From Antitrichia curtipendula (taxonomy: Eukaryota; Streptophyta; Bryopsida; Hypnales; Leucodontaceae), in assembly GCA_951230915.1 (NCBI GenBank), contig OX579638.1:34262322-34326321 (forward strand): a stretch of DNA of 64,000 nucleotides. Direction: 5' to 3'. Below the pieces are notes generated by a model. That model saw only the letters and a program-made list of their open reading frames with translations. It was not told the DNA's origin and did not search any database. The position numbers and the translations under genes were made by a program. Shown here in pieces: positions 1 to 64,000 of this stretch (its first letter is position 1; each line of letters opens with the position of its first letter).

Positions 1-1108
1 AGACTTCATCCATGGTTTTCTACTACTTGGTAAGTCTAAATTGGAATTTTTCTTCACTTTGAGCTTTTTTTTTTCTTTCCCAAATTCACCCAAATTTTTC
101 CACTTTCACTTTCTCTAACTATTTTTCATCCATTCTAATAACTAAACTTCATTCAACTCTATCTTGTTTGTTTTAAGTCCAAATTCTATGTTTAAGATGT
201 TTTTGGAAAGCTCTAGATTAGACTTACATTGATTTGAATCTAAAACTTGAAAAAAACTCAATACAACTACTTGGACTTGGACTTCTAATTCGGTTCCTAT
301 GTTTTAAGAGATCAACTTTGAAATTTGATAACTTTTGAAATGTTTAGTAATTTACAATGTATGGTGGCTCGTCTTCAACATTGATGTAGAAGTTGTCTCC
401 CTCTTTTTTGTTCGCCATGTTGTGAAGTTGCTAAGTATTTGTGCCCACGACTTAAAGTCAAGAAAAATCACAGTTTGTAGGTGCTCTAATACAAATTTCA
501 ATTCCTTCTATCTTACCTTTTCAACTACATTATTAGATTCCAAGTCAACCTTGGAAATTGGTCCAATAATGTATTCTAAATAATTGACTTTTATCTTTCT
601 TCAAGTCAATTGTTTTTCTATCTCTAACTAATGATTGTAATGAAATTTCAAAGATTTTTTAGCTAAAGCCTATCTTCTTCAAACCTTCTTCCATCCTACT
701 ATAAACTTCTTCTATTTGCACTTACTTCTCACACTTCAATCACTTGAGTTTGGAAACTCACTAGATAGGCTAAAGGAGTGAAAGAGTTTGTGAGATAGTT
801 GCTAAATCCTCTCTTCTAATTGAGAATTAATATCTCTAATTCTCCTTCTAATTCTCCTTCTAATTCTTCTTTTATTTTTTTTCTAATTCTCTCTCTAACT
901 TCTTCTAAATTTTGTTTGCAACTCTCTTTTTCCTCAACTTCACAGTTTTCTATTCTAATTTGACTTCTAAGTCTCTAGTTTCTACTCTCTATTCCTCAAT
1001 TTCTCCACTTTAAACTCCTAAACTCTCGCTAATTCAACTCCATTTTCCTTCCTTCTCCTACTACTTCCTTCTTCTCTTCTTCCACCTACTTCCTCCTTCT
1101 TTTTCTTC
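1..1108. other. AT/pyrimidine-rich intergenic DNA
   Basis: No gene is supported. The stretch is strongly biased to C/T on the plus strand, with many short degenerate copies of a TCTAATTCTCCTT-type word around 800-1090. It resembles decayed non-coding transposable-element sequence. The short open frames in it have no recognisable protein features. Confidence 0.5.
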
Positions 1109-1111
1109 TTC

Positions 1112-1142
<31 letters not shown>

Positions 1143-1145
1143 TTT
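1109..1145. repeat. (ATTT)n microsatellite
   Basis: Around eight consecutive copies of a TTTA/ATTT tetranucleotide, followed by an A-rich tract. Simple sequence repeat. Confidence 0.85.
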
Positions 1146-1199
1146 TACAACAAAAAAACAAAAACAAAAAAGACAACCCTAAAATCATTAGAAGGGGGG

Positions 1200-1830
1200 G
1201 TGATTAATTCCCCCTCCCTAGCTTGCTGGAGGCTCCTGGCCAGTGGACTGCCTGGTCGGCCGGTGGTTGATCCGGGCCAGGACTTGGCCACCCGGTACTG
1301 GGCCTTTGCCTACCAGTGGCCGAATTAGGCTAGGGTTGACAGCCTAGTCCTGGTCCTGCCATTCTACCGAGGGTTTGGTCGCCTTGGTAGGGACGTTTTC
1401 GGGGCTAGCCCCAAAAAACTAACAAAAATTTGGAATTTTTATGGAAATTTTTATGACAAATTTTTTTTTTTAGGACACTAACTTGGATGGCTAACTTGGA
1501 AATTTCAATGGAAGGAATTCTAAGTCAAAGTTCCGCCATATTTTGAAATACGCCTAAAGCTTTGCCGCTAATGTGATTTCTAACCAATACTCAACTATAA
1601 ACTTACTGTATTTTTTGTAAAGTCTTCAAACTTCTATAAACACTCCAAACAAGCGAAGTCAAAGCTTCGACGGACTTTGCAATTACACAACTTCTATGAA
1701 AATACTTCTAATAAGTGAGGTCAAAGTTTCACCGTAACTTTGCAAAATATCCACTTCTATAAACAAATTTAATTTAAACAAAGCCAAAGCTTTGCCATAT
1801 TATAGGAACAAGGAGAAATATGGACAACCA
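1200..1830 (-). repeat. diverged relative of the 15.8-35 kb long repeat
   Basis: A GC-rich block (1205-1400) with repeated CCTGG/CCGG words stands out from the AT-rich surroundings. To its right, GTCAAAGCTTCG-like words recur about every 50-100 bp (1525, 1558, 1660, 1710, 1785). Read on the minus strand, these become the CGAAGCTTTGAC words that recur at 17480-17690 and 33700-33930 inside the long repeat units, and those units also carry a GC-rich block beyond the words. The order is conserved, so I infer an old, reverse-oriented relative of that repeat. The base-level similarity is low and an alignment would be needed. Confidence 0.45.
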
Positions 1831-1878
1831 CGAAGGAAATGAAGTGTTAGTAAAATAATAAATTAACACATGTTAGTC

Positions 1879-2898
1879 CTATAATAACTTAAACGACGCT
1901 ACAGATTTTCTCCAAGTGGCATCGCCAGTCGTGAAGTCTTGATTGCTAAGCTTGCTTATAATAGATTTTTCTTGTTGTAGCTTAGCATACTCTTTTGACA
2001 TGCACTCTCTATTGATCCTTTCAGCTATTTTTGCAATAGCTTGTTACTCCGATTCACGTGAAAAATTTGGAATGATTTCCACATTCGCATCTCTATTGTG
2101 TAAATAAGCAATGCTTGGGTCCACCCATCACCTGTCCCTCAAAGCCTTTTTCTTGTCACTCTCATATGTAAACGTGTACAAGGATTTCACTTCTTCACTG
2201 TCAACAGTTGCCATGCCCCAATCCCAAAGTCCAATGTAGACCTTTGACTCATCTTGAGAGAAGTGAAACATGATGTTGTTTGGCACAATATCATTGTGTC
2301 GATATTTAGCTAAATACACAACATTCATGATGTATAACAATGACTAGGTGAGCTCTGTGTGCTTTTTCCTGAATTGAACAAGGTGTTGTCCTTCTTCCTG
2401 TTGTTTGTTAGCTATGTTGGGATGTAACAACCAAATGTGAATGTCGTCTGAATAAGGATGATCCAAGTATAGCATACGCCGCAAAGTTCCGCCGTTCCAC
2501 CAATACAAGTATCCTTCATTTTTTATTGCGTGGACAACATTAAAATGTATAACTCCAAAATGTGGAATTCTCACTGTTATTGACTCGTTTTGATGTTCCA
2601 ACTTTGCAAGTTGAGGTTGTGTGCGGTGCTGGTTGGAAAGCTTTGCTGCAAACTCCCAAAATAGTAGTATCCCAAGACATCCTTCAATTTGGATTCTACA
2701 AATGGTTGCATATCCACCCTTCATGACTATTTCATCTTGTTGAATCACTTGAGCTATGTCGGAAAGCACTATGAGATGTTGCCTGCGATTCTCGATTTTA
2801 GTTATTTTGTCGAGACTATTCCACCAATCCAATGACCTTCTCCTATTCCAAGCTTTGGCAAACAATTTGCACCATTTAATAAACAAGTCAGCTTTCAA
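1879..2898 (-). pseudogene. protein-kinase-like pseudogene
   Basis: One minus-strand reading frame runs through the segment and is interrupted only by in-frame stops at 2344-2346 (TAG), 2128-2130 (TGA) and 2044-2046 (TAA). The translation follows a eukaryotic kinase fold: a GGYATICR glycine-loop-like stretch, an EFAAK segment at the place of the strand-3 lysine, HNDIVPNN matching the HxDxxxxN catalytic loop, and LWDWGMA where DFG is expected (DWG here). WVDPS lies at the APE position. I recall similar GDYATIC...HND...DWG kinases from mosses. The three stops, and the lack of a clear start or splice structure, argue for a decayed copy. The order of the motifs is seen; moss affiliation is from memory of the family; activity is unlikely. 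Confidence 0.72.
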
Positions 2899-4847
2899 AA
2901 TGGTATTCTAAAAGGCTAAATTTTGAAGAGCTATTTTTCATTTACGAAATCACGCTACCAATAAAATCATAGAAATAATTGTTCATTTATAGTGGCTTTA
3001 AATCCTAGGATTTAGGATTTAGGGTTATATGGATGTTGTGAGGCTAGAATTTATTTAGGGTTTGGTTTTTATTGCACCTACCCTCCATTTTCAAGGTCTA
3101 CAAATCTAATGGTGTAATAAAAAGCTATAAAGCCTTATAATTTAGGAGATATAACAACTACAATCTCATGCTAATATTTTGTCCCATTGCACTTCTTATA
3201 TGTAACCACAATTTTCTCTGATGTTGAAGAAGTGCCGTTCTAAACCCCATATTATAAGAACCATGTGTGCATTATAGCTGCCATGAGGACTAATAAAGTG
3301 GTAGTCTTGATCAATCACTTTGCACTACTAGTACAATAACCTTTGCCGACAACCAGCAGTTCAAGGAAATAGTCGTCCGTTGCAAGCCTAACTTTCAGTT
3401 ACAATCATCTCCTAATATGGAATTTTCAATAATTAATATGTTTAATCATACTTGGCACCATTTCTTCATCTTTGTCCCATTTTTCAAATTATTTAATTTC
3501 ATCCTTGTCATAAATTGCTTCCAGGAGTTTGTAATTTGAAACCATTCACAATAATTAGAGATCATTTCTAGACATTTTATAGGATCTATTTGAAGACCAT
3601 TGGTACTTTTTGAACCCCCTACTATAACCCCTAGAGTCCCAAGGCCAATTTCATGCCAAAACCCACCCCAAACTATCAAGTTTGTTTTGTTTGTTCAAAA
3701 ATAATTAAATAAAAACAGTTTTTGAAAATCTAACATAGGATCTTGTACTTAACTTGTAAAGATCATGTAATAAATTTTTTATAAAGTTTGACCATATAGA
3801 TTGCAAGTTATAAGTATTCTAAGTTGAAAAAAAAGAAATCTAAACTTTGATTTGCAAATCTAGATGACTTTAACTCCCACTTGTAAAAAAAATTTTAAAC
3901 TACAAACTTTGAATTAAGAAAATCTTGGGTAAAAAAATTGAGCTGAGTCTTGGAAAAGATTTCACAAAAGAAAATACTTGATTCTCATTCTTTAAAAATT
4001 GTTAAGTAGAAGTAAGTTCAAGATTGAAAAAGAACTAAATCATTAATAACTCTAAGATGGGATTGAAACACGATAATCTTCAAGGGAGATTGTTCTAGCA
4101 AGAAAACTTAATCTTATTCAACAATTTCTTTTAAAAAATTGTGAAAACTGCATTAAAAAATGAATCCTATAAGCTTTATTTTCCAAAAATAAGCTCTACT
4201 TGCCTAAATACTAAGATTTTCCATAACTTTTGCATAATATATCCAAATGAGGTGAATCAAAGCTTCACATTTAAAAAATTTAATCTTTCAAAAAAAAATT
4301 TAAAAATTATTTTATTTTTTTGTGATTTTTTTTGTACAGTATGCAAAATTCAATTTTAGGCTTTTTGTGGTATAACTTTTATTCCCAAGCACTAATTGTA
4401 ATAAAAATTATATTCCGACAAAGCTAATTACAGTTTTCTATTTTATGAAAAAATTTCAAAAGTTTAATCAAGAATTGAGTTATGGGGACCTACCCAAATT
4501 CCAATTTGTTCCTCGAGAGGACAATGGGATTTTAGAGGTTGATAGGATATAAATCAATTGAGCATCAAACTTACTTATCACATAATTCCTGAAAATGAAT
4601 TACTTGACAAAATTAAAGAGCCTAAAACACATAAAAAATCTCTCAATAAGACGCTTCAAAAATTGAGTGTAAATGGGGCACCTACAACAACAAAGACAAT
4701 CCAAGCCAAAAAAATACAAGAAAACAAGAAATAAAGGAAAAACAATGATCTTTAAACTAACTTGAATTACAATAAAATTAAATCTGAGGACGGAATCTAT
4801 TTATTTTTTTCTAAATTTCAAACAAGACTATACATCTTGTAGACTAT
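2899..4847. other. intergenic, no gene seen
   Basis: AT-rich DNA without a convincing open frame, splice structure, RNA gene or strong repeat. The short open frames at 3446-3679 and 4141-4359 are low-complexity or lack any recognisable motif. Confidence 0.5.
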
Positions 4848-5067
4848 TACTATAAAAAAACTATGTTTTAGGTGATTACAATTTATTTAGATGGATTATA
4901 GATAATTTCATTGTTGACAATCTGATGTTTTTATGTCAACATTGGTGTTACCTTGGATGTTTATGTTGACAAAAAAACACAAGATTGTCAACATTGACAT
5001 CACCTCAAATCTATTTAGAAAAATTAGGACTTGTTATTTAAAACATGGGCATGATTTTTTTATAGTG
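4848..5067. mobile_element. CACTA-type MITE, about 220 bp
   Basis: Termini read TACTATAAAAAAACTATG... and ...TTTTTTATAGTG, an imperfect inverted pair. The interior has a second, stronger inverted pair built on GTTGACAATC and GATTGTCAAC, so the whole element folds back. Size, termini, and internal words such as TTTTAGGTGA and GTTGACA match the intact MITE at 40893-41130 in this window. The first C of CACTA is T here. Flanking trinucleotides are TAT and TGT, a possible worn 3-bp target duplication. Non-coding; would depend on a CACTA transposase in trans. Confidence 0.7.
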
Positions 5068-5576
5068 TGTAATCATTTGGCTACAACAATAACTTCAAAA
5101 ATTCACACCAAGGCAAGGACCAAAAATCAAATTACCTAATTAGAAGCACACTAATTGCACTCAAAAAGTGAATTTACTATTGAAAAATATAAATTACTTG
5201 TATGGACAAATTAAAGAATATTAAAATACTTGTTTGAGATATTTCCTTTTGAAGCCTAAAAAAGAATCTTTTGATTTTGTTGGAAAGATAATTACTGTGC
5301 GGTGGTCCAACAGTAAATTTTCCATCCTTAAACTTTGTACTCTTCAAAAAAAAAAAAAGGTGAAGAAAATGCACAAATAACAACCTCTATGAATACCTCC
5401 CTCAAGTCATTTCTTACCAATGCAATTGTTTACAATCAATGATCAACATGATAACTATATTCGTAGATGATGACAAATGACAATTAAAATTTTCAAATTA
5501 CAATTAAATGCAAAAATCATGGTCAAGAGATTCAAAAAAGAGGATAGCCAACAATTGGTCAAGATTGCCAACCAAG
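5068..5576. other. 3' flank of the PPR gene
   Basis: AT-rich non-coding sequence directly downstream (minus-strand sense) of the PPR stop codon. It probably holds the 3' UTR, but no polyadenylation signal can be singled out. Confidence 0.4.
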
Positions 5577-8085
5577 TCACCAATAATCACCACAAGAACA
5601 CACACCATTTTGGAAGTGGTGAAAGCGATTGGCATCCTTCACAACAATATCTCGTTCAGTCACCTTTGAGATAAACTTGGTTGCTGTATGGCAATCTGAA
5701 CACACTCGAAGGTTCTTGAACACCCGAATTGCTTGTCCAAGGGGTGTCCGCATGAGTCCATAAGCAATAGCCAACCTCTCACTATGGGAGCAAAGAGCAA
5801 GTTCTTTCTCCTCCTCATCAATGTTCCGCAACACTAGCCGGGTGTCAGGAATGTAGCCTCTGGCCTTAATTGTCTCACTCAATGTCCTCAGCTCAGCGTA
5901 GATCTCCTTCGCTTCTGAATGAGAAGTATCCCCTACGACGAAGTCATGGACCTTGTTATCAACTTCAATCCAGCTACGCCCTGGCTCCTTGCGTATACCT
6001 CTCTCCTGCATCATAGTGCGCACCCACATCACCTCCTCCCACTTGCCAGCTGCAGCATAGATATTCGAGAGAAGCACGTATGCAGAAGCATGCTTAGGTT
6101 CCAACTTGAGAAGCTCAGTAGCGGCAAGTTTGCCCAACTCCACATTACCGTACGTTCTACAACCACCAAGCAAGGCTCCCCAAGTTGCACCATCTGCTTC
6201 CACCGGCATGTTGCCAATCAAGAGCTTTGCTTCGTCCAAGTGTCCTGCTCGACCAAGGACATCCACAATGCAGTTACAGAGCTCCACAGTAGGTTCGATG
6301 CCATAGTCTTCTGTCATAGCCAAAAAAAGTCTACGGCCCTCATCCACAAGGCCTGAATGACTACAAGCTGACAACACTGCAACGAATGAGATCTCATCAG
6401 GCTTCACACCGTCTGCAATCATAGATCTAAAGACTTCCAGGGCTTCACGCCCACAGCCATGTTGCGCAAGTCCTCCAATCATCACGTTCCAAGTAATCAC
6501 GTTCCGCTCCTCCATCTTGTCAAAAGCCAAGCGCGCATCATCGATACTGCCACACTTTGCATACATGTGCACCAGCGCACTGCCCACACGCAAATCAGAC
6601 TCGAATCCGGCTTCACGGGCATGCCTGTGAACCTCCTTCACCCACTCCAAAGCTCCTGCGCTTGCACATGCATTCAGGATACTCGCATATGTAAAGGCGT
6701 TTGGTTTGAGACCTTCCCGTTTCATTTGGAGAACCAGTTCATATGCCTCAAACCCACAGCCATGCTCAGCAAGTCCACCAATCATCACGGTCCAAGTAAT
6801 CACGTCCCGCTCCTCCATCTTGTCAAAAGCCAGGCGCGCATCATCGATACTGCCACACTTTGCATACATGTGCACCAGCGCACTGCCCACACGCACATCG
6901 GACTCGAATCCAGCTTCACGGGCATGCCTGTGAACCTCCTTCACCCACTCCAAAGCCCCTGCGTTTGCACATGCATTCAGAATGCTAGCATATGTAAAGG
7001 CGTCTGGTTTGGGACCTTCCCGTTTCATTTGGAGAAACAGTTCATATGCTTCAGACCCACAGCCATGTTGAGCAAGTCCTCCAATCATCACGTTCCAAGT
7101 AATCACGTTCCGCTCCTCCATCTTGTCAAAAGCCAGGCGCGCATCATCGATACTGCCGCACTTTGCATACATGTGCACCAGCGCACTGCCCACACGCACA
7201 TCGGAATCGAATCCGGCTTCACGGGCATGCCTGTGAACCTCCTTCAACCACTCCAAAGCCCCTGCGCTTGCACATGCATTCAGAATGCTAGCATAAGTGA
7301 CTGCATCCGGCTTCAAGCCTTCCCGTTGCATTTGCTGAAACAGTTCATATGCTTCGTGCCCACAGCCATGCTCTGCAAGTCCACCAATCATCACGTTCCA
7401 TGAGATCACGTCGTGCTTCTCCATTCGTCCAAAAACTACTCGGGCATCATCGATACTGCCACAATTTGCATACATGTGCACCAGCGCACTGCCCACACGC
7501 ACATCTGATTCAAGCCCAGCATGTCTTACACACGCATGAACCTCTTTGCCCCACTGCAATGCTGATGGATTGGCGTAAGCCTTCAGGACGCTCGAGAAAG
7601 TAAATGCATCTGGCTGGACCCCTTTTTGGCACATTTGATTGAAAAGTTCCATTGCTTTTTCGGCACGCTTTTGCTTTGCATAACCTCCAATGATGATGGT
7701 CCAACTGAACACGTTCTTCTTCACAAGTTTATCAAACACTCCGCGTGCAGCCTCCAAGTCTCCACACTTGATATACAAGCTCACTAGGTTGTTTGCCACA
7801 TATGTACTCTGCTCCATTCCACTCTGGTTGATGTAGTCGTGAACCTGCTTCGCCAAATTAACTTTAACGTTTTTCTCCTTCAAGCACCGTCTCAAAACTT
7901 CAACATACATATCGGAGTTGATGGCCAAGCCTTGTTCTAGTCGATTCTTCAAATTACAAATTGCTTCAATCGTGTTTCTTGCACTTTCCATGGGCGTACG
8001 ACCGCCACCAACCTGTAGAATATGCCTCGACTCTCTTGCAGTACTAGACACAATGCGTCTTTTTCCATTGTGGCCCTCCGATATC
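5577..8085 (-). CDS. PLS-class PPR protein with DYW deaminase-like domain
   Basis: Plant PPR-DYW proteins bind organellar transcripts through their repeats, and the DYW domain carries out C-to-U editing. The frame encodes a short N-terminal segment, then about 17 pentatricopeptide repeats in P-L-S order, E/E+ motifs containing EPGRSWIEV (PG box), and a complete DYW domain with the HSE and CSDC zinc-site motifs, ending precisely in CGDYW-stop. The first ATG of this exon is at 7991-7989, giving about 804 residues. The frame stays open upstream to 8085, where a CAG acceptor precedes GATATC. Joining there to the donor at 8413 keeps phase with the PDF-motif exons, so the protein may start much further upstream. 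Four blocks of about 101 residues are almost identical (see the repeat entry). The N-terminus beginning at 7991 is not an obvious transit peptide, which also favours an upstream exon. Product class is certain; the start is not. Confidence 0.95.
6440..7530 (-). repeat. 303-bp tandem repeats inside the PPR gene
   Basis: The same block, marked by a CACTTTGCATACATGTGCAC word, recurs at 6551, 6854, 7157 and 7460, exactly 303 bp apart. Each unit encodes 101 residues, one P-L-S triplet of PPR motifs, so length change by whole units keeps the frame. The copies are nearly identical in DNA as well as protein, which indicates recent tandem duplication or gene conversion. Confidence 0.9.
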
Positions 8086-8413
8086 CTGATTCATCAATAC
8101 AGTCTTCATTAGAAAAAACTTAGAAAGAAGAACACTGAAACGCAAAGTGGAAAGGGTGCAAGACCACTAATGCCCTGTACTCGCATATCTTAATGTGAAC
8201 AAAATTGCATCCATCCAATTTATTTCTTGATATCTCTCACATACATAGCAAGTCTTTGAAAATCATCCCACTCTAAGTGCATCCAATAACCCCAAAGAAA
8301 GAACAAAGCATATTGCATGAACAAAAATCCTCAAAATCACTCAAAATCACATATTCCTAGATGCACCTACTCTCATCACTAGACAAGGGAGCCAACGCAG
8401 TTCCTAAAGTTAC
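8086..8413 (-). other. candidate intron linking OSB-like exons to the PPR exon
   Basis: Minus-strand donor AACAG|GTAACT at 8414/8413 and acceptor AATCAG|GATATC at 8086/8085. The upstream exon ends two bases into a codon and the downstream exon supplies the third (AG+G), after which the PPR frame is open. Without splicing, the PPR frame meets a TGA immediately upstream of the acceptor. Seen: sites and phase. Inferred: that they are used. Confidence 0.55.
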
Positions 8414-8928
8414 CTGTTTCCTTGTGTTGTGTCTTGAGAATCTTCGCTGCGATAATCATCAAGAGGCTGCAGTTTGCCTTTAGTTACCAACTTGAGCCTT
8501 GCCTTCACCCATGGTGGAGTTGACCAGCCATCTATCCAAAGCGCTTTCCTTGCCACCTTATGTCTAAAGTCAGATGATCTTGGATTCCTCTGTAGGCGCC
8601 ACAACCCATGATCAGATCCTGAAAACCTGTCTCATGCTCATTTTGCATCCAACAATCAACATTCAAGGAATATTTGTTGTTGATATTGCAATTATCTGAG
8701 CAATTTTCAGTGCACTCTTGGACAACAAACAACGCGATTTCACACTTGGTGCTTTACTAAGTGCCCATGGCCTTGTACACGCAAGAAATATCCCCGTCAC
8801 TTGTTGACCCGAGCATTGTATCCACTTTCATTTATCAAATAGTCAAACCTTATCGCCTCTATTGTCCCACCACTGCGTAGGATCCGCAAAATACTCTTCC
8901 CAAAGTTCTTCAACCGACTGTGGTTCAC
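8414..8928 (-). CDS. OSB-type PDF motif, two exons
   Basis: OSB proteins are plant organellar single-stranded-DNA-binding proteins. Their hallmark is the ~50-residue PDF motif, which itself binds ssDNA and affects mitochondrial DNA recombination or stability. Exon 8849-8928 encodes VEELWEEYFADPTQWWDNR and ends at donor AAG|GTTTGA. Exon 8414-8589 begins after acceptor CTACAG and continues with RNPRSSDFRHK, then ALWIDGWSTPPWV, followed by an acidic tail. Joined in phase 0 they reproduce the motif: WWDNR..K, NP...DF+HK, LW, PPWV. One motif copy is visible. The next exon downstream may be the PPR exon at 8085. The 5' edge of the 8928 exon is uncertain, because the same frame is open for a few codons further upstream. 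Confidence 0.78.
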
Positions 8929-9017
8929 CTGAATCCACCGCAACATGCTTCGTCCATGTCAGTCACATTCTCACCAAGAGGGGCAAACTCTTTCTGTGAA
9001 AAAGGGCATGTGATACA

Positions 9018-11097
9018 TACCTGAAACATTGGAATTCGAAGGTGGTCTCTTCCAAACTGATGAAAATGATGAACACCTATTTGGTCCACTCCTTCGTATG
9101 GGAGAGGACAAGGGCAAGGATAAAGAAAGATAGAGTGGCCATGGAGACCTGAAGCCTGTGACTGCACAGACATCCTGGGCACACAAATGTCAACACCCTG
9201 TCAATGAGCAACTTCGTACCATTTAAAGCACACTCTCCCCATCAATACCGGGGCTTAGGGTTCGGTGAACCATGTTCATATCCGGTTACGTTTGGAAAAA
9301 TGTGACTACGTCTATATCGAACATTGCTGTAAAGGAGAACCCATATTTCGACACATTTGTTGCCAACATGACGACAGTAATCCATGTCACAAGTCATCCA
9401 AGCGCTAAATTTACTCACCTGAGCACCAGCTAGTCCACGCACCAACAAAAAGCTTCTCTGTTCTCTCCCAAACTGCAATTGTTGTCTACAATCTAAATCC
9501 CGCAACACCAATTGAGATGGCAAACACATCACTATCTGCCTGCATTACAGAGACCACTCATTACTAAGAAGAACTCACAAAGACTAACGCCGGAATGAAC
9601 CTGTGAAGAGAAACACATCAAATTGAGAAGAAAATTAAGGGAGTGAAAAATCTGCTACGAACTCCAAATCCTTAAATCCCTAACACACAATAAATTAAGT
9701 CCTCAAACAAAATCGCATACCTTACACTTCCGACGGCCAAATGAAGCAAGACAAGCTGCCCAAGGACGGCAAACCTCCACTGCAGATTCACGAGGAGCAG
9801 CTCCGTCCACAGGATCAATCAATTGCTGAGGCAAGAATTCAAGATCCACTCATTGACTAGCATACAACCCGTCAGTCAATTGACTTGTCACACCCCTATT
9901 CTGACATATGACGATACCTTGTATTGGGTGAATATGACTGGAATCAGCATGTATGGCGCCGATTTGGCCGTTTCCAGCACATTATTCAGAATGTGACGCA
10001 AGCAAAGGTGATGGCGGAGTCGTTTCTGACCCTGTAACAACAATTATTTCTGCCATGAATTTGCTAGAAACCAAAGTGTGAAGAGGAAAGCTTCACCTGA
10101 GTTTGAATTGCTACTCTAGCGCAATCCTACGAGAGCAACATACCCAGACAGATTCCAAGCACCAAATGGACCCCCCCTTCTACTTTTTCCCCTATCTGAG
10201 ATACGAGACGCCCGTCTTCTTCTAACACTTTGCTACTCCACATAGTCTATAAGCTTCGAAGGCACAAATATTCTAAGATTCCAACACGCCTTATCCCCAA
10301 AGCAACCTCTCTACCCTCACGCACTTAAAATTTTAGCTACAAATTAGCTACAAACAGGATCCCACACAAGATCATTGCCCCAGACGCTTGCCCAATTTAC
10401 AAGCCCCCACAGTACGAATCAAATCCTCAAAAGGAGCAACAGAGATCACACAAAAATCTGCAGTACTACTACAACTACAGCTTCTACTACTACTACGGTG
10501 AGCAATCTACAACAAGGGGCCACTGCACGCAGCAGGGACAGTTACAGCTAGTGCCAGCTTGATTTGAGCTTTCGCTCGTCCTTGCAACACAGAAATCTCT
10601 CCCCCCTGCAACCCAGTGGCGAGAATTCGGGACCAAATTGGGTGAGCAACTAACCACAAACAGAGGAAAGTGCACATGATCCGCGCAAGCCGCAAAGCTC
10701 CTCGCGCTATCATCACCAACCCTGCGTAATAGTCTCCAAGCTCCAAGCGTGCATTCGATTCACAATTTCAAAACGGAAAGCAATCTGGATCCCAAGAATC
10801 ATCCCCAAATGAAAGCGTACTCGCCCTTTGCAACAAACTTTCAGAGAATGTGTGTAGTACCAGCGATTCTTTGCGACGAGAATCCCAGAAAACTAATGGA
10901 CGCAGCAAACAAGGACCAGGGGATTCAAGGCAAGAAGAAGAAGCAGAGCAGCCCTTCATGTGTGCGGGCCTGGGCGGACGAACTAATCCCTGCCCGGCAA
11001 TCAACGCTTCTTTGACAGGACTTTGCAACTCAGCAGCTGTGAAAGTTTTCAGCTCTACAGGATGTCTTCTTGCAAAGGAGACGTTCCGCCAAAGCAT
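9018..11097 (-). CDS. probable 5' exons of the OSB-like gene
   Basis: Several short minus-strand exons have good GT-AG borders: 9918-10031 (acceptor GTTACAG, donor GTATCG), 9721-9825 (acceptor CCTCAG, donor GTATGC), 9419-9538 (acceptor AATGCAG, donor GTGAGT), and a stretch ending at a GTATGT donor near 9018. The likely first exon starts at ATG 11097-11095. It encodes a peptide beginning MLWRNVSFARRHP, rich in R, S and A and poor in acidic residues, as in mitochondrial or plastid transit peptides. I could not find a convincing OB-fold in the middle exons and could not confirm that all the phases join. The grouping with the PDF exons rests on strand, order and spacing. It could also be a 5' leader with upstream introns. 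Confidence 0.45.
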
Positions 11098-11164
11098 CAA
11101 GACAAAATACCTGACTTTCACCTGCTGTTCGCCTTATTTAGGGTGTTCGTCCAGTCCAATTCTG

Positions 11165-11185
11165 TTTCGTAGGGTTTAGGGTTTG
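11165..11185 (-). promoter_or_regulatory. telobox-like promoter element
   Basis: The minus strand reads AAACCCTAAACCCTA about 80 bp upstream of the presumed first ATG at 11097. Two overlapping plant teloboxes in this position are common near transcription starts of organelle-function and housekeeping genes. Position and motif are seen; function is inferred. Confidence 0.5.
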
Positions 11186-11264
11186 ATGCTGTTGCCGTTA
11201 CTGGCTGCTTGCTTCTTGTCAACGGAGCTGGATTTCTGTGGATAGGTACTTAGAGCATTTGCAA

Positions 11265-11303
11265 TGCACCTGGGAACAGTGCCTGTATCGGCACTGTCCC
11301 GGG
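11265..11303. repeat. small hairpin
   Basis: GGGAACAGTGCC and GGCACTGTCCC face each other across six bases. Short inverted repeat just inside the left part of a small repeat-rich region; no function assigned. Confidence 0.6.
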
Positions 11304-11334
11304 AGAAATAACATTTGCATTAATAATTAGTGGT

Positions 11335-11760
11335 AAGGTAGAGACACCCATACCCAATCATTTAAGGAGTTTTAGAGCAAATGATTAGTAGTATGATGGG
11401 AGGCATATTTTTACAATGTAGAAAGATAGGAAATATGGATACTGTAATTTTTTCATAATTTTTTCAAAAGATTGAAATTTTTGTGATTTTGGGGAGCCCA
11501 AAAGTAGTCCAAGCCCATAGTCAATGTTCAGAGTCTTCCAATTCCATTCACTAAAGATAGTACTTCCAATTCACTTTTTCATGTAAGAAGAGAGACATGT
11601 GTCATGACATTGTAGTATCCACATAACCAATATGCACATAAATTTCAGCTTTGCTACTTAGGACCAGCCAATCCACAAATCACTCCATGCCTAGTCCAAA
11701 ATACTAGTGCCCTGTAGGTTGGATACTGGACCCCAGTTGGGTATAGGTGTCTCTACCTTA
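11335..11760. mobile_element. possible MITE bounded by 24-bp inverted repeats
   Basis: TAAGGTAGAGACACCCATAC at the left is matched in reverse complement by GTATAGGTGTCTCTACCTTA at the right, with one mismatch. About 426 bp, non-coding, AT-rich interior. No clear target duplication can be read, so this could also be a decayed internal piece of a larger element. Confidence 0.5.
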
Positions 11761-11762
11761 GT

Positions 11763-12140
11763 CACACCATGTTCACAAGTTGAGTGAACAATGGATATTG
11801 AGAAGTTGGTGAGGGTTTGGAGGAGCCAATGGGAAGCCGCAATGGATGAACAAGGTTTGACACCTCCAAAAGATGTGTCAACAATGGACAATGAATGATG
11901 GGTGAAAAAGGTGTGACATGGTGCAATTACAGAGGCGCAGTCACTCTGTAGGGGTGCAAATGACTCTGCAGTCATTTATACCCCCTTTTTCTTGTAGTGA
12001 TAATAGTGGTAGTCACAGCTTGTTCAAGGCGCAAGTGAACAATGGAGATTCAATAGTGGAGCATGTTTGTAGTAGCCAATGAGAAGCCACGTTTTTAGAA
12101 GAAGCTATGACCACCCTCTTTGAGGTAGAATGTGGAGAAT
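11763..12140 (+). repeat. two related direct segments
   Basis: 11763-11840 and 12014-12095 share the order TCACA...TTGTTCA...GTGAACAATGGA...AGCCAATG(A/G)GAAGCC. The second copy is also matched in inverse orientation by 12370-12437, so these segments form part of a fold-back cluster. The CACTA-type terminus at 11966-11999 lies between them. Confidence 0.5.
11966..11999 (+). mobile_element. orphan right terminus of a CACTA element
   Basis: CTGCAGTCATTTATACCCCC, then TTTTTCTTGTAGTG: the same end as the full CACTA element (33147-33181), differing at one or two bases. In this orientation the element body should lie to the left, but no matching CACTACAAG start is present there. Most likely it is left over from a deletion derivative or a rearrangement. 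Confidence 0.7.
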
Positions 12141-12255
12141 GGATAATGGAGTTACCTTGGAGTCCTTTTTGGAGCTAAAAAGGTGAAATGAAGACAAAAT
12201 TAGAAGTCCAAAGGTCAAAGTGGGAGTTCAAAAAGGAAAGTTAAGAGAACAAAGG

Positions 12256-12349
12256 AATAATCTTAGCGTGATATTGATTGTTTACTTCCAACATCCACCT
12301 CCGGAAGTGGATGTTGGGAGTGAACAATCAATATCAAGCTAAGATTATT
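12256..12349. mobile_element. foldback element 1
   Basis: Long near-perfect palindrome: GGAATAATCTTAGC... with arms of about 45 bp containing GATTGTTTACTTCCAACATC, and the matching GATGTTGGGAGTGAACAATC, around a CTCCGG centre. The ends read GGAATAATCTTAGC and GCTAAGATTATTCC. Non-coding. Confidence 0.75.
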
Positions 12350-12371
12350 CCGTCGAAAGGAAGCCACCCCT

Positions 12372-12440
12372 ACGCCACCACCACTTCAATGTTCATTGTT
12401 CACCATCACGGTGAACAAGTTGTGACTACCGCTATTCTTA
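12372..12440. repeat. hairpin between the foldback elements
   Basis: TTGTTCACC and GGTGAACAA face each other across five bases. The segment is homologous, in inverted orientation, to 12000-12060. Confidence 0.6.
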
Positions 12441-12530
12441 GCATGCTATTGAATGTTCATGCCCAATCTTCTCCTCCGGAGGTGAATTTTGGGCATGAAC
12501 ATTCATTAGTAAGCTAAGTATATTCCTTAA
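12436..12530. mobile_element. foldback element 2
   Basis: A second palindrome of the same size and design as 12256-12349: GAATGTTCATGCCCAA and TTGGGCATGAACATTC arms around CTCCGGAG, ends reading TATTCTTAGC and GCTAAGTATATTCC. The two share termini and centre but differ in the arms. Confidence 0.75.
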
Positions 12531-12540
12531 AAGTTGTGTC

Positions 12541-12880
12541 CAGTAACTCCTTTCAAGCCAGTCACGACTAGTCATACTATGCCACTGGAGGTCACTTTGA
12601 GGGGACTTCTACTTGACTTACTCAGGACTTGCACAAAACTTCGGAGATCTTTTGCAGCATCTTCAAGGAGACAGTAGTCTTCTTGACATTACAAATGTCT
12701 CAGCACATGTGATATGATGGTAAAAGACATAGTTCACTCTGACTGCACTTCACACGCAATTGAAGGGGATGCTTTACTGGTGCGAATGGTGCAAAAGGAC
12801 TACAGGATTAGCACTTTACCTGGCATTGAAAGGAATTACTGGACACAACTTTCAATGAAAGCCCTTCACTACAGCTAGAC
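12541..12880. other. decayed CACTA flank, non-coding
   Basis: Contains several GTCAC/GACTTC words like those near the ends of the complete CACTA element and no gene. Probably the 3' non-coding part of the fragment at 12985-14255. Confidence 0.4.
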
Positions 12881-12984
12881 TTCTATGGCCTTTATTGGTC
12901 TGAGCAATTTCGACGGAGACTCTTTCAACCAAGAGGACAAGAGGACAAAACTAGAGCATAGTTGCCTACCGCAAATCACGACCC

Positions 12985-14255
12985 ATATTCATCCAACGCT
13001 AATAAATTGTCTTCCTCAAACAACTCAATGGCCCCAACAAGGTTCACTACCTCTAAGGGAATATGCAACATTTCAAGAGCCATCAAGCCAAGACTCTCTG
13101 ACATTGTGGTGATGAAGGCGTATGTTCGGTCTACAACCTCCTGCTTTGCTCATGCTTCTTTCTGTAATACAACTTTCCAGCTAGGTTTGTCTACGACGTA
13201 TGAGAAAAATACTTGCGTGACTTGGTTGGGAAAAATGAAGGGGTCCTCCAAATGCGGTAACACATGGCGAAAGTTCACTACCAAGAAACCAGTCTGGTCT
13301 TGCGTATATGTTGCATTCCTTCGATTGTCATGGGCCTTCACCCACTCACATTGCAATAGGATGATTTTTGTACTCAGACTGCCGTAATCCAACAATAAGA
13401 TGTCTTTGAGAACACCAACGTAGATTATGAACAAGTTCCTCGCATTCTCCAAAGGCAATTCGAAAACCAAGGCCACGCCACTATTGTAGCTTTGCAATTG
13501 GTTGCTACCTCCGTCGTCTACTCGAAAGTGATTGCCGAAAGCAATCATTCGGGAATACCTCGTGGCGCGTTGCGATGGTGGGGCGCTGAGCAACATGCGG
13601 TCCCGGTCCTCAGGCTTCCACATATCCAAGTCTAAATTTTAGACAACACTGACCATCCACTTTGCTAGAGCGAGAGTGGATGGATTTGCATTGTGTTCAA
13701 CCCTCCATTTTCTGCAAGTCCACCCCACTTCAGATTACACGGGCATAGAGTGACTACAACATCATAACGTGATGTGATTTTGCTTCTGAAAATATTCTAT
13801 AAGACATGAAGGCCAAAACAATACGGAGACTACAAATTGACTCCTACAAGTCGGCAAGAAGTGAACTTTTGCTACAGTGTGTTACATAAATGACTTGTCG
13901 ATGACTTCGTCACAACTTGGCAGTACTCATCCGCTATTGTATCAGCCTGTAGGACTTGTTCAACACTGGGAGACTATTGGAGACTATCGTGATTGTCTCA
14001 TCGACGACAGATACTGATGTCTCACCCCATTCACAAGACATTACATCACCAAAGTGGGTTAGGGAGGCACTCACTCATATAACTCTTCCATGATGGCCGT
14101 ATTCATGAGCACATATTGGTGAGCAATGTCTCGCATTGTAGCAGACATGACATATGGCTTCTCGGCGCCTTGGAGAATCTCCTCTACATCCCCATACTCT
14201 TCATCCTCATTCCACACACGTCTCTGCGTGAACTCAAAGCTCTGGAGGTACTCTA
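12985..14255 (-). pseudogene. decayed CACTA TnpD fragment
   Basis: Two minus-strand blocks match the 3' part of the TnpD gene in the complete element. 14071-14255 corresponds to the end of its DUF4218-type region (EYLQSFEFTQRRVWNEDEEY versus EYLQRFEFTQRRVWDKDEEY). 12985-13629 corresponds to its DUF4216-type region (RYSRMIAFGNHFRVDD versus RYSRITAFGNHFRVDD). An in-frame TGA after QKEA (about 13147) and loss of everything upstream make it non-functional. It ends abruptly at 14256, against the inverted copy of the long-repeat end. Orientation is opposite to that expected from the CACTA terminus at 11999. Confidence 0.85.
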
Positions 14256-15015
14256 TGGGCGCAAGATTATCCACCCTTGGTAATCGGGCGAACACCGACC
14301 AGGTTCTATGCCTTTATCCACCTTTTTAATATATGGGGGTGTTGTGAGCGCGGTCCACTATGCCTTCCAAGCAATGAATCTTTTTTGCTAACGTCTCCTA
14401 AGTGTCGTAGATGGCAGCGAAACTACTAGAAATGCATGGGTAACTAACAAGCTAACTGCAATGGCCATAATTGATGGAAAATCCTAACTTCCTAGCTATC
14501 TATCCTATGTCTAGGGTTGGCTGGGTAGTTGGCGTCATTCCTAACATCCCTAACTACGTGAAAAAGGAAACCCTCACGTTCCTTCCATGAACCTCTAAGG
14601 CTATCTTTTGGATTTTTTCACTTCTCGTGGGACTTTTAATTCTACAAGCTAATCTTAAGCTTAACTTTTACTTTAAATTTCAACCTCTAAATGTAACTAT
14701 GGATTTTTACTCCCGAGTGCTAACTCTAATTTTTTCTTCTAGTTTTGACTCTATGGTTTGACTCTTACCCTTGGATTTTTACTCCTAAATTAGCTCTAGA
14801 TTTTTACTCCTAAATTTAACTCTAGATTTTTACTCCTAGTTTTAACTCTAAATTTTTACTCCTATTTTAACTCTAAATTTTTACTCCAAAATTAACTCTA
14901 GATTTTAACTCCTAGATTTAACTCTAAATTTTAACTCCTAGATTTAACTCTAAATTTTTACTCCTATTTTAACTCTAAATTTTTACTCCTAAATTAACTC
15001 TAGATTTTTACTTCT
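14256..15015 (-). repeat. inverted copy of the 35.2-35.8 kb sequence
   Basis: Starts TGGGCGCAAGATTA and is the reverse complement, with moderate divergence, of 35200-35814, which ends TAATCTTGCGCCCA. It includes the AATATATGGGGG / TTGTGAGCGCGGTCCACTATGC stretch and, at 14740-15010, many copies of a TTTTTACTCCTAAATTAACTCTAGA-type minisatellite. With its partner it brackets the two long repeat units. The GGGGGTG followed by TTGTGAGC could be a polypurine tract and LTR start, but I could not confirm an LTR structure. Confidence 0.7.
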
Positions 15016-15794
15016 AGAAGGCCTTATTCATTAAATTGAGACAATTTGGCACTTTTGAGACTTTGGAAATCGAAGTGTGAAAGTCCATTGTAGTAACATT
15101 TGTTGAACACAAAGGTAAATTACGTTGAGCTTACGAAAAACAGAAAAAATCAAACCATGAACATCCAAATGCCTTCAAGCAATTAAGGAAGGAAAAACAT
15201 TGATTCAAGAAATGATGAGAAACTATTTCCACTGTTCTATACCAAAAACAATTGAGCGGTCAGTACAAAGCGCCCTAACACATACTCAGTAAGTTTAATG
15301 TTTTCAAAATTTTCAATACACAAAAAGGATGCAACTTTCACTAACGGTGTCAGCAGAATAGAATCAATGGTGTAAATGAATAAAATCATGTGGGCATCGG
15401 GGAGGCTTACTGTACATGAAGCTCTCTAATTTTTGTAATTAATGTTTATCTGTGCTTATTATTTATCATGCTTTTAATAGTAAAGGATGCTCAGAAGCCC
15501 ATAGCTTCAAAAACTTTTCAGGCTACCCTAGACATTGTTATTGCCTGTACAATTACTCTTGGTTGCTTCCAACGCTTTTAGCTTCGCCAAGCCTTTGAAA
15601 AGATCCTCACGTTGAGAACAATAGTAGGGCCCACCTGCCCTGACCATCCCACTAGGGAAGCCTACACTCTACGAGCCATCATCTTTTTGCTTCCTATTTC
15701 GAATGCTTGGAGAAACCTCAGATGTAGAATGAGATTTGGCCCCTCCACAAGGCGGCCTCGGAACCATTGTAGCGACATCATTTATGTACGGTAG
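15016..15794. other. intergenic, no gene seen
   Basis: Unique-looking, AT-rich to mixed sequence between the inverted copy and the first long repeat unit. No supported open frame, RNA gene or terminal repeat. Confidence 0.45.
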
Positions 15795-17479
15795 TGTAAG
15801 CTCCCAATTTGTAACTTGGGACTCGTAGAATTATTTTTTTGGAAATTTGCAATTTAAAGTTAAGAAAAATATACAAAAAGCCATAAAAAGAGTGTAGAAC
15901 CAAAATAGGGTTGTAACACACCCATTATAGTATTTGGTCTAGATTTGTGGTTAGACTTAGAATTCCACCAAACCGAGCCCAAAAATAGGTAGAAAGAACG
16001 AAACGGTTAGATTTGTAGGGTTCAAGTCACATAGGCCCAAAAGGGCTAAATCTCACCATGAATGTGGCAATTCATGGCTAAGTCGGTCCGAGGGATCCAC
16101 AACACAACAAGGCCACTAGGTCGGGTCCTAGAGTTAGGTTTAGAAATTCTCCAAACCCCGATTATTAGCATGCAGGAGCCACTGACGTAAGACTGGGTCC
16201 GTGGAGGAATCTAAAACCCAAGGATGGTGTCCTAAGGTAAATCCCATGCCAGGAGTCCAACGACGAAATCGATTCGCCAAGATTCCTCTATCTGCAAAAG
16301 ATTCCCGCGCCATCGATAATTCAAGGAGATGGCCAATTCATCTCCACTAACCAATTGTGCCAGGTACGAAAACGCACCTGCACATCTTTCATGTGACCCC
16401 ATGAGAGGTCATGTGAAAAATCCCGTCATCTTCCGACTTGCAGAAGAACCTTTTCCAGGTGGTCAATCTTGGTAATCTCCAACGGGAATTTCATGGAAAT
16501 TACCTAGGTTGCCAGAAAATCTCACTAAAAATTAGACTAGCTTATTTTATGTTAATAATGCGCTCCGTGAAGTTTCGCGACATTCTGATAGTAGCAAGTA
16601 CCCGAATCGGCGAGATTCCTCGAGAATTAATCACGTGGCGGGGTCCCCGATGCGTTGACCCGCATCCTAGGACCATACGATGGCGAAACGAAGTCAACCA
16701 AGAGTCTTTTCTGACTCTCTCACACCTACCGGAGACCCTAGGCTATTTACATTTCTCAAAATAGGAGACCCCCAATATCTAAGATTTTACCACGGTTTAG
16801 TTTTTAAACTAAATTAACCTACGATGGCTTTTTGTCCTCGGTACGGGGGGTAAGGGGATCTTGGACTAAACACGGCAATCTGGAGCCAATGGCGCAATCC
16901 GTTTGACAATTGGAGTTAATCTCCAAAAGTTAGGAGGTTGGTCTAACGTAGATAGGTAAAAGTAGTTTTTTAGGGATTAGGATGAAAATCCTTGAAGATG
17001 AGGATGAAAATCCAAGTTGATAAGGTTACTTTAGAACTTTTGAGGGAAGGGTGGGGCCTTGGAAAACTATTTAAGGTCCCCATTTTTCTCTCAAGAACAC
17101 CTCCAAATCTTTTTTTGGGTCCGTGGGTCCAACTTATGTTGGAAGACTTTGGCATTTTAGCCAAAAAACCTCTACGGTGTTTTTTGAAGCACTTTTGGCT
17201 TCCGTTGTTGTTCTATTTCAAGCTTTGTGAAGGTCTTTTGAGTTTCCTCTATCTTACCTTGTATTTTGTTGTGAGTGAGCGGGGCTTACTTATACTTGTG
17301 TGTCCTCCTTGTGTCTTTTACTAATTCTAAAGCCACCCCCCACCGTACCTTGGCGATGCCGCTTTGAGGGGCCTTTAGTATGTGAGTGTTGCCAATGATT
17401 ATTCTTGCTTTGTGGAACCGGTTGCTTTGTATGTGAGTCTTAATTATAGTCACCTTTTCCGTGTTGCTTGTGAGTGGAT

Positions 17480-17700
17480 CCCACCACCCTTAAGGCGGCG
17501 AAGCTTTGACCCTGTGACTTAACCCAGTCTTATAGTGCGTGTCAAAAACCAAGCCCTGGACGGTGGAGCGTTGAACTTGGGAACATCGCAAGTCTTAGAG
17601 TTGGTGTCAAAACCAATTTTGCGGCGAAGCTTTGCACCCCCATACGTTTTAGCTCCAAAGTTTAGTTTCCAAGACCTTCTTGGGAAAGCCCAAAGTTTAG
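17480..17700 (+). repeat. CGGCGAAGCTTTGA motif cluster
   Basis: Three degenerate copies of a ~95-bp unit with GGCGAAGCTTTGACC, GGAGCGTTGAACTT and GGCGAAGCTTTGCACC, each followed by AGTCTTAKAGTKNGTGTCAAAA-type sequence. Copy 2 has four or five at 33695-33935. Unknown role. Confidence 0.6.
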
Positions 17701-17959
17701 CCTTCAAGATATGTAGGCTTATTTCCTCCTTTTGCGTTCACCAAATCACGGGTCCACGTTGTAGTAAGTCTAAACCTTTCTCCCCTAGTATTTAGTTCAG
17801 TTTTTTCCCAAAATTTTTTCCTCCTCAGTTAGCCGTCTTAGCCACGCCCACAAAAATTCAGTCCATTCCGTGAGATCCCCCTCCCTTTTTTTTAGGAAGG
17901 GAATGAACAAAAGAAAACAAAAATCAAAAGCCCAACCCTCCAACTGCCGACCACCAAGG

Positions 17960-18112
17960 AGAGGGTTGGAGAGTCAGGGTATGTCCGAGCTGGGGAGTCG
18001 GGGTCTGTCCGGGCTGGGGAGTCGGGGTCTGTCCGGGCTGGGAGTCGGGTCTGTACCGGGTTGGGAGTCGGGTCTGTACCGGGTTGGGGAGTCGGGTCTG
18101 TACCGGTATGGT
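17960..18112 (+). repeat. GC-rich minisatellite in copy 1
   Basis: About five to six copies of a 25-27-bp unit built on GGGAGTCGGGGTCTGTCCGG, later GGGAGTCGGGTCTGTACCGG. The corresponding place in copy 2 (34215-34445) has different but similar-looking units. Confidence 0.85.
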
Positions 18113-18660
18113 CCGTCCAAGAAACCTGCAAAACCACTCAAAGATGGAAGGAGGAGGAAAGGAGGGGATGGCCATATGGGCAAATTAGGTGAGAGAGATG
18201 ATAAATAGTGACATAAGTTAGGCTAGGTGGGTTTAGAGAAGGGAATCTTGGAAATTCATAGTGGCCATTAGGAGGAGGATTAGAATGACACGAAGACAAG
18301 GTTGTGTAAGAGAGTAGGAGGGACATTAAACCTCCTTGGGGTTTGAATCTATAGTATAAGACACCCATCAAAGCTTAGGTAGAATAGTGTTAGTGTAGAA
18401 GGGAGAAAGGGAAAGAAAAGGAGAGAGAAGGAAAGAGGAAGGGAAAGAAAAGGGTTAGATTGCACGGGTCCTAATTTTCGAAACATAAGCGGTGTATTTG
18501 GGAAGGGTCCCACCCCCCAAGGGCCACCATGGAGTATGGAAATGTACGCACGAATACGGACGAGCGTATTTCTGACACCGGAAGTGACGAGGTGAGTTCT
18601 TGAATCCATACCTGGTGTTTTCTCTTCATTAGCATTGATCTCCTTAATTAGCCCTTTCCA

Positions 18661-19093
18661 TGTGAATAGTAAACCGTGATAAAAAAAGATAAAAATTAGA
18701 AATAAAAGTTAAAATTTAGAGTTAGTGCGGGGAATAAAACTTAGAACTAAATTTAGAAATAAAAACTTAGAGTTAAATTAGAAGTAAAAACTTAAAGTAA
18801 ACATAGGGGTAAAACTTTAGGGTTAAAATTAGGAGTAAAAACGTAGAGGTAACCGTAGAGGTAAAACCTTAGAATTAACTCTAGGAGTAAAAATCGAGAG
18901 TACAATTAGAAGTTAGAAATCAGAATAAAAAATAAGCTTAGGGTTAGCCAATAAGTTACAGCTTCCAAAAGAAGTTTTCAACTTCAAAAGGTAGTCTTAG
19001 AGATTATGGTAGGAACGTAAGGGTTCCCCTTTTCCGTAGTTAGGGACGCTAGAAATGACGCCAACCACCCAGCCAAACCTAGACGTAGGATAG
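18661..19093 (+). repeat. linker between the two long units
   Basis: A-rich, with many copies of a TTAGGAGTAAAAATTTAGAGTTAA-type minisatellite, then GGTTCCCC..CGTAGTTAGGGACG and ACCCAGCCAAACCTAGAC. The same sequence follows copy 2 (35190-35551) and, inverted, lies at 14500-15010. The repeated unit is therefore about 3.3 kb (long unit plus linker) in tandem. Confidence 0.7.
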
Positions 19094-20323
19094 TGTGAGC
19101 TCCTAATTTGTCACTTGGAACTCGTAGAATTATTTTTTTGGAAATTTGCAATTTAAAGTTAAGAAAAATATACAAAAAGCCATAAAAAGAGTGTAGAACC
19201 AAAATAGGGTTGTAACATACCCATTATAGTATTTGGTCTAGATTTGTGGTTAGACTTAGAATTCCACCAAACCGGGCCCAAAAATAGGTAGAAAGAACAA
19301 AACGGTTGGATTTGTAGGATTCAAGTCACATAGGCCCAAAAGGGCTAAATCTCATCATGAATGTGGCAATTCATGGCTAAGTCGGTCCGGGGGATCCACA
19401 ACAAGGCCACTAGGTCGGGTCCTAGAGTTAGGTTTAGAATTCCCCAAACCCCGATTGTTAGCATGCAAGGCCACTAACGCAAGACCGGGCCCGTGGAGGA
19501 ATCTACAGCCCAAGGATGGTGTCCTAGGGTAAATCCCATGCCAGGAGTCCAACGACGAAATTGATTCGCCAAGATTCCTCTATCTGCAAAAGATTCCCGC
19601 GCCATCAATAATTCAAGGAGATGGCCAATTCATCTCCACTGACCAATTTTGCCAGGTAAGGAAACGCACCTGCACATCTTTCATGTGACCCCATGAGAGG
19701 TCTTGTGAAAAATCCCGTCATCTTCCGACTTGCCGAAGAACCTTTTGCGGATGGTCAACCCTAGTAACCTCCAACGGGAATTTCATGGAAATTACCCAAG
19801 TTGCCAGAAAATCTCACTAAAAATTAGACTAGCTTTTTTTATGTTAATAATGCGCTCCGTGAAGTTTCGCGACATTCTGATAGCAGCAAGTACCCAAACC
19901 GGCGAGATTCCTCGAGAATTAATCACGTGCCGGGGTCCCCGCCACGTTGACCGGCATTCCGGGACCATACAACGGCGGAACGAAGTCAACCAAGAGTCTT
20001 TTCCGACTCCCTCATTCCTACCGGAGACCCTAAGCTATTTACATTTCTCAAAATAGGAGGACCCCAATATCTAGGATTTTACCACAGTTTAGTTTTTAAA
20101 CTAAATTAACCTACGATGGTTTTTTGTCCTCGGTACAGGGGGCGGAGGGTTTTGGACTAAACACGGCGATCTGGAGCCAATGGCGCAATCCGTTTGACGA
20201 TTGGAGTAAATCTCCAAAAGTTAGGAGGTTGGTCCAACGTAGATAGGTAAAAGTAGTTTTTTAGGGATTAGGATGAAAATCTTTGAAGATGAGGATGAAA
20301 ATTCAAGTTGATAAGGTTACTTT
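19094..20323 (+). repeat. long repeat unit, copy 2, left part
   Basis: Begins TGTGAGCTCCTAATTTG and matches 15795-17030 closely with scattered substitutions. It is interrupted after GATAAGGTTACTTT by the CACTA element and resumes at 33182 with TTTAGAGCTCTTGAGG. Removing the element and one TTT restores collinearity with copy 1. Confidence 0.85.
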
Positions 20324-20358
20324 CACTACAAGAAACAGGGGGTATAAATGACTGCAGT
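20324..20358 (+). repeat. CACTA left terminal inverted repeat
   Basis: CACTACAAGAAACAGGGGG then TATAAATGACTGCAG, the reverse complement of the right end at 33147-33181. Confidence 0.93.
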
Positions 20359-20630
20359 AAATGACAGTTTCACGACTTCAAGGAGTCGTTTCTGGCTTTG
20401 ATGACTGTTTTGCAACTAGGGGTTTCTAGTGTCGTCAAACTATCATTGTGGACAAGTCGCGATAAAATGACTAGCGGTTTATTATCACCATCTTTTTCTT
20501 TCTGGGTGGACGACGGATGAGAAAGTCTGAAGTGGCAAGTGATTCCACGTAGCCACTGACGTGTACATCCAGGTGGACTGTCATTTCTCAGTCATCCGCA
20601 AATCGCGAGGGTTTAGGATAGAGCTGATGT

Positions 20631-20870
20631 GGATTGCCACGTGGCCAGTCATTCCGTAGTCATTGAAGAGTTGTGATGGACCCCATCAAATCTGACGTGG
20701 ACCGCCACGTGGGCAGTCATTCTGTAGTCATTTAAGAGTTGTGATGGACCCTCGCCAAATCTGACATGGACCGCCACGTGGCCAGTCATTCTGTAGTCAT
20801 TTAAGAGTTGTGATGGACACCCGCCAAATCTGACGTGGACCGCCACGTATGGTTGTAGTTCTGTAGTTAT
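20631..20870 (+). repeat. subterminal 68-69-bp tandem repeats
   Basis: Three full units and a partial fourth start at GGA(C/T)(C/T)GCCACGTGG (20631, 20699, 20768, 20837). Each contains CAGTCATTC(T/C)GTAGTCATT and AGTTGTGATGGAC. Subterminal arrays in CACTA elements are the usual binding sites of TnpA. The CCACGTGG core is palindromic. Confidence 0.85.
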
Positions 20871-21482
20871 TCCGAAGTAGAGACTCAGTTATAACTTAGT
20901 CGAGTACTGCGGTCACGTACCCAATGTTTTTAGTGATCGAGTAGTATTGAGGGAGTCGTTTCTAGGCTTCCCCAAGTTATGAGTTAGTGGCAACGGAGTT
21001 GTATGTTGGGTTCAGCTGAGTCATGAGTTACTTACTAGGAAGTTACTTGTGGGGTTTAGGGAGTCCTTGTATAGGCTTGTGCATGTACTATGATTGTAAC
21101 ACCGTGGTCTTCTGAATGACTAGCAGATGAGGAGCACTTAAGTGACGGAAGTGTTCATGCAAAGACAAAGATAGACTTCATGAATCTACAATGGGCTTGC
21201 AAGAGAATGAAGAAAGAAGACGACAAAGGAAAGTGTAGGCTGCACTCTGTCATTGCAGTCCTGCAACCAAAATGAGCACTCATGCATGCACTAACGCTTT
21301 CAATCCAGAAAAGTTCAATACTATTCATTCACCAGTAGTGAAAGTTCTGCATATTCAACAAGCTAGCAATGCTACCACCTTCCAGCATTTATAGCCCCAT
21401 TTTCTACAGTTCATAATGTGAACTACGCAATGCCATAGTTGACTGAATTTCACACTCATCTAGTACAAGACCTGAAGCCGCT

Positions 21483-24400
21483 TCAAGACGTGAACTTCAT
21501 ATGCTTCGCTTTCCATAATACCGAGCTAGCCAATGCGTCACCAACTGTGTGCATATCAGGATCAGGCGCGGGTAACATGAGTGCCACCGCAGGCTGCAAT
21601 ACCTCAAGCATGTCGACACGGATCCACTCCGGGCCAATCTCCTTAAAGTGGAATTTATGTTCACCAGGCAAGAAGGAGACTTTTCCCTTCGCCACCTTCT
21701 GACGCACAGATCTAGGGTTGAAAATGAAAACTTCGTCGCCTACCATGAACTGAGGCAAGCACCGCGTTAGTTTTTACAGACTTTTACACGACAATGCGGA
21801 AATGCAACTCCAAAATCTACAGAATTACCCGTCATGAAGGTTTTGGAGGCTAGGGAGGCGGGAGCACAATGACTGGAAGTGAGTATAGGAAGCATGGACA
21901 CTCGTCTGTGGAACGTACATAAATAGTTAAAGTGCTTAAACATGACTTCCCTTCGACTGATGCGCGACTCGGTGATGACTTGTTAACGACTTCCACAACA
22001 CTATGGGTTACTGGCATTTGCACTTGGGTGTTGCTAGACACACAGAGAAACAAGCAAAGGGGGTTCATGAACACACCTTCTTAAGCGACATTTCTCGCTT
22101 TTTCTCTGCAGGCAGAGGTACCTTCGACCTTGTCTCCCGAGGTTGCTTCTCCTGTACCGGCTTCTGGTTCTCCTCCCTTGCTTGCTGCTTCTCCTGCAAG
22201 AACATCGTGACATGCAATTAGAACCATTGCTCAAATGACGATGAGGGGACATTTCCGGAGTTCGTCGCCGGACCCCTCACCTTCCATGACGTCAAGGAAC
22301 TCATATGATGACTTCTGCTGGCGTAACGCTGTCCCGGAGGCCACTGCTTCATGCGACAGTGACGGGTACTTGGATCGGAATGCACCCACATCCGGGCATT
22401 TTGCAAATGCCTCCAAGAGTGGCCACAAATTGCACTTCAGGTATTCCTTGTCCTTTGTTAGGGTGGACAGATCCCTGACATAGAACGGAGAATTTACAAT
22501 CACATTTGCCATGGGATTGCAAGCAACTCTATACAATTTACTGTCGACGATGACAGTGTTCTCAGCGGTAAATTCAGGCCAAGTGGCATAGACTCTTGAT
22601 AAGTTTTTCCCCCACGACGTGCTCGCCTCGTCCCCGCCATCCCAAAACTCGCACTCTTTACCGGACCATACAAATAATGGAACCGCATTCGGGCCCCTGA
22701 ATGGGCCAGCCATGACGGTGGGCAGGACATCTTCTACAAAAGACCTGCTCTTGCTGCCCCAAAATGCCACTGTAAAGTTCACAAAACATCGAGAGAGAAA
22801 CGGTTTGAGCCATGGCCTCAACACGACTCTCCTGCATTCCGTCTTCTAGGAAGTCCTCATCTTACTATTGGGGTTCACTTCTGTCAGCAAGCTATAGTCT
22901 AACAGCGTTCCTTGCAAGTCGAACACTACTAACTTAGAACTCATCACAGTACTCCTGCAAGTACCCTCGCGAGGTGCTTGTATGTGCACACTGCGAATTT
23001 CCAGTAGAGTACGCTCAACTGCAGAGCAAGCTTGTACCTTGGCGGATGACTTAGTGGGTCTCTTCGAATTCTTCTGTGCTGTCGCCACCTCAAGAAAAGC
23101 CGCAGGTACGGTCTTTGGACGGCCATGAAGCTCTTCCGCCAACTCTGTGCTCAATGAAACTTCCACAGGGACTTCAAGAGTAGACGCTACACTACCTCCT
23201 ACTGCGGGAATTTCTCCTCCCCCTTTTGTGAGACTTGCTTGTCCGGTTTCGGATCGGGTTGCTTCAACGGCAAGCTGCAGCGGGTCCTTGCTCTGGGAAC
23301 CAGTAGTATGGGGTGCGCACTCTCCCTCCGGCATTGCTTTGCTGTCTAGTCCCGAAGCGACTACCACCTCCACGTTGGTGCTGCCATCATTGCACTTGTC
23401 GCTACGCGCCAGTGAAGTCATATCGTAGGGATGCATGGCGTCTTTGACGTCAGGACCAGCGGCCGGTGGAGGAGTCACCATCTCCCCTGAAGGCGGATCA
23501 TTAGCTAGTGTGGACGAAGGCAGGGCAACGGAATCAGTGGCGCTCTTCCCTAGTCATGCTGGGTCCGCTGGATCTTTCCCCCTGTGCATTATTTTGAACT
23601 GCGGACGAGGGGACGCGACGTCCTCATCCGAAGACATGGTCAGAGCAGCCGCAGTCGCCAACTGCAGACGAGCACGCTTCTTTCCCTGACCTTCACGGTT
23701 GGTGGAGTCACGGTTGTCTAGTACAGACTTGGACACGGACGGACTGCCTTCATCCCGTTGCTTTCCACTGCTCATGATCGACTGGAACATTTTGCGTAAT
23801 TCTGAAATGGCTTAGGCGTGCGTCTTCCTCATACATTCAAAATTTGTATCAACGTCCCTCCTCCAGCGCTCCATGGTTGACTTTGTCACAAACTCGCGCG
23901 ACCCTGCAGTCTAGTGTCCATTCAACACACAAAAAAGTCATGTGTTACAGGAAGCCTTCATTACATCGTTCTGCCATAACTAATTCACGGTACAGTGACA
24001 AAGAATGACTGCTCGACTTCTACGTGACTTCTGATTGACTTCAGTACTCCTGCATAACTCCCTTGAGACTTCATGCTTACTCCTTTACAACTGGGAAGAC
24101 ACTACATGACCAGTACTGAGCAAGGTCATTGCAAATGACAGACGTTTTCGTCATATTATCTGACCACTTCTGTACTCAAGCGATTCGACAAGCCTTGCAT
24201 TGGGAGGCAGTCCACATTGAAAATTCTAAATAAATGACACTGCTACTGCCACTTCTGTGCGGTCAGACTCACCGGAATGGCACCTCCTTGTATTGGGCTT
24301 TCAGGCATCTCGTCCGCAACCTCATTGTCCCCTGCACTCAGAGCTCTCCCTTCCTTCTGTATGAACAACCCAAAACACACATTCAAACTTCCCATCCTCT

Positions 24401-25894
24401 TAGCAGGAATAAGAATTGTACGTTCTATTAGTGCACGAAATGCCAGTTGAATGTTCAGGAAACACAGACATAGCAAGGAAAAAAACGTCGGACTGCTTAC
24501 CTCATGTGGTGCCTTGGAAGTCTTCCCTTTCCTCCTAGCCTTCGAATAATTTGCAACGCATTGCCGGGCAGCAGTCATCTTCTCCGACTTCTTCTTCTGT
24601 GCAGGTGTTTGCCAGTACTCCGTGAGGCGATTCCACTGGTCTGGGTTCACACGGATCGGGCACTTCAAAGCACCTTTTGTCCACCTGACCTTCAATCGCG
24701 ACCTCTCTGACTTCATGAATCTGGTGATGGCCGTCCGAAATCCAATCATGCTTAGGGGGTTCCCCAAGTAATCGAATTCACTGTCAAGCGCATCCCTCAG
24801 TTTCTGCACTGCCTGAGGCTTCTGTTTCCCCCACTCCACGATGCTTAGGTCCAAGATTTTTGGAACCAGATTGCGGACTGCCTCGTCCCAGGCGTTCTTT
24901 CCCTCAGAGTTCTGATCAACGTCGCCATTCTCTAGGATGTCCACGCAAGCAGGTTTAATACCCCCAGAAGCGCGCTCACCCCTGCCAAACTCGTATGCTT
25001 GGTGCTTCTCCCTTCGCCGTCCACGCTCATAGCTCTCCTCCATCAAAGAAGGACCTGGCCATGCAGCTTGAAAGGGCGGAGGAGGCCCTTATGACCACGA
25101 CGCCTGCCCCTGCATGGGTTGCGAAGGCATGTAATGTCCTGGCACCCACTGCAAAGTGTGAGGTGCGAGGCTTGATCCTTCCACTGGTCGCTCATGACCC
25201 GAAGGTACTATAGCTTGAATTTTTTTCGGAGATCTTTTCGGTAAAGGCGAGCCCCGATGTTGCCTCTTACGCTTCAGCTCTAGAGTGGGCTCCTCCTCCT
25301 CCAAGGAAACGTCTTCATCGCTGGAGTCCAAAGTTTCGTCTTCAAGGCAACGACCACAGAAGGATTTTAATTGGAATTGAGGAGTTCTATACGGTACAGT
25401 GCGGGGAGAATGGCATCGTAATTCCTAACGATTTCAATTTGCGTTCGCCGCAATCGGCACTACACGACTCGGTCGGCAAGGAATCCCATGACTTCTGATT
25501 CATTGCACCACTCCATGCAACAATGACGAATTCTCTAAGTTGAACAGAACCCTAAACGCCTAACAAAAAATGAGAGTGCTATTTTACCTGCGGCAACTGC
25601 CTTCGAGGTGGCTTGCTGCTGCACATAGGAACATGCAATTGTTAAATTTGTCATACCTTTCGCGATGGATTCATCATTGGATTCTGTTGCCTTCGACGAC
25701 GACTCCGCACGGCTTGGCATTTCGTCAGCAAAGCGAACACGCCGTCCTTCTTTTCTTCTCAAGCTCCCGCTGTGACTCCCCCGCACTCCTGTGAGGCCGC
25801 GCATCGACCTTCTCAGCTTCGCAGCCTCCCCCTTCTCCGGTCCAACTTCCCCTCCAATGTGATGACTGCCACCCTTGTTGTCCCTGCGATGCAC
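21483..25894 (-). CDS. CACTA TnpA-type protein with HAD/FCP1-like domain
   Basis: Minus-strand exons: about 25535-25894 (contains KEGRRVRFADEMPSRAESS), 25089-25331 (basic), 24501-25046, 24273-24356, 22281-23903, 22077-22193 (E/K/Q-rich, coiled-coil-like), 21483-21749. Borders such as CATGAG|GTAAGC, CCG|GTGAGT, AAG|GTGAGG, AAG|GTGTGT and TTGCAG acceptors support them. Exon 24501-25046 has the Transposase_24 (Ptta/En/Spm) pattern: RTAITRFMKSERSRLKVRW, then DQWNRLTEYWQTPAQKKKSEK and a basic SKARRKGK tail. The last exon has VAKGKVSF...TVGDALASSVLW, the usual C-terminal block of plant CACTA TnpA-like proteins. Between them, about 22440-22930, is an FCP1/NIF-type HAD-like domain (LVVFDLQGTLL, RPWLKPFL, VAFWGSK, GKNLSRVY, NTVIVDSKLYRVACNP). 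In-frame TAA 23812, TGA 23554 and TAG 22846 break this copy. Confidence 0.78.
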
Positions 25895-28300
25895 AACGAC
25901 GACAGGGATGATGTACGAAATGCTGTGGAGCGTAAATTATGTGGCACCGACAACTGTTGCTCTCTTTCCTAGGCATGCAAGGAAGTTGAGATCACGACTA
26001 CTTGTCGCCCAAAAACCCCATACAACACCGGACGCGCAATGTACTAAGTCATTTGGAAGAGGGTTTAGGGCAAACATACAAGAAGACGGTCCACGTGGCC
26101 CTTTTGCGTTTTTAGGGCGTGCCATTCCCAAAGCAAGTATTTATTGCAGTGCTACTTCTCCACGACTTCTCCACGACTTAGTGGAAGTAATACAGCAGTT
26201 ACAAGTTACATATAGTCACTTCAGTACGGCGAGCACGCAACTCCCGAGGCACTGGCTTCTGGGTCGGCGCGCTAGAAATAAATGTCACCTCCCGTAAACC
26301 CTAGTTTGGCGCATGCACACTTACAGAACGTGGAGAAAAAACTTCCAGAGCCCACGGATGGGCTACAATCCTACGGTGTGCGGGTAATTCCTCGACATTC
26401 TGCAGTTTAGTACTCCGTGTCGACAACGCACAGAGGCTCTCCGGCTGAGGGCGAAAGGGAGGGTACAATGCGTAGAGGCATCAAATTCGCAACCGATATT
26501 GTAGACGAATATGTACAAGGGAGGAAGTGGTCTACTCACATTGTAGCGCGGGCTTCAAGCATTGGCAACGCTGCTGCACGAACCACGGCTACGTTTTCGT
26601 CTCGCCACACTTTATAGGCGGACTTCGCAGGCGGGGGGCTATCCATCGACAACGGTAATCGAGTGCAAGCTTCCTAAGGTTCACGGCTACCTTGTTGGCA
26701 CTGGCCTTTCACAGCGTGAGGACCTACCACGTCTTCAACACAGACGACGAACTCAGAAGAGAGGAGCGAAGTCGGCTCACAGTTGGGTTGTAGTCGGCTC
26801 CGTCGTCACCATCATCCTGCACTCAATTGCCGCATTGCAAGCCCGAGAGATCCAATTGACAAGCAGGTTCGTCATTTGAAATGACCTACTAGTGAATGTG
26901 GGTGTTGGGTTTCATGATTATTTTCATGAATTTTGGCGGCTGTACGTTAATGTCAGCAACTAGTAATTATTGGCGCCAACGCTATGTTTTTTCAACCTCC
27001 ACCAACTTGTTTTCCCATGATCTCCCTAGCGTGCCATCCATAGGCATTTTGTCATTCTACGTGACTTCTTGCTGGACATATGCTGTACACGTAGGCGGAC
27101 TGGGCAGTTAATGTCAATTACTTCTGTTTGTGGATACTACTGTACATGATGTGGGAGTAGCCTTGGACCTCAGGATTCGCAGTCGAGTACAATGAAATTC
27201 ACGCGACTACAATAAGTTATTATTCGGTTCCACAGTGGCTTTCTGAAGTTGCGTAAAAGTTAGAAGTTCTGAAGAATGACTACTGAATACCCGTCGTTCG
27301 CACTACTGCTGGGTTTTTTTTTATTTCTTGTTTGTAAATCCAGCTTCCGGTGTATTTGAACCCTAAAACCCATCCTTTTGTAATGATTTCTTGTCATAGA
27401 AACCTTGATGTAGTTTTTGTTTTCAGTTTTCTTTTCATTCTTCAGGAAGACTTCTCTTTCAGAAGTTGGAGTTTTTATCTCCATTTTTTTTTTTTTTTTT
27501 TTGATTCTTTTATTATCTTCAGGTGGAACTCTTGCTTTCGTGTAATGTTGGGGGGGAATGTCGGGAAAATTTTGGGTAACGCTTTATAAGTCTTTAACAT
27601 CATTTTATTTTTCATGTTTTTCATTTTCAAATTTTTTTTTTCAAATTTTTTTTTCATATTTTTTTCCCACTCTTCTTCGAAACGTGTCTGTCACTAGGTT
27701 GTTTTTAATCTTCATGTTTTTGTTTTTTTCATGTCTTTTTTTTTTCCTCGCGTAGGTATTTTGTATAATTTTCCTTCTTTTTTTTTCGTTTTTGAAGGAC
27801 ATAATCTTCTTGTGTTCTTTAAAAAGGCTCTGGGCAGATGTTGTTTCTATCCACACTTCATGAACTGTTCCCTCGTCTCCAGTGAATGTGCGTCAGGCCA
27901 TGCAAAATAAACTCCATGTTCACAATCCCACTATCCGATTGAGTATGTAATGCTTGGTTGGAGGACGGTTGTAGAATGTTTTAAAGTAGCAGCCCACCCC
28001 GGCCCTCATACAAAGAGATCCCAGTGCAGTGTCTGAATCATGGAAGATGAATGCAGGGCTCTCATGGTTTAAAGTCCTCGAAGGCAATTCGGTGCTTCCA
28101 AGAAGTCACATTAAGTAACTTCTTGGTGACTCGTACGAGTGAACAAGAAGTGAAGGTTCCGAAGTATGACTAATTGATTACTTGTGAAAGTCACGCGAAA
28201 GTCGTTGTTTGATTGCAGCTTTCTGTCCTCCATTGGTGGAAGCACATCGTTATCAGGAACGATGATCCCAGCAAGACTTCCCTTGTCCGATAGTCACAGG
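25895..28300. other. CACTA central divergent promoter region and 5' exons
   Basis: Lies between the two divergent element genes. It holds no long convincing coding stretch. 27300-27860 is very T-rich on the plus strand, like an intron or leader, and the 28310-28322 edge of the TnpD frame lacks an ATG, so a 5' TnpD exon probably lies here. Short GTGACTTC/GAAGTCAC words recur. Confidence 0.4.
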
Positions 28301-28321
28301 CAGTAGCTACGAGATGAGCGC

Positions 28322-31238
28322 TTGTGGACAAGGGAGGTGCAACGAGCTGCAGAATGCAATGTAACCAGGCTGCATTGCCCGTGCACAAAGTGCCAGGGCC
28401 GTCGTAGATTGCTGATAAAGAACGTGCGGAAGCACTTGGTCCGCCATGGTCGTCATTTTGGTTCAAGAAGATGGATCGAACCAGGAATCCTGGACTCTTC
28501 CGACGAGGAGTGGGAGGAGGATTTCTGGAAAGAGCCCACCCCAGCTTCTCCGGAATTAGATGCCACAGTAGACGTGCGGGGAATGGTGGACCAAGCATTC
28601 TGTCTGGCGCAGCAAATCGCAAATGCAGAGGACTCTTCGTCTGCATCGGAGGCCCCATCAAGCACGGAGCGGTTTCAGGAGGAGGTCTTGGGGGCTTTTG
28701 CCACGGCGGACTCGATCCACGAAGATTGTGTAGCGTTTAGCCTTGATGACGTTGCTGAATTCGAGGAGTGTCGAGACCAAACGCGTTTACTAGAGGAGTC
28801 CGAGGACGAGAACGTTAGGGAAGATGGCTTTCACGTGCGCGCACTGGAGGATTCCATGCATGTCCTGTATGATGGCGCGAGGTCGAGCAAACTTGCCGCT
28901 ATAGTACTCCTCATGAATCTGTGCACAATGCATGGTGTTAGTAACACTTGCGCTAACGAGTTGTTTAGTATCCTCAACCGTCATTTGCTATCGGAACATA
29001 ATGCATTGCCAAAGACGTATCATGCGGCCAAGAGCCTTACCGAGAAGTTGGGGTTGTCGTATAACACAATTCATACATGCGAGAAAGGGTGCGTGCTGTT
29101 CCGAGGAGAGCATGCGGATGCACTGCGCTGCCCTAAGTACGGGGGTCAGAGATTCAGAGATGAAGACTGGAAGGCATGCCCTATGAAAGTGCTCCACCAT
29201 TTTCCAATAATTCCGCGCCTGCAGCGAATATTTAGGAGCCCCACTTTGTCCAAGCTCATGGTGTGGCATGACAGCAACCGCAGCAACCAAGATGGAGGGG
29301 ACGGCCTCGATCGACATCCCTGTGATTTGAAGGCCTGGCAGCACTTCCACGACAACGTGGACCCCGGTTTTGCTAATGATCCATGCAATGCTCACTTTGC
29401 GTTGGCCACAGATGGAGTGAATCCATTCAAACAAAACCGCTCCTCATGGTCAACATGGCCTGTACTTCTGTTGAACTACAATGTCCCTCCATGGCTGTGC
29501 ACAAAGAAATTTTTCATACTGCTGACACTTCTAATTCCAGGGAGGGAGTCCGTGACCGTGAAAGTGTTTGATGTCTACTTAGAGCCTGTCATGGACGAGT
29601 TGTTAGAGTTGTGGAAGGGGGTTCCAGCATACGACATTACAAAGGCAGCAGGATCTCAGGCTTTCAATCTTCGTGCGATGTTGCTATGGACAATCCATGA
29701 CTTCCCCGGGTATGGGACAGTTGGAGGTTTCTCCCATCAAGGCTTTGCTGCGAGCCCGTGGTGCGGTATGGAGTTGGGTGCAGAGCACTCTGTTGAATTA
29801 GGAAAGCAAACCTACAATGGGACACGTCGCTGGTTACCTGAGTCACATCCGTATAGGTTAGCCCAAATGAAGGACCACTTCAACGGCGCTATGGAAATCA
29901 GACCCAAACCAAGGCCAGTGACAGTGGAAAAGCAGTTGGCACACGCGGCCTTCTTTGAGGCGTGGAAAGCAGGCGGCCACAGAGAAGGCGACAGAGGCGA
30001 CCCATCCAAAGTGCATGGCGTCAAGCGTTTGAGCATTCTCTTCAGACTACCTTACTGGAAGGTAAGTGTCCAATTTTGTCAATTATTAGTTCTCTATAGT
30101 TAGCAACTGATGCACAACTTCATGGAGACTCTATCGCAACCTTTTGGTTTCTCTAAAGTGGCCAAGAAGTTGTCAAAAAGTGGCAGTGGTAATGCAAGAC
30201 TTTGTGGCCACTTCTGTGGAACTGGGGTATGTACTCCGTGGCCCACAGCGGCCGCCTCGCGGGGTGCATCATGTGGCCTGTCTTTTCGGACTTGGACCGA
30301 GCCTTCTGAATTTTGTGTGTGGATGTCAAATGCAGGACCTTCTGATTCACAATACCCTTGACGTCATGCATTGCAAAATGAACTTGGCAAAAAACTTCCT
30401 GAAAACCATAACAAGGAAGAAAGACACTGTGAAGGTGAGACGTGACTTGCGGCGACGAAATATACGGAAGCACCTATGGCTTACCCCGCATCCAAGAAAA
30501 GAAGGCAAAATGGTGAAGCCAAGAGCCAGTTACATATTCACCGAAGAAGAATTTGAGAAGTTTGCGAGCTGCATAGAGTCCTTGAGAACGCCAAGCGGGT
30601 ATTCATCTGACCTTCGCAGGAGCATAAGGAAGAAGAATTTTGGGGGCCTAAAATCACATAATTACCACGTGTTGATGCAGCAGATCTTGCCGCTGGCTTT
30701 GCGAGGTCTATTGAAACCCGATCCTCGTATGGCTGTAATGCGAATGTACAAGGTATTTCGGCGCCTCTGCACCAAGGTATACAATCCACACGATTTTGCG
30801 TCCCTCGATGCCGATGTTGCCGAGAGCATGTCACTTCTCGAGATCGAATTCCCCCCTTCATTTTTTGACATAATGACGCATCTACCGTACCATCTTGCGA
30901 AGGAATTGGACCTGTGTGGACCCGTGAGTGCAAGGTGGATATATCCGGTGGAGCGGTACATGAAGGTGCTGAAGAATCATGTTCGCAATCTTGCCCGACC
31001 CGAGGCTTGTATGGCAGAGGGATACTTGAAGGATGAGTGCCTGGGTTTCGTTACGGAGTACCTCCAGAGGTTCGAATTCACGCAAAGACGTGTTTGGGAC
31101 AAAGACGAGGAGTACGGGGACGCCGAGGAGGTAGTACAAGGTGCTGGAAAGGCGTACTTGATGCCCACTGCACTACGAGACTTAGCACACAAGTTTGTGC
31201 TCACGAATGCTGCGGTGATGGAAGATTTCTATGCGTGA
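28322..31238 (+). CDS. CACTA TnpD transposase (Transposase_21/DUF4218)
   Basis: Catalyses cut-and-paste transposition of En/Spm-type elements. Exon 28322-30061 starts with a Transpos_assoc-like zinc segment (HCPCTKCQGRRRL...KHLVRHG). The Transposase_21 core follows, with the landmarks FPIIPRLQRIF, LATDGVNPF, WPVLLLNYNVPPWLC, DVYLEPVMDELLELW and RAMLLWTIHDFPGYG; the D residues in DGVNPF and DVYL are candidate acidic catalytic residues. It ends LPYWK at donor AAG|GTAAGT (30061). The acceptor AAATGCAG at 30335 opens DLLIHNTLDVMHCKMN in phase 0, giving an intron of 274 bp. The rest is a DUF4218-type region ending EYLQRFEFTQRRVW...MEDFYA. The first exon has no ATG, so a short upstream exon is expected. 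The cysteine pair usual after the GYG motif is altered (SPWCGME). A GTGAAT at 31233 may be a further donor leading to the DUF4216 part. Confidence 0.9.
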
Positions 31239-31507
31239 ATTTGTCCTCCAACCGTTCGTCCACTTTACCCTAAACACCCATTAATTACTTCATGGTCGTT
31301 CTTTTTCTGTACTGCGAATCCGCAGAGTTCGGTTTAGGTTTACAGGAATTTATTACACAGAAAGGCAGCACCCCGCCTACAGAGCACTAGTGATAGAGCC
31401 ATGAGAAGTGGCAAGAAAATTGTGAGAAAGTCATTGACAAGTAGTGACTAAGTCATTAGAAGTGGCAATGAAGTCGCGAGAAAGTCATTTAACGTTTCTA
31501 CTGATGA

Positions 31508-32389
31508 ATGCGCTTTGGCGTAATGCAACTCCGAAATCAATGCCTGTACCTTGGCCATGTCCTGATTATTCTGTTCATGTGTCCACTTGTGCCACGGCCT
31601 ATGCCAAGCGAGCCCAAGGTTAGAATCATGTTTTCACTATCGCCCTACCGGATTCGCAGGAAATGGAGAGCTGAGCAGCGGACAAATCCAACAATTCCAA
31701 CACTTGCGGATTGGATGGAGACCACGGTACAGAGCGTTGATATGGATATGCGGAATCCCGAGGATCGTGATCGCCTCCGCCTGAGCTGAAAGCCATCGCA
31801 GAGAGCCATGAGGTACTCCCGGATCACTGCTTTTGGTAACCACTTCCGAGTGGACGACGCTAGCAGCGCTCGCCTACGAAGCTTCAACAGCGGCATGGCT
31901 TCCGTCTTTGAACAGCCTTCCGAGACTGCACGTGACTTGTCTGTGAACTATGTGGGGGTGCTGAAAGACATATTTGTGTTGGACTACAGAACTCTGAGTA
32001 CAGAAATCATTCTCCTGCGATGCGAGTGGGTGAAGCCCCAAGACAACCGAGGGAATGCAACATATACGCACGACGACGTTGACTTTCTAGTTGTGAACTT
32101 CCGCCATAAGTTACCGCCCATGGCAGAGCCATTCATTTTCCCTAGTCAGGCCACGCAAGTGTTCTTCTCAGATGTTGTAGAGAAGCCAGGATGGAAAGTT
32201 GTTTTGCGTAAAGAAGCAAGAGCCAAGCGGGAGGTGGCGGACCAAACTGACGCTTTCATCACTACCACATCGGATCCCACTGGTCTAGTTGCTCTTCGGA
32301 TGTGGCCAATTGCACCTGAGGCAGTGAATCTTGTGGAGGCAATCAAATTGTCCGAGGCCGACAACGTATTAGCACAGGAAGACTACTAG
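31508..32389 (+). pseudogene. TnpD C-terminal part (DUF4216) with in-frame TGA
   Basis: 31808-32389 encodes a DUF4216-type domain: FGNHFRVDD, NYVGVLKDIFVLDY, LLRCEWV, FLVVNFRHKLP, EPFIFPSQATQVFFSDV. In plant CACTA proteins it follows DUF4218 in the same polypeptide, so this is probably the last TnpD exon. The same frame is open upstream from 31508 (DWMETTVQSVDMDMRNPEDR). A TGA at 31787-31789 separates the two; the older fragment at 13150-13629 has no stop at the corresponding place, which shows that this is a mutation and not a natural end. Splice sites towards 31238 are not certain. Confidence 0.75.
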
Positions 32390-33146
32390 TCCTCAATTTT
32401 CTTTGCATTGCATGACCTAGTTTCAAGGAAGTGAACACTTACTTTACAAAGTCTCTTCCTAAGTAGCGAGTTCGAAGCCCAAGGCTGCCCCACTTCACCT
32501 ACATATATATCAGGAGTCAATGCTTGTCATAGGACAAGCTTTCCCAAAAAATGCAAAATTCATTTTCACTTTACTTCTGAGGCAATCAATAATGATTCTT
32601 GCATCTATGTCAGTTGAATGCAACAAGCTTATATGCTTCCTCTCCAGCTTTACCCCCGTAGTCCTTCCGTAGTAAGGTTATTGTCGTGAAAGAGTGACCC
32701 ACAGTGCCACCATATGACTTCCTGTAACTCTGAAATGACTGGCTCTTCAACTGCTTCCATGTCAGCAATGGGAAATCCACGTAGACAACGTCAGTTCCCC
32801 AACTCCTGCACCACATGTTATGTTCAAGTTATGCCATAGTTGATATGTAGTGACGCCAAGTCCCATAACGTAACTGTGACCGAAGCACGACGACTGTTGT
32901 TGAATTGGTCACACCACAGTTGTATTATAGTAACTGGAAGTCCCAGAAAATGACTTTTACCTTCTTGTAGGAAAAGAAATGAACCGAGAAAGAAAAACCG
33001 TGTACAAACTCAGCTTTTCTTTCCATTCTTCATCGCCCAGTCACGTCGGCGACTTCAGGATGACTGGGACCTGGTCCACAAAGGTCATCGCGTGCAATTA
33101 GAGAGGGGCAGTCGCGGCCACGACTGCAATTCCGGATTCCCGTGAC
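32390..33146. other. CACTA right subterminal region
   Basis: Non-coding. Rich in AGTGAC, GTCATT and TGACTTC words in both directions (for example around 32830-32960 and 33040-33140), as expected of subterminal TnpA-binding regions. No gene is seen. Confidence 0.5.
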
Positions 33147-33181
33147 TTCGCAGTCATTTATACCCCCTGTTTCTTGTAGTG
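33147..33181 (+). repeat. CACTA right terminal inverted repeat
   Basis: GCAGTCATTTATACCCCC then TGTTTCTTGTAGTG, followed by the duplicated target TTT (33182-33184). Confidence 0.93.
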
Positions 33182-35190
33182 TTTAGAGCTCTTGAGGGGA
33201 AGGTAGGGCCTTGGAAACCTATTTTAGGTCCCCATTTTTCTCTCAAGATCACCCCCAATTCTTGTTTTGGATCCGTGGGTCTAACTTATGTTGGGATTTT
33301 TGGCGTTTTAGCCAAGAAACCTCTACGGTGTTTTTGGAGCACTTTTGGCTCCGGTTGTTGTTATATTTCAAGCTTTGAAGGTCCTTGGGGGTCCTTCTAC
33401 CTTGCCTTGTACACACTTTGTGTGTGTTTGTATATACTCTTGTTGTTATTTGGAAGTCTTTCTATCTTTAGTGTATCCTTGTGAACTAACTTGTTTGTTG
33501 AGAGTCTTTTGTCATTGTACTAACCCTAGAGCAACCCCCCACCGTACCTTGGCGATGCCGCTTTGAGGGGCCTTTAGTCTTTGAGTGTTGCCTTATTACT
33601 AACTCCCTTGTGATTATTGGAGTTCTATGCGTATTGTGGGTACTATTTAGAAACTAACCTTATCCTTCTCTTATCAGCATTGTAGTGGTCCCCCTCCGGG
33701 ACGGCGAAGCTTTGACTTTGTGAGGTGTATTTCCTAAGTGTTTCGCCCCACCTTCTTCTAACTTCTCTCGTGTTGGGTGGACCCCCCTCGGATCGGCGAA
33801 GCTTCGAACTAATAACAAGCGTAAGTCTTATAGTTTGTGTTAAAACAGTCCAAACGGCAAAGCTTCGAACCCTGGAGTGATACAAATCCTAGAGTTGGCG
33901 TTAAACCCAACTCCACGGCAAAGCGTTGAACCTCCTCATGCCTTAGTTCCAAAGTCTAGTTTCCAAGACCTTTTTGGAAATGTCCAGAGTTTAGCTTCCA
34001 AGAAATTTAGTGTTTGTCAAGTTCCGAATTACCTAGTGTTTTAAATTTTTCCACTAGTGTAGTAAAAATCCAAGCCCCTTAGCTAGCAAAAATTCCGTTT
34101 CCTTGGTTAGTAAAAATTCCGTTTCCATTAGTCTAGCAACAGCCAATTCCTTAGTTAGCCCTAGAAAAAATCCAATCTTTAGAAACCAAAAACCCAGAAC
34201 CAGACCCCATTCATTCACGGGGTTGGGGTTCAGTCGGTCACCGGGGTTGGGGGCTCAGTCACCGGGGTTTGGGGTCTCAGTCACCAGGATTGGGGTGCTC
34301 AGTCACCGGACGGGGCTCCGAATTGGTCAGGGAGTGGGTCCGAGTTGGTCAGGGAGCGGTCCGAGCTGGTCTAGAGAGCGGTCCGAGCTGGTCCAGGGAG
34401 TGGGTCCGAGCTCGTCCAGGGAGTGGTTCCGAGCTGGGGAGTCGGAGTCCTTGTGTGATCTCTTAATTTGGTCTAGGTAAAGAAGTTTAAAAACTAGGGG
34501 TCAAGCTTAATTGGAAAGAAACTTGATTGCAAGAAAAAAACAAGGGGAGGGGGGAGAAGAGAAGCCGCACGTCCCGGGATATTAAAAAAAAACCTGCATA
34601 TAAAAAGACTCACATACTATCTCTCTCTCCACACCAATTCGAACTAGCAAGAATGGAAGGAGATTAGGGGGAGTTGGAATGAAATAGGAGAGGTGGTGAG
34701 AGAGATGATAAATAGTAACCTAGGGTTAGCTAAAGTAGGTGTTAGGAGGGAAATCTTGAGAATTCATAGTGACCATTAGGAGGTAGGATTAGGATGACAC
34801 AAAGACAAGGTTGTGTAAGAGGTTAAGAGGGACATTAAAACTTCTTGGGGTTCGAATCTATAGTTGTAAGACACCCATCAAACCTTAGGTAGAATAGTGT
34901 TAGTGTAGAAAGAGAGAAAGGGAAAGAAAAGGAGAAGGAAAGAAGGAGGAAGAGAAAAAAAGAGGTTAGATCACACGAGATCTACAATTTTTATAACATA
35001 AGCGGTAAACTTGGGGAAAAAATCCCACGACCCAAGGACCACCATAGAGTATGGAAATGGGCGCGCAGAGGCGGACAAGCGCAATTCCGACACCGGTAGT
35101 GACGAGGTAAGTCCTTGAATCAAAACTCAAAGTTTCTCCTTATTAGCATTGATTCTTTTTTTTTCTTAATTAGCCTGTTTAAGTGAATAG
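33182..35190 (+). repeat. long repeat unit, copy 2, right part
   Basis: Continues the match to copy 1 from 17031 to 18660: ACCGTACCTTGGCGATGCCG at 33542, four or five CGGCGAAGCTT/CGGCAAAGCTT words at 33695-33935, a GC-rich minisatellite at 34215-34445, and a GACACCGG..GTGACGAGG end near 35095. More diverged than the left part, mainly in the minisatellite. Confidence 0.8.
34215..34445 (+). repeat. GC-rich minisatellites in copy 2
   Basis: Two adjoining arrays: GTCACCGGGGTTGGGG-type units (34225-34320), then GGTCAGGGAGTGGGTCCGAG-type units (34320-34440). They occupy the position of the 17960-18112 array of copy 1 but with different unit sequence. Confidence 0.8.
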
Positions 35191-36060
35191 TGACCCAGAG
35201 TTAAATTTAGGAGTAACAATTTAGAGTTAAAAATAGGAGTAAAAATTTAGAGTTAAGTTTAGGAGTAAAAAATCTAGAGTTAAATTTAGGGGTAGAAATT
35301 TGGAAGTTAAATTTAGGAATAAAAATCCAGAGTTAGATTTAGGAGTAGAAATCTAGAGTTATATTTAGAAGTTGGAAATTAGAGGAAAAGAATTAAGCTT
35401 AGGGTTAATTGTAGGTTTGAACCTTCCGAGAAAAGTGTCATACCTCCAACACTAGTCTTAAACACTCATGGAAGGAACGTAAAGGTTCCCCGCTCACGTA
35501 GTTAGGGACGTTAGAAATGACGCCAACTACCCAGCCAACCCAATACATAGTATAGACAGTTAGGGAGCTAGGAATTACCAATCACCTTTGCTCATCACAG
35601 TCAGCTTGTTAATTACCCATGCAAGTCTAGTAGTATTTTCTGCCATCCACGACACTTAGGAAACATTAGCACAAAAAAGATCCATTGCTTGGAAGGCACA
35701 GTGGACCGTGCTCACAACCCCCCCATATATTTAAAAGGTAGATAACGGCATAGAACCTGGTCGATGTTCGCCTGATTACCGAGGGCGGGTAATCTTGCGC
35801 CCACAGATAGGTAGGTAGGGAGTTAGGAATCGCCATCACCTTTGATCATCATAGTCAGCTTGTTAGTTACCCATGCAATTCTAGTAGTATTCATTGCCAT
35901 CCACGACACTTAGAAAACGTTAGCACAAAAAAGATCTATTGCTAGGAAGGCATAGTGGACCGCGCTCACAACACCCCCATATATTAAAAAGGTGGATAAA
36001 GGCATAGAACCTGGTCGGTGTTTGACCGATTACCGAGGGTGGGTAATCTTGCGCCCACAT
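35191..36060 (+). repeat. linker copy plus ~250-bp tandem duplication
   Basis: 35191-35551 repeats the linker 18661-19087. 35552-35815 continues with TAGGGAGCTAGGAATT... to TAATCTTGCGCCCACA. 35816-36060 repeats 35560-35815 with about 10% differences and again ends GCGCCCACA. The sequence 35200-35814 is the inverted partner of 14256-15015. Then the truncated gypsy LTR starts. Confidence 0.7.
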
Positions 36061-36061
36061 G

Positions 36062-36791
36062 CGGGTAGTTGTGTTTGCAGGTTTTGGAGAATACAAGAAG
36101 TCCCCGGATGTTCTCTGTATCCGGTTTCCGGGAGTAGCGTCTCCGTCTAGGGACTTGGGTCGGGGGAATCTGTCGTTGTAGTGATGTGGGGATTGTAAGG
36201 GTCTCCTGTGTGACCTTCTATGTCCGGATTAGTTCCTGGGTTAGTTGTGAGGAGAAACTGAAGTCCCATTCTTTTATGTCTTTTGTTGTTTTTCTTTGAG
36301 TTTAGCTTCTGACACTTTAAAACTTGAAGGGTAGGAATTCACGCAGCCTTCCTTAATTGCAAATTACGGAACCCTCTGTTATAGAGGCTAAACTTCGTAT
36401 CCAGTTACTAGTTTGAGGATCCAGAAGCGGAATTTGGAAAAGGCACAGGATAATGACACTCCTTCCGATTTCCAATTCTATATCCTAGGATCAGAGTGGT
36501 ATTATTGAACAAGAGAGTGGTATATTGTTTAGGATCATTCCTTGTTGTTGTTGTGCGGATAAGGACTACTATAGGATAGTCCGACCGGAGGGAAACTAAG
36601 CACGTAGGTATCTTTAGCTTTCCGGTTTAGAATCCGGTTTACTGGTGGTTGTGGTAACTTCCGCATCCTATTCCGGTCATCACTATAGAAGTTAATCGAT
36701 CTCTGTGGGAACGATATACGAGTCATCTTAAAGGCGTTTTAAGTACTTTGGAACGTCTACTGGAGGGATTCTACTTTCTTGTGCTACGACA
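36062..36791 (+). repeat. 5' LTR, 3'-terminal part only
   Basis: GTGTTTGCAGGTTTTGGAG... to ...CTTGTGCTACGACA, matching 58706-59434 almost base for base. It ends in CA just before the PBS. The homology starts abruptly at 36062, so the left part is deleted or was never sequenced into this locus. Confidence 0.88.
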
Positions 36792-36799
36792 CAAAAAAG

Positions 36800-36820
36800 T
36801 GGCGCCGCTGTCGAGAATCG
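36800..36820 (+). other. primer-binding site
   Basis: TGGCGCCGCTGTCGAGAA, a form of the TGGCGCCGTTGCCGG-type PBS used by many plant Ty3/gypsy elements, eight bases after the LTR end. Confidence 0.75.
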
Positions 36821-36933
36821 AAAGGATATTTCTGAGTGATCCGGTCATTGTTTGACGGTTGCCACAAGAAGATTATAAGATTGAGTACTTCTATCTGGAT
36901 TTGTGGTTTTTAGTCTAAGTCTAGAGTGGAGAA

Positions 36934-38749
36934 GTGACCTTCCTCATAAAAAGTACGGAGATTAAAGGAACCTCTGAGAGACGATCTGCCCGGATTAGAA
37001 AAAGAGAAGTTTTGGTTCACGGCATTCCAGGTGCTAATACGGGACCTAGTCATATCTCTGTGTTTGAAGTCCAGGAGGAACTTGTTGTTAATACGGCAGA
37101 GGAGGTATATAATACCCCTTTGACAGATCCAAACCCGGGTGAGACTGGGGAAGATCCGGTTCCGTCTGACGGGGATCAAGAAAGAGTAGAATTTGAACTT
37201 GAATTTGAAAACATGGTAGGTTCCACACGCCTGAAGTATAGTCGGTTTAAGGGAGATGGGAGGCAGGATGTTGACGACTGGTTTTGTGAGTTTGAGTCTA
37301 TAGCCACTGCAAATCAAGAAGACTTCGATATAAAACAACGAATCTTCCAGGGCCTGCTGAAAGGGGAAGCCTTGAAATGGCACCAAGATGTTTCGGTTAT
37401 TACCCAGAATGCTTGGAACCAACTCACACATCTTTTCTTAAGGACGTTTAGAGAAGCAGGAGGTGAAGCTAGGGCTTTGGGAAGACTAAGCAGGATGACC
37501 ATGAAGCCAAAATAGTCAGTTCGTAGATATGGGCAAAGAGTGAAGGCCCTTATCCAAAAATTGACTACGGAAATAGCTCCTAGTGTACATGTTGAGTAGT
37601 ATGTGGCAGGGTTTCCAGAGGAGATGGGATTCCAAATCCGGCAAGCACGTCCAGCCACACTGAGGGAAGCTATGGAAGTTGCCCAAAATTATGAAGATTC
37701 AGCCCAATCTCTTTGAAATGCTTTGAAGAGAAGTGAGAGGAAGAGCAAGAAGTACCTGAAGAAGGAAAAGAGGAGGAGGAGATACTCCGACAGCTCCAAC
37801 TCGAGTAGTGGATCCACCACTTCTGTTTCCTAGTCAGACAGCTCAGATTCTGACACTGGAGCTGCATCAGGATTCGGAACCGGATCAAGACATCACCACC
37901 ATAGAAGTTCAAGGGCAGAGAAAGGCAAAGGTGTGGTCAAAGTTAAGTTTGAGGAGGATAAGACCAAGAAGTTCATCAATCCGGGTGAACTTAGCTGAGA
38001 ACTGGAATCCAAGAAAGACTGTTCCCACAAGCCGAGCGAATGTGTGGTGTGCAAGGTGTCAGGAAGTTGGACACTTTGCTAGTGAGTGTAATAAACCTTT
38101 TGCAAAAAGGGTGCATTATATAAATCCAGAAGGAGAAGTTTATGCTACTATACTGGAAGATGAGAATGTGGAGGAGAATCCTGTTTTCCAGATCCAGTCA
38201 ACCTATGAGAAAGGAAGACCACCTCAGCAACTGATGAGGGCAAATGTCATTCCTAGATCCGTCCAAGTTGGGATGAATCTGGGTATGGTTCCTCAGCCTA
38301 AACTTTTTGGATTTTGTTTTATTTGTAGTAGCCCGGATCATTATGCCAATGTATGCCCGTTCAAGGCAAGTTAGGGGGCACCTATGGTCCTTCCCTGTCA
38401 AAACTGCCATAAGTATGGCCATAGGGCGTCACAGTGTCAGAAACCCCAGCAGAACCGGGTGAATTATAAGCAGATAAAGACACCGCCGAGAGAACAAACC
38501 GGACTCAATTACAGATCCAAAGCCAGGATTGAGAATCCGGAAAGTTGACCTATAGAGGTGGAATTACCAGATAGAGTAGGACAAGCAATTCTTAGAGTAG
38601 ACACTCGTAGTTCCACCAAGAATCGGAAAGTAGGAAGAATTAAGAGTAGGACTGTAGGACTAGTCGCAATACTAGGAAAGGTAGACGACAGGAACCGGAT
38701 TCAAGTGATTCTTGTCACTCTGATGAATCCATTCCATATGAATCCGTAG
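36934..38749 (+). pseudogene. gypsy gag (capsid plus three zinc knuckles)
   Basis: The frame from 36934 encodes a retrotrans_gag-type capsid (RFKGDGRQDVDDWFCEFE, GLLKGEALKWHQD, QLTHLFLRTFRE, then YVAGFPEEMGFQIR after a stop). A basic and serine-rich linker follows (YSDSSNSSSGSTTS). After a shift to another frame near 38000 come three CX2CX4HX4C knuckles: CARCQEVGHFASEC (about 38048), CFICSSPDHYANVC (about 38322) and CQNCHKYGHRASQC (about 38397). In-frame stops lie at 37513, 37597, 37714, 37831, 37996, 38372, 38546 and 38747. All are explicable as CAG to TAG or CGA to TGA. Confidence 0.88.
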
Positions 38750-38754
38750 AAAGA

Positions 38755-39483
38755 TTAAGGAATGGGATTCAGCCCATAAGGATCCTTGAGGACATAAGTG
38801 AGGAGGTTAGACGTAACTTGGGAATTTTTGAATCCAGTCGGTTGAAGAAAGAAATTTCTGGTTCTAGTTTGCCTAACTCGCTACGGAAAGTCAGATTTGA
38901 TAACACTCCAATTATCATTGAACCAGTTAAGACAGGGAACGAGTATGACATTATACAGGATATCAAGGATCAAAAAGCCAATGTCACCATTGGACAGCTT
39001 TTGCATGATAATACCACTTATCAAAAGTTGATCCAAGATACCTGGACCAAGCGGAGGAAAAAGAGATTCAAGCTTCCACCGGTTGCAGTCAACTTTGCTT
39101 AAGTTGAAGACTATGGACCACCGGAACTAGTTGTGGAAATAGAGGGATGTTCTATTCCCAAGGTGCTACTAGATGGAGGATCAGGAGTAAATCTAATGTT
39201 AAAAGACACAGCTTTTGACTTAGGATTCACTACCTTTGAAACCACAGACCAAGTATTGCGGATGGCGGATCAATCAAGGTTTTTTCCGGTCGGAAGACTT
39301 TCTCAAGTTCCTACCCGGATTGGCATAGTAACGTACTTACTGAACTTTGTCATCATTCGGGTCAACAAAGGGAGACCATTTTCCTTGTTGCTTGGTAGAC
39401 CGTGGCTCTATGCCGCCAGAGTTATAGTAGATTGGGGGCATAAGGAGTTTGTTATTGGGAAGCTTAGTGTCCGGATTCCTTAG
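38755..39483 (+). pseudogene. gypsy aspartic protease region
   Basis: The frame from 38755 leads through a linker to VLLDGGSGVNLM (about 39160), the active-site block of plant gypsy proteases, with the later LLLGRPWLYAARVIVDW block about 90 residues on. In-frame TAA at 39100 and TAG at 39481. Confidence 0.85.
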
Positions 39484-40892
39484 AAGATGGAGGCTCATAT
39501 GGGAGAGACAAGCGAATCTGATGGGTATACTACAGATAGGTCTGATCCGGAAGACTCTTCCGCATCTGCCTATTTGGTAGAGGAGTTTGAAGGACTGACT
39601 GAAACGGATTTCTAGTTTTCCGATTCAGTTGTGGAGTTGTGTCAACCGGAAGAGGGAGAAGCTGCAGTACCGTTTCCGATATCCGTGTCCACCCAACCGG
39701 AAGACCGCTCACTGGGAGAAACTAATGTTCCACTGACGATAGATTGGATAAGAAGACTAATCGATGATGGGAACCTGGCGTCGGTAGGATTGAGTAAGGA
39801 AAGATCGTATCTTCCTTGGAGTGAGATTCAAGTCCAAACCGAGGAGCAGGAACCGGATCCAGTCAAGAACATTGTTAATCCTTTGGATTATAAGAAGGTG
39901 GAAGTGGAGCCCGGAAAATCATTTTTCATAGGAAAAAATTTGTGCAGAAATGAGAAGAAGAGTTATGCCCGGTTATTAAAGAAATATGTGGATGTGTTTG
40001 CTTGGACTCTTCAGATCTTGGTGGGATCCCACCAAATTTGGGAGAACATCATATCGATCTAATGGATGGAGCCGTTCCGATTAGGCAACGTCAATACCGG
40101 CTTAATCCAAAGTACTCATTGATGGTGAAAGAAGAAATCGATAGGCTGTTGGAAGCCAGATTCATCTATCCAGTTAACAACTCAGAATGGGTTTCACCCA
40201 TTGTGATTGTTCCAAAGAAAGTTGGAGCAGATGGGAAGGTGAAGATCCGAGTATGCCAAGACTTCCGGAAGTTGAATGCAGCCACCAAAAGGATTATTTC
40301 CCATTACCCTTTATGGATTTAATCCTGGACCATGTATCCGATCAGGAGTGCTACAGCTTCTTGGATGGATTCTCCGGATACAATCAAGTGTTTATAAGAC
40401 ATGCGGATCAGTTGAAGACGACGTTTACCACAGAGTGGGGGACCTTTGCCTTCAACCGGATGCCGTTTGGTTTATGTAACGCACCCGAAACTTTTCAAAG
40501 ATTCATGATGGATATCTTTCAAGATTTCCTCAGACATTTTTTGGAAGTTTTTATTGACGACTTTGCAGTGTTCAACAGCAAAGACAACCACCTGGAGTTC
40601 CTTGAGAAGACATTCATCCGATGCAGGGAAACCGGATTGAAATTACACCCAGGTAAGTGTTTCCTAGGAATGCAATCCGGAATTCTTCTCGGTCATGTTG
40701 TCAGCGAAAGAGGATTAGAGGTAGACATAGACAAAGTCAAGGCTATTTTGACTTTAGTTGCACCCACTAGTGTGAGAGAAATCCGTGGATTTCTAGGGTG
40801 TGTGGGTTACTATAGGAGACTCATTGAGGGTTATGCCAAATTGGCCATTACCTTGACTGAACTCCTGAAGAAGGAAGAAGAGTTCATCTGGA
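39484..40892 (+). pseudogene. gypsy reverse transcriptase
   Basis: After a linker (stop TAG 39613) come DVFAWT, GGIPPNLGEHHIDL, YPVNNSEWVSPIVIVPKK, VCQDFRKLNAAT, YSFLDGFSGYNQ, FNRMPFGLCNAPETFQRFM and VFIDDFAVF (the YxDD box, here FIDD), then the thumb (GFLGCVGYYRR). Frameshifts near 40010 and 40310 break it. The frame runs up to EEEFIW, where the MITE is inserted. Confidence 0.93.
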
Positions 40893-41133
40893 CACTATAA
40901 GAAATCCATGTTTTAGGTGAAGTTTAATATAACAGTCATTGTCTAAGTTGACGGATTTTAGGTGATGTTGGATCTAACAAACCCTTGTTTTTATATCAAC
41001 AATGGCGTCCAATATAACATCTTGATGTTACATTGGACGTCAATGTTGACATAAAAATAAAGGTTGTTAGATTCGACGTCACCTAAAATCCGTCAACTTA
41101 GACATCAAAAAACTATGGTTTCTTATAGTGGGA
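40890..41133. mobile_element. CACTA-type MITE, 238 bp, TSD GGA
   Basis: CACTATAAGAAATCCATG... to ...CTATGGTTTCTTATAGTG (40893-41130), flanked by GGA on both sides (40890-40892, 41131-41133). Removing the element and one GGA rejoins the retrotransposon frame exactly (..FIW|TKERQHAF..). The interior is also self-complementary: the ACGGATTTTAGGTGA and TCACCTAAAATCCGT arms cover most of it. A sibling is at 4848-5067. Confidence 0.93.
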
Positions 41134-41870
41134 CTAAGGAGAGACAACATGCCTTTGAGGAGTTGAAGAAAAGATTGGTAAAGGCTCATGTTTTGTCTCC
41201 ACCGGATTGGAACCGGGAGTTCCATGTGACTTTGGATGCATCCGGTTGGTGACTTGGAGCAATTCTTTGGTAGTTGGAAGGGAAAAATGAAAGCCCTATT
41301 TACTATGCTAGTAGGCAGATGAGTCCAACAGAGAAGAATTACACCACGACTCAGCGGGAGGCCCTAGCTGTGGTTTACGCATGTAAAAAGTTCCGGCATC
41401 ACTGGCTCGGATACAGGATCATCTTCCATACGGATCATGATTCCTTAAAGTATCTAGTGAACAAGCCAGATTTGTCAGGAAGATTTGCTAGGTGGATACT
41501 ACTGCTTCAAGAGTTCAATTACAAAGTAAGGGTGAAACCCGGTAAAGCAAATGCCAATGCAGATTTTCTTTCCCGACAGAGAGGACCGGAAGCTGTAGGG
41601 GATATTTCTGTAAACTTTCCGGATGAGTTTGATGATGAAGAGATGCAGGAACTAGAAGCAAGATTAGCATCTATTGAGGAAGCAGCAGTCTTCCACATTG
41701 AAGGAGATGTACCTTCTGAATTCAAGGATATCATTGACTACATAGTGAATCAAAGATATCCTGATGAATTCTCCCTTGAAGAGAAAATCGTGTTTCAACA
41801 CAAAGTGGCCCCTTACACTTTGATTCACGGCATTCTATTCAAGATGGAGGCAGATGACCAGCTAAGGAGA
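41134..41870 (+). pseudogene. gypsy RNase H
   Basis: HVTLDASGW (catalytic D), SPIYYASRQMSPTEKNYTTTQREALAVVYA (E), FHTDHDSLKYL (D), RWILLLQEFNYKVRVKPG and NADFLSR, the usual Ty3/gypsy RNase H landmarks. Stops at 41250 (TGA) and 41271 (TAG) lie just after the first aspartate block. Confidence 0.92.
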
Positions 41871-43019
41871 TGTTTGGAGAAGAGAGAGCGCAAGCAAGTC
41901 ATGAGAGCGCTCCACTTTGGACCCTCAGGAGGGCACTTTGCTGCCATCACGACTATCAACCGGATCTGGACAGTTGGATATTGGTGGCTGTCCATGATCC
42001 GGGATGTGAAGTCTTTTGTGGAAGCTGTGATCAGTGTCAGAGGTCAAATGCGCCCTCTTTCCGAAATCACTGGCCTCTCACTCCAATCATGCCCCTTGCT
42101 CCTTTTGAAAAGTGGGGTATTGATTTTATTGGTTCCATCAATCCGGTTAGTACCCGGAAGATGAGATACATTATCTTGGCGATAGACTATGCAACCAAAT
42201 GGATGGAAGCTAAGGCGACAAGAAAGAACAATACTTCAGCAGCAGCTTCCTTTCTGTTTGAAGAGATGATGATGCGATTTGGTCACCCATTGGAATTGGT
42301 GAGTGATAAAGGCACCCATTTCCTGAATGATGTTATCCGGAACATTATTTCAACTTATATGGTTAAGCACCGGAAGACAACTCCATACAATCTAAAGGCT
42401 AATGGGCTTACGGAACGAGCCAGCGGGATCATAGGACGGATCCTCAACAAGATGGTTTCAGCTCATAAGACGGATTGGGACTGGAAGTTGCCTTCCGCAG
42501 TCCATGGGTACAACACATCAGAGAAAACCATGACGCGAAGAAGCCCTTTCTATTTGGTTTTTGGACAGACAGCATTGCACAAGATCGAGATGGAGATTGA
42601 GACATTGCGAGTTATGGCTTCCAGAAGCGGAGATCAAGACCAGGAACCAAATTCTAGATTCCGGTTACTAGCGATTGAAGATTTAGAAGAAGCTCGTGGA
42701 GATGCACTGGAGCGGACCATAACTGTGCAACATAAGAGGAAGAAGGATTTTGACGCAAGGCTGCCAAAGAACCATGGTGTGAAGAAAGGAGGATTGGTGT
42801 TGCTTTATGATAACTGTGCATGAAGAGTTTCCGGGTAAGTTACATACAAGATGGATGGGACCATACAAAGTGACTCAAATATTTTTGAATGGTTCTCTCC
42901 AACTTGAAGATCTGCAAGGAGATTGGCTTAACACTAGAGTTAATGGCTCTACAGTAAAGCGCTACCAACATGAATCATTTTTAGAAATGGAGTCAGATCC
43001 GGAAGAAAGTGATCTCTAG
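41871..43019 (+). pseudogene. gypsy integrase
   Basis: An H2C2 zinc-binding end (LHFGPSGGHFA then SCDQCQRS) is split by a frameshift around 41900-42050. The DDE core has GIDFIGSI, LVSDKGTHFLND and NGLTERASG, so D, D and E are all present. The C-terminus GKLHTRWMGPYKVTQIF...GDWLNTRVNGSTVKRY lies in another frame after a shift near 42820 and stops at 43017. No chromodomain is recognisable. Confidence 0.92.
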
Positions 43020-43075
43020 TACTAACGAGATCTGTTACTACTGATCCGGTTAAGTGTTCACAGGGACGCTCACAA

Positions 43076-43090
43076 ATAGGAACGGGGTGA
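43076..43090 (+). other. polypurine tract
   Basis: AATAGGAACGGGGTGA directly before TGTGAAAACC, 60-70 bp after the integrase stop: the usual plus-strand primer and LTR boundary. Confidence 0.65.
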
Positions 43091-43383
43091 TGTGAAAACC
43101 CGGAATACCAAAATCTATTACTTTGTAATAGATTTAAGTTAAAGACAGTTTAATTTTATATTTTTTTTGTTGTTTATAGGGTAGAATTGCCCAATTTATT
43201 GGATTCATAGATCAGCAATCATAGTATCTCTTTAATGAGATAAAATGATTAAGACGGATCTTGATTATTTCCTTCTTAGACCGGAAACCAGAAACCAAAG
43301 AGAAATCCTAAACAGGATTCCCAAGTATCTGGGTATGGCCAAACCAGTATCGGAAATCCTAACCGGCAACCAACGAACACTAC

Positions 43384-43395
43384 CGGAAGATGCGG
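43384..43395. repeat. left target-site duplication of the MULE
   Basis: CGGAAGATGCGG, repeated at 56224-56235 on the other side of the element. The exact length (9-12 bp) depends on where the terminal repeat starts. Confidence 0.75.
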
Positions 43396-43511
43396 GAAAT
43401 GCTGGTATGTGAGCGTAGAGCGGCGAGCAGTGAGCGGGAAGTGGGAATTGGTGAGCGTAGAGCACATAATTTTAAAAGTGTGAATTTGTGAGATGAAAAA
43501 AAGCTAAAGAA

Positions 43512-43800
43512 ATAGATGAAAGTAGATGAAAAAGTGAATGGAAAAGTGGATGAAAAAGTAAATGAAAAATGGTTGAAAAAGTAGATGAAAAAATAAATGG
43601 AAAAAAGTGAAGAAAAGGATGAACTTTTCAAAAGAACTCATGAAACTGATGAGTTGTTCAAGAGAACTAACAAAAATGACTTGGTGAAATGGATGAAATA
43701 TTATTAAGGGTTTAGAAAACATCAGATGGATGAAAGTATGCCAGAGTGGATGAAAGTCAATGGCAGGAAAATTTGGATGGAAAGTGAGGACAAAAGAATA
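43512..43800 (+). repeat. MULE left subterminal repeats
   Basis: Many copies of a (A)GTAGATGAAAAA / GTGGATGAAAGT word in one orientation. The reverse complement occurs at 55865-55980 inside the right end. Confidence 0.75.
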
Positions 43801-43860
43801 AAACCAAGTGGACAAAATTACAGAGAGAAGGTTTAGTTATGGAATCAAAAATTGTTTAAA

Positions 43861-44206
43861 CCAGTTGTAGGGTAGGATTTAGAGTACACCCATGGCCGTG
43901 TACGTAACTTCTTCTATGACCATGGATTTGATAGGGAGTTCCCTGTCTTGCCCTACCTATTACAAAAGGTGGATAGGGATCCAAAGAATTAAAGATACAC
44001 AATGCATCAGTTGTTTTGTGGGATATGATAATTGAATTGACAAAATTATAGAAGCCTCAGAATATAACACACCATCAATTTTGGAAGCATCGCCGTTCAA
44101 ATAAGAAGTGAAATGCATACAATTACTGTAAAATAAAAGAGCAACTTTGGCCACAAATCAACTGTATCCAATGCGAATGTACAGCATCCTCCAAGAAGCT
44201 CATGAA
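43861..44206. other. MULE left non-coding region
   Basis: 3' flank of the minus-strand gene. A CTATGACCATGGATTTG word here is matched by CTATGACCGTGGGTTTTG at 60514, in the left end of the second element. No gene is seen. Confidence 0.4.
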
Positions 44207-47200
44207 CTAAAAGGCTGACATGGAACTACCCTCGCTATCCGAAGTATGTGAATTTGACTCTTCTGCAATCGAATCTACAAACTGTAGAACACGGGGATCT
44301 ACCAAATGGGCCCTAGAAGATGGCCGAGGGTTTAGGGCAATGAAATCCTGGGAAAGAGCCTCAGCATACACCGGGAGATGAAACGGTTTAGGTGGACTCG
44401 GAAAAAATCAAGGATTTGCAAAAAAAGGAACTGCCTTCGAGAACCTCAAATCTTGGCCTTGCCTACAGAACACGGTAATCCATATATTAGATATTTAAAA
44501 AAACAACTGATGCATTGTGGCTAAATGGAAGAGTTCAATGGATGACTTACTTACTGAATCGTGATGTTTTGACGACATGCTAGACCACTACTTCTTCATC
44601 GTCTAATTCACCGAGAACTAGCGTCGAGGGGTCTGGCTGTGCTTGACCAACCACAGGTGGTCGAAGAATTGGAGCAATGAGGGCATCAAAGATGTCCTTA
44701 TCCTCCTCAAATGCCAGAACATGGCGGCGCGTAGCGCGACATGCTTGAATGGTTGCACCTATGCACCAGTTAACACGTTAGGCAAAGATGTTAAAACGAG
44801 GTTGGACCCTATACAAATTGGATGAGGCAAATCCGATTTAGGATAGAGTCAAACCTGTTCCCGCTGTGCAATCGACAACCACGTCCCCTGGTGCAGAACA
44901 TGCCTCCACAAACATCTGCATGAATTGTCTCGCTTTCTCACGGGGACCACGCCACGGAATGTTGCCATTCATGGTGATGTCCTCCTTGTTGCAAAAGTTT
45001 TGTAAAATGTCATCCCTAGCAACGTTCACACCCACAACATCATGGGACGGAACAAATTGAAATGGAAAGTCCCCAAGCGTCTTCGGACCCGACTCCTTCA
45101 TGAGAAGAGAGATGGCAAATCTCATAGTCTGCAACAGAGAAACAATGTGAGTGAAGAGAGATGGTGCAAACTGAAACAATAACCTTTCAATAAACATCAT
45201 GGAAATTTACCGTCTTTGTAGGGTCGGTTGGTGAAGTCAAATGAAGATGATTCATGCCAAAATAAGTTTCGAGAATGCGGAAGTTGTATTCCCGTGAACA
45301 TCCCAAAATGTGACTTCTGTGTGGAGGAGAGGGGGCAGGGTACATCAATAGGAGGCCGCCATTGTCGTGGAGATACTCCTGCGCAAAGTCAAAGACCGGA
45401 AGCAGATAGTCATCCTTGAACTCATTCCACTTCGGAATGGGAGCAGGTGGGCAGGAAATGGTAGGAACATGGAGCCCTTCCGGTACATCCACAATCATCA
45501 AGTCCACTGCGTCGGTAGTTCCACTGACTCCATTGAAGGAGCGGGTTCTGTCACCGGAATGCTGCAAGGCGAAATAGACATGAAATGAAATTAAAACACA
45601 ATGCGGTTGGCAACAATTTAAGTGACAGTTTGGGACATACTCATTTTTTATTTGATTTAAATGAATTGTGCACCACCCATACACAAGGATATATGTAAGA
45701 AAGAAGAAGACTAGGGAAATCACCCATCACACTTACCATTGCCAAAAATGATAGAATAGCAGCATAAGCCGGTGAGCCTAGGTCAAAACTATCTAGCGCC
45801 AAGTTCAGCACGCACTCGTCGATGTCAGGCACAGGCTGAAGATTTTGATGAGTAGGCGTCAATCCATGCACCAGACGCTCCTACGTGAGGGAAAACCCGG
45901 ATGAAGTAATGTTTCCATCAGCTGTACTTGTAGCTGGTTCAGGCAATGGAGTCTCCTCTTTCCTTGAGCGACGCTTTTTCTTCTCTTTCTCTTGGTCTTT
46001 CTCACTCTGCAATACCAGTCTCTTCCTCTTGCTTTGCTCGGACTTTCTTGTGGCTTCCTCTAATTTATCCACCTTCTTCTTGTCAGATAACTTTCACCTC
46101 TTCACGGCCTTGGCACGGGCTTCGGGATCCAATCCAGCAAACTCATCGAACTCAGCATCTGCTACCACTGAATCTTTCATTGCCTGAAAAAGAGACTCCT
46201 CCTCGGGTGGAGTGATGCCAAAGTTGCACTCGAGGTACCAAGGACACGCCTGTAGATGAGCACTGGTCCACTTTTGCAACTGTGTTGGGGAGAACATACA
46301 ATCTTGAGAGGATCGGTCCAACCAAGTCGTCAGAAAAGGCGGCAAGTCTTCCTTCTTAACAGCTTTTTTCCCGTACAACTCAAATTTGAAATACCTATTG
46401 ACAATGAGAGAGATTTTAGTGACAAAAATAAATAAGGCATACGTCAATATAACCATACAAAATAGCCATTCAGTGAATAAAAGCCTATTACTGTGACTCT
46501 ATTACAATCAGTGCCATCTTCAATAGTGAGGTGGTTCTGGATTAGGGACTAGAAAACCATGCATACAGAATATCGAACTTACTCTCTCTCGGCACCGAGA
46601 CCACATATGAATGAACAACCCCTTGCATGGTCTGGTATCAAGGAATGAAAATTGTTCAGCCCTGCCGAACCAAATCATCTCTCTCGATACCAAAACAACC
46701 AGGTTGCGAGAAAGAGGTAAACACAACTAAACAATTTAAAGTTCAGCTAAAACATTCTTCACATATATATTTTTGATCAAAGGTGAAGATTAGGTATAAA
46801 TACCTGTAAATCACACGCTTTACAGTGAGGTCGAATCCTCTATACTCCTTAAAGGTGTCCGACTTCTTGAAGGCATCGGCGCCTTTGAATACCCCCGTGT
46901 AGGCGTGATCCCATAGCTTCATCCGCCACGACTCAATATACTCCACTAGTGACTTAGGCTCAGTGGGGACGGTCATATCAATAGCTACGTTATCCGACCG
47001 GGTGATGGAATCGAACATCTCCAAAGTTGCCTCCTCAATCTGCATGGACCATTTTGTAAGCGACAGTAGAAACGTCCAAGATAGCAAGCCTGCTCAGATT
47101 GATCCCTAGCAATATGAAGAGTACACCCACAATAATATTAATTAACAACTGAAATATAATAATAAGGGTGGAAACTCATACCCCATTATAGTAACAGGCT

Positions 47201-48195
47201 TTTGCAAGGAAGACAACTAACTTCTCTTCGTTCACTGGGTGGGGTGGAAACCGTCGTGCCTCTCTAGTGGGACCACTGGAATTCATCCAATTGAGCCACT
47301 TCACTTTAAATGATGGAGCAACGTTGGCTGTAGCAATGAGTTGCAACTTCTCTAGCGTAAGTTCCTGAACGGCATAGAGGCTCCAGTGCCGTTCAATCTG
47401 CAAAATGAAAGCGAGAACTCAATACAAGAAATATATAATACATTTCAATTCATGTCAATTAGAAAATGAATGGGTCATACCTCCTTCAACCAGTCATCAC
47501 CGAGTGCGGGATTAGCAACGGCCACTATCTTGGAGAGTTTTTTGTAGTGTCTCTCTGTAGCGTCCTTGATAGAGGATCTCATAGCCGCTGCCACCCCCTC
47601 ATTAGTGATTTCATCTGCTGGGGTTCCCTCATGGTATTTTCGTACACTAGAATCAGCCGCTGAGGCAATCTCTTGCTGAAATGATGAAAATACAATTACA
47701 ATACAGGTAAATATGGTGAAGGATATATCAAATAATGCACCGACATGGACTCATGCCGTGGAACAAGATGAGCAAAATCAGTGAAGAATCAAGGAGATTA
47801 TACCTTAAATATGAAGCTGGTGAATACGTCGAGGGGCATACTGTACCAAGTTTTCCGAAAACTCAGCTGACAGGTTTTGACTTCCTCCGCGCTCAGTAAC
47901 TCATAGAATTTCTCGATCTCCATAACACCGTACTTCTGAACCCGATATAGCGTGTGGACAAGATTTGTCTTCACGTGCGAGTTCTCTATGTGCCTGCCCG
48001 GTGAGTTCACAAAGTGAACCGTTAACATAAGAAATCAGTGGTTCAAGATAATAACAGTAGTGAGTGATGATACACATGTACACAAATGGGAACGACGTAA
48101 GGAGAGGCTTACTTATTAATATTGTGCATTGCTTGCATTGCCATCCCAATACGATTCCGCGTGTTGAGGATAATGGAGTCCACGTTGATATGCTA
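44207..48195 (-). pseudogene. class-beta DNA methyltransferase-like part, copy 1
   Basis: Minus-strand exons, approximate: 47816-48020, 47482-47690, 47180-47400, 46806-47040, 45730-46397, 45215-45560, 44857-45128, 44570-44757, 44207-44476. The catalytic part has the circular order of N4-cytosine/N6-adenine methylases. First comes the motif IV region (AVDLMIVDVPEG where DPPY is expected) and a GLLLMYPAP strand. NGNIPWRGPREKARQFMQ follows. At the end is the motif I/SAM loop GDVVVDCTAGTG, spliced to ATIQACRATRRHVLAFEEDKD, which parallels GDLVLDPFAGSGTT...GR..IGIE. A lysine-rich coiled-coil segment (45881-46072) and an acidic tail (ending 44207) flank it. In-frame stops at 48193, 46094, 45881 (TAG/TGA/TAG), 44580 and 44408 make this copy a pseudogene. 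The copy at 60.8-63.9 kb lacks them. Predicted nuclear role: modifying DNA or binding SAM. Activity is doubtful because the DPPY box is altered. Confidence 0.72.
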
Positions 48196-48770
48196 GTCCT
48201 TCTCACTACTATGAAGTCGCTGGATGTGATTCATCCAGGCAATACGTCTGTGGTTTCCATCACAGACGAAGAACTTGTAGTCCACAAGGTACTTCAAGGC
48301 TGGAAGGGAGTTGAAATGATCATTGAAACTATCATTCACGGAATTCCATATGAGACCCCACTCCTTCTTCTTGTCATCAGTGAAGCTCCCTGTCTTCCCT
48401 TGCTCATCTGATATAGAGACGTAAAAAACTCGCGCTCCCTCTTCATATCCCCAGGTAAACCGGTTCTCAAGTAACGTCAAGTCCGACACTAATGTCGGTT
48501 GAACCATTGGCATCGGAACCAACCTGCACAAAGGTATTTTCATCCGACAAAGGTCGTTTGTGGTGAGCTTCAAACTGTTGACGACGCAGACCGTATCCAG
48601 AGTTTGTGTCCTCTTGATGTCATCTTCAAGAAGTCCAGGATCCACTCCGGGAATGCTATCATCCTGCAAATCATCTGCATCTGAGTCTGAGCCAATGATA
48701 GGCTGCTCGTTGAATGGCTCAACTGCAGTGCCACTGGAAGTGGTACGTGGTGTGTTCCTGAGACGCACCT
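48196..48770 (-). pseudogene. ParB-like domain exon of the methyltransferase gene
   Basis: Acidic leader (IGSDSDADDLQDDSIPG), then about 120 residues ending FFVCDGNHRRIAWMNHI. The DGNHRR-A pattern after a hydrophobic strand is the signature of the ParB/Srx fold (consensus like VDGxHRxxAA). In bacteria and phages, ParB-like domains often sit N-terminal to amino-methylases of this class, the same order as here. The N-terminal half of the domain is weakly conserved. The TAG at 48193-48195 follows HSSEKD, after which the frame continues (HINVDSIILNTRNRIGMAM) to a GTAAGC donor. Assignment rests on one good motif plus the fusion partner. Confidence 0.55.
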
Positions 48771-48857
48771 GAAAGATGATAAGTGGAGTTAATACAGAAC
48801 AATGTCCCGTCGATTTTAAGACACAAAGTACATCAAACACTATTATATGGTATGTCA

Positions 48858-49350
48858 TTACAGAATATCCATTCCGTGTGCAAGATATAATCTGTCGTTA
48901 TACAAGTCCATGTAACAATATATCTCAAACTCCGCACTGACATGCCGTTGAAAGTAACCTATACGAACCGCAGCAGAAAATGAGGATGTCATCGTTGGAT
49001 TGATAACCAGAATCCACATCCTCATGATCGCATGTGCAATACTGAGTGCTAGCATCAGATACCGTAACAGTAGCTGCTAAGTCGTTGGACCCACATGAAG
49101 TGCAACAGGAGTCCAAGGAGGGCATGCGTCCCTCCCCTTACGGTTCCCCCCATCCTAACTCAACATCAAGCAGATGAACGTGAAGCTGTACCAGCCGCGG
49201 GAGACTGGGAACGGGAACTATTGGGCCACCTTCGCCACCATCAAGGTCGTCAAACTGGGGAAAGACCTCCTCGACAGGCCTCGGATCCGTAGGAGAACTA
49301 GATCCACCTAACTTTTGAGGTGGGATATCCATAGCGGCCCTTCGCAGCAC
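48858..49350 (-). CDS. N-terminal exons of the methyltransferase gene, unclear
   Basis: Two or three short minus-strand open stretches upstream of the ParB exon: 49138-49350 (MDIPPQKLGGSSSP start), 48925-49125 (Cys-rich: SCCTSCGS, YCTCDHEDVDSG) and 48858-49055. Cysteine pairs suggest a small zinc-binding piece, but the phases cannot be fixed and I recognise no family. This region is the 5' end of the gene before the 180-bp repeats. Confidence 0.35.
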
Positions 49351-49450
49351 CTACAAACGAATAACAGAGTCATTTATCTCCAATAGACAACTCAATAATT
49401 AAATTCGTGCCATGCAAATTAAAGTCCATAATGATGCAAGCTCGAGCTTA

Positions 49451-50015
49451 CCTTTTGAAACTCAAAGACCAAATCCAAAATAAATATAAAAGCAAATTCA
49501 CCGCACCCTAGTGCTTTCAACTTTCCCCCAATTCAAGCATACGGTAGAGAGCGAAAACCCTCTCTCGGTCCCGAGAGGGCCCTCGGCCGACCTGTCTGAT
49601 GCATAGGAACAACGCAGCCTGACCAAACTCACATTTTGAAAATCAAAAACTGAAACCAAAAAAATATAAAAGAGAATTCACCGCACCTTAGTGCTTTCAG
49701 CTTTCCCCCAGTTCAAGCATACGGTGGAGAGCGAAAACCCTCTCTTAGTCCCGAGAGGGCCCTCGGCCCACCTGTCTGATGCATAGGAACAATACAGAGA
49801 AACCAAGCTCACATTTTGAAAATCAAAAACTGAAACCAAGAAAATATAAAAGAGAATTCACCGCACCCTAGTGCTTTCAGCGTTCCCCTAGTTCAAGCAT
49901 AGGGTGGACAGCGGAAACCGTCTCTCGGGACCGAGAAGACCGAGGGCCCACCTGTCTGATGCATAGGAACAACGCAGAGAAACCAAGCTCACATTTTGAA
50001 AATCAAAAACTGAAT
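49451..50015. promoter_or_regulatory. three 180-bp tandem repeats between divergent genes
   Basis: Units start at 49451, 49631 and 49811, with a partial fourth at 49991, exactly 180 bp apart. Each has AAATATAAAAG (TATA-like), TTCACCGCACC, TAGTGCTTTCA, a palindrome (CTCTCGGTCCCGAGAG in unit 1, worn in units 2 and 3) and CACCTGTCTGATGCATAGGAAC. They lie upstream of both the methyltransferase (-) and the transposase (+), so I infer a shared or duplicated promoter, or a binding array for an element protein. Confidence 0.7.
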
Positions 50016-51180
50016 CCAAACTTCGGTCCCCGTGGATTTACCTCAACTTCGGTCCCCTTGGATTTCATGTTTCGAGCGCCAGCCGTCGCCAAATTAGTTG
50101 GTGCAGTTGCCGCCGCCATGTTCCCGTCCGCGCCAGTACCGCCCATCACCAAACTTCTCCCGCTCCACAGAATTCGGCTTCCATCCATGGAGAGCTTTAA
50201 AAGGAAAACGAGAGAGCGATGGACAATACAACAAAGGGAAGAGATCATGAAAGCAGCGGGTGAGAATAAATTAATTCCCAAGTAACCGTAAGTGTCTCCA
50301 GAATGATTGCTCGTGCGCTGCCTTTCGCACTACTTGGATAGTACGTTTCCCATTCGGTGGTCGACGGAGGTAATTGGGGAATTTGATTAAGTGAATTGGC
50401 ATGCTTCGTGCTGACTTCGGGGCATTTGTTTGAATTTTCTCTTCGTGCCGCCGCCATCTCGTCGTCACTAGGTGTTGTCATACTTGATAGTCGTACTGAC
50501 TAATTTATTATTCTGGCACTTCATCAACGTAATCGTGCAGTTCTCTGGACTGCTTAATAATGTGGATTGCCCACTCCGAATTTCTGTTTCATTTTATTTT
50601 ATGGCATTCAATGGTAAGTGAAGTTTCTGAACGCATTCGGTGAATCTGTTGTTGTATGCTACCGAATCCTTTCCACATTGTCGGGGATGTTTCTAATAGT
50701 TCAAGATAGGAATTGACTCAGACATCAAGTGAACAGCGGCTCCACGGGTGTGTTGAATACTTGTGGAATACGAGGCCCAGGCAATACATTTTCAATAACT
50801 TCCCCCATTTGCATCTGAGCATTTCTAGATGAGGGCTTTATGTATATACCAATATCACGAATTTCCTTGTCATTAAGGTCTAACAAATGTGAGGGGATTA
50901 ACCTTAATGAGATCTAGATAGATTTGATGACTGCCTTAACTCAGCCGTCAAATTTCATATGTTTTGCCGTACATTTAAACGGCTGAATGTGTGATTCAAT
51001 TGCATCTGGTATTCTTATATCAAGAATCTCGCTATTTCAATTTAGGGTGGTAGGGCCCATTATTAGAAGCATTTGTCATTGTTGTTTAACTTAGGTGTTT
51101 CATAGTGTTTTTCTAACGTACTGTAGGTTTTCTTCATTTCGAGCATAGATAGGTTTAGCTCCCGCCTGGGAACCTAGTCG
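50016..51180. other. 5' region of the transposase gene
   Basis: Holds a short open stretch at 49959-50285 (RPTRVT-less, basic ending) that I cannot assign, and AT-rich leader-like DNA up to the ATG at 51181. An intron-containing 5' UTR is plausible (TGTAGG and TTTCTTCATTT near 51120). No other gene is seen. Confidence 0.35.
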
Positions 51181-53268
51181 ATGGAGGAAATGACACATTC
51201 TGCGCAAAGGGTCGTTGTCAGTGCAAACGGCGAAAGAGTTCCTATATTGTTTGATGTGGACGAGAATGGACTTGCTGTAGTGTCAGCTTCTCGATTATGC
51301 CTACGATTTCAATTGAAAGAGGGTTCGGTCCATTTGGACGAAGAAATCTATGATAGCGAGTCTGGCATACTCAGCCACACTATTGGTCAAACTCCCTCAA
51401 ACGATGGAGTGAATACTAGGTGGATGCTCAAATCTGGAAGGTATAGAGCGTACGGAGTGTCGGAATTCAGTAGATTGACATCGTCGGAAAATGCTCCACT
51501 GTATCGGTCGTCGTCGTGTTCATTTCAAACCCCCCTCCTCAATCGTGTTAAAGTAGAACCATTGGAACAGAATGTCATGATCCTTAGTGATGATTTAGAC
51601 GTAGATTCTCCAACGAAGCCTCCCGCCACTATCGATTCCAGTTCGGGTCAATGTTCTCTCACTCCAGAGTTTATTGCTCAGGGTTCTACTGAGCCCAAGA
51701 AGGTCGTATCTGTGATGGACGGCTTAAGGGGACTGCGTGGCCTGAAGGGATGTCGAAACGTTTTGTCAAAGCTAAACTATGACGCAATTGACATTCACAG
51801 AGTCTCAGTACTGCCTCCATCTTTCAACGGCAATGTCATTTTCGAACTTCCTTCCCTACAGGCCTCCGGTTCTACTTCCCAGGCAAGGCAAATGTCTGGC
51901 ATGGATAAACTATATGACGGACATGTGTGGTCCAAAACTGTGACCACCAATATCATTAATCCAATGGGATTAGTGTTTCGCACGTCAATTTGTGTAGGGC
52001 ATTTGCGCTGTGTTAACCCTACTTGCGAGTTTCTATCTCGAGTACACCGAACCATGGATGTAAACGAATTAGAATGGGAAGGATTGGCATCTACACCACT
52101 TGATGTTGGTCACAAGCATCCTCCCGGATCAACTCTTGTCTGCAGGATTTGCAAGGAGCCTCCCTCTTGTATTGCTTGATGCGATGTGCGTGTTTACTAT
52201 GTTGCAGGAAACCCGAAACTCACCCGGGCTTTCGTTCATTTGGGAAGTCACGAGCATCCAGTGAAGGATGGTGAGCTTAGAGACATGAAGGAGAAAACAC
52301 GGTCTCTCATTGAGGAGCAGTTGGAGAGAACACCATCGGCAACAAATTCCTCCATCGTCATGGAGGCTATTAAGGAGCTTCTTGGAGGCTTACTCCTTTG
52401 TCCGGATGGAGAGACTCCAAAAGCAATGGACTTCGAAGAGCTTGTCCCAGTTTTGGACAAGTGCAAATATCTGAGCTCACCTTCTATTCGGAACGAGGTA
52501 ACTTCATTTAAGTACCTGAGGAGATTTGGAGTGATAGATAGCATCACCAAATTGAGAGGATCCAGTACTTGGGCATTCGTCCAGGAAAGCAAATTTCCAG
52601 GTCAAGGTACCGATGTGGATAAGGTTTTCGTATTTAAAATGTCAAAAGTTGGACCAGGTAGCGGAGTGGACTTGGTGAAACGCATGCAAACCGGAGGAGA
52701 TCTGGCAGATGCTTGGGTAATGTTTGACCATGTTAAACGTGTAAAAGGTTGGACGACCATGGCATACCATGTTTATGACTCCATGTACTGCCGTGTCATG
52801 ACTATTGCTTGTTGCGACATGCAATCGGAAGACTGTGCAGCACAAGTTTTGTTTTGGAAAAACCTAAACTCAGTCCTTAATAGGAATGGAGTTGTGGACA
52901 TTCAGTTTAAAGGTTTCATGGCGGATAGTGCCCAAGCGAATTGGAATGCTGTGAGGTTAGTTTACGATTCTGGTGATATTGGAGATCCAATGGACAACCG
53001 AGAGAGGACGTGCCTTTTTCACTGGACCCAATCCATGGAGAAGCACACTAAGGCTGAAATCAGAGGGGATTTACAAGATCAGCACCGTTTGCTTTGCAAG
53101 CAATACAAGAATGCTACGTCGCCAGAGCAATCTGAAATGCGATACCTTGCCATCAAATCATGGTGGTTGTCATCAGGTGCCACCACACAGGAAGGAGTGC
53201 AGAGACTGGAGTTGTAGCTATCATTTTGGCATTTCCGCTATCGCCAATGGGGTGGATTCATGTAGCTG
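51181..53268 (+). pseudogene. MULE transposase, zinc and DDE part
   Basis: A single frame from ATG 51181, broken only by TGA 52177-52179, TAG 53215-53217 and TAG 53263-53265, then a GTAAGG donor. Residues 1-250 are poorly conserved and acidic. Then comes a cysteine-rich zinc segment (CVGHLRCVNPTCEF ... LVCRICKEPPSC, then C after the stop) leading to TRAFVHLGSHEHPV, the layout of WRKY/FLYWCH/GCM-like zinc domains seen at MULE N-termini. The catalytic core has WVMFDHVKRVKG, the GFMADSAQANWNAVRLVY block (second D) and ERTCLFHWTQSMEKH, like the MULE D...A..+C..H pattern. LSFWHFRYRQWGGFM follows. Family call from motif order; a relative such as another zinc/SWIM transposase clade is possible. Confidence 0.72.
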
Positions 53269-53739
53269 GTAAGGCGGTGTCTTTTGCCATTTGGAATTGT
53301 AATTCTTTGCTAGGTCTGTCGTATTATGTCTACCGTCTCATCATTTCATTGCTATCAGATGGAATGCTCTGTTTTCCTAAATTATTCATTTTTTGTTTTT
53401 TAGTGCCATATTATAATCTCCAATTATTGCATGGAATAGGATGTCCGTCGATGCCTCTCGGTACAAAGAGGATCTGATGGGGTCGCTAGAATATTTTTAT
53501 TTCTATTTCCATTATTGAAAGCATCAATGTACACTCAAGCATATCTTCATTCTGTGCTCTGAGTTTGCAACTTCTAGTTGCAAGTCTCTCTCGGTACCTA
53601 GAGAGTTTTGATTGTAGGATTGTGTTTAGGTTCAATGGACTCAATTCTTAGGCCCTCCTTAATTGCAATCGCCATTTTGTATGCACCTGGCTTAGCTGAG
53701 ATGTCCCCTAAAACTAAATTTGTACTACTCCCATTTTTT

Positions 53740-55208
53740 GGCAAAATTTAACTGAATCTGAGTTGGCTGAAATGCCATCTTGTAACTTGGCGGAGACTGT
53801 TCACAATAAGTGGCTACAGCAGTCTGGAAACCGGGGTAATGACTTATACATTGCCACGGTAGACAATTTTGTGAGGGCGTTCATGCAGATAGTGAAGTAT
53901 TATCAGTACTTGAAGGGTAACCAATCTGGAACCGGACCAGGAAAGGAAGAACTACTATTACAAGTAGCCCAGAGGTCGGCCGAGCGAACTGGTAATCCAA
54001 AGGCACTAACTGAAGCTATTTCAAATATTCCAGGGGTGGAAGAATTTTTTGATCGAGAGCCCCACCTAAAAGGTGAAGAGATTTTTGGATCGCAGAAGAG
54101 GAAGGTAGACATGCCATTAAGATGTGAATACGATTTGCATAGACCAGACAAGGTGAACTATTCCCATCCCCGCGTACAAACAAGATCAGGGAGAGCCAGT
54201 ACAAGTGTTCCAATTTTGAATACAATTTCGGAAGATATTTCTCCAATTGTGGATTCGGGACCCCAACCAGTGATCTTAGACGACGGGACCTTAGGACAAC
54301 ATTAGCATCCAAATTTGACGCACGTATTCTCTATTCAAGAGAGCATGTGTGATGAAACGCAATGGCATATTGCACGATTGCCTAAGAATTCTACGAAAGC
54401 GTGCTTCGCTCTTCAGGCAATTACGAAGAAGAAGTGCACTGCGCCGATTGTTCAGAACAACATTGCAACCGCGGCCCCAACATATACAGGTATGATGCTG
54501 AATTATAGGAAAAACTGCAATGAACGTATGCAATTCTTCTTTTGCAATGACGATAATGAAAGGTGTGTAAAAGGGACGCGGAGGAAATGGGTGTTATCAG
54601 TACCACCTGTTCCGAAGATTTGGCTGATCAAAATGGGCACAAAACTCTCAAAGGCTGAGATTCTGTCTTTGGAAACGTCTGGTATCCAACTTCCACAACG
54701 GGAAGTTATTTCACCAAGGAGACTCTTCGGCGGTGAAGTAGGAGTTGAATTGGTCCATGCTTATCCTATTCCAGCGTCCCCTCACGAGTATCCGTCAATT
54801 CGAGCGGGTAAACTTGTTCGGAGGAATCCAAAGGCTCCAACAGTAAAGCACCAAAACAATTGTGCTTCAGCTTTAACATTGAGTGGAAGAATTCAGAAGG
54901 TAACTATGGTTCCTCATCCGGGATTTGGGTGCATAGTGTCATTGAAGTTTGGTTTAGAGCCCCGTGAAGAACTGTACTTGTTGACAATTTCCTGTTTTCC
55001 TGACTGCACCTGTCCAAATTTCAAGGAGATGAAGCTGAAGTGCTTGGGAAAGCGTGGAACGTGGGCAAACTGCAAGCACCTTTATTTCATATTCACGGTC
55101 ATTTGCAACTTGCAGTGTACAACAGATGGCTTCATTCATGCAGCAACATTCAGTTTTAATGAAGTCAAACATGTTCTTCTTAGCGGCATATTGAATCATT
55201 TAAAATGA
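53740..55208 (+). pseudogene. MULE transposase, C-terminal part with SWIM finger
   Basis: The continuing exon is open from about 53740 to the stop at 55206, with one TAG at 54303-54305 in the same frame. It has NLAETVHNKWLQQSGNRG, VRAFMQIVKYYQYLKG, FGSQKRK, and a C-terminal SWIM-type zinc finger: CFPDCTCPNF...GTWANCKHLYFIF (CxC then CxH). SWIM fingers follow the transposase core in plant MULEs and in their domesticated FAR1-type relatives. The intron 53269-53740 has a GTAAGG donor; the acceptor is not certain. Confidence 0.75.
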
Positions 55209-55860
55209 AATGAGATCTTGTTGACACGTAGTAGTGTCACTTCCCGTGTTTACTACTTAATTTAATGAAAGTGTAGTGAGACTACAAGAGCCACTACTTT
55301 CACTTCATTACCCTATACATGTTTATCAAATTTGTTTATTTATATATAGTAACTGTTGTATGTTCTTCTTTGTATTTTTCCATCTCTGGATTCCACTCTG
55401 CAAGCCTAGTAGTGGAAAAGCGTTGTAGACTTTAACTGTTTCGGAATTCTAGTTAGATCCCACATGGCACCCTAAACAGTATCCCTTAAATCCACAACGA
55501 TACCACGGTCATAGGATACTCTCTACCATTGGTCACAGGAAATACTAGCCACATCTTAATGTATGAATAGGTCCAAGTCTTATTTTCATTTTTGGGCCTA
55601 GTCCCGAACATTTTTCTCTTTGATATTGATCAATCACAGGAACTCCTAAATATGTGGTCATAGGGGTTGATGTGAAGGTCTTATAGTTTTGAAAGGTGAA
55701 GGACTCCTTTTTAATCTGAAGCTCATTTTCAAAACCCTAAAACCCTGAAGCATATGCTTGATGTAGAATTCTGAAGGCTTATCATAAATAATTTTCTACC
55801 CGTAAAGGACTACTAAATTACCCCCATAAGAACCCTAAACCAACAAGTTCTTGATGTATT
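55209..55860. other. MULE right non-coding region
   Basis: 3' flank of the transposase gene, AT-rich, no gene. Merges into the inverted-repeat end after about 55860. Confidence 0.45.
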
Positions 55861-56223
55861 GTCCCCTATTTCTCTATGTACTTTCATCCATTTTCCATCT
55901 GCTTTCATTCATTAGTTCAAATACTTTCATCCATTTATTCATCTACTTTCATCCAACTTTCATCTACATTCATCCCTACCTTTTTAATCCCACGAATGTC
56001 ATTTTTCTTTCATTCTTATCCCAATTTCAAAAAACCATTCTTAAATCAAAATGAAACATTCGCCCAATTTTTGGGGAAATTTCACCCAATGTTGAGGTAT
56101 ATTTTATCCAATTTTTTCCCTTGTTTTATTTAATATCTGAAATTCTATTCCTAAACATACGCTCCCCGCTCACCATTCTACGCTCCGCGCTCGCCGCTCC
56201 CCGCTCACATACTAGCACCGTTG
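55861..56223 (-). repeat. MULE right terminal/subterminal inverted repeat
   Basis: Reverse complement of the left end design: CATCCA/CTTTCATC words (55865-55980), then CGCTCCCCGCTCACCATTC..., and CGCTCACATACTAGCA at the tip. The duplicated target CGGAAGATGCGG follows at 56224-56235. Confidence 0.75.
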
Positions 56224-56586
56224 CGGAAGATGCGGAGGACTGTTGAACAGAAACAATTTCCGAGTAAGGAGACGAACGGTCACTTTTAACGGGTGGGAAA
56301 ACCGGGCGGAGAAACAAAGAAGAAGGGTCATGTTCAAACCCTAGTCATTGTCTCTTTCCTATCCGGTGTAGTCTGTCTTCTAAGAGTGTTTCTTAGTAAT
56401 TGAGGAGCTAATCTGAAGAGTATTAGTGTTTTGTGATTCCGGTTCCTGTGGGACGGAAGTCTGACTGCCATCTTCTTAGGCGAGGAGCAGTGGTGTGAAG
56501 GAGCTATCTCGAGCGAGAGGGAGCCTTGAGTGACTGTCATTTTCTTGGGCAAAAGTCTGACTACCTAGTTTAGACCTTGAAGCACC

Positions 56587-58323
56587 ATGGTGAAGGTTGA
56601 GGTTAGCGATGAACCACTCTTGGTCGCTCTCCGGTCAGTAACGCCAGGGTTACCTACAAGCACAAAGGAGAGAGCACTTTTGAAGGAAGATTTGATCCAG
56701 ATTGGGTGTGAAGGTTTGATGAAGAAGCCCTGGAGTTTGAGAAACGAGGAGATGGTGTTGGAATTGCTTGTGAACCAGTCAAGCGAGTGGCACAAGACGA
56801 TCCGAGCTCTGCTGACCGGATGGACTTCCGAGGTATGGGGAGAGGTGTACAGGTTTTCGAAGGAAGGAGAAGGCATGGCGGCAAGGTCAGACAAGTTTGC
56901 GAATGGTAAGTTCTGCAACCCTGTCAATCCCAAGGACGGATTTGCAGTAACAAACTATTCGAACCTGAGGCATAGGAGAGTGTTAGAATTCTTAGTTCCG
57001 CTTTTGAATCCGGACAGACCAACCAGGGTCACGGTGACCTTGGCTAACACGATCTTTGGGACCTTAATCGGAGACCGGAAGGTGTCATGGAGGTTAGTAA
57101 TGAGAGATGTAGTGAACAGGATGGTGGCAGTAGTAGGTAAATCAAAGCCATCAGCTCTCTCACCCTTCCTCTTCCATCTCTATGAGCATAATGAACTACT
57201 GAGAGGAAAAGAGAGTACCATGTATAAGAAAGTAGAGGTCATGATGCTGTATGAGATTAGTCCGGAACCCGAACTGGAAGTGGAAAAGAAAGCATCACGA
57301 GAGGAGTCAGAACCGGAACCTGAGGTTGCCCAGAAGAGAGTAAAGAAGGAAGTAGGAGAGGGAACCAGTAAGGATCCGGTATGGGCGAAGAAGGATGACC
57401 CTCTCGGGGTTGTTATTGAAGAGTTGAAAGGCATCCGGGATCAAGTGATGAGGGATAGAGAGATGACCTGGAAGTTGAAGGACCGGATAGCTAGTCTATC
57501 TGGTCAGGTTAAGGATCTCGAGGAGAAGTTAAGGAAGAAGGCGGAAGATGACAGTAGGAAAGTCTCAGTTGAATCCGCGGATACCCTTAAGCGGATCCAG
57601 AGTTTCATAGGACATCTGGGTGATATGGTTAACTAGGCCAATCTCTTTGATGCCGGAGTCTTGAAAGAGGGATTTCAGATAGGACCCAAGATCGTATCAG
57701 TCTTGGTAGATTATCATGAAAAGATGGAAAAAACTCTCTTTGAGTTACGGGAAGTTATGTCAGAATCCGGTTACAAGTTGGAGAAATTGGGACCGGATAA
57801 GTCACATGCCTCACCAAGTTCTGCTGACCGGAAGGGCAAAGGAGGAATGGAGGAGAAGACTACGCCGAGCAGGCGATCAAAGTTGCAGACACCATCAGAG
57901 ATCGGAAAAGGGTTTTCACCTAGATCCCAAATCCACAGTCCAAGTCAGAAACCGGAAGGAGGAACCCCACAGAGCGTACCATCCGGGTTGTCTCCCAAAG
58001 GGACTTCGGCAAAGCGTAAGTCTACTCCAAAGAGAGGTCGGGAGCCATCTCCACCTATTGACGTGTATTCAGAGGAGGATGAGTCTCTGGAGACCACTGA
58101 GAAGGAGGCCAGTGAGTTCGACACAAGCGATGAGTCTGGACATGAAGAAGAGGAATCGGAATCAGAAACGGAACCTACACTAGGGAAAGGTAAAGGAAAG
58201 GGATCGACCCCTTCCAAGGGTAAGGCGCCACGCGTCCCTAAACCCTCAGCAAGTCGACAACAGCTAGCAAGGAAGGGCACCATGAAGGCCATACCAACGC
58301 CATCGAAGCAGTTGAAGAAGTAG
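56587..58323 (+). pseudogene. extra ORF in the gypsy 3' LTR region
   Basis: One frame of 579 codons from ATG 56587 to the stop at 58321, with a single TAG at 57634-57636. Residues 1-215 look globular (WSLRNEEMVLELLVNQ, SEWHKTIRALLTGWTSEVWG, RRVLEFLVPLLNPDRPTRVT, LSPFLFHLYEHNELL). The layout recalls the plant-mobile/'putative plant transposon protein' domain found as an extra ORF in some gypsy elements, but the match is weak. Then come a coiled coil (about 57400-57600) and a long disordered S/P/K/E tail. No membrane segment, so not envelope-like. The protein is unrelated to the MULE genes: it lies outside the MULE's duplication and is in the LTR sense. Confidence 0.7.
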
Positions 58324-58705
58324 GTAGAAAGCAGCTCTATAGTAGCTTTCCGGTCCGATGAACCTGGACAGTCAAATCCGGATTTTTCGGATCTAAGATC
58401 CACTTTTTCCGGAATCTGCCGCAAGTTTGTAAAGTCAATTGTTAGTGGATAGAGAATGACGCGTATCATTCTCTGATCCTTAGTTTAGGATTTTCAAGAG
58501 GCCTTTAGGGTTTTCTTTGTGTTTAGTATTTAGTGGGATTGAAGTTAGCTTCAATCTTGGGCCATGCAAGACTGAACAAGTTTTCTACTTGTGTTCTTTT
58601 CATTTTCCATTGCAAAGTATTCTGATTTCCACTTCCTAAGTGTTGGTCTGAAAAGTCTCAACTTTGGGTTGGTATGTCGGCAATGCTTGAACCATTGTTT
58701 AGTGC

Positions 58706-59434
58706 GGATAGCTGTGTTTGCAGGTTTTGGAGAATACAAGAAGTCCCCGGATGTTCTCTGTATCCGGTTTCCGGGAGTAGCGTCTCCGTCTAGGGACTGG
58801 GGTCAGGGGAATCTGTTGTTGTAGTGATGTGGGGATTGTAAGGATCTCCTGTGTGACCTTCTATGTCCGGATTAGTTCCTGGGTTAGTTGTGAGGAGAAA
58901 CTGAAGTCCCATTCTTTTATGTCTTTTGTTGTTTTTCTTTGAGTTTAGCTTCTGACACTTTAAAACTTGAAGGGTAGGAATTCACGCAGCCTTCCTTAAT
59001 TGCAAATTACGGAACCCTCTGTTATAGAAGCTAAACTTCGTATCCAGTTACTAGTTTGAGGATCCAGAAGCGGAATTTGGAAAAGGCACAGAATAATGAC
59101 ACTCCTTCCGATTTCCGATTCTATATCCTAGGATCAGAGTGGTATCATTGAATAAGAGAGTGGTATATTGTTTAGGACCATTCCTTGTTGTTGTTGTGCG
59201 GATAAGAACTACTATAGGATAGTCCGACCGGAGGGAAACTAAGCACGTAGGTATCTTTAGCTTTCCGGTTTAGAATCCGGTTTACTGGTGGTTGTGGTAA
59301 CTTCCGCATCTTGTTCCGGTCATCACTATAGAAGTTAATTGATCTCTGTGAGAACGATACACGAGTCATCTTAAAGGCGTTTTAAGTACTTTGGAACGTC
59401 TACTGGAGGGATTCTACTTTCTTGTGCTACGACA
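58706..59434 (+). repeat. 3' LTR segment shared with the 5' LTR remnant
   Basis: Matches 36062-36791 with only about a dozen differences. Short open stretches in both copies on the minus strand are part of the LTR and not genes. Confidence 0.9.
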
Positions 59435-59760
59435 ACTCCCCAGCAAAAGATGAGGATCATGTTATGTCTTGCAAGATCAAAACTGAGGCAGACTTGTATG
59501 AGCATATCAAAAATTTGACAGAGGAGGAAGTGGATTATGAAAGACTACAAAAGTTGAGAGAAGAAGCTAGGGCAGAGGGAGTGACTACAGCAGTAGTGAA
59601 GGTGGCTCAGACCCAACAATCTCTTTAATAGATAATGACAATGCAATAACCAAGCGAAAGACCAGAAACATGACTGCGGAGGAATTAGCCAAAGAAGTAG
59701 AAGTAGAAAAGAAGAAATACAAGAAAACCAAGAAGAGTCACAGGATTACGCCACTTGGTT
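59435..59760 (+). other. unassigned open stretch after the LTR
   Basis: Just after the LTR end an open stretch runs to 59628 and encodes a charged, K/E-rich segment (LYEHIKNLTEEEVDYERLQK), then a further K/E-rich stretch in another frame to 59760. It could be an exon or fragment of a gene or retroelement gag into which the gypsy element inserted. No family is recognised. Confidence 0.3.
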
Positions 59761-59969
59761 AGTGTCCACGTTGCATTTGGTTTAGTCTGCAGAAAAATAT
59801 GTACGCACTGTACTAAATCTGTACGCTTTGCCAATTGGCACATTTAAAAAAAAATTACAATGACATTTGACATACTGTCTCCGTAAAACTCTTTGCCCAT
59901 GCTTACGCCCTAAAACACTGTGCTTCCTAATTTGAAAATATTTGAAAACTAAGTGAAGTGACTTCTTAG

Positions 59970-60125
59970 AGAATGTTCACATTATATGATTCGAGTAAGA
60001 TGTACTCTCATTATGAAGGTGAGGATGTTCACAATATGTGATTCGAGTAAGATATACTCTCATTATGAGGGTGAGGATGTTCACAATATGTGATTCGAGT
60101 ACTCATCATGAGGGTGAGGATGTTT
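59970..60125 (+). repeat. three ~52-bp tandem repeats
   Basis: GATGTTCACAATATGTGATT, then CGAGTAAGATATACTCTCAT and TATGAGGGTGAG, repeated about three times with small deletions in the last copy. Confidence 0.85.
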
Positions 60126-60134
60126 AGAGAAGGG

Positions 60135-60275
60135 CTTCTTCCCATTTGATCCTTCTTGTGTTCCTTTTTGTGCTCCTGCCTTCTTGTGCTCCTGTCTTTG
60201 AGCAAAGCCGGTTACTACATTGTGAGCCTTTTTGTGCTCCTGACTTCTTGTGCTCTTGCCTTCAGGTGCTCGTAC
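60135..60275 (-). repeat. TTTTTGTGCTCCTG short repeats
   Basis: Six to seven copies of a (C/T)TTCTTGTGCTCCTG / TTTTTGTGCTCCTG word, partly in two larger blocks (60160-60205 and 60225-60265). Confidence 0.8.
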
Positions 60276-60435
60276 GATCCACGACATTAGGTGTGTGTGT
60301 ATTGTTTTCAGAGGCTTAGTAGAAGTTCTTCATTTTCAGTGGGTGTGGTACTACTTTGTATCTTGGATAATGTGCGCCTCCTATGCTTTGTGGTTTACTT
60401 CTTTGTTTATTGTTGTTTTGGTATAGGTAATGGCA
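60276..60435. other. flank of the second MULE
   Basis: T-rich plus-strand sequence without a supported gene, just outside the presumed left end of the second element. Confidence 0.4.
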
Positions 60436-60771
60436 GGGTTGCTAGCATGCGAGCTTGTGAGCCCGTGAGCTTGTGAGCTGGAATCATAATTTTGGAAAAA
60501 AAGGATGAGGGACCTATGACCGTGGGTTTTGTAAATTGTTTAAAATAGCAAATGTGAAGTCATTTTTGTAAGTACCAAGGTGTGGAAAAATATTTTCTTA
60601 TACTTTTATATGCACTATAAAAATATACGCAAGTTTGGAACAAACCAAGCAATGCAAAATCACAAAAGAATGAACACACATGAAAGATATAGCCATAAAA
60701 CACACAAATCCAATTATAGTAAAAAACAATACATGACACTTTGACTCACGAGATATGTCAATCTCATGAGT

Positions 60772-63700
60772 CTAAGCCACTGTAGACTCAGTCGCAGAAT
60801 CCTGAGTTGTAGACGACTCTGAAGTCTCTGTACCTTTGGATGTTGACCCATCTATGAATTGGAAAACATTCAAAGCATATGTATCTCTACGGCGTTTGCG
60901 TCTAATGCATCCAAACTCCACAAATGCCGATGCTGCTTGCTCGGCATATATTGGAAGATGAAAAGACTTCTCTGGACTAGAGAGAAGACTTTGTTTTTTC
61001 ATCATTGCATCTTTCGACATCAATCCCTCACGGCTGCAAACACAAATGACACAATGTTAGACTCATACAATACAATGATTACCGAACAAAACAAGAGTTT
61101 TCTAAAATATACAAACTTACTTACTCAATTTCCCCTTCCGTGCAAACTTCCGAGGCACCACAGTCATGTTGTCCGGATCTTGAGATGCTGCAACTGCTGC
61201 TGGCGGTTCCGCAGTCACTGCTGTCGGAGTGGATTTCTTCATGGGCTCGAGGACCGTGTCAAAAATGTCCCTGTCCTCCTCCAAAGCCACAATGTGGCGG
61301 CCCGTGCCGCAACATACTGTAATAGACGCACCTACAGTAAACAAAATGAAACTCATTATCTCAAAAGATAAATACAGAAATTTGAACTAAAATTCACAAT
61401 CTGTAAATAGAGAACTCACCCATAGATGCGTTGCAGTCGAGAATCAAATCTCCTTCAGCCGTTGTCGCTTCGATGAGGAGTTGGAAAAGCTTGGGGTCCT
61501 TCTCGCGAGCACCACGCCATGGTTTGTCTCCATTCATCAACATGTTTTCCTTGGTGGTGAAATTCATCAGCATATCGTCTAATCCAATATCCATGCCGAC
61601 ATTCTCTATTGTTGGAGTACGTTTGAAAGAGAAATTAGATTTCCCTTTCGTGCCGAGGTCTTTCACCATGAGGCTGATCCCAAACTTTTGAGTCTACAAA
61701 CGTCCAACCAAAAATAATATTAAGAATCACAAAAACTGTTTGGAAATCCAAATGCCACTTCAAAGAATAAAATTGAAAAGATAACATACCGTGGTACTAC
61801 TGTCAAAGGCTGAGGTCAAGTGCATGTGGTTCATTCCCATCCACTCCTTCTTCTTCACCATCATATATGTCTCGCATAGTCCTACAATATTGGACTTCGA
61901 ATCCAAGGAGAATGAATGAAACACAATCATACAGCCATGGTCTTGCAAATGCTTTTCAGCAAAAAAGAAGGCCATCTGCATAGCCTCATATTCCTTGTCT
62001 GCATTCCACGTCGGCACCGCCATTGGTGAAGAAGACACCCCTGGAACCGGCAAGTTCTCTGGGCAGTCAAAAAATACAAGGTCCACTCTCGGACACTGGT
62101 TTACTTTATCGTCAAACATACGAGACTTACCTGTCAACAACTGCAAACAAACAAATTATAAAACAGTTAATAATGGATATATACAACGTTCACGTCCTTC
62201 ATTTTCAAAACAAATTAGCAGAATATAATTTATAAAATTCTTACCTATTTTAAAAACTCCATCACTTCGTTGTAGAATGTCGGCTTCTCAGTCTCCATAT
62301 CATCCATGAGCTCCACAATGGATAAGTTCAGGATACACTCCTCCGTGTCATCTTCATCATCCTCACCAATAACAATGACCTGAGTCCCCTGAACAATGAT
62401 GTCCTCTGTTAGTTGTGACAAGGCCGCGTTTCTCTTCAATCCAGTCTGAGATCCAGATTGCATCTGAGACCCCTGGTCCACCGTAGATGATGCTGGAACT
62501 TGGCCACCGCCTTCGACCTTCTTCTTGCCTTTGCCCTTTCCCTTCCCCTTTCCCTCCTTTTCCATTTCTTTTTCCTTCTCCGCCAACTTTGCCACTCGAT
62601 CTACTTCCTTCTTCTCCTTGTTGATGAGAATGTCTTTTTCCTTGGCTTCTTTCTTTTTGTCAGCAATTGTCCTTCTAACAATGGCCTTCCTCTTTGCTGC
62701 ATCACTGAGGCCTGCAAATTCGTCCACCACCAAGTCAATAGCCCCAAGACCTTCGGAAGACTTCCGCAAATCAACCTCCGATGGATGCGTGTATGTGGGG
62801 GCAGTCTATGTACCAGCCTCCACTACTAAGGTGAGCGGTTGTGAAAGTGCGGAGCTGACTCGGTGAATACATGCAATCAGCCGAAGAACAATCTAGCCAT
62901 GTCATCAAGAACGGAGGAAGATCCTGACAATTAATTGCGCCTTTAGTAAGAAGCTCATACTTGAAGTATCTGCACCCAAAAAAATGAAATGGAATCAAAT
63001 GCAATAGTAATCCTACACAATGATTTAAGAAGAAAAAAAAGTGATGAAGGTAACTGACAACTGGAAGATACATGAGTCATTAAAATGCATTCTATAAAAT
63101 ATGTGTTACAGAAACGGGACCGAATCAAGGGGTACCCTGAGGTACCTCTTTGACCCTAGTCGGATCCGACTAAGGTCTTGGCTCTACCTCGAAGAACCCT
63201 TGATATCAGTCCACCACCTTGGTCTACATAATAATCTATCGATATTAGCAATTCCAAATAAAATTTAGTAATCATATTCCTAAAACAGCTTCAATGATTA
63301 TTACAATCACTTCTACAGAATTCAGCGTTCATACCGGAAGATAACTCGTCGAACCGTTTGCATTGATCCATCAAAATTCAAGCAGGAGTCACCCTTCTTG
63401 AAGTAATTTGCTCCTTTTAGAGCCGGTCCAAACCCTTGATTCCAAATCTTCCTTCTCCAGCCTTCCACGTACTCTGCTAAGTACTCCGGCTGCTGTGGAA
63501 CTTTCATATTGATCATGATATTGTCCTTATGAACCACCATGTCAAAATACTCCACGGCCGCATCTTCAATCTGTAATCATAGAATTGCAAATAAGAATTT
63601 TAGACATTTCCATAACATACACATGTCAACAACGTAGAAATGGGAGAGTATATTACAAAATTGGACCAACTACATACTTTGAAATAATGTACAGAAGCAC

Positions 63701-63900
63701 TTACTCCCCGCATACCAGACGCACTTGTTCAAGAATGGTCCCAAATTTGTCTCTGAAACAGGTTGAGCTGGAAATTTTCTAGCATCGCGAGATGGCATGG
63801 AGGAGTTCCACCACTTCAGGAACTTTATCTTGTGTAAGGCTGTGGTGTTGCACGTAGCTACCATTTGCAGTTTCTCAAGAGTCATCTCTGGAACCTCATT
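60772..63900 (-). CDS. methyltransferase-like gene, copy 2 (5' end missing)
   Basis: Exons parallel copy 1: about 63670-63900, 63322-63570, 62254-62970, 61790-62140, 61420-61690, 61131-61332 and 60772-61035, joined by GT-AG introns at the same places. Contents: LTLEKLQ-type helical region, EYVEGWRRKIWNQ, DLPPFLMTWLD, a long K/E coiled coil (62500-62700) and acidic EDDEDDTEE. The motif IV region is RVDLVFFDCPEN. NGDKPWRGAREKDPKLFQ follows. The SAM loop is GDLILDCNASMG, spliced to GASITVCCGTGRHIVALEED, and the tail is S/T-rich. No in-frame stops are seen. The only break is a one-base shift at a G5 run (62797-62801), which could be a real mutation or a sequencing error. The ParB-like exon expected upstream is not in the window. 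Roughly half the residues match copy 1, so the copies are old relatives, not recent duplicates. Confidence 0.72.
63110..63230. promoter_or_regulatory. palindrome-rich intron block in copy 2
   Basis: Within the intron between the 63322 and 62970 exons: GGGGTACCCTGAGGTACCTC and a perfect 16-bp palindrome TAGTCGGATCCGACTA (63157-63172). Copy 1 has TCTCGGCACCGAGA (46587-46600) in the equivalent intron. Possible protein-binding sites. Confidence 0.45.
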
Positions 63901-63949
63901 AGAGCTCTAGCAGGGTTGTCTTGTCGGACGGGTTTCCGGGTTTTGGTGA

Positions 63950-63990
63950 CATATTAGACGTGTCGCGTCGCGTCGCGTGTCGTGTATGAC
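63950..63990 (+). repeat. GTCGC short tandem repeat
   Basis: GTGTCGCGTCGCGTCGCGTGTCG: a GC-rich pentamer repeat at the window edge, unlike the surrounding sequence. Confidence 0.7.
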
Positions 63991-64000
63991 ATGTGTCGAA

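Follow-up and report, generated by a model that had tools for sequence, protein, structure and literature searches.

A decayed, probably MULE-type transposon in a moss genome with a ParB–methyltransferase-like gene and candidate palindromic binding sites

Background

A gene that joins a ParB domain to a methyltransferase is already known as a kind of transposon cargo. In Sola1-1_Ec32, a 21.5-kb Sola1 element of Ectocarpus published in 2025 (PMC12477816, available excerpt), a 1104-residue protein with ParB and N4/N6-methyltransferase domains is encoded opposite the transposase; the excerpt cites green and red algal cases, and suggests self-binding and epigenetic self-modification of the transposon sequence. 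The original prediction for the locus described here called ParB plus methylase familiar from bacteria and phages but not as a standard cargo of plant MULEs; the idea was anticipated, since both the cargo and the suggestion of self-modification had been published for algal transposons. Retrotransposons with captured DNMTs are a further case of transposable elements bearing a DNA methyltransferase gene (PMC5890265, available part), and the present element resembles them in carrying a DNA methyltransferase-like one. Bacterial and phage ParB-methylases likewise combine a ParB/Srx domain with an N6/N4 methyltransferase and differ from the gene described here in that the latter has introns. The enzymes in the study of DNMT-capturing retrotransposons are reportedly C5-cytosine methyltransferases without a ParB domain, and we know of no ParB–methyltransferase-like gene among the standard genes of MULEs. 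With the ParB–parS and KorB–operator systems the locus shares the ParB fold and a short palindrome arrayed beside the gene, the binding being putative here.

The locus lies on contig OX579638.1 of the moss Antitrichia curtipendula; the whole stretch of 64,000 nucleotides analysed is called the window. We hold with moderate confidence that it contains a decayed MULE-type two-gene transposon whose intact copies encode a ParB-like protein that would bind the element's own palindromes, and in which the methyltransferase half is probably non-catalytic. The matches listed from the literature searched contain no prior mention of a MULE-type carrier, of the DVPE change described below or of a conserved palindrome for a ParB-methyltransferase.

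Anatomy and decay of the element

The transposon (43396-56223, 12.8 kb, one copy analysed) is bounded by terminal inverted repeats, with an exact 12-bp duplication at its flanks:

43384..43395, plus strand: left flanking duplication CGGAAGATGCGG, two exact copies, 0.00 expected
43396..43460, plus strand: left terminal inverted repeat, inverted pair, 75% over 60 nt
44580..44758, minus strand: last modelled ParB–methyltransferase exon, FEED (motif II acid)
44855..45128, minus strand: exon with the motif X region and motif I GDVVVDCTAGTG
45211..45561, minus strand: exon with the motif IV position, DVPEG
45737..46394, minus strand: exon with a charged coil, two in-frame stops
47993-47804, 47675-47481, 47397-47182 and 47039-46804, minus strand: four middle exons, each preceding intron common to the relative L001 in position and phase
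48113..48768, minus strand: ParB-like exon, CDGNHRRIAW, one in-frame stop
49141..49350, minus strand: possible 5' exon, open frame only
51181..53268, plus strand: transposase exon 1, with zinc segment, D..D core and CLFHW, three in-frame stops
53763..55208, plus strand: transposase exon 2, SWIM-like CTCPNF...ANCKH, one in-frame stop
56158..56223, minus strand: right terminal inverted repeat of ~60 bp, partner of the left one
56224..56235, plus strand: right flanking duplication CGGAAGATGCGG, exact copy

The matched terminal repeats and the duplication around two divergent genes had been predicted, and both are as expected. The terminal repeats are long, as in MULEs, and the duplication is probably a 9-10 bp target-site duplication extended by a chance GG; set against the usual length in MULEs (about 8-11 bp), it is exact over 12 bp, and the 10-bp reading gives symmetric ends. 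Both genes inside the repeats contain introns, one encoding a transposase with a SWIM-like CxC..CxH and the other a ParB/Srx-fold, N6/N4-methyltransferase-like protein. The joining of ParB-like and methyltransferase-like segments also held: they are exons of a single gene within the transposase's pair of terminal repeats, with nine exons and eight introns in our splice model and a product of ~1000 residues. The element is thus like Sola1-1_Ec32 (PMC12477816, excerpt) in having both domains in one protein of ~1000 residues, inside a DNA transposon and on the strand opposite its transposase, and unlike it in having a SWIM-type rather than a Sola1 transposase and nine modelled exons. The window element also has a palindrome array and DVPE at motif IV.

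In our own splice models, four in-frame stops interrupt the transposase and three the ParB–methyltransferase gene, with no frameshifts. With several stops in each gene this copy makes neither protein whole, and the copy is dead. No second copy of the complete element was encountered. The whole transposon lies between two direct repeats with TG..CA ends (36060-36791 and 58703-59434; 732 bp, 97.5% identical), which differ at 18 sites, 17 of them transitions. RNase H (reverse-transcriptase) and integrase zinc-binding domains lie between these repeats, ahead of the transposon, and we infer that the pair are LTRs of a Ty3-like retroelement, although comparison of their 5-bp flanks gave no match. 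On that reading the transposon has inserted into the retroelement, with the pol region on one side and a reading frame at 56587, downstream, on the other; no empty site was encountered. If all seven stops postdate insertion between the LTRs (2.46% apart), 2.1 to 3.2 would be expected and the probability of at least seven is 0.006 to 0.043, a weak hint that this copy had been defective before its transposition. An origin of the stops by CHG deamination, considered while all of them seemed to derive from glutamine or arginine codons, was dropped because all 52 ParB-exon relatives covering one stop site have tryptophan there.

The transposase

Exon 1, with stops read through and residues 200-694 scored, has 168 relatives (E <=0.001) among 6968 candidates, with identities of up to 77% in the best 120 of the 168, and its core is well conserved among them, showing a D..D..C.FH pattern by eye. 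Pfam was less informative. We found no family naming a transposase in the window exon or in 16 relatives; the MULE DDE domain PF10551 did not match the window protein, nor any of these 17 sequences at E 1. The SWIM family PF04434 reached 10.5 bits against a cut-off of 19.6 (E 0.49) in exon 2, where CTCPNF..ANCKH is recognisable by eye, and did not match the whole read-through protein. Of the MULE layout in the original prediction, the D..D core, CLFHW and the SWIM-like CxC..CxH are recognisable by eye; the MULE family of Pfam was not reached. Because the long terminal repeats, the 9-12 bp duplication and the SWIM-like and D..C.FH patterns are shared with MULEs, we keep MULE as the likely superfamily.

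The ParB–methyltransferase-like gene and a distant relative

The whole product matched none of 7134 candidates in a homologue search, perhaps because such genes are represented in the database only exon by exon. With the ParB exon by itself as query, 93 relatives were retrieved among 175 candidates. Against phage records, tblastn with the whole product gave 83 records at E 0.1 (identity <60%, best E 2e-3), of which the best 20 match at 20 to 35% identity and at the methyltransferase end only. No relative emerged from viral contigs, whether these were scanned with the ParB alignment, the SWIM exon or the methyltransferase part.

When genome_contigs, a set of single genomes from each of 84,980 prokaryote species, was scanned with the ParB alignment, one locus emerged: L001, of 4691 bp. 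Its contig was binned under a cyanobacterial name, and since the modelled gene has five GT-AG introns, spliceosomal in appearance, we read it as a mis-binned eukaryotic contig. The spliced gene is intact (1040 codons) and 31.7% identical to the window product (297 of 938 aligned residues). All five L001 introns coincide, in alignment column and in phase, with introns of the window gene, which has eight; the L001 splice sites were picked by eye by someone who knew the window model, and frame and stops leave little room for other choices. No transposase was found on the 4.7 kb of L001.

A ParB/Srx fold, the structural check proposed with the original prediction, was obtained, on a relative instead of the window product; a fold of the ParB exon from its lone sequence had a pLDDT of 33 and was discarded. 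The GxxR-type active-site motif of ParB/Srx is present, every position of CDGNHR agreeing in 52 to 54 of the 54 sequences in the alignment. The ParB part alone matched no PDB sequence at E 10 and nothing in PHROG at E 5. A viral fold search with the ParB model placed a phage protein named ‘DNA methylase’ at rank 3, and its top row, above the ParB-named ones, is a phage protein annotated as ectoine synthase (E 1e-3). No helix-turn-helix was recognised in the ParB–methyltransferase protein.

The other half is related to amino-methyltransferases, as had been proposed from its class-beta order. PF01555 matches the window gene above the cut-off (32.3 against 26.7 bits) over profile positions 163-218 of 221, that is, in the last quarter, and the methyltransferase part matches phrog_3008 (2.2e-10) and DpnA from the PDB (0.0016). 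The motif IV position precedes motif I, which is the beta-class order, and both the SAM-binding motif I (DCTAGTG) and the acidic motif II (FEED) are present. At motif IV itself the pattern [DNS]PP[YFW] is replaced by DVPE in both genes, window and L001. In the window the position reads VDVPEG, its placement coming from an alignment outside the Pfam match with three short phage enzymes (234 to 255 residues, not ParB fusions), in which DVPE stands against DPPY, DIPY and DPPY and the D and second P are invariant. L001 moreover has DITASTG at motif I, with one glycine gone, and its 20.7 bits for PF01555 are below the cut-off. With DVPE in both genes, the intact L001 among them, canonical methylation is doubtful, and so is the original view that the transposon could modify its own DNA through this protein.

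A palindrome shared by two loci

A 14-bp palindrome, TCTCGGNNCCGAGA, stands in tandem repeats just upstream of the ParB–methyltransferase gene both in the window element and in L001. It presumably differs from bacterial parS, and no ParA gene was recognised by eye in the element's open frames. The sites of the window are as follows:

46587..46600, no strand: palindrome TCTCGGCACCGAGA, 0 mismatch, in a ParB–methyltransferase intron
49445..50020, no strand: tandem array, 3.2 copies of a 180-bp unit, palindrome in three (49563 and 49923 exact, 49743 two mismatches)
53456..53602, no strand: two palindromes in the transposase intron (53456 two mismatches, 53589 one mismatch)

The window array, placed between the two divergent genes, reads TCTCGGTCCCGAGA, a decayed copy and TCTCGGGACCGAGA. 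L001 starts with four tandem repeats of ~107 bp, the last of which ends ~150 bp short of the gene; TCTCGGATCCGAGA is at the centre of three of them and a decayed form at that of the other. The sequence flanking the palindrome differs between the two loci. In L001:1-400 the palindrome is enclosed, in some of the tandem units, by a larger dyad of about 60 to 90 bp.

Across the 64-kb window, sites with at most one mismatch number four, all inside the element (0.08 expected); with at most two mismatches there are six, again all inside, which is less striking (1.73 expected, six being reached in 1 of 100 shuffles). L001 has three sites, all of them exact; with two mismatches allowed, 0.12 would be expected there. 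TCTCGGNNCCGAGA is the sole perfect 6-g-6 palindrome (g 0 to 6) common to the element and L001, while L001 and the other 51 kb of the window share none. When 300 sequence pairs were generated by a first-order Markov model, not one pair shared a palindrome occurring at least three times (mean shared 0.03), and among 90 half-sites of the same composition TCTCGG alone has sites (at most one mismatch) in the element or L001. These statistics were computed after the motif had been spotted, and they represent two loci, the tandem copies within each not being independent. We propose that the ParB-like protein encoded by the element uses these palindromes as operators or as parS-like sites.

Discussion

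From the computed anatomy and decay of the element, the ParB fold of a relative, the relationship to methyltransferases, DVPE in two genes and the shared introns and palindrome, the following picture can be drawn, in which the conditional steps, like the MULE assignment, are our reading of sequence. Intact copies would make a protein with a ParB/Srx fold and a beta-class methyltransferase-like half. The ParB-like half may bind the palindromes TCTCGGNNCCGAGA in the element's own DNA, much as ParB does at parS and KorB at operators, and the bound protein would load onto the control region common to the two divergent genes, where it could regulate both or shield the element. As the SAM-site motif is kept and the canonical catalytic tetrapeptide is lost, the methyltransferase-like half is more likely to be a SAM- or DNA-binding module than an ordinary amino-methyltransferase. 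Tentatively, and with less assurance, one may go further and see in this locus a family of eukaryotic DNA transposons with its own ParB–parS-like module, a catalytically altered methyltransferase fusion and a protein–site pair kept over ~70% protein divergence.

An unlikely alternative is active self-modification, the view of the original prediction and in part of PMC12477816 (excerpt), in which the methyltransferase half, directed by the ParB half, would place 6mA or 4mC on the sequence of its own transposon, either to counter silencing or to time transposition. The ParB-methylase architecture and divergent order recalling Sola1-1_Ec32 (same excerpt), the retained SAM motif I and the PF01555 score of the window gene speak for it, but DVPE in both genes and, in L001, the missing glycine and the low PF01555 score speak against. 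Improbable, in our view, is that the ParB-like domain acts as a nickase or NTPase aiding excision or repair in transposition; the ParB/Srx fold is compatible with this, and nuclease activity has been reported for some ParB-domain proteins, among them a Bacillus ParB-methylase said to nick DNA (PMC5512222, available part), but the shared palindrome array would be left unexplained.

There is also a small chance that a host or foreign gene was captured once, in the style of Pack-MULEs, or stands between the repeats of this copy by accident. Among contigs of at least 30 kb, 3 of 29 that carry a ParB-exon relative coincide in length with one of 46 that carry a transposase relative (555475, 225379 and 185737 bp), the transposase contigs having been drawn from the best 120 of 168 relatives and the number of contigs per assembly not being known; among the matches listed, no contig below 30 kb is common to both lists. 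So low a proportion favours single capture, yet the nearest transposase relative (77%, among the matches listed) is on one of the three common contigs, and the evidence leans, suggestively only, towards the two genes travelling together. Further points against single capture are the divergent order resembling that of the Ectocarpus element (PMC12477816, excerpt), the confinement of all six window palindromes (at most two mismatches) to the element, whose transposase intron holds two, and the 93 matches of the ParB exon.

The purpose of the algal ParB-methyltransferase genes has so far only been suggested (PMC12477816, excerpt), and under the preferred reading, of a ParB-like protein with sites in its own element, a conserved candidate site makes binding testable. 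The altered motif IV implies that methylation should not be assumed for such proteins. If protein and palindrome do bind, they would constitute a ParB–parS-like system serving a mobile element inside a eukaryotic nucleus.

Other features of the window

Elsewhere in the window, an open frame of 824 codons (5577-8051, minus strand) encodes a DYW-type PPR protein, a hallmark of land plants, with very similar internal repeats. A reading frame at 22231-22824 (minus strand) matches NLI-interacting-factor phosphatases (5.9e-7), and a direct repeat of ~1.24 kb (15786-17032 and 19085-20323) is 93% identical. A further element at 28322-31238 (plus strand), with matches to Transposase_21 (1.4e-60) and DUF4218 (1.1e-33), is probably of the CACTA/En-Spm type.
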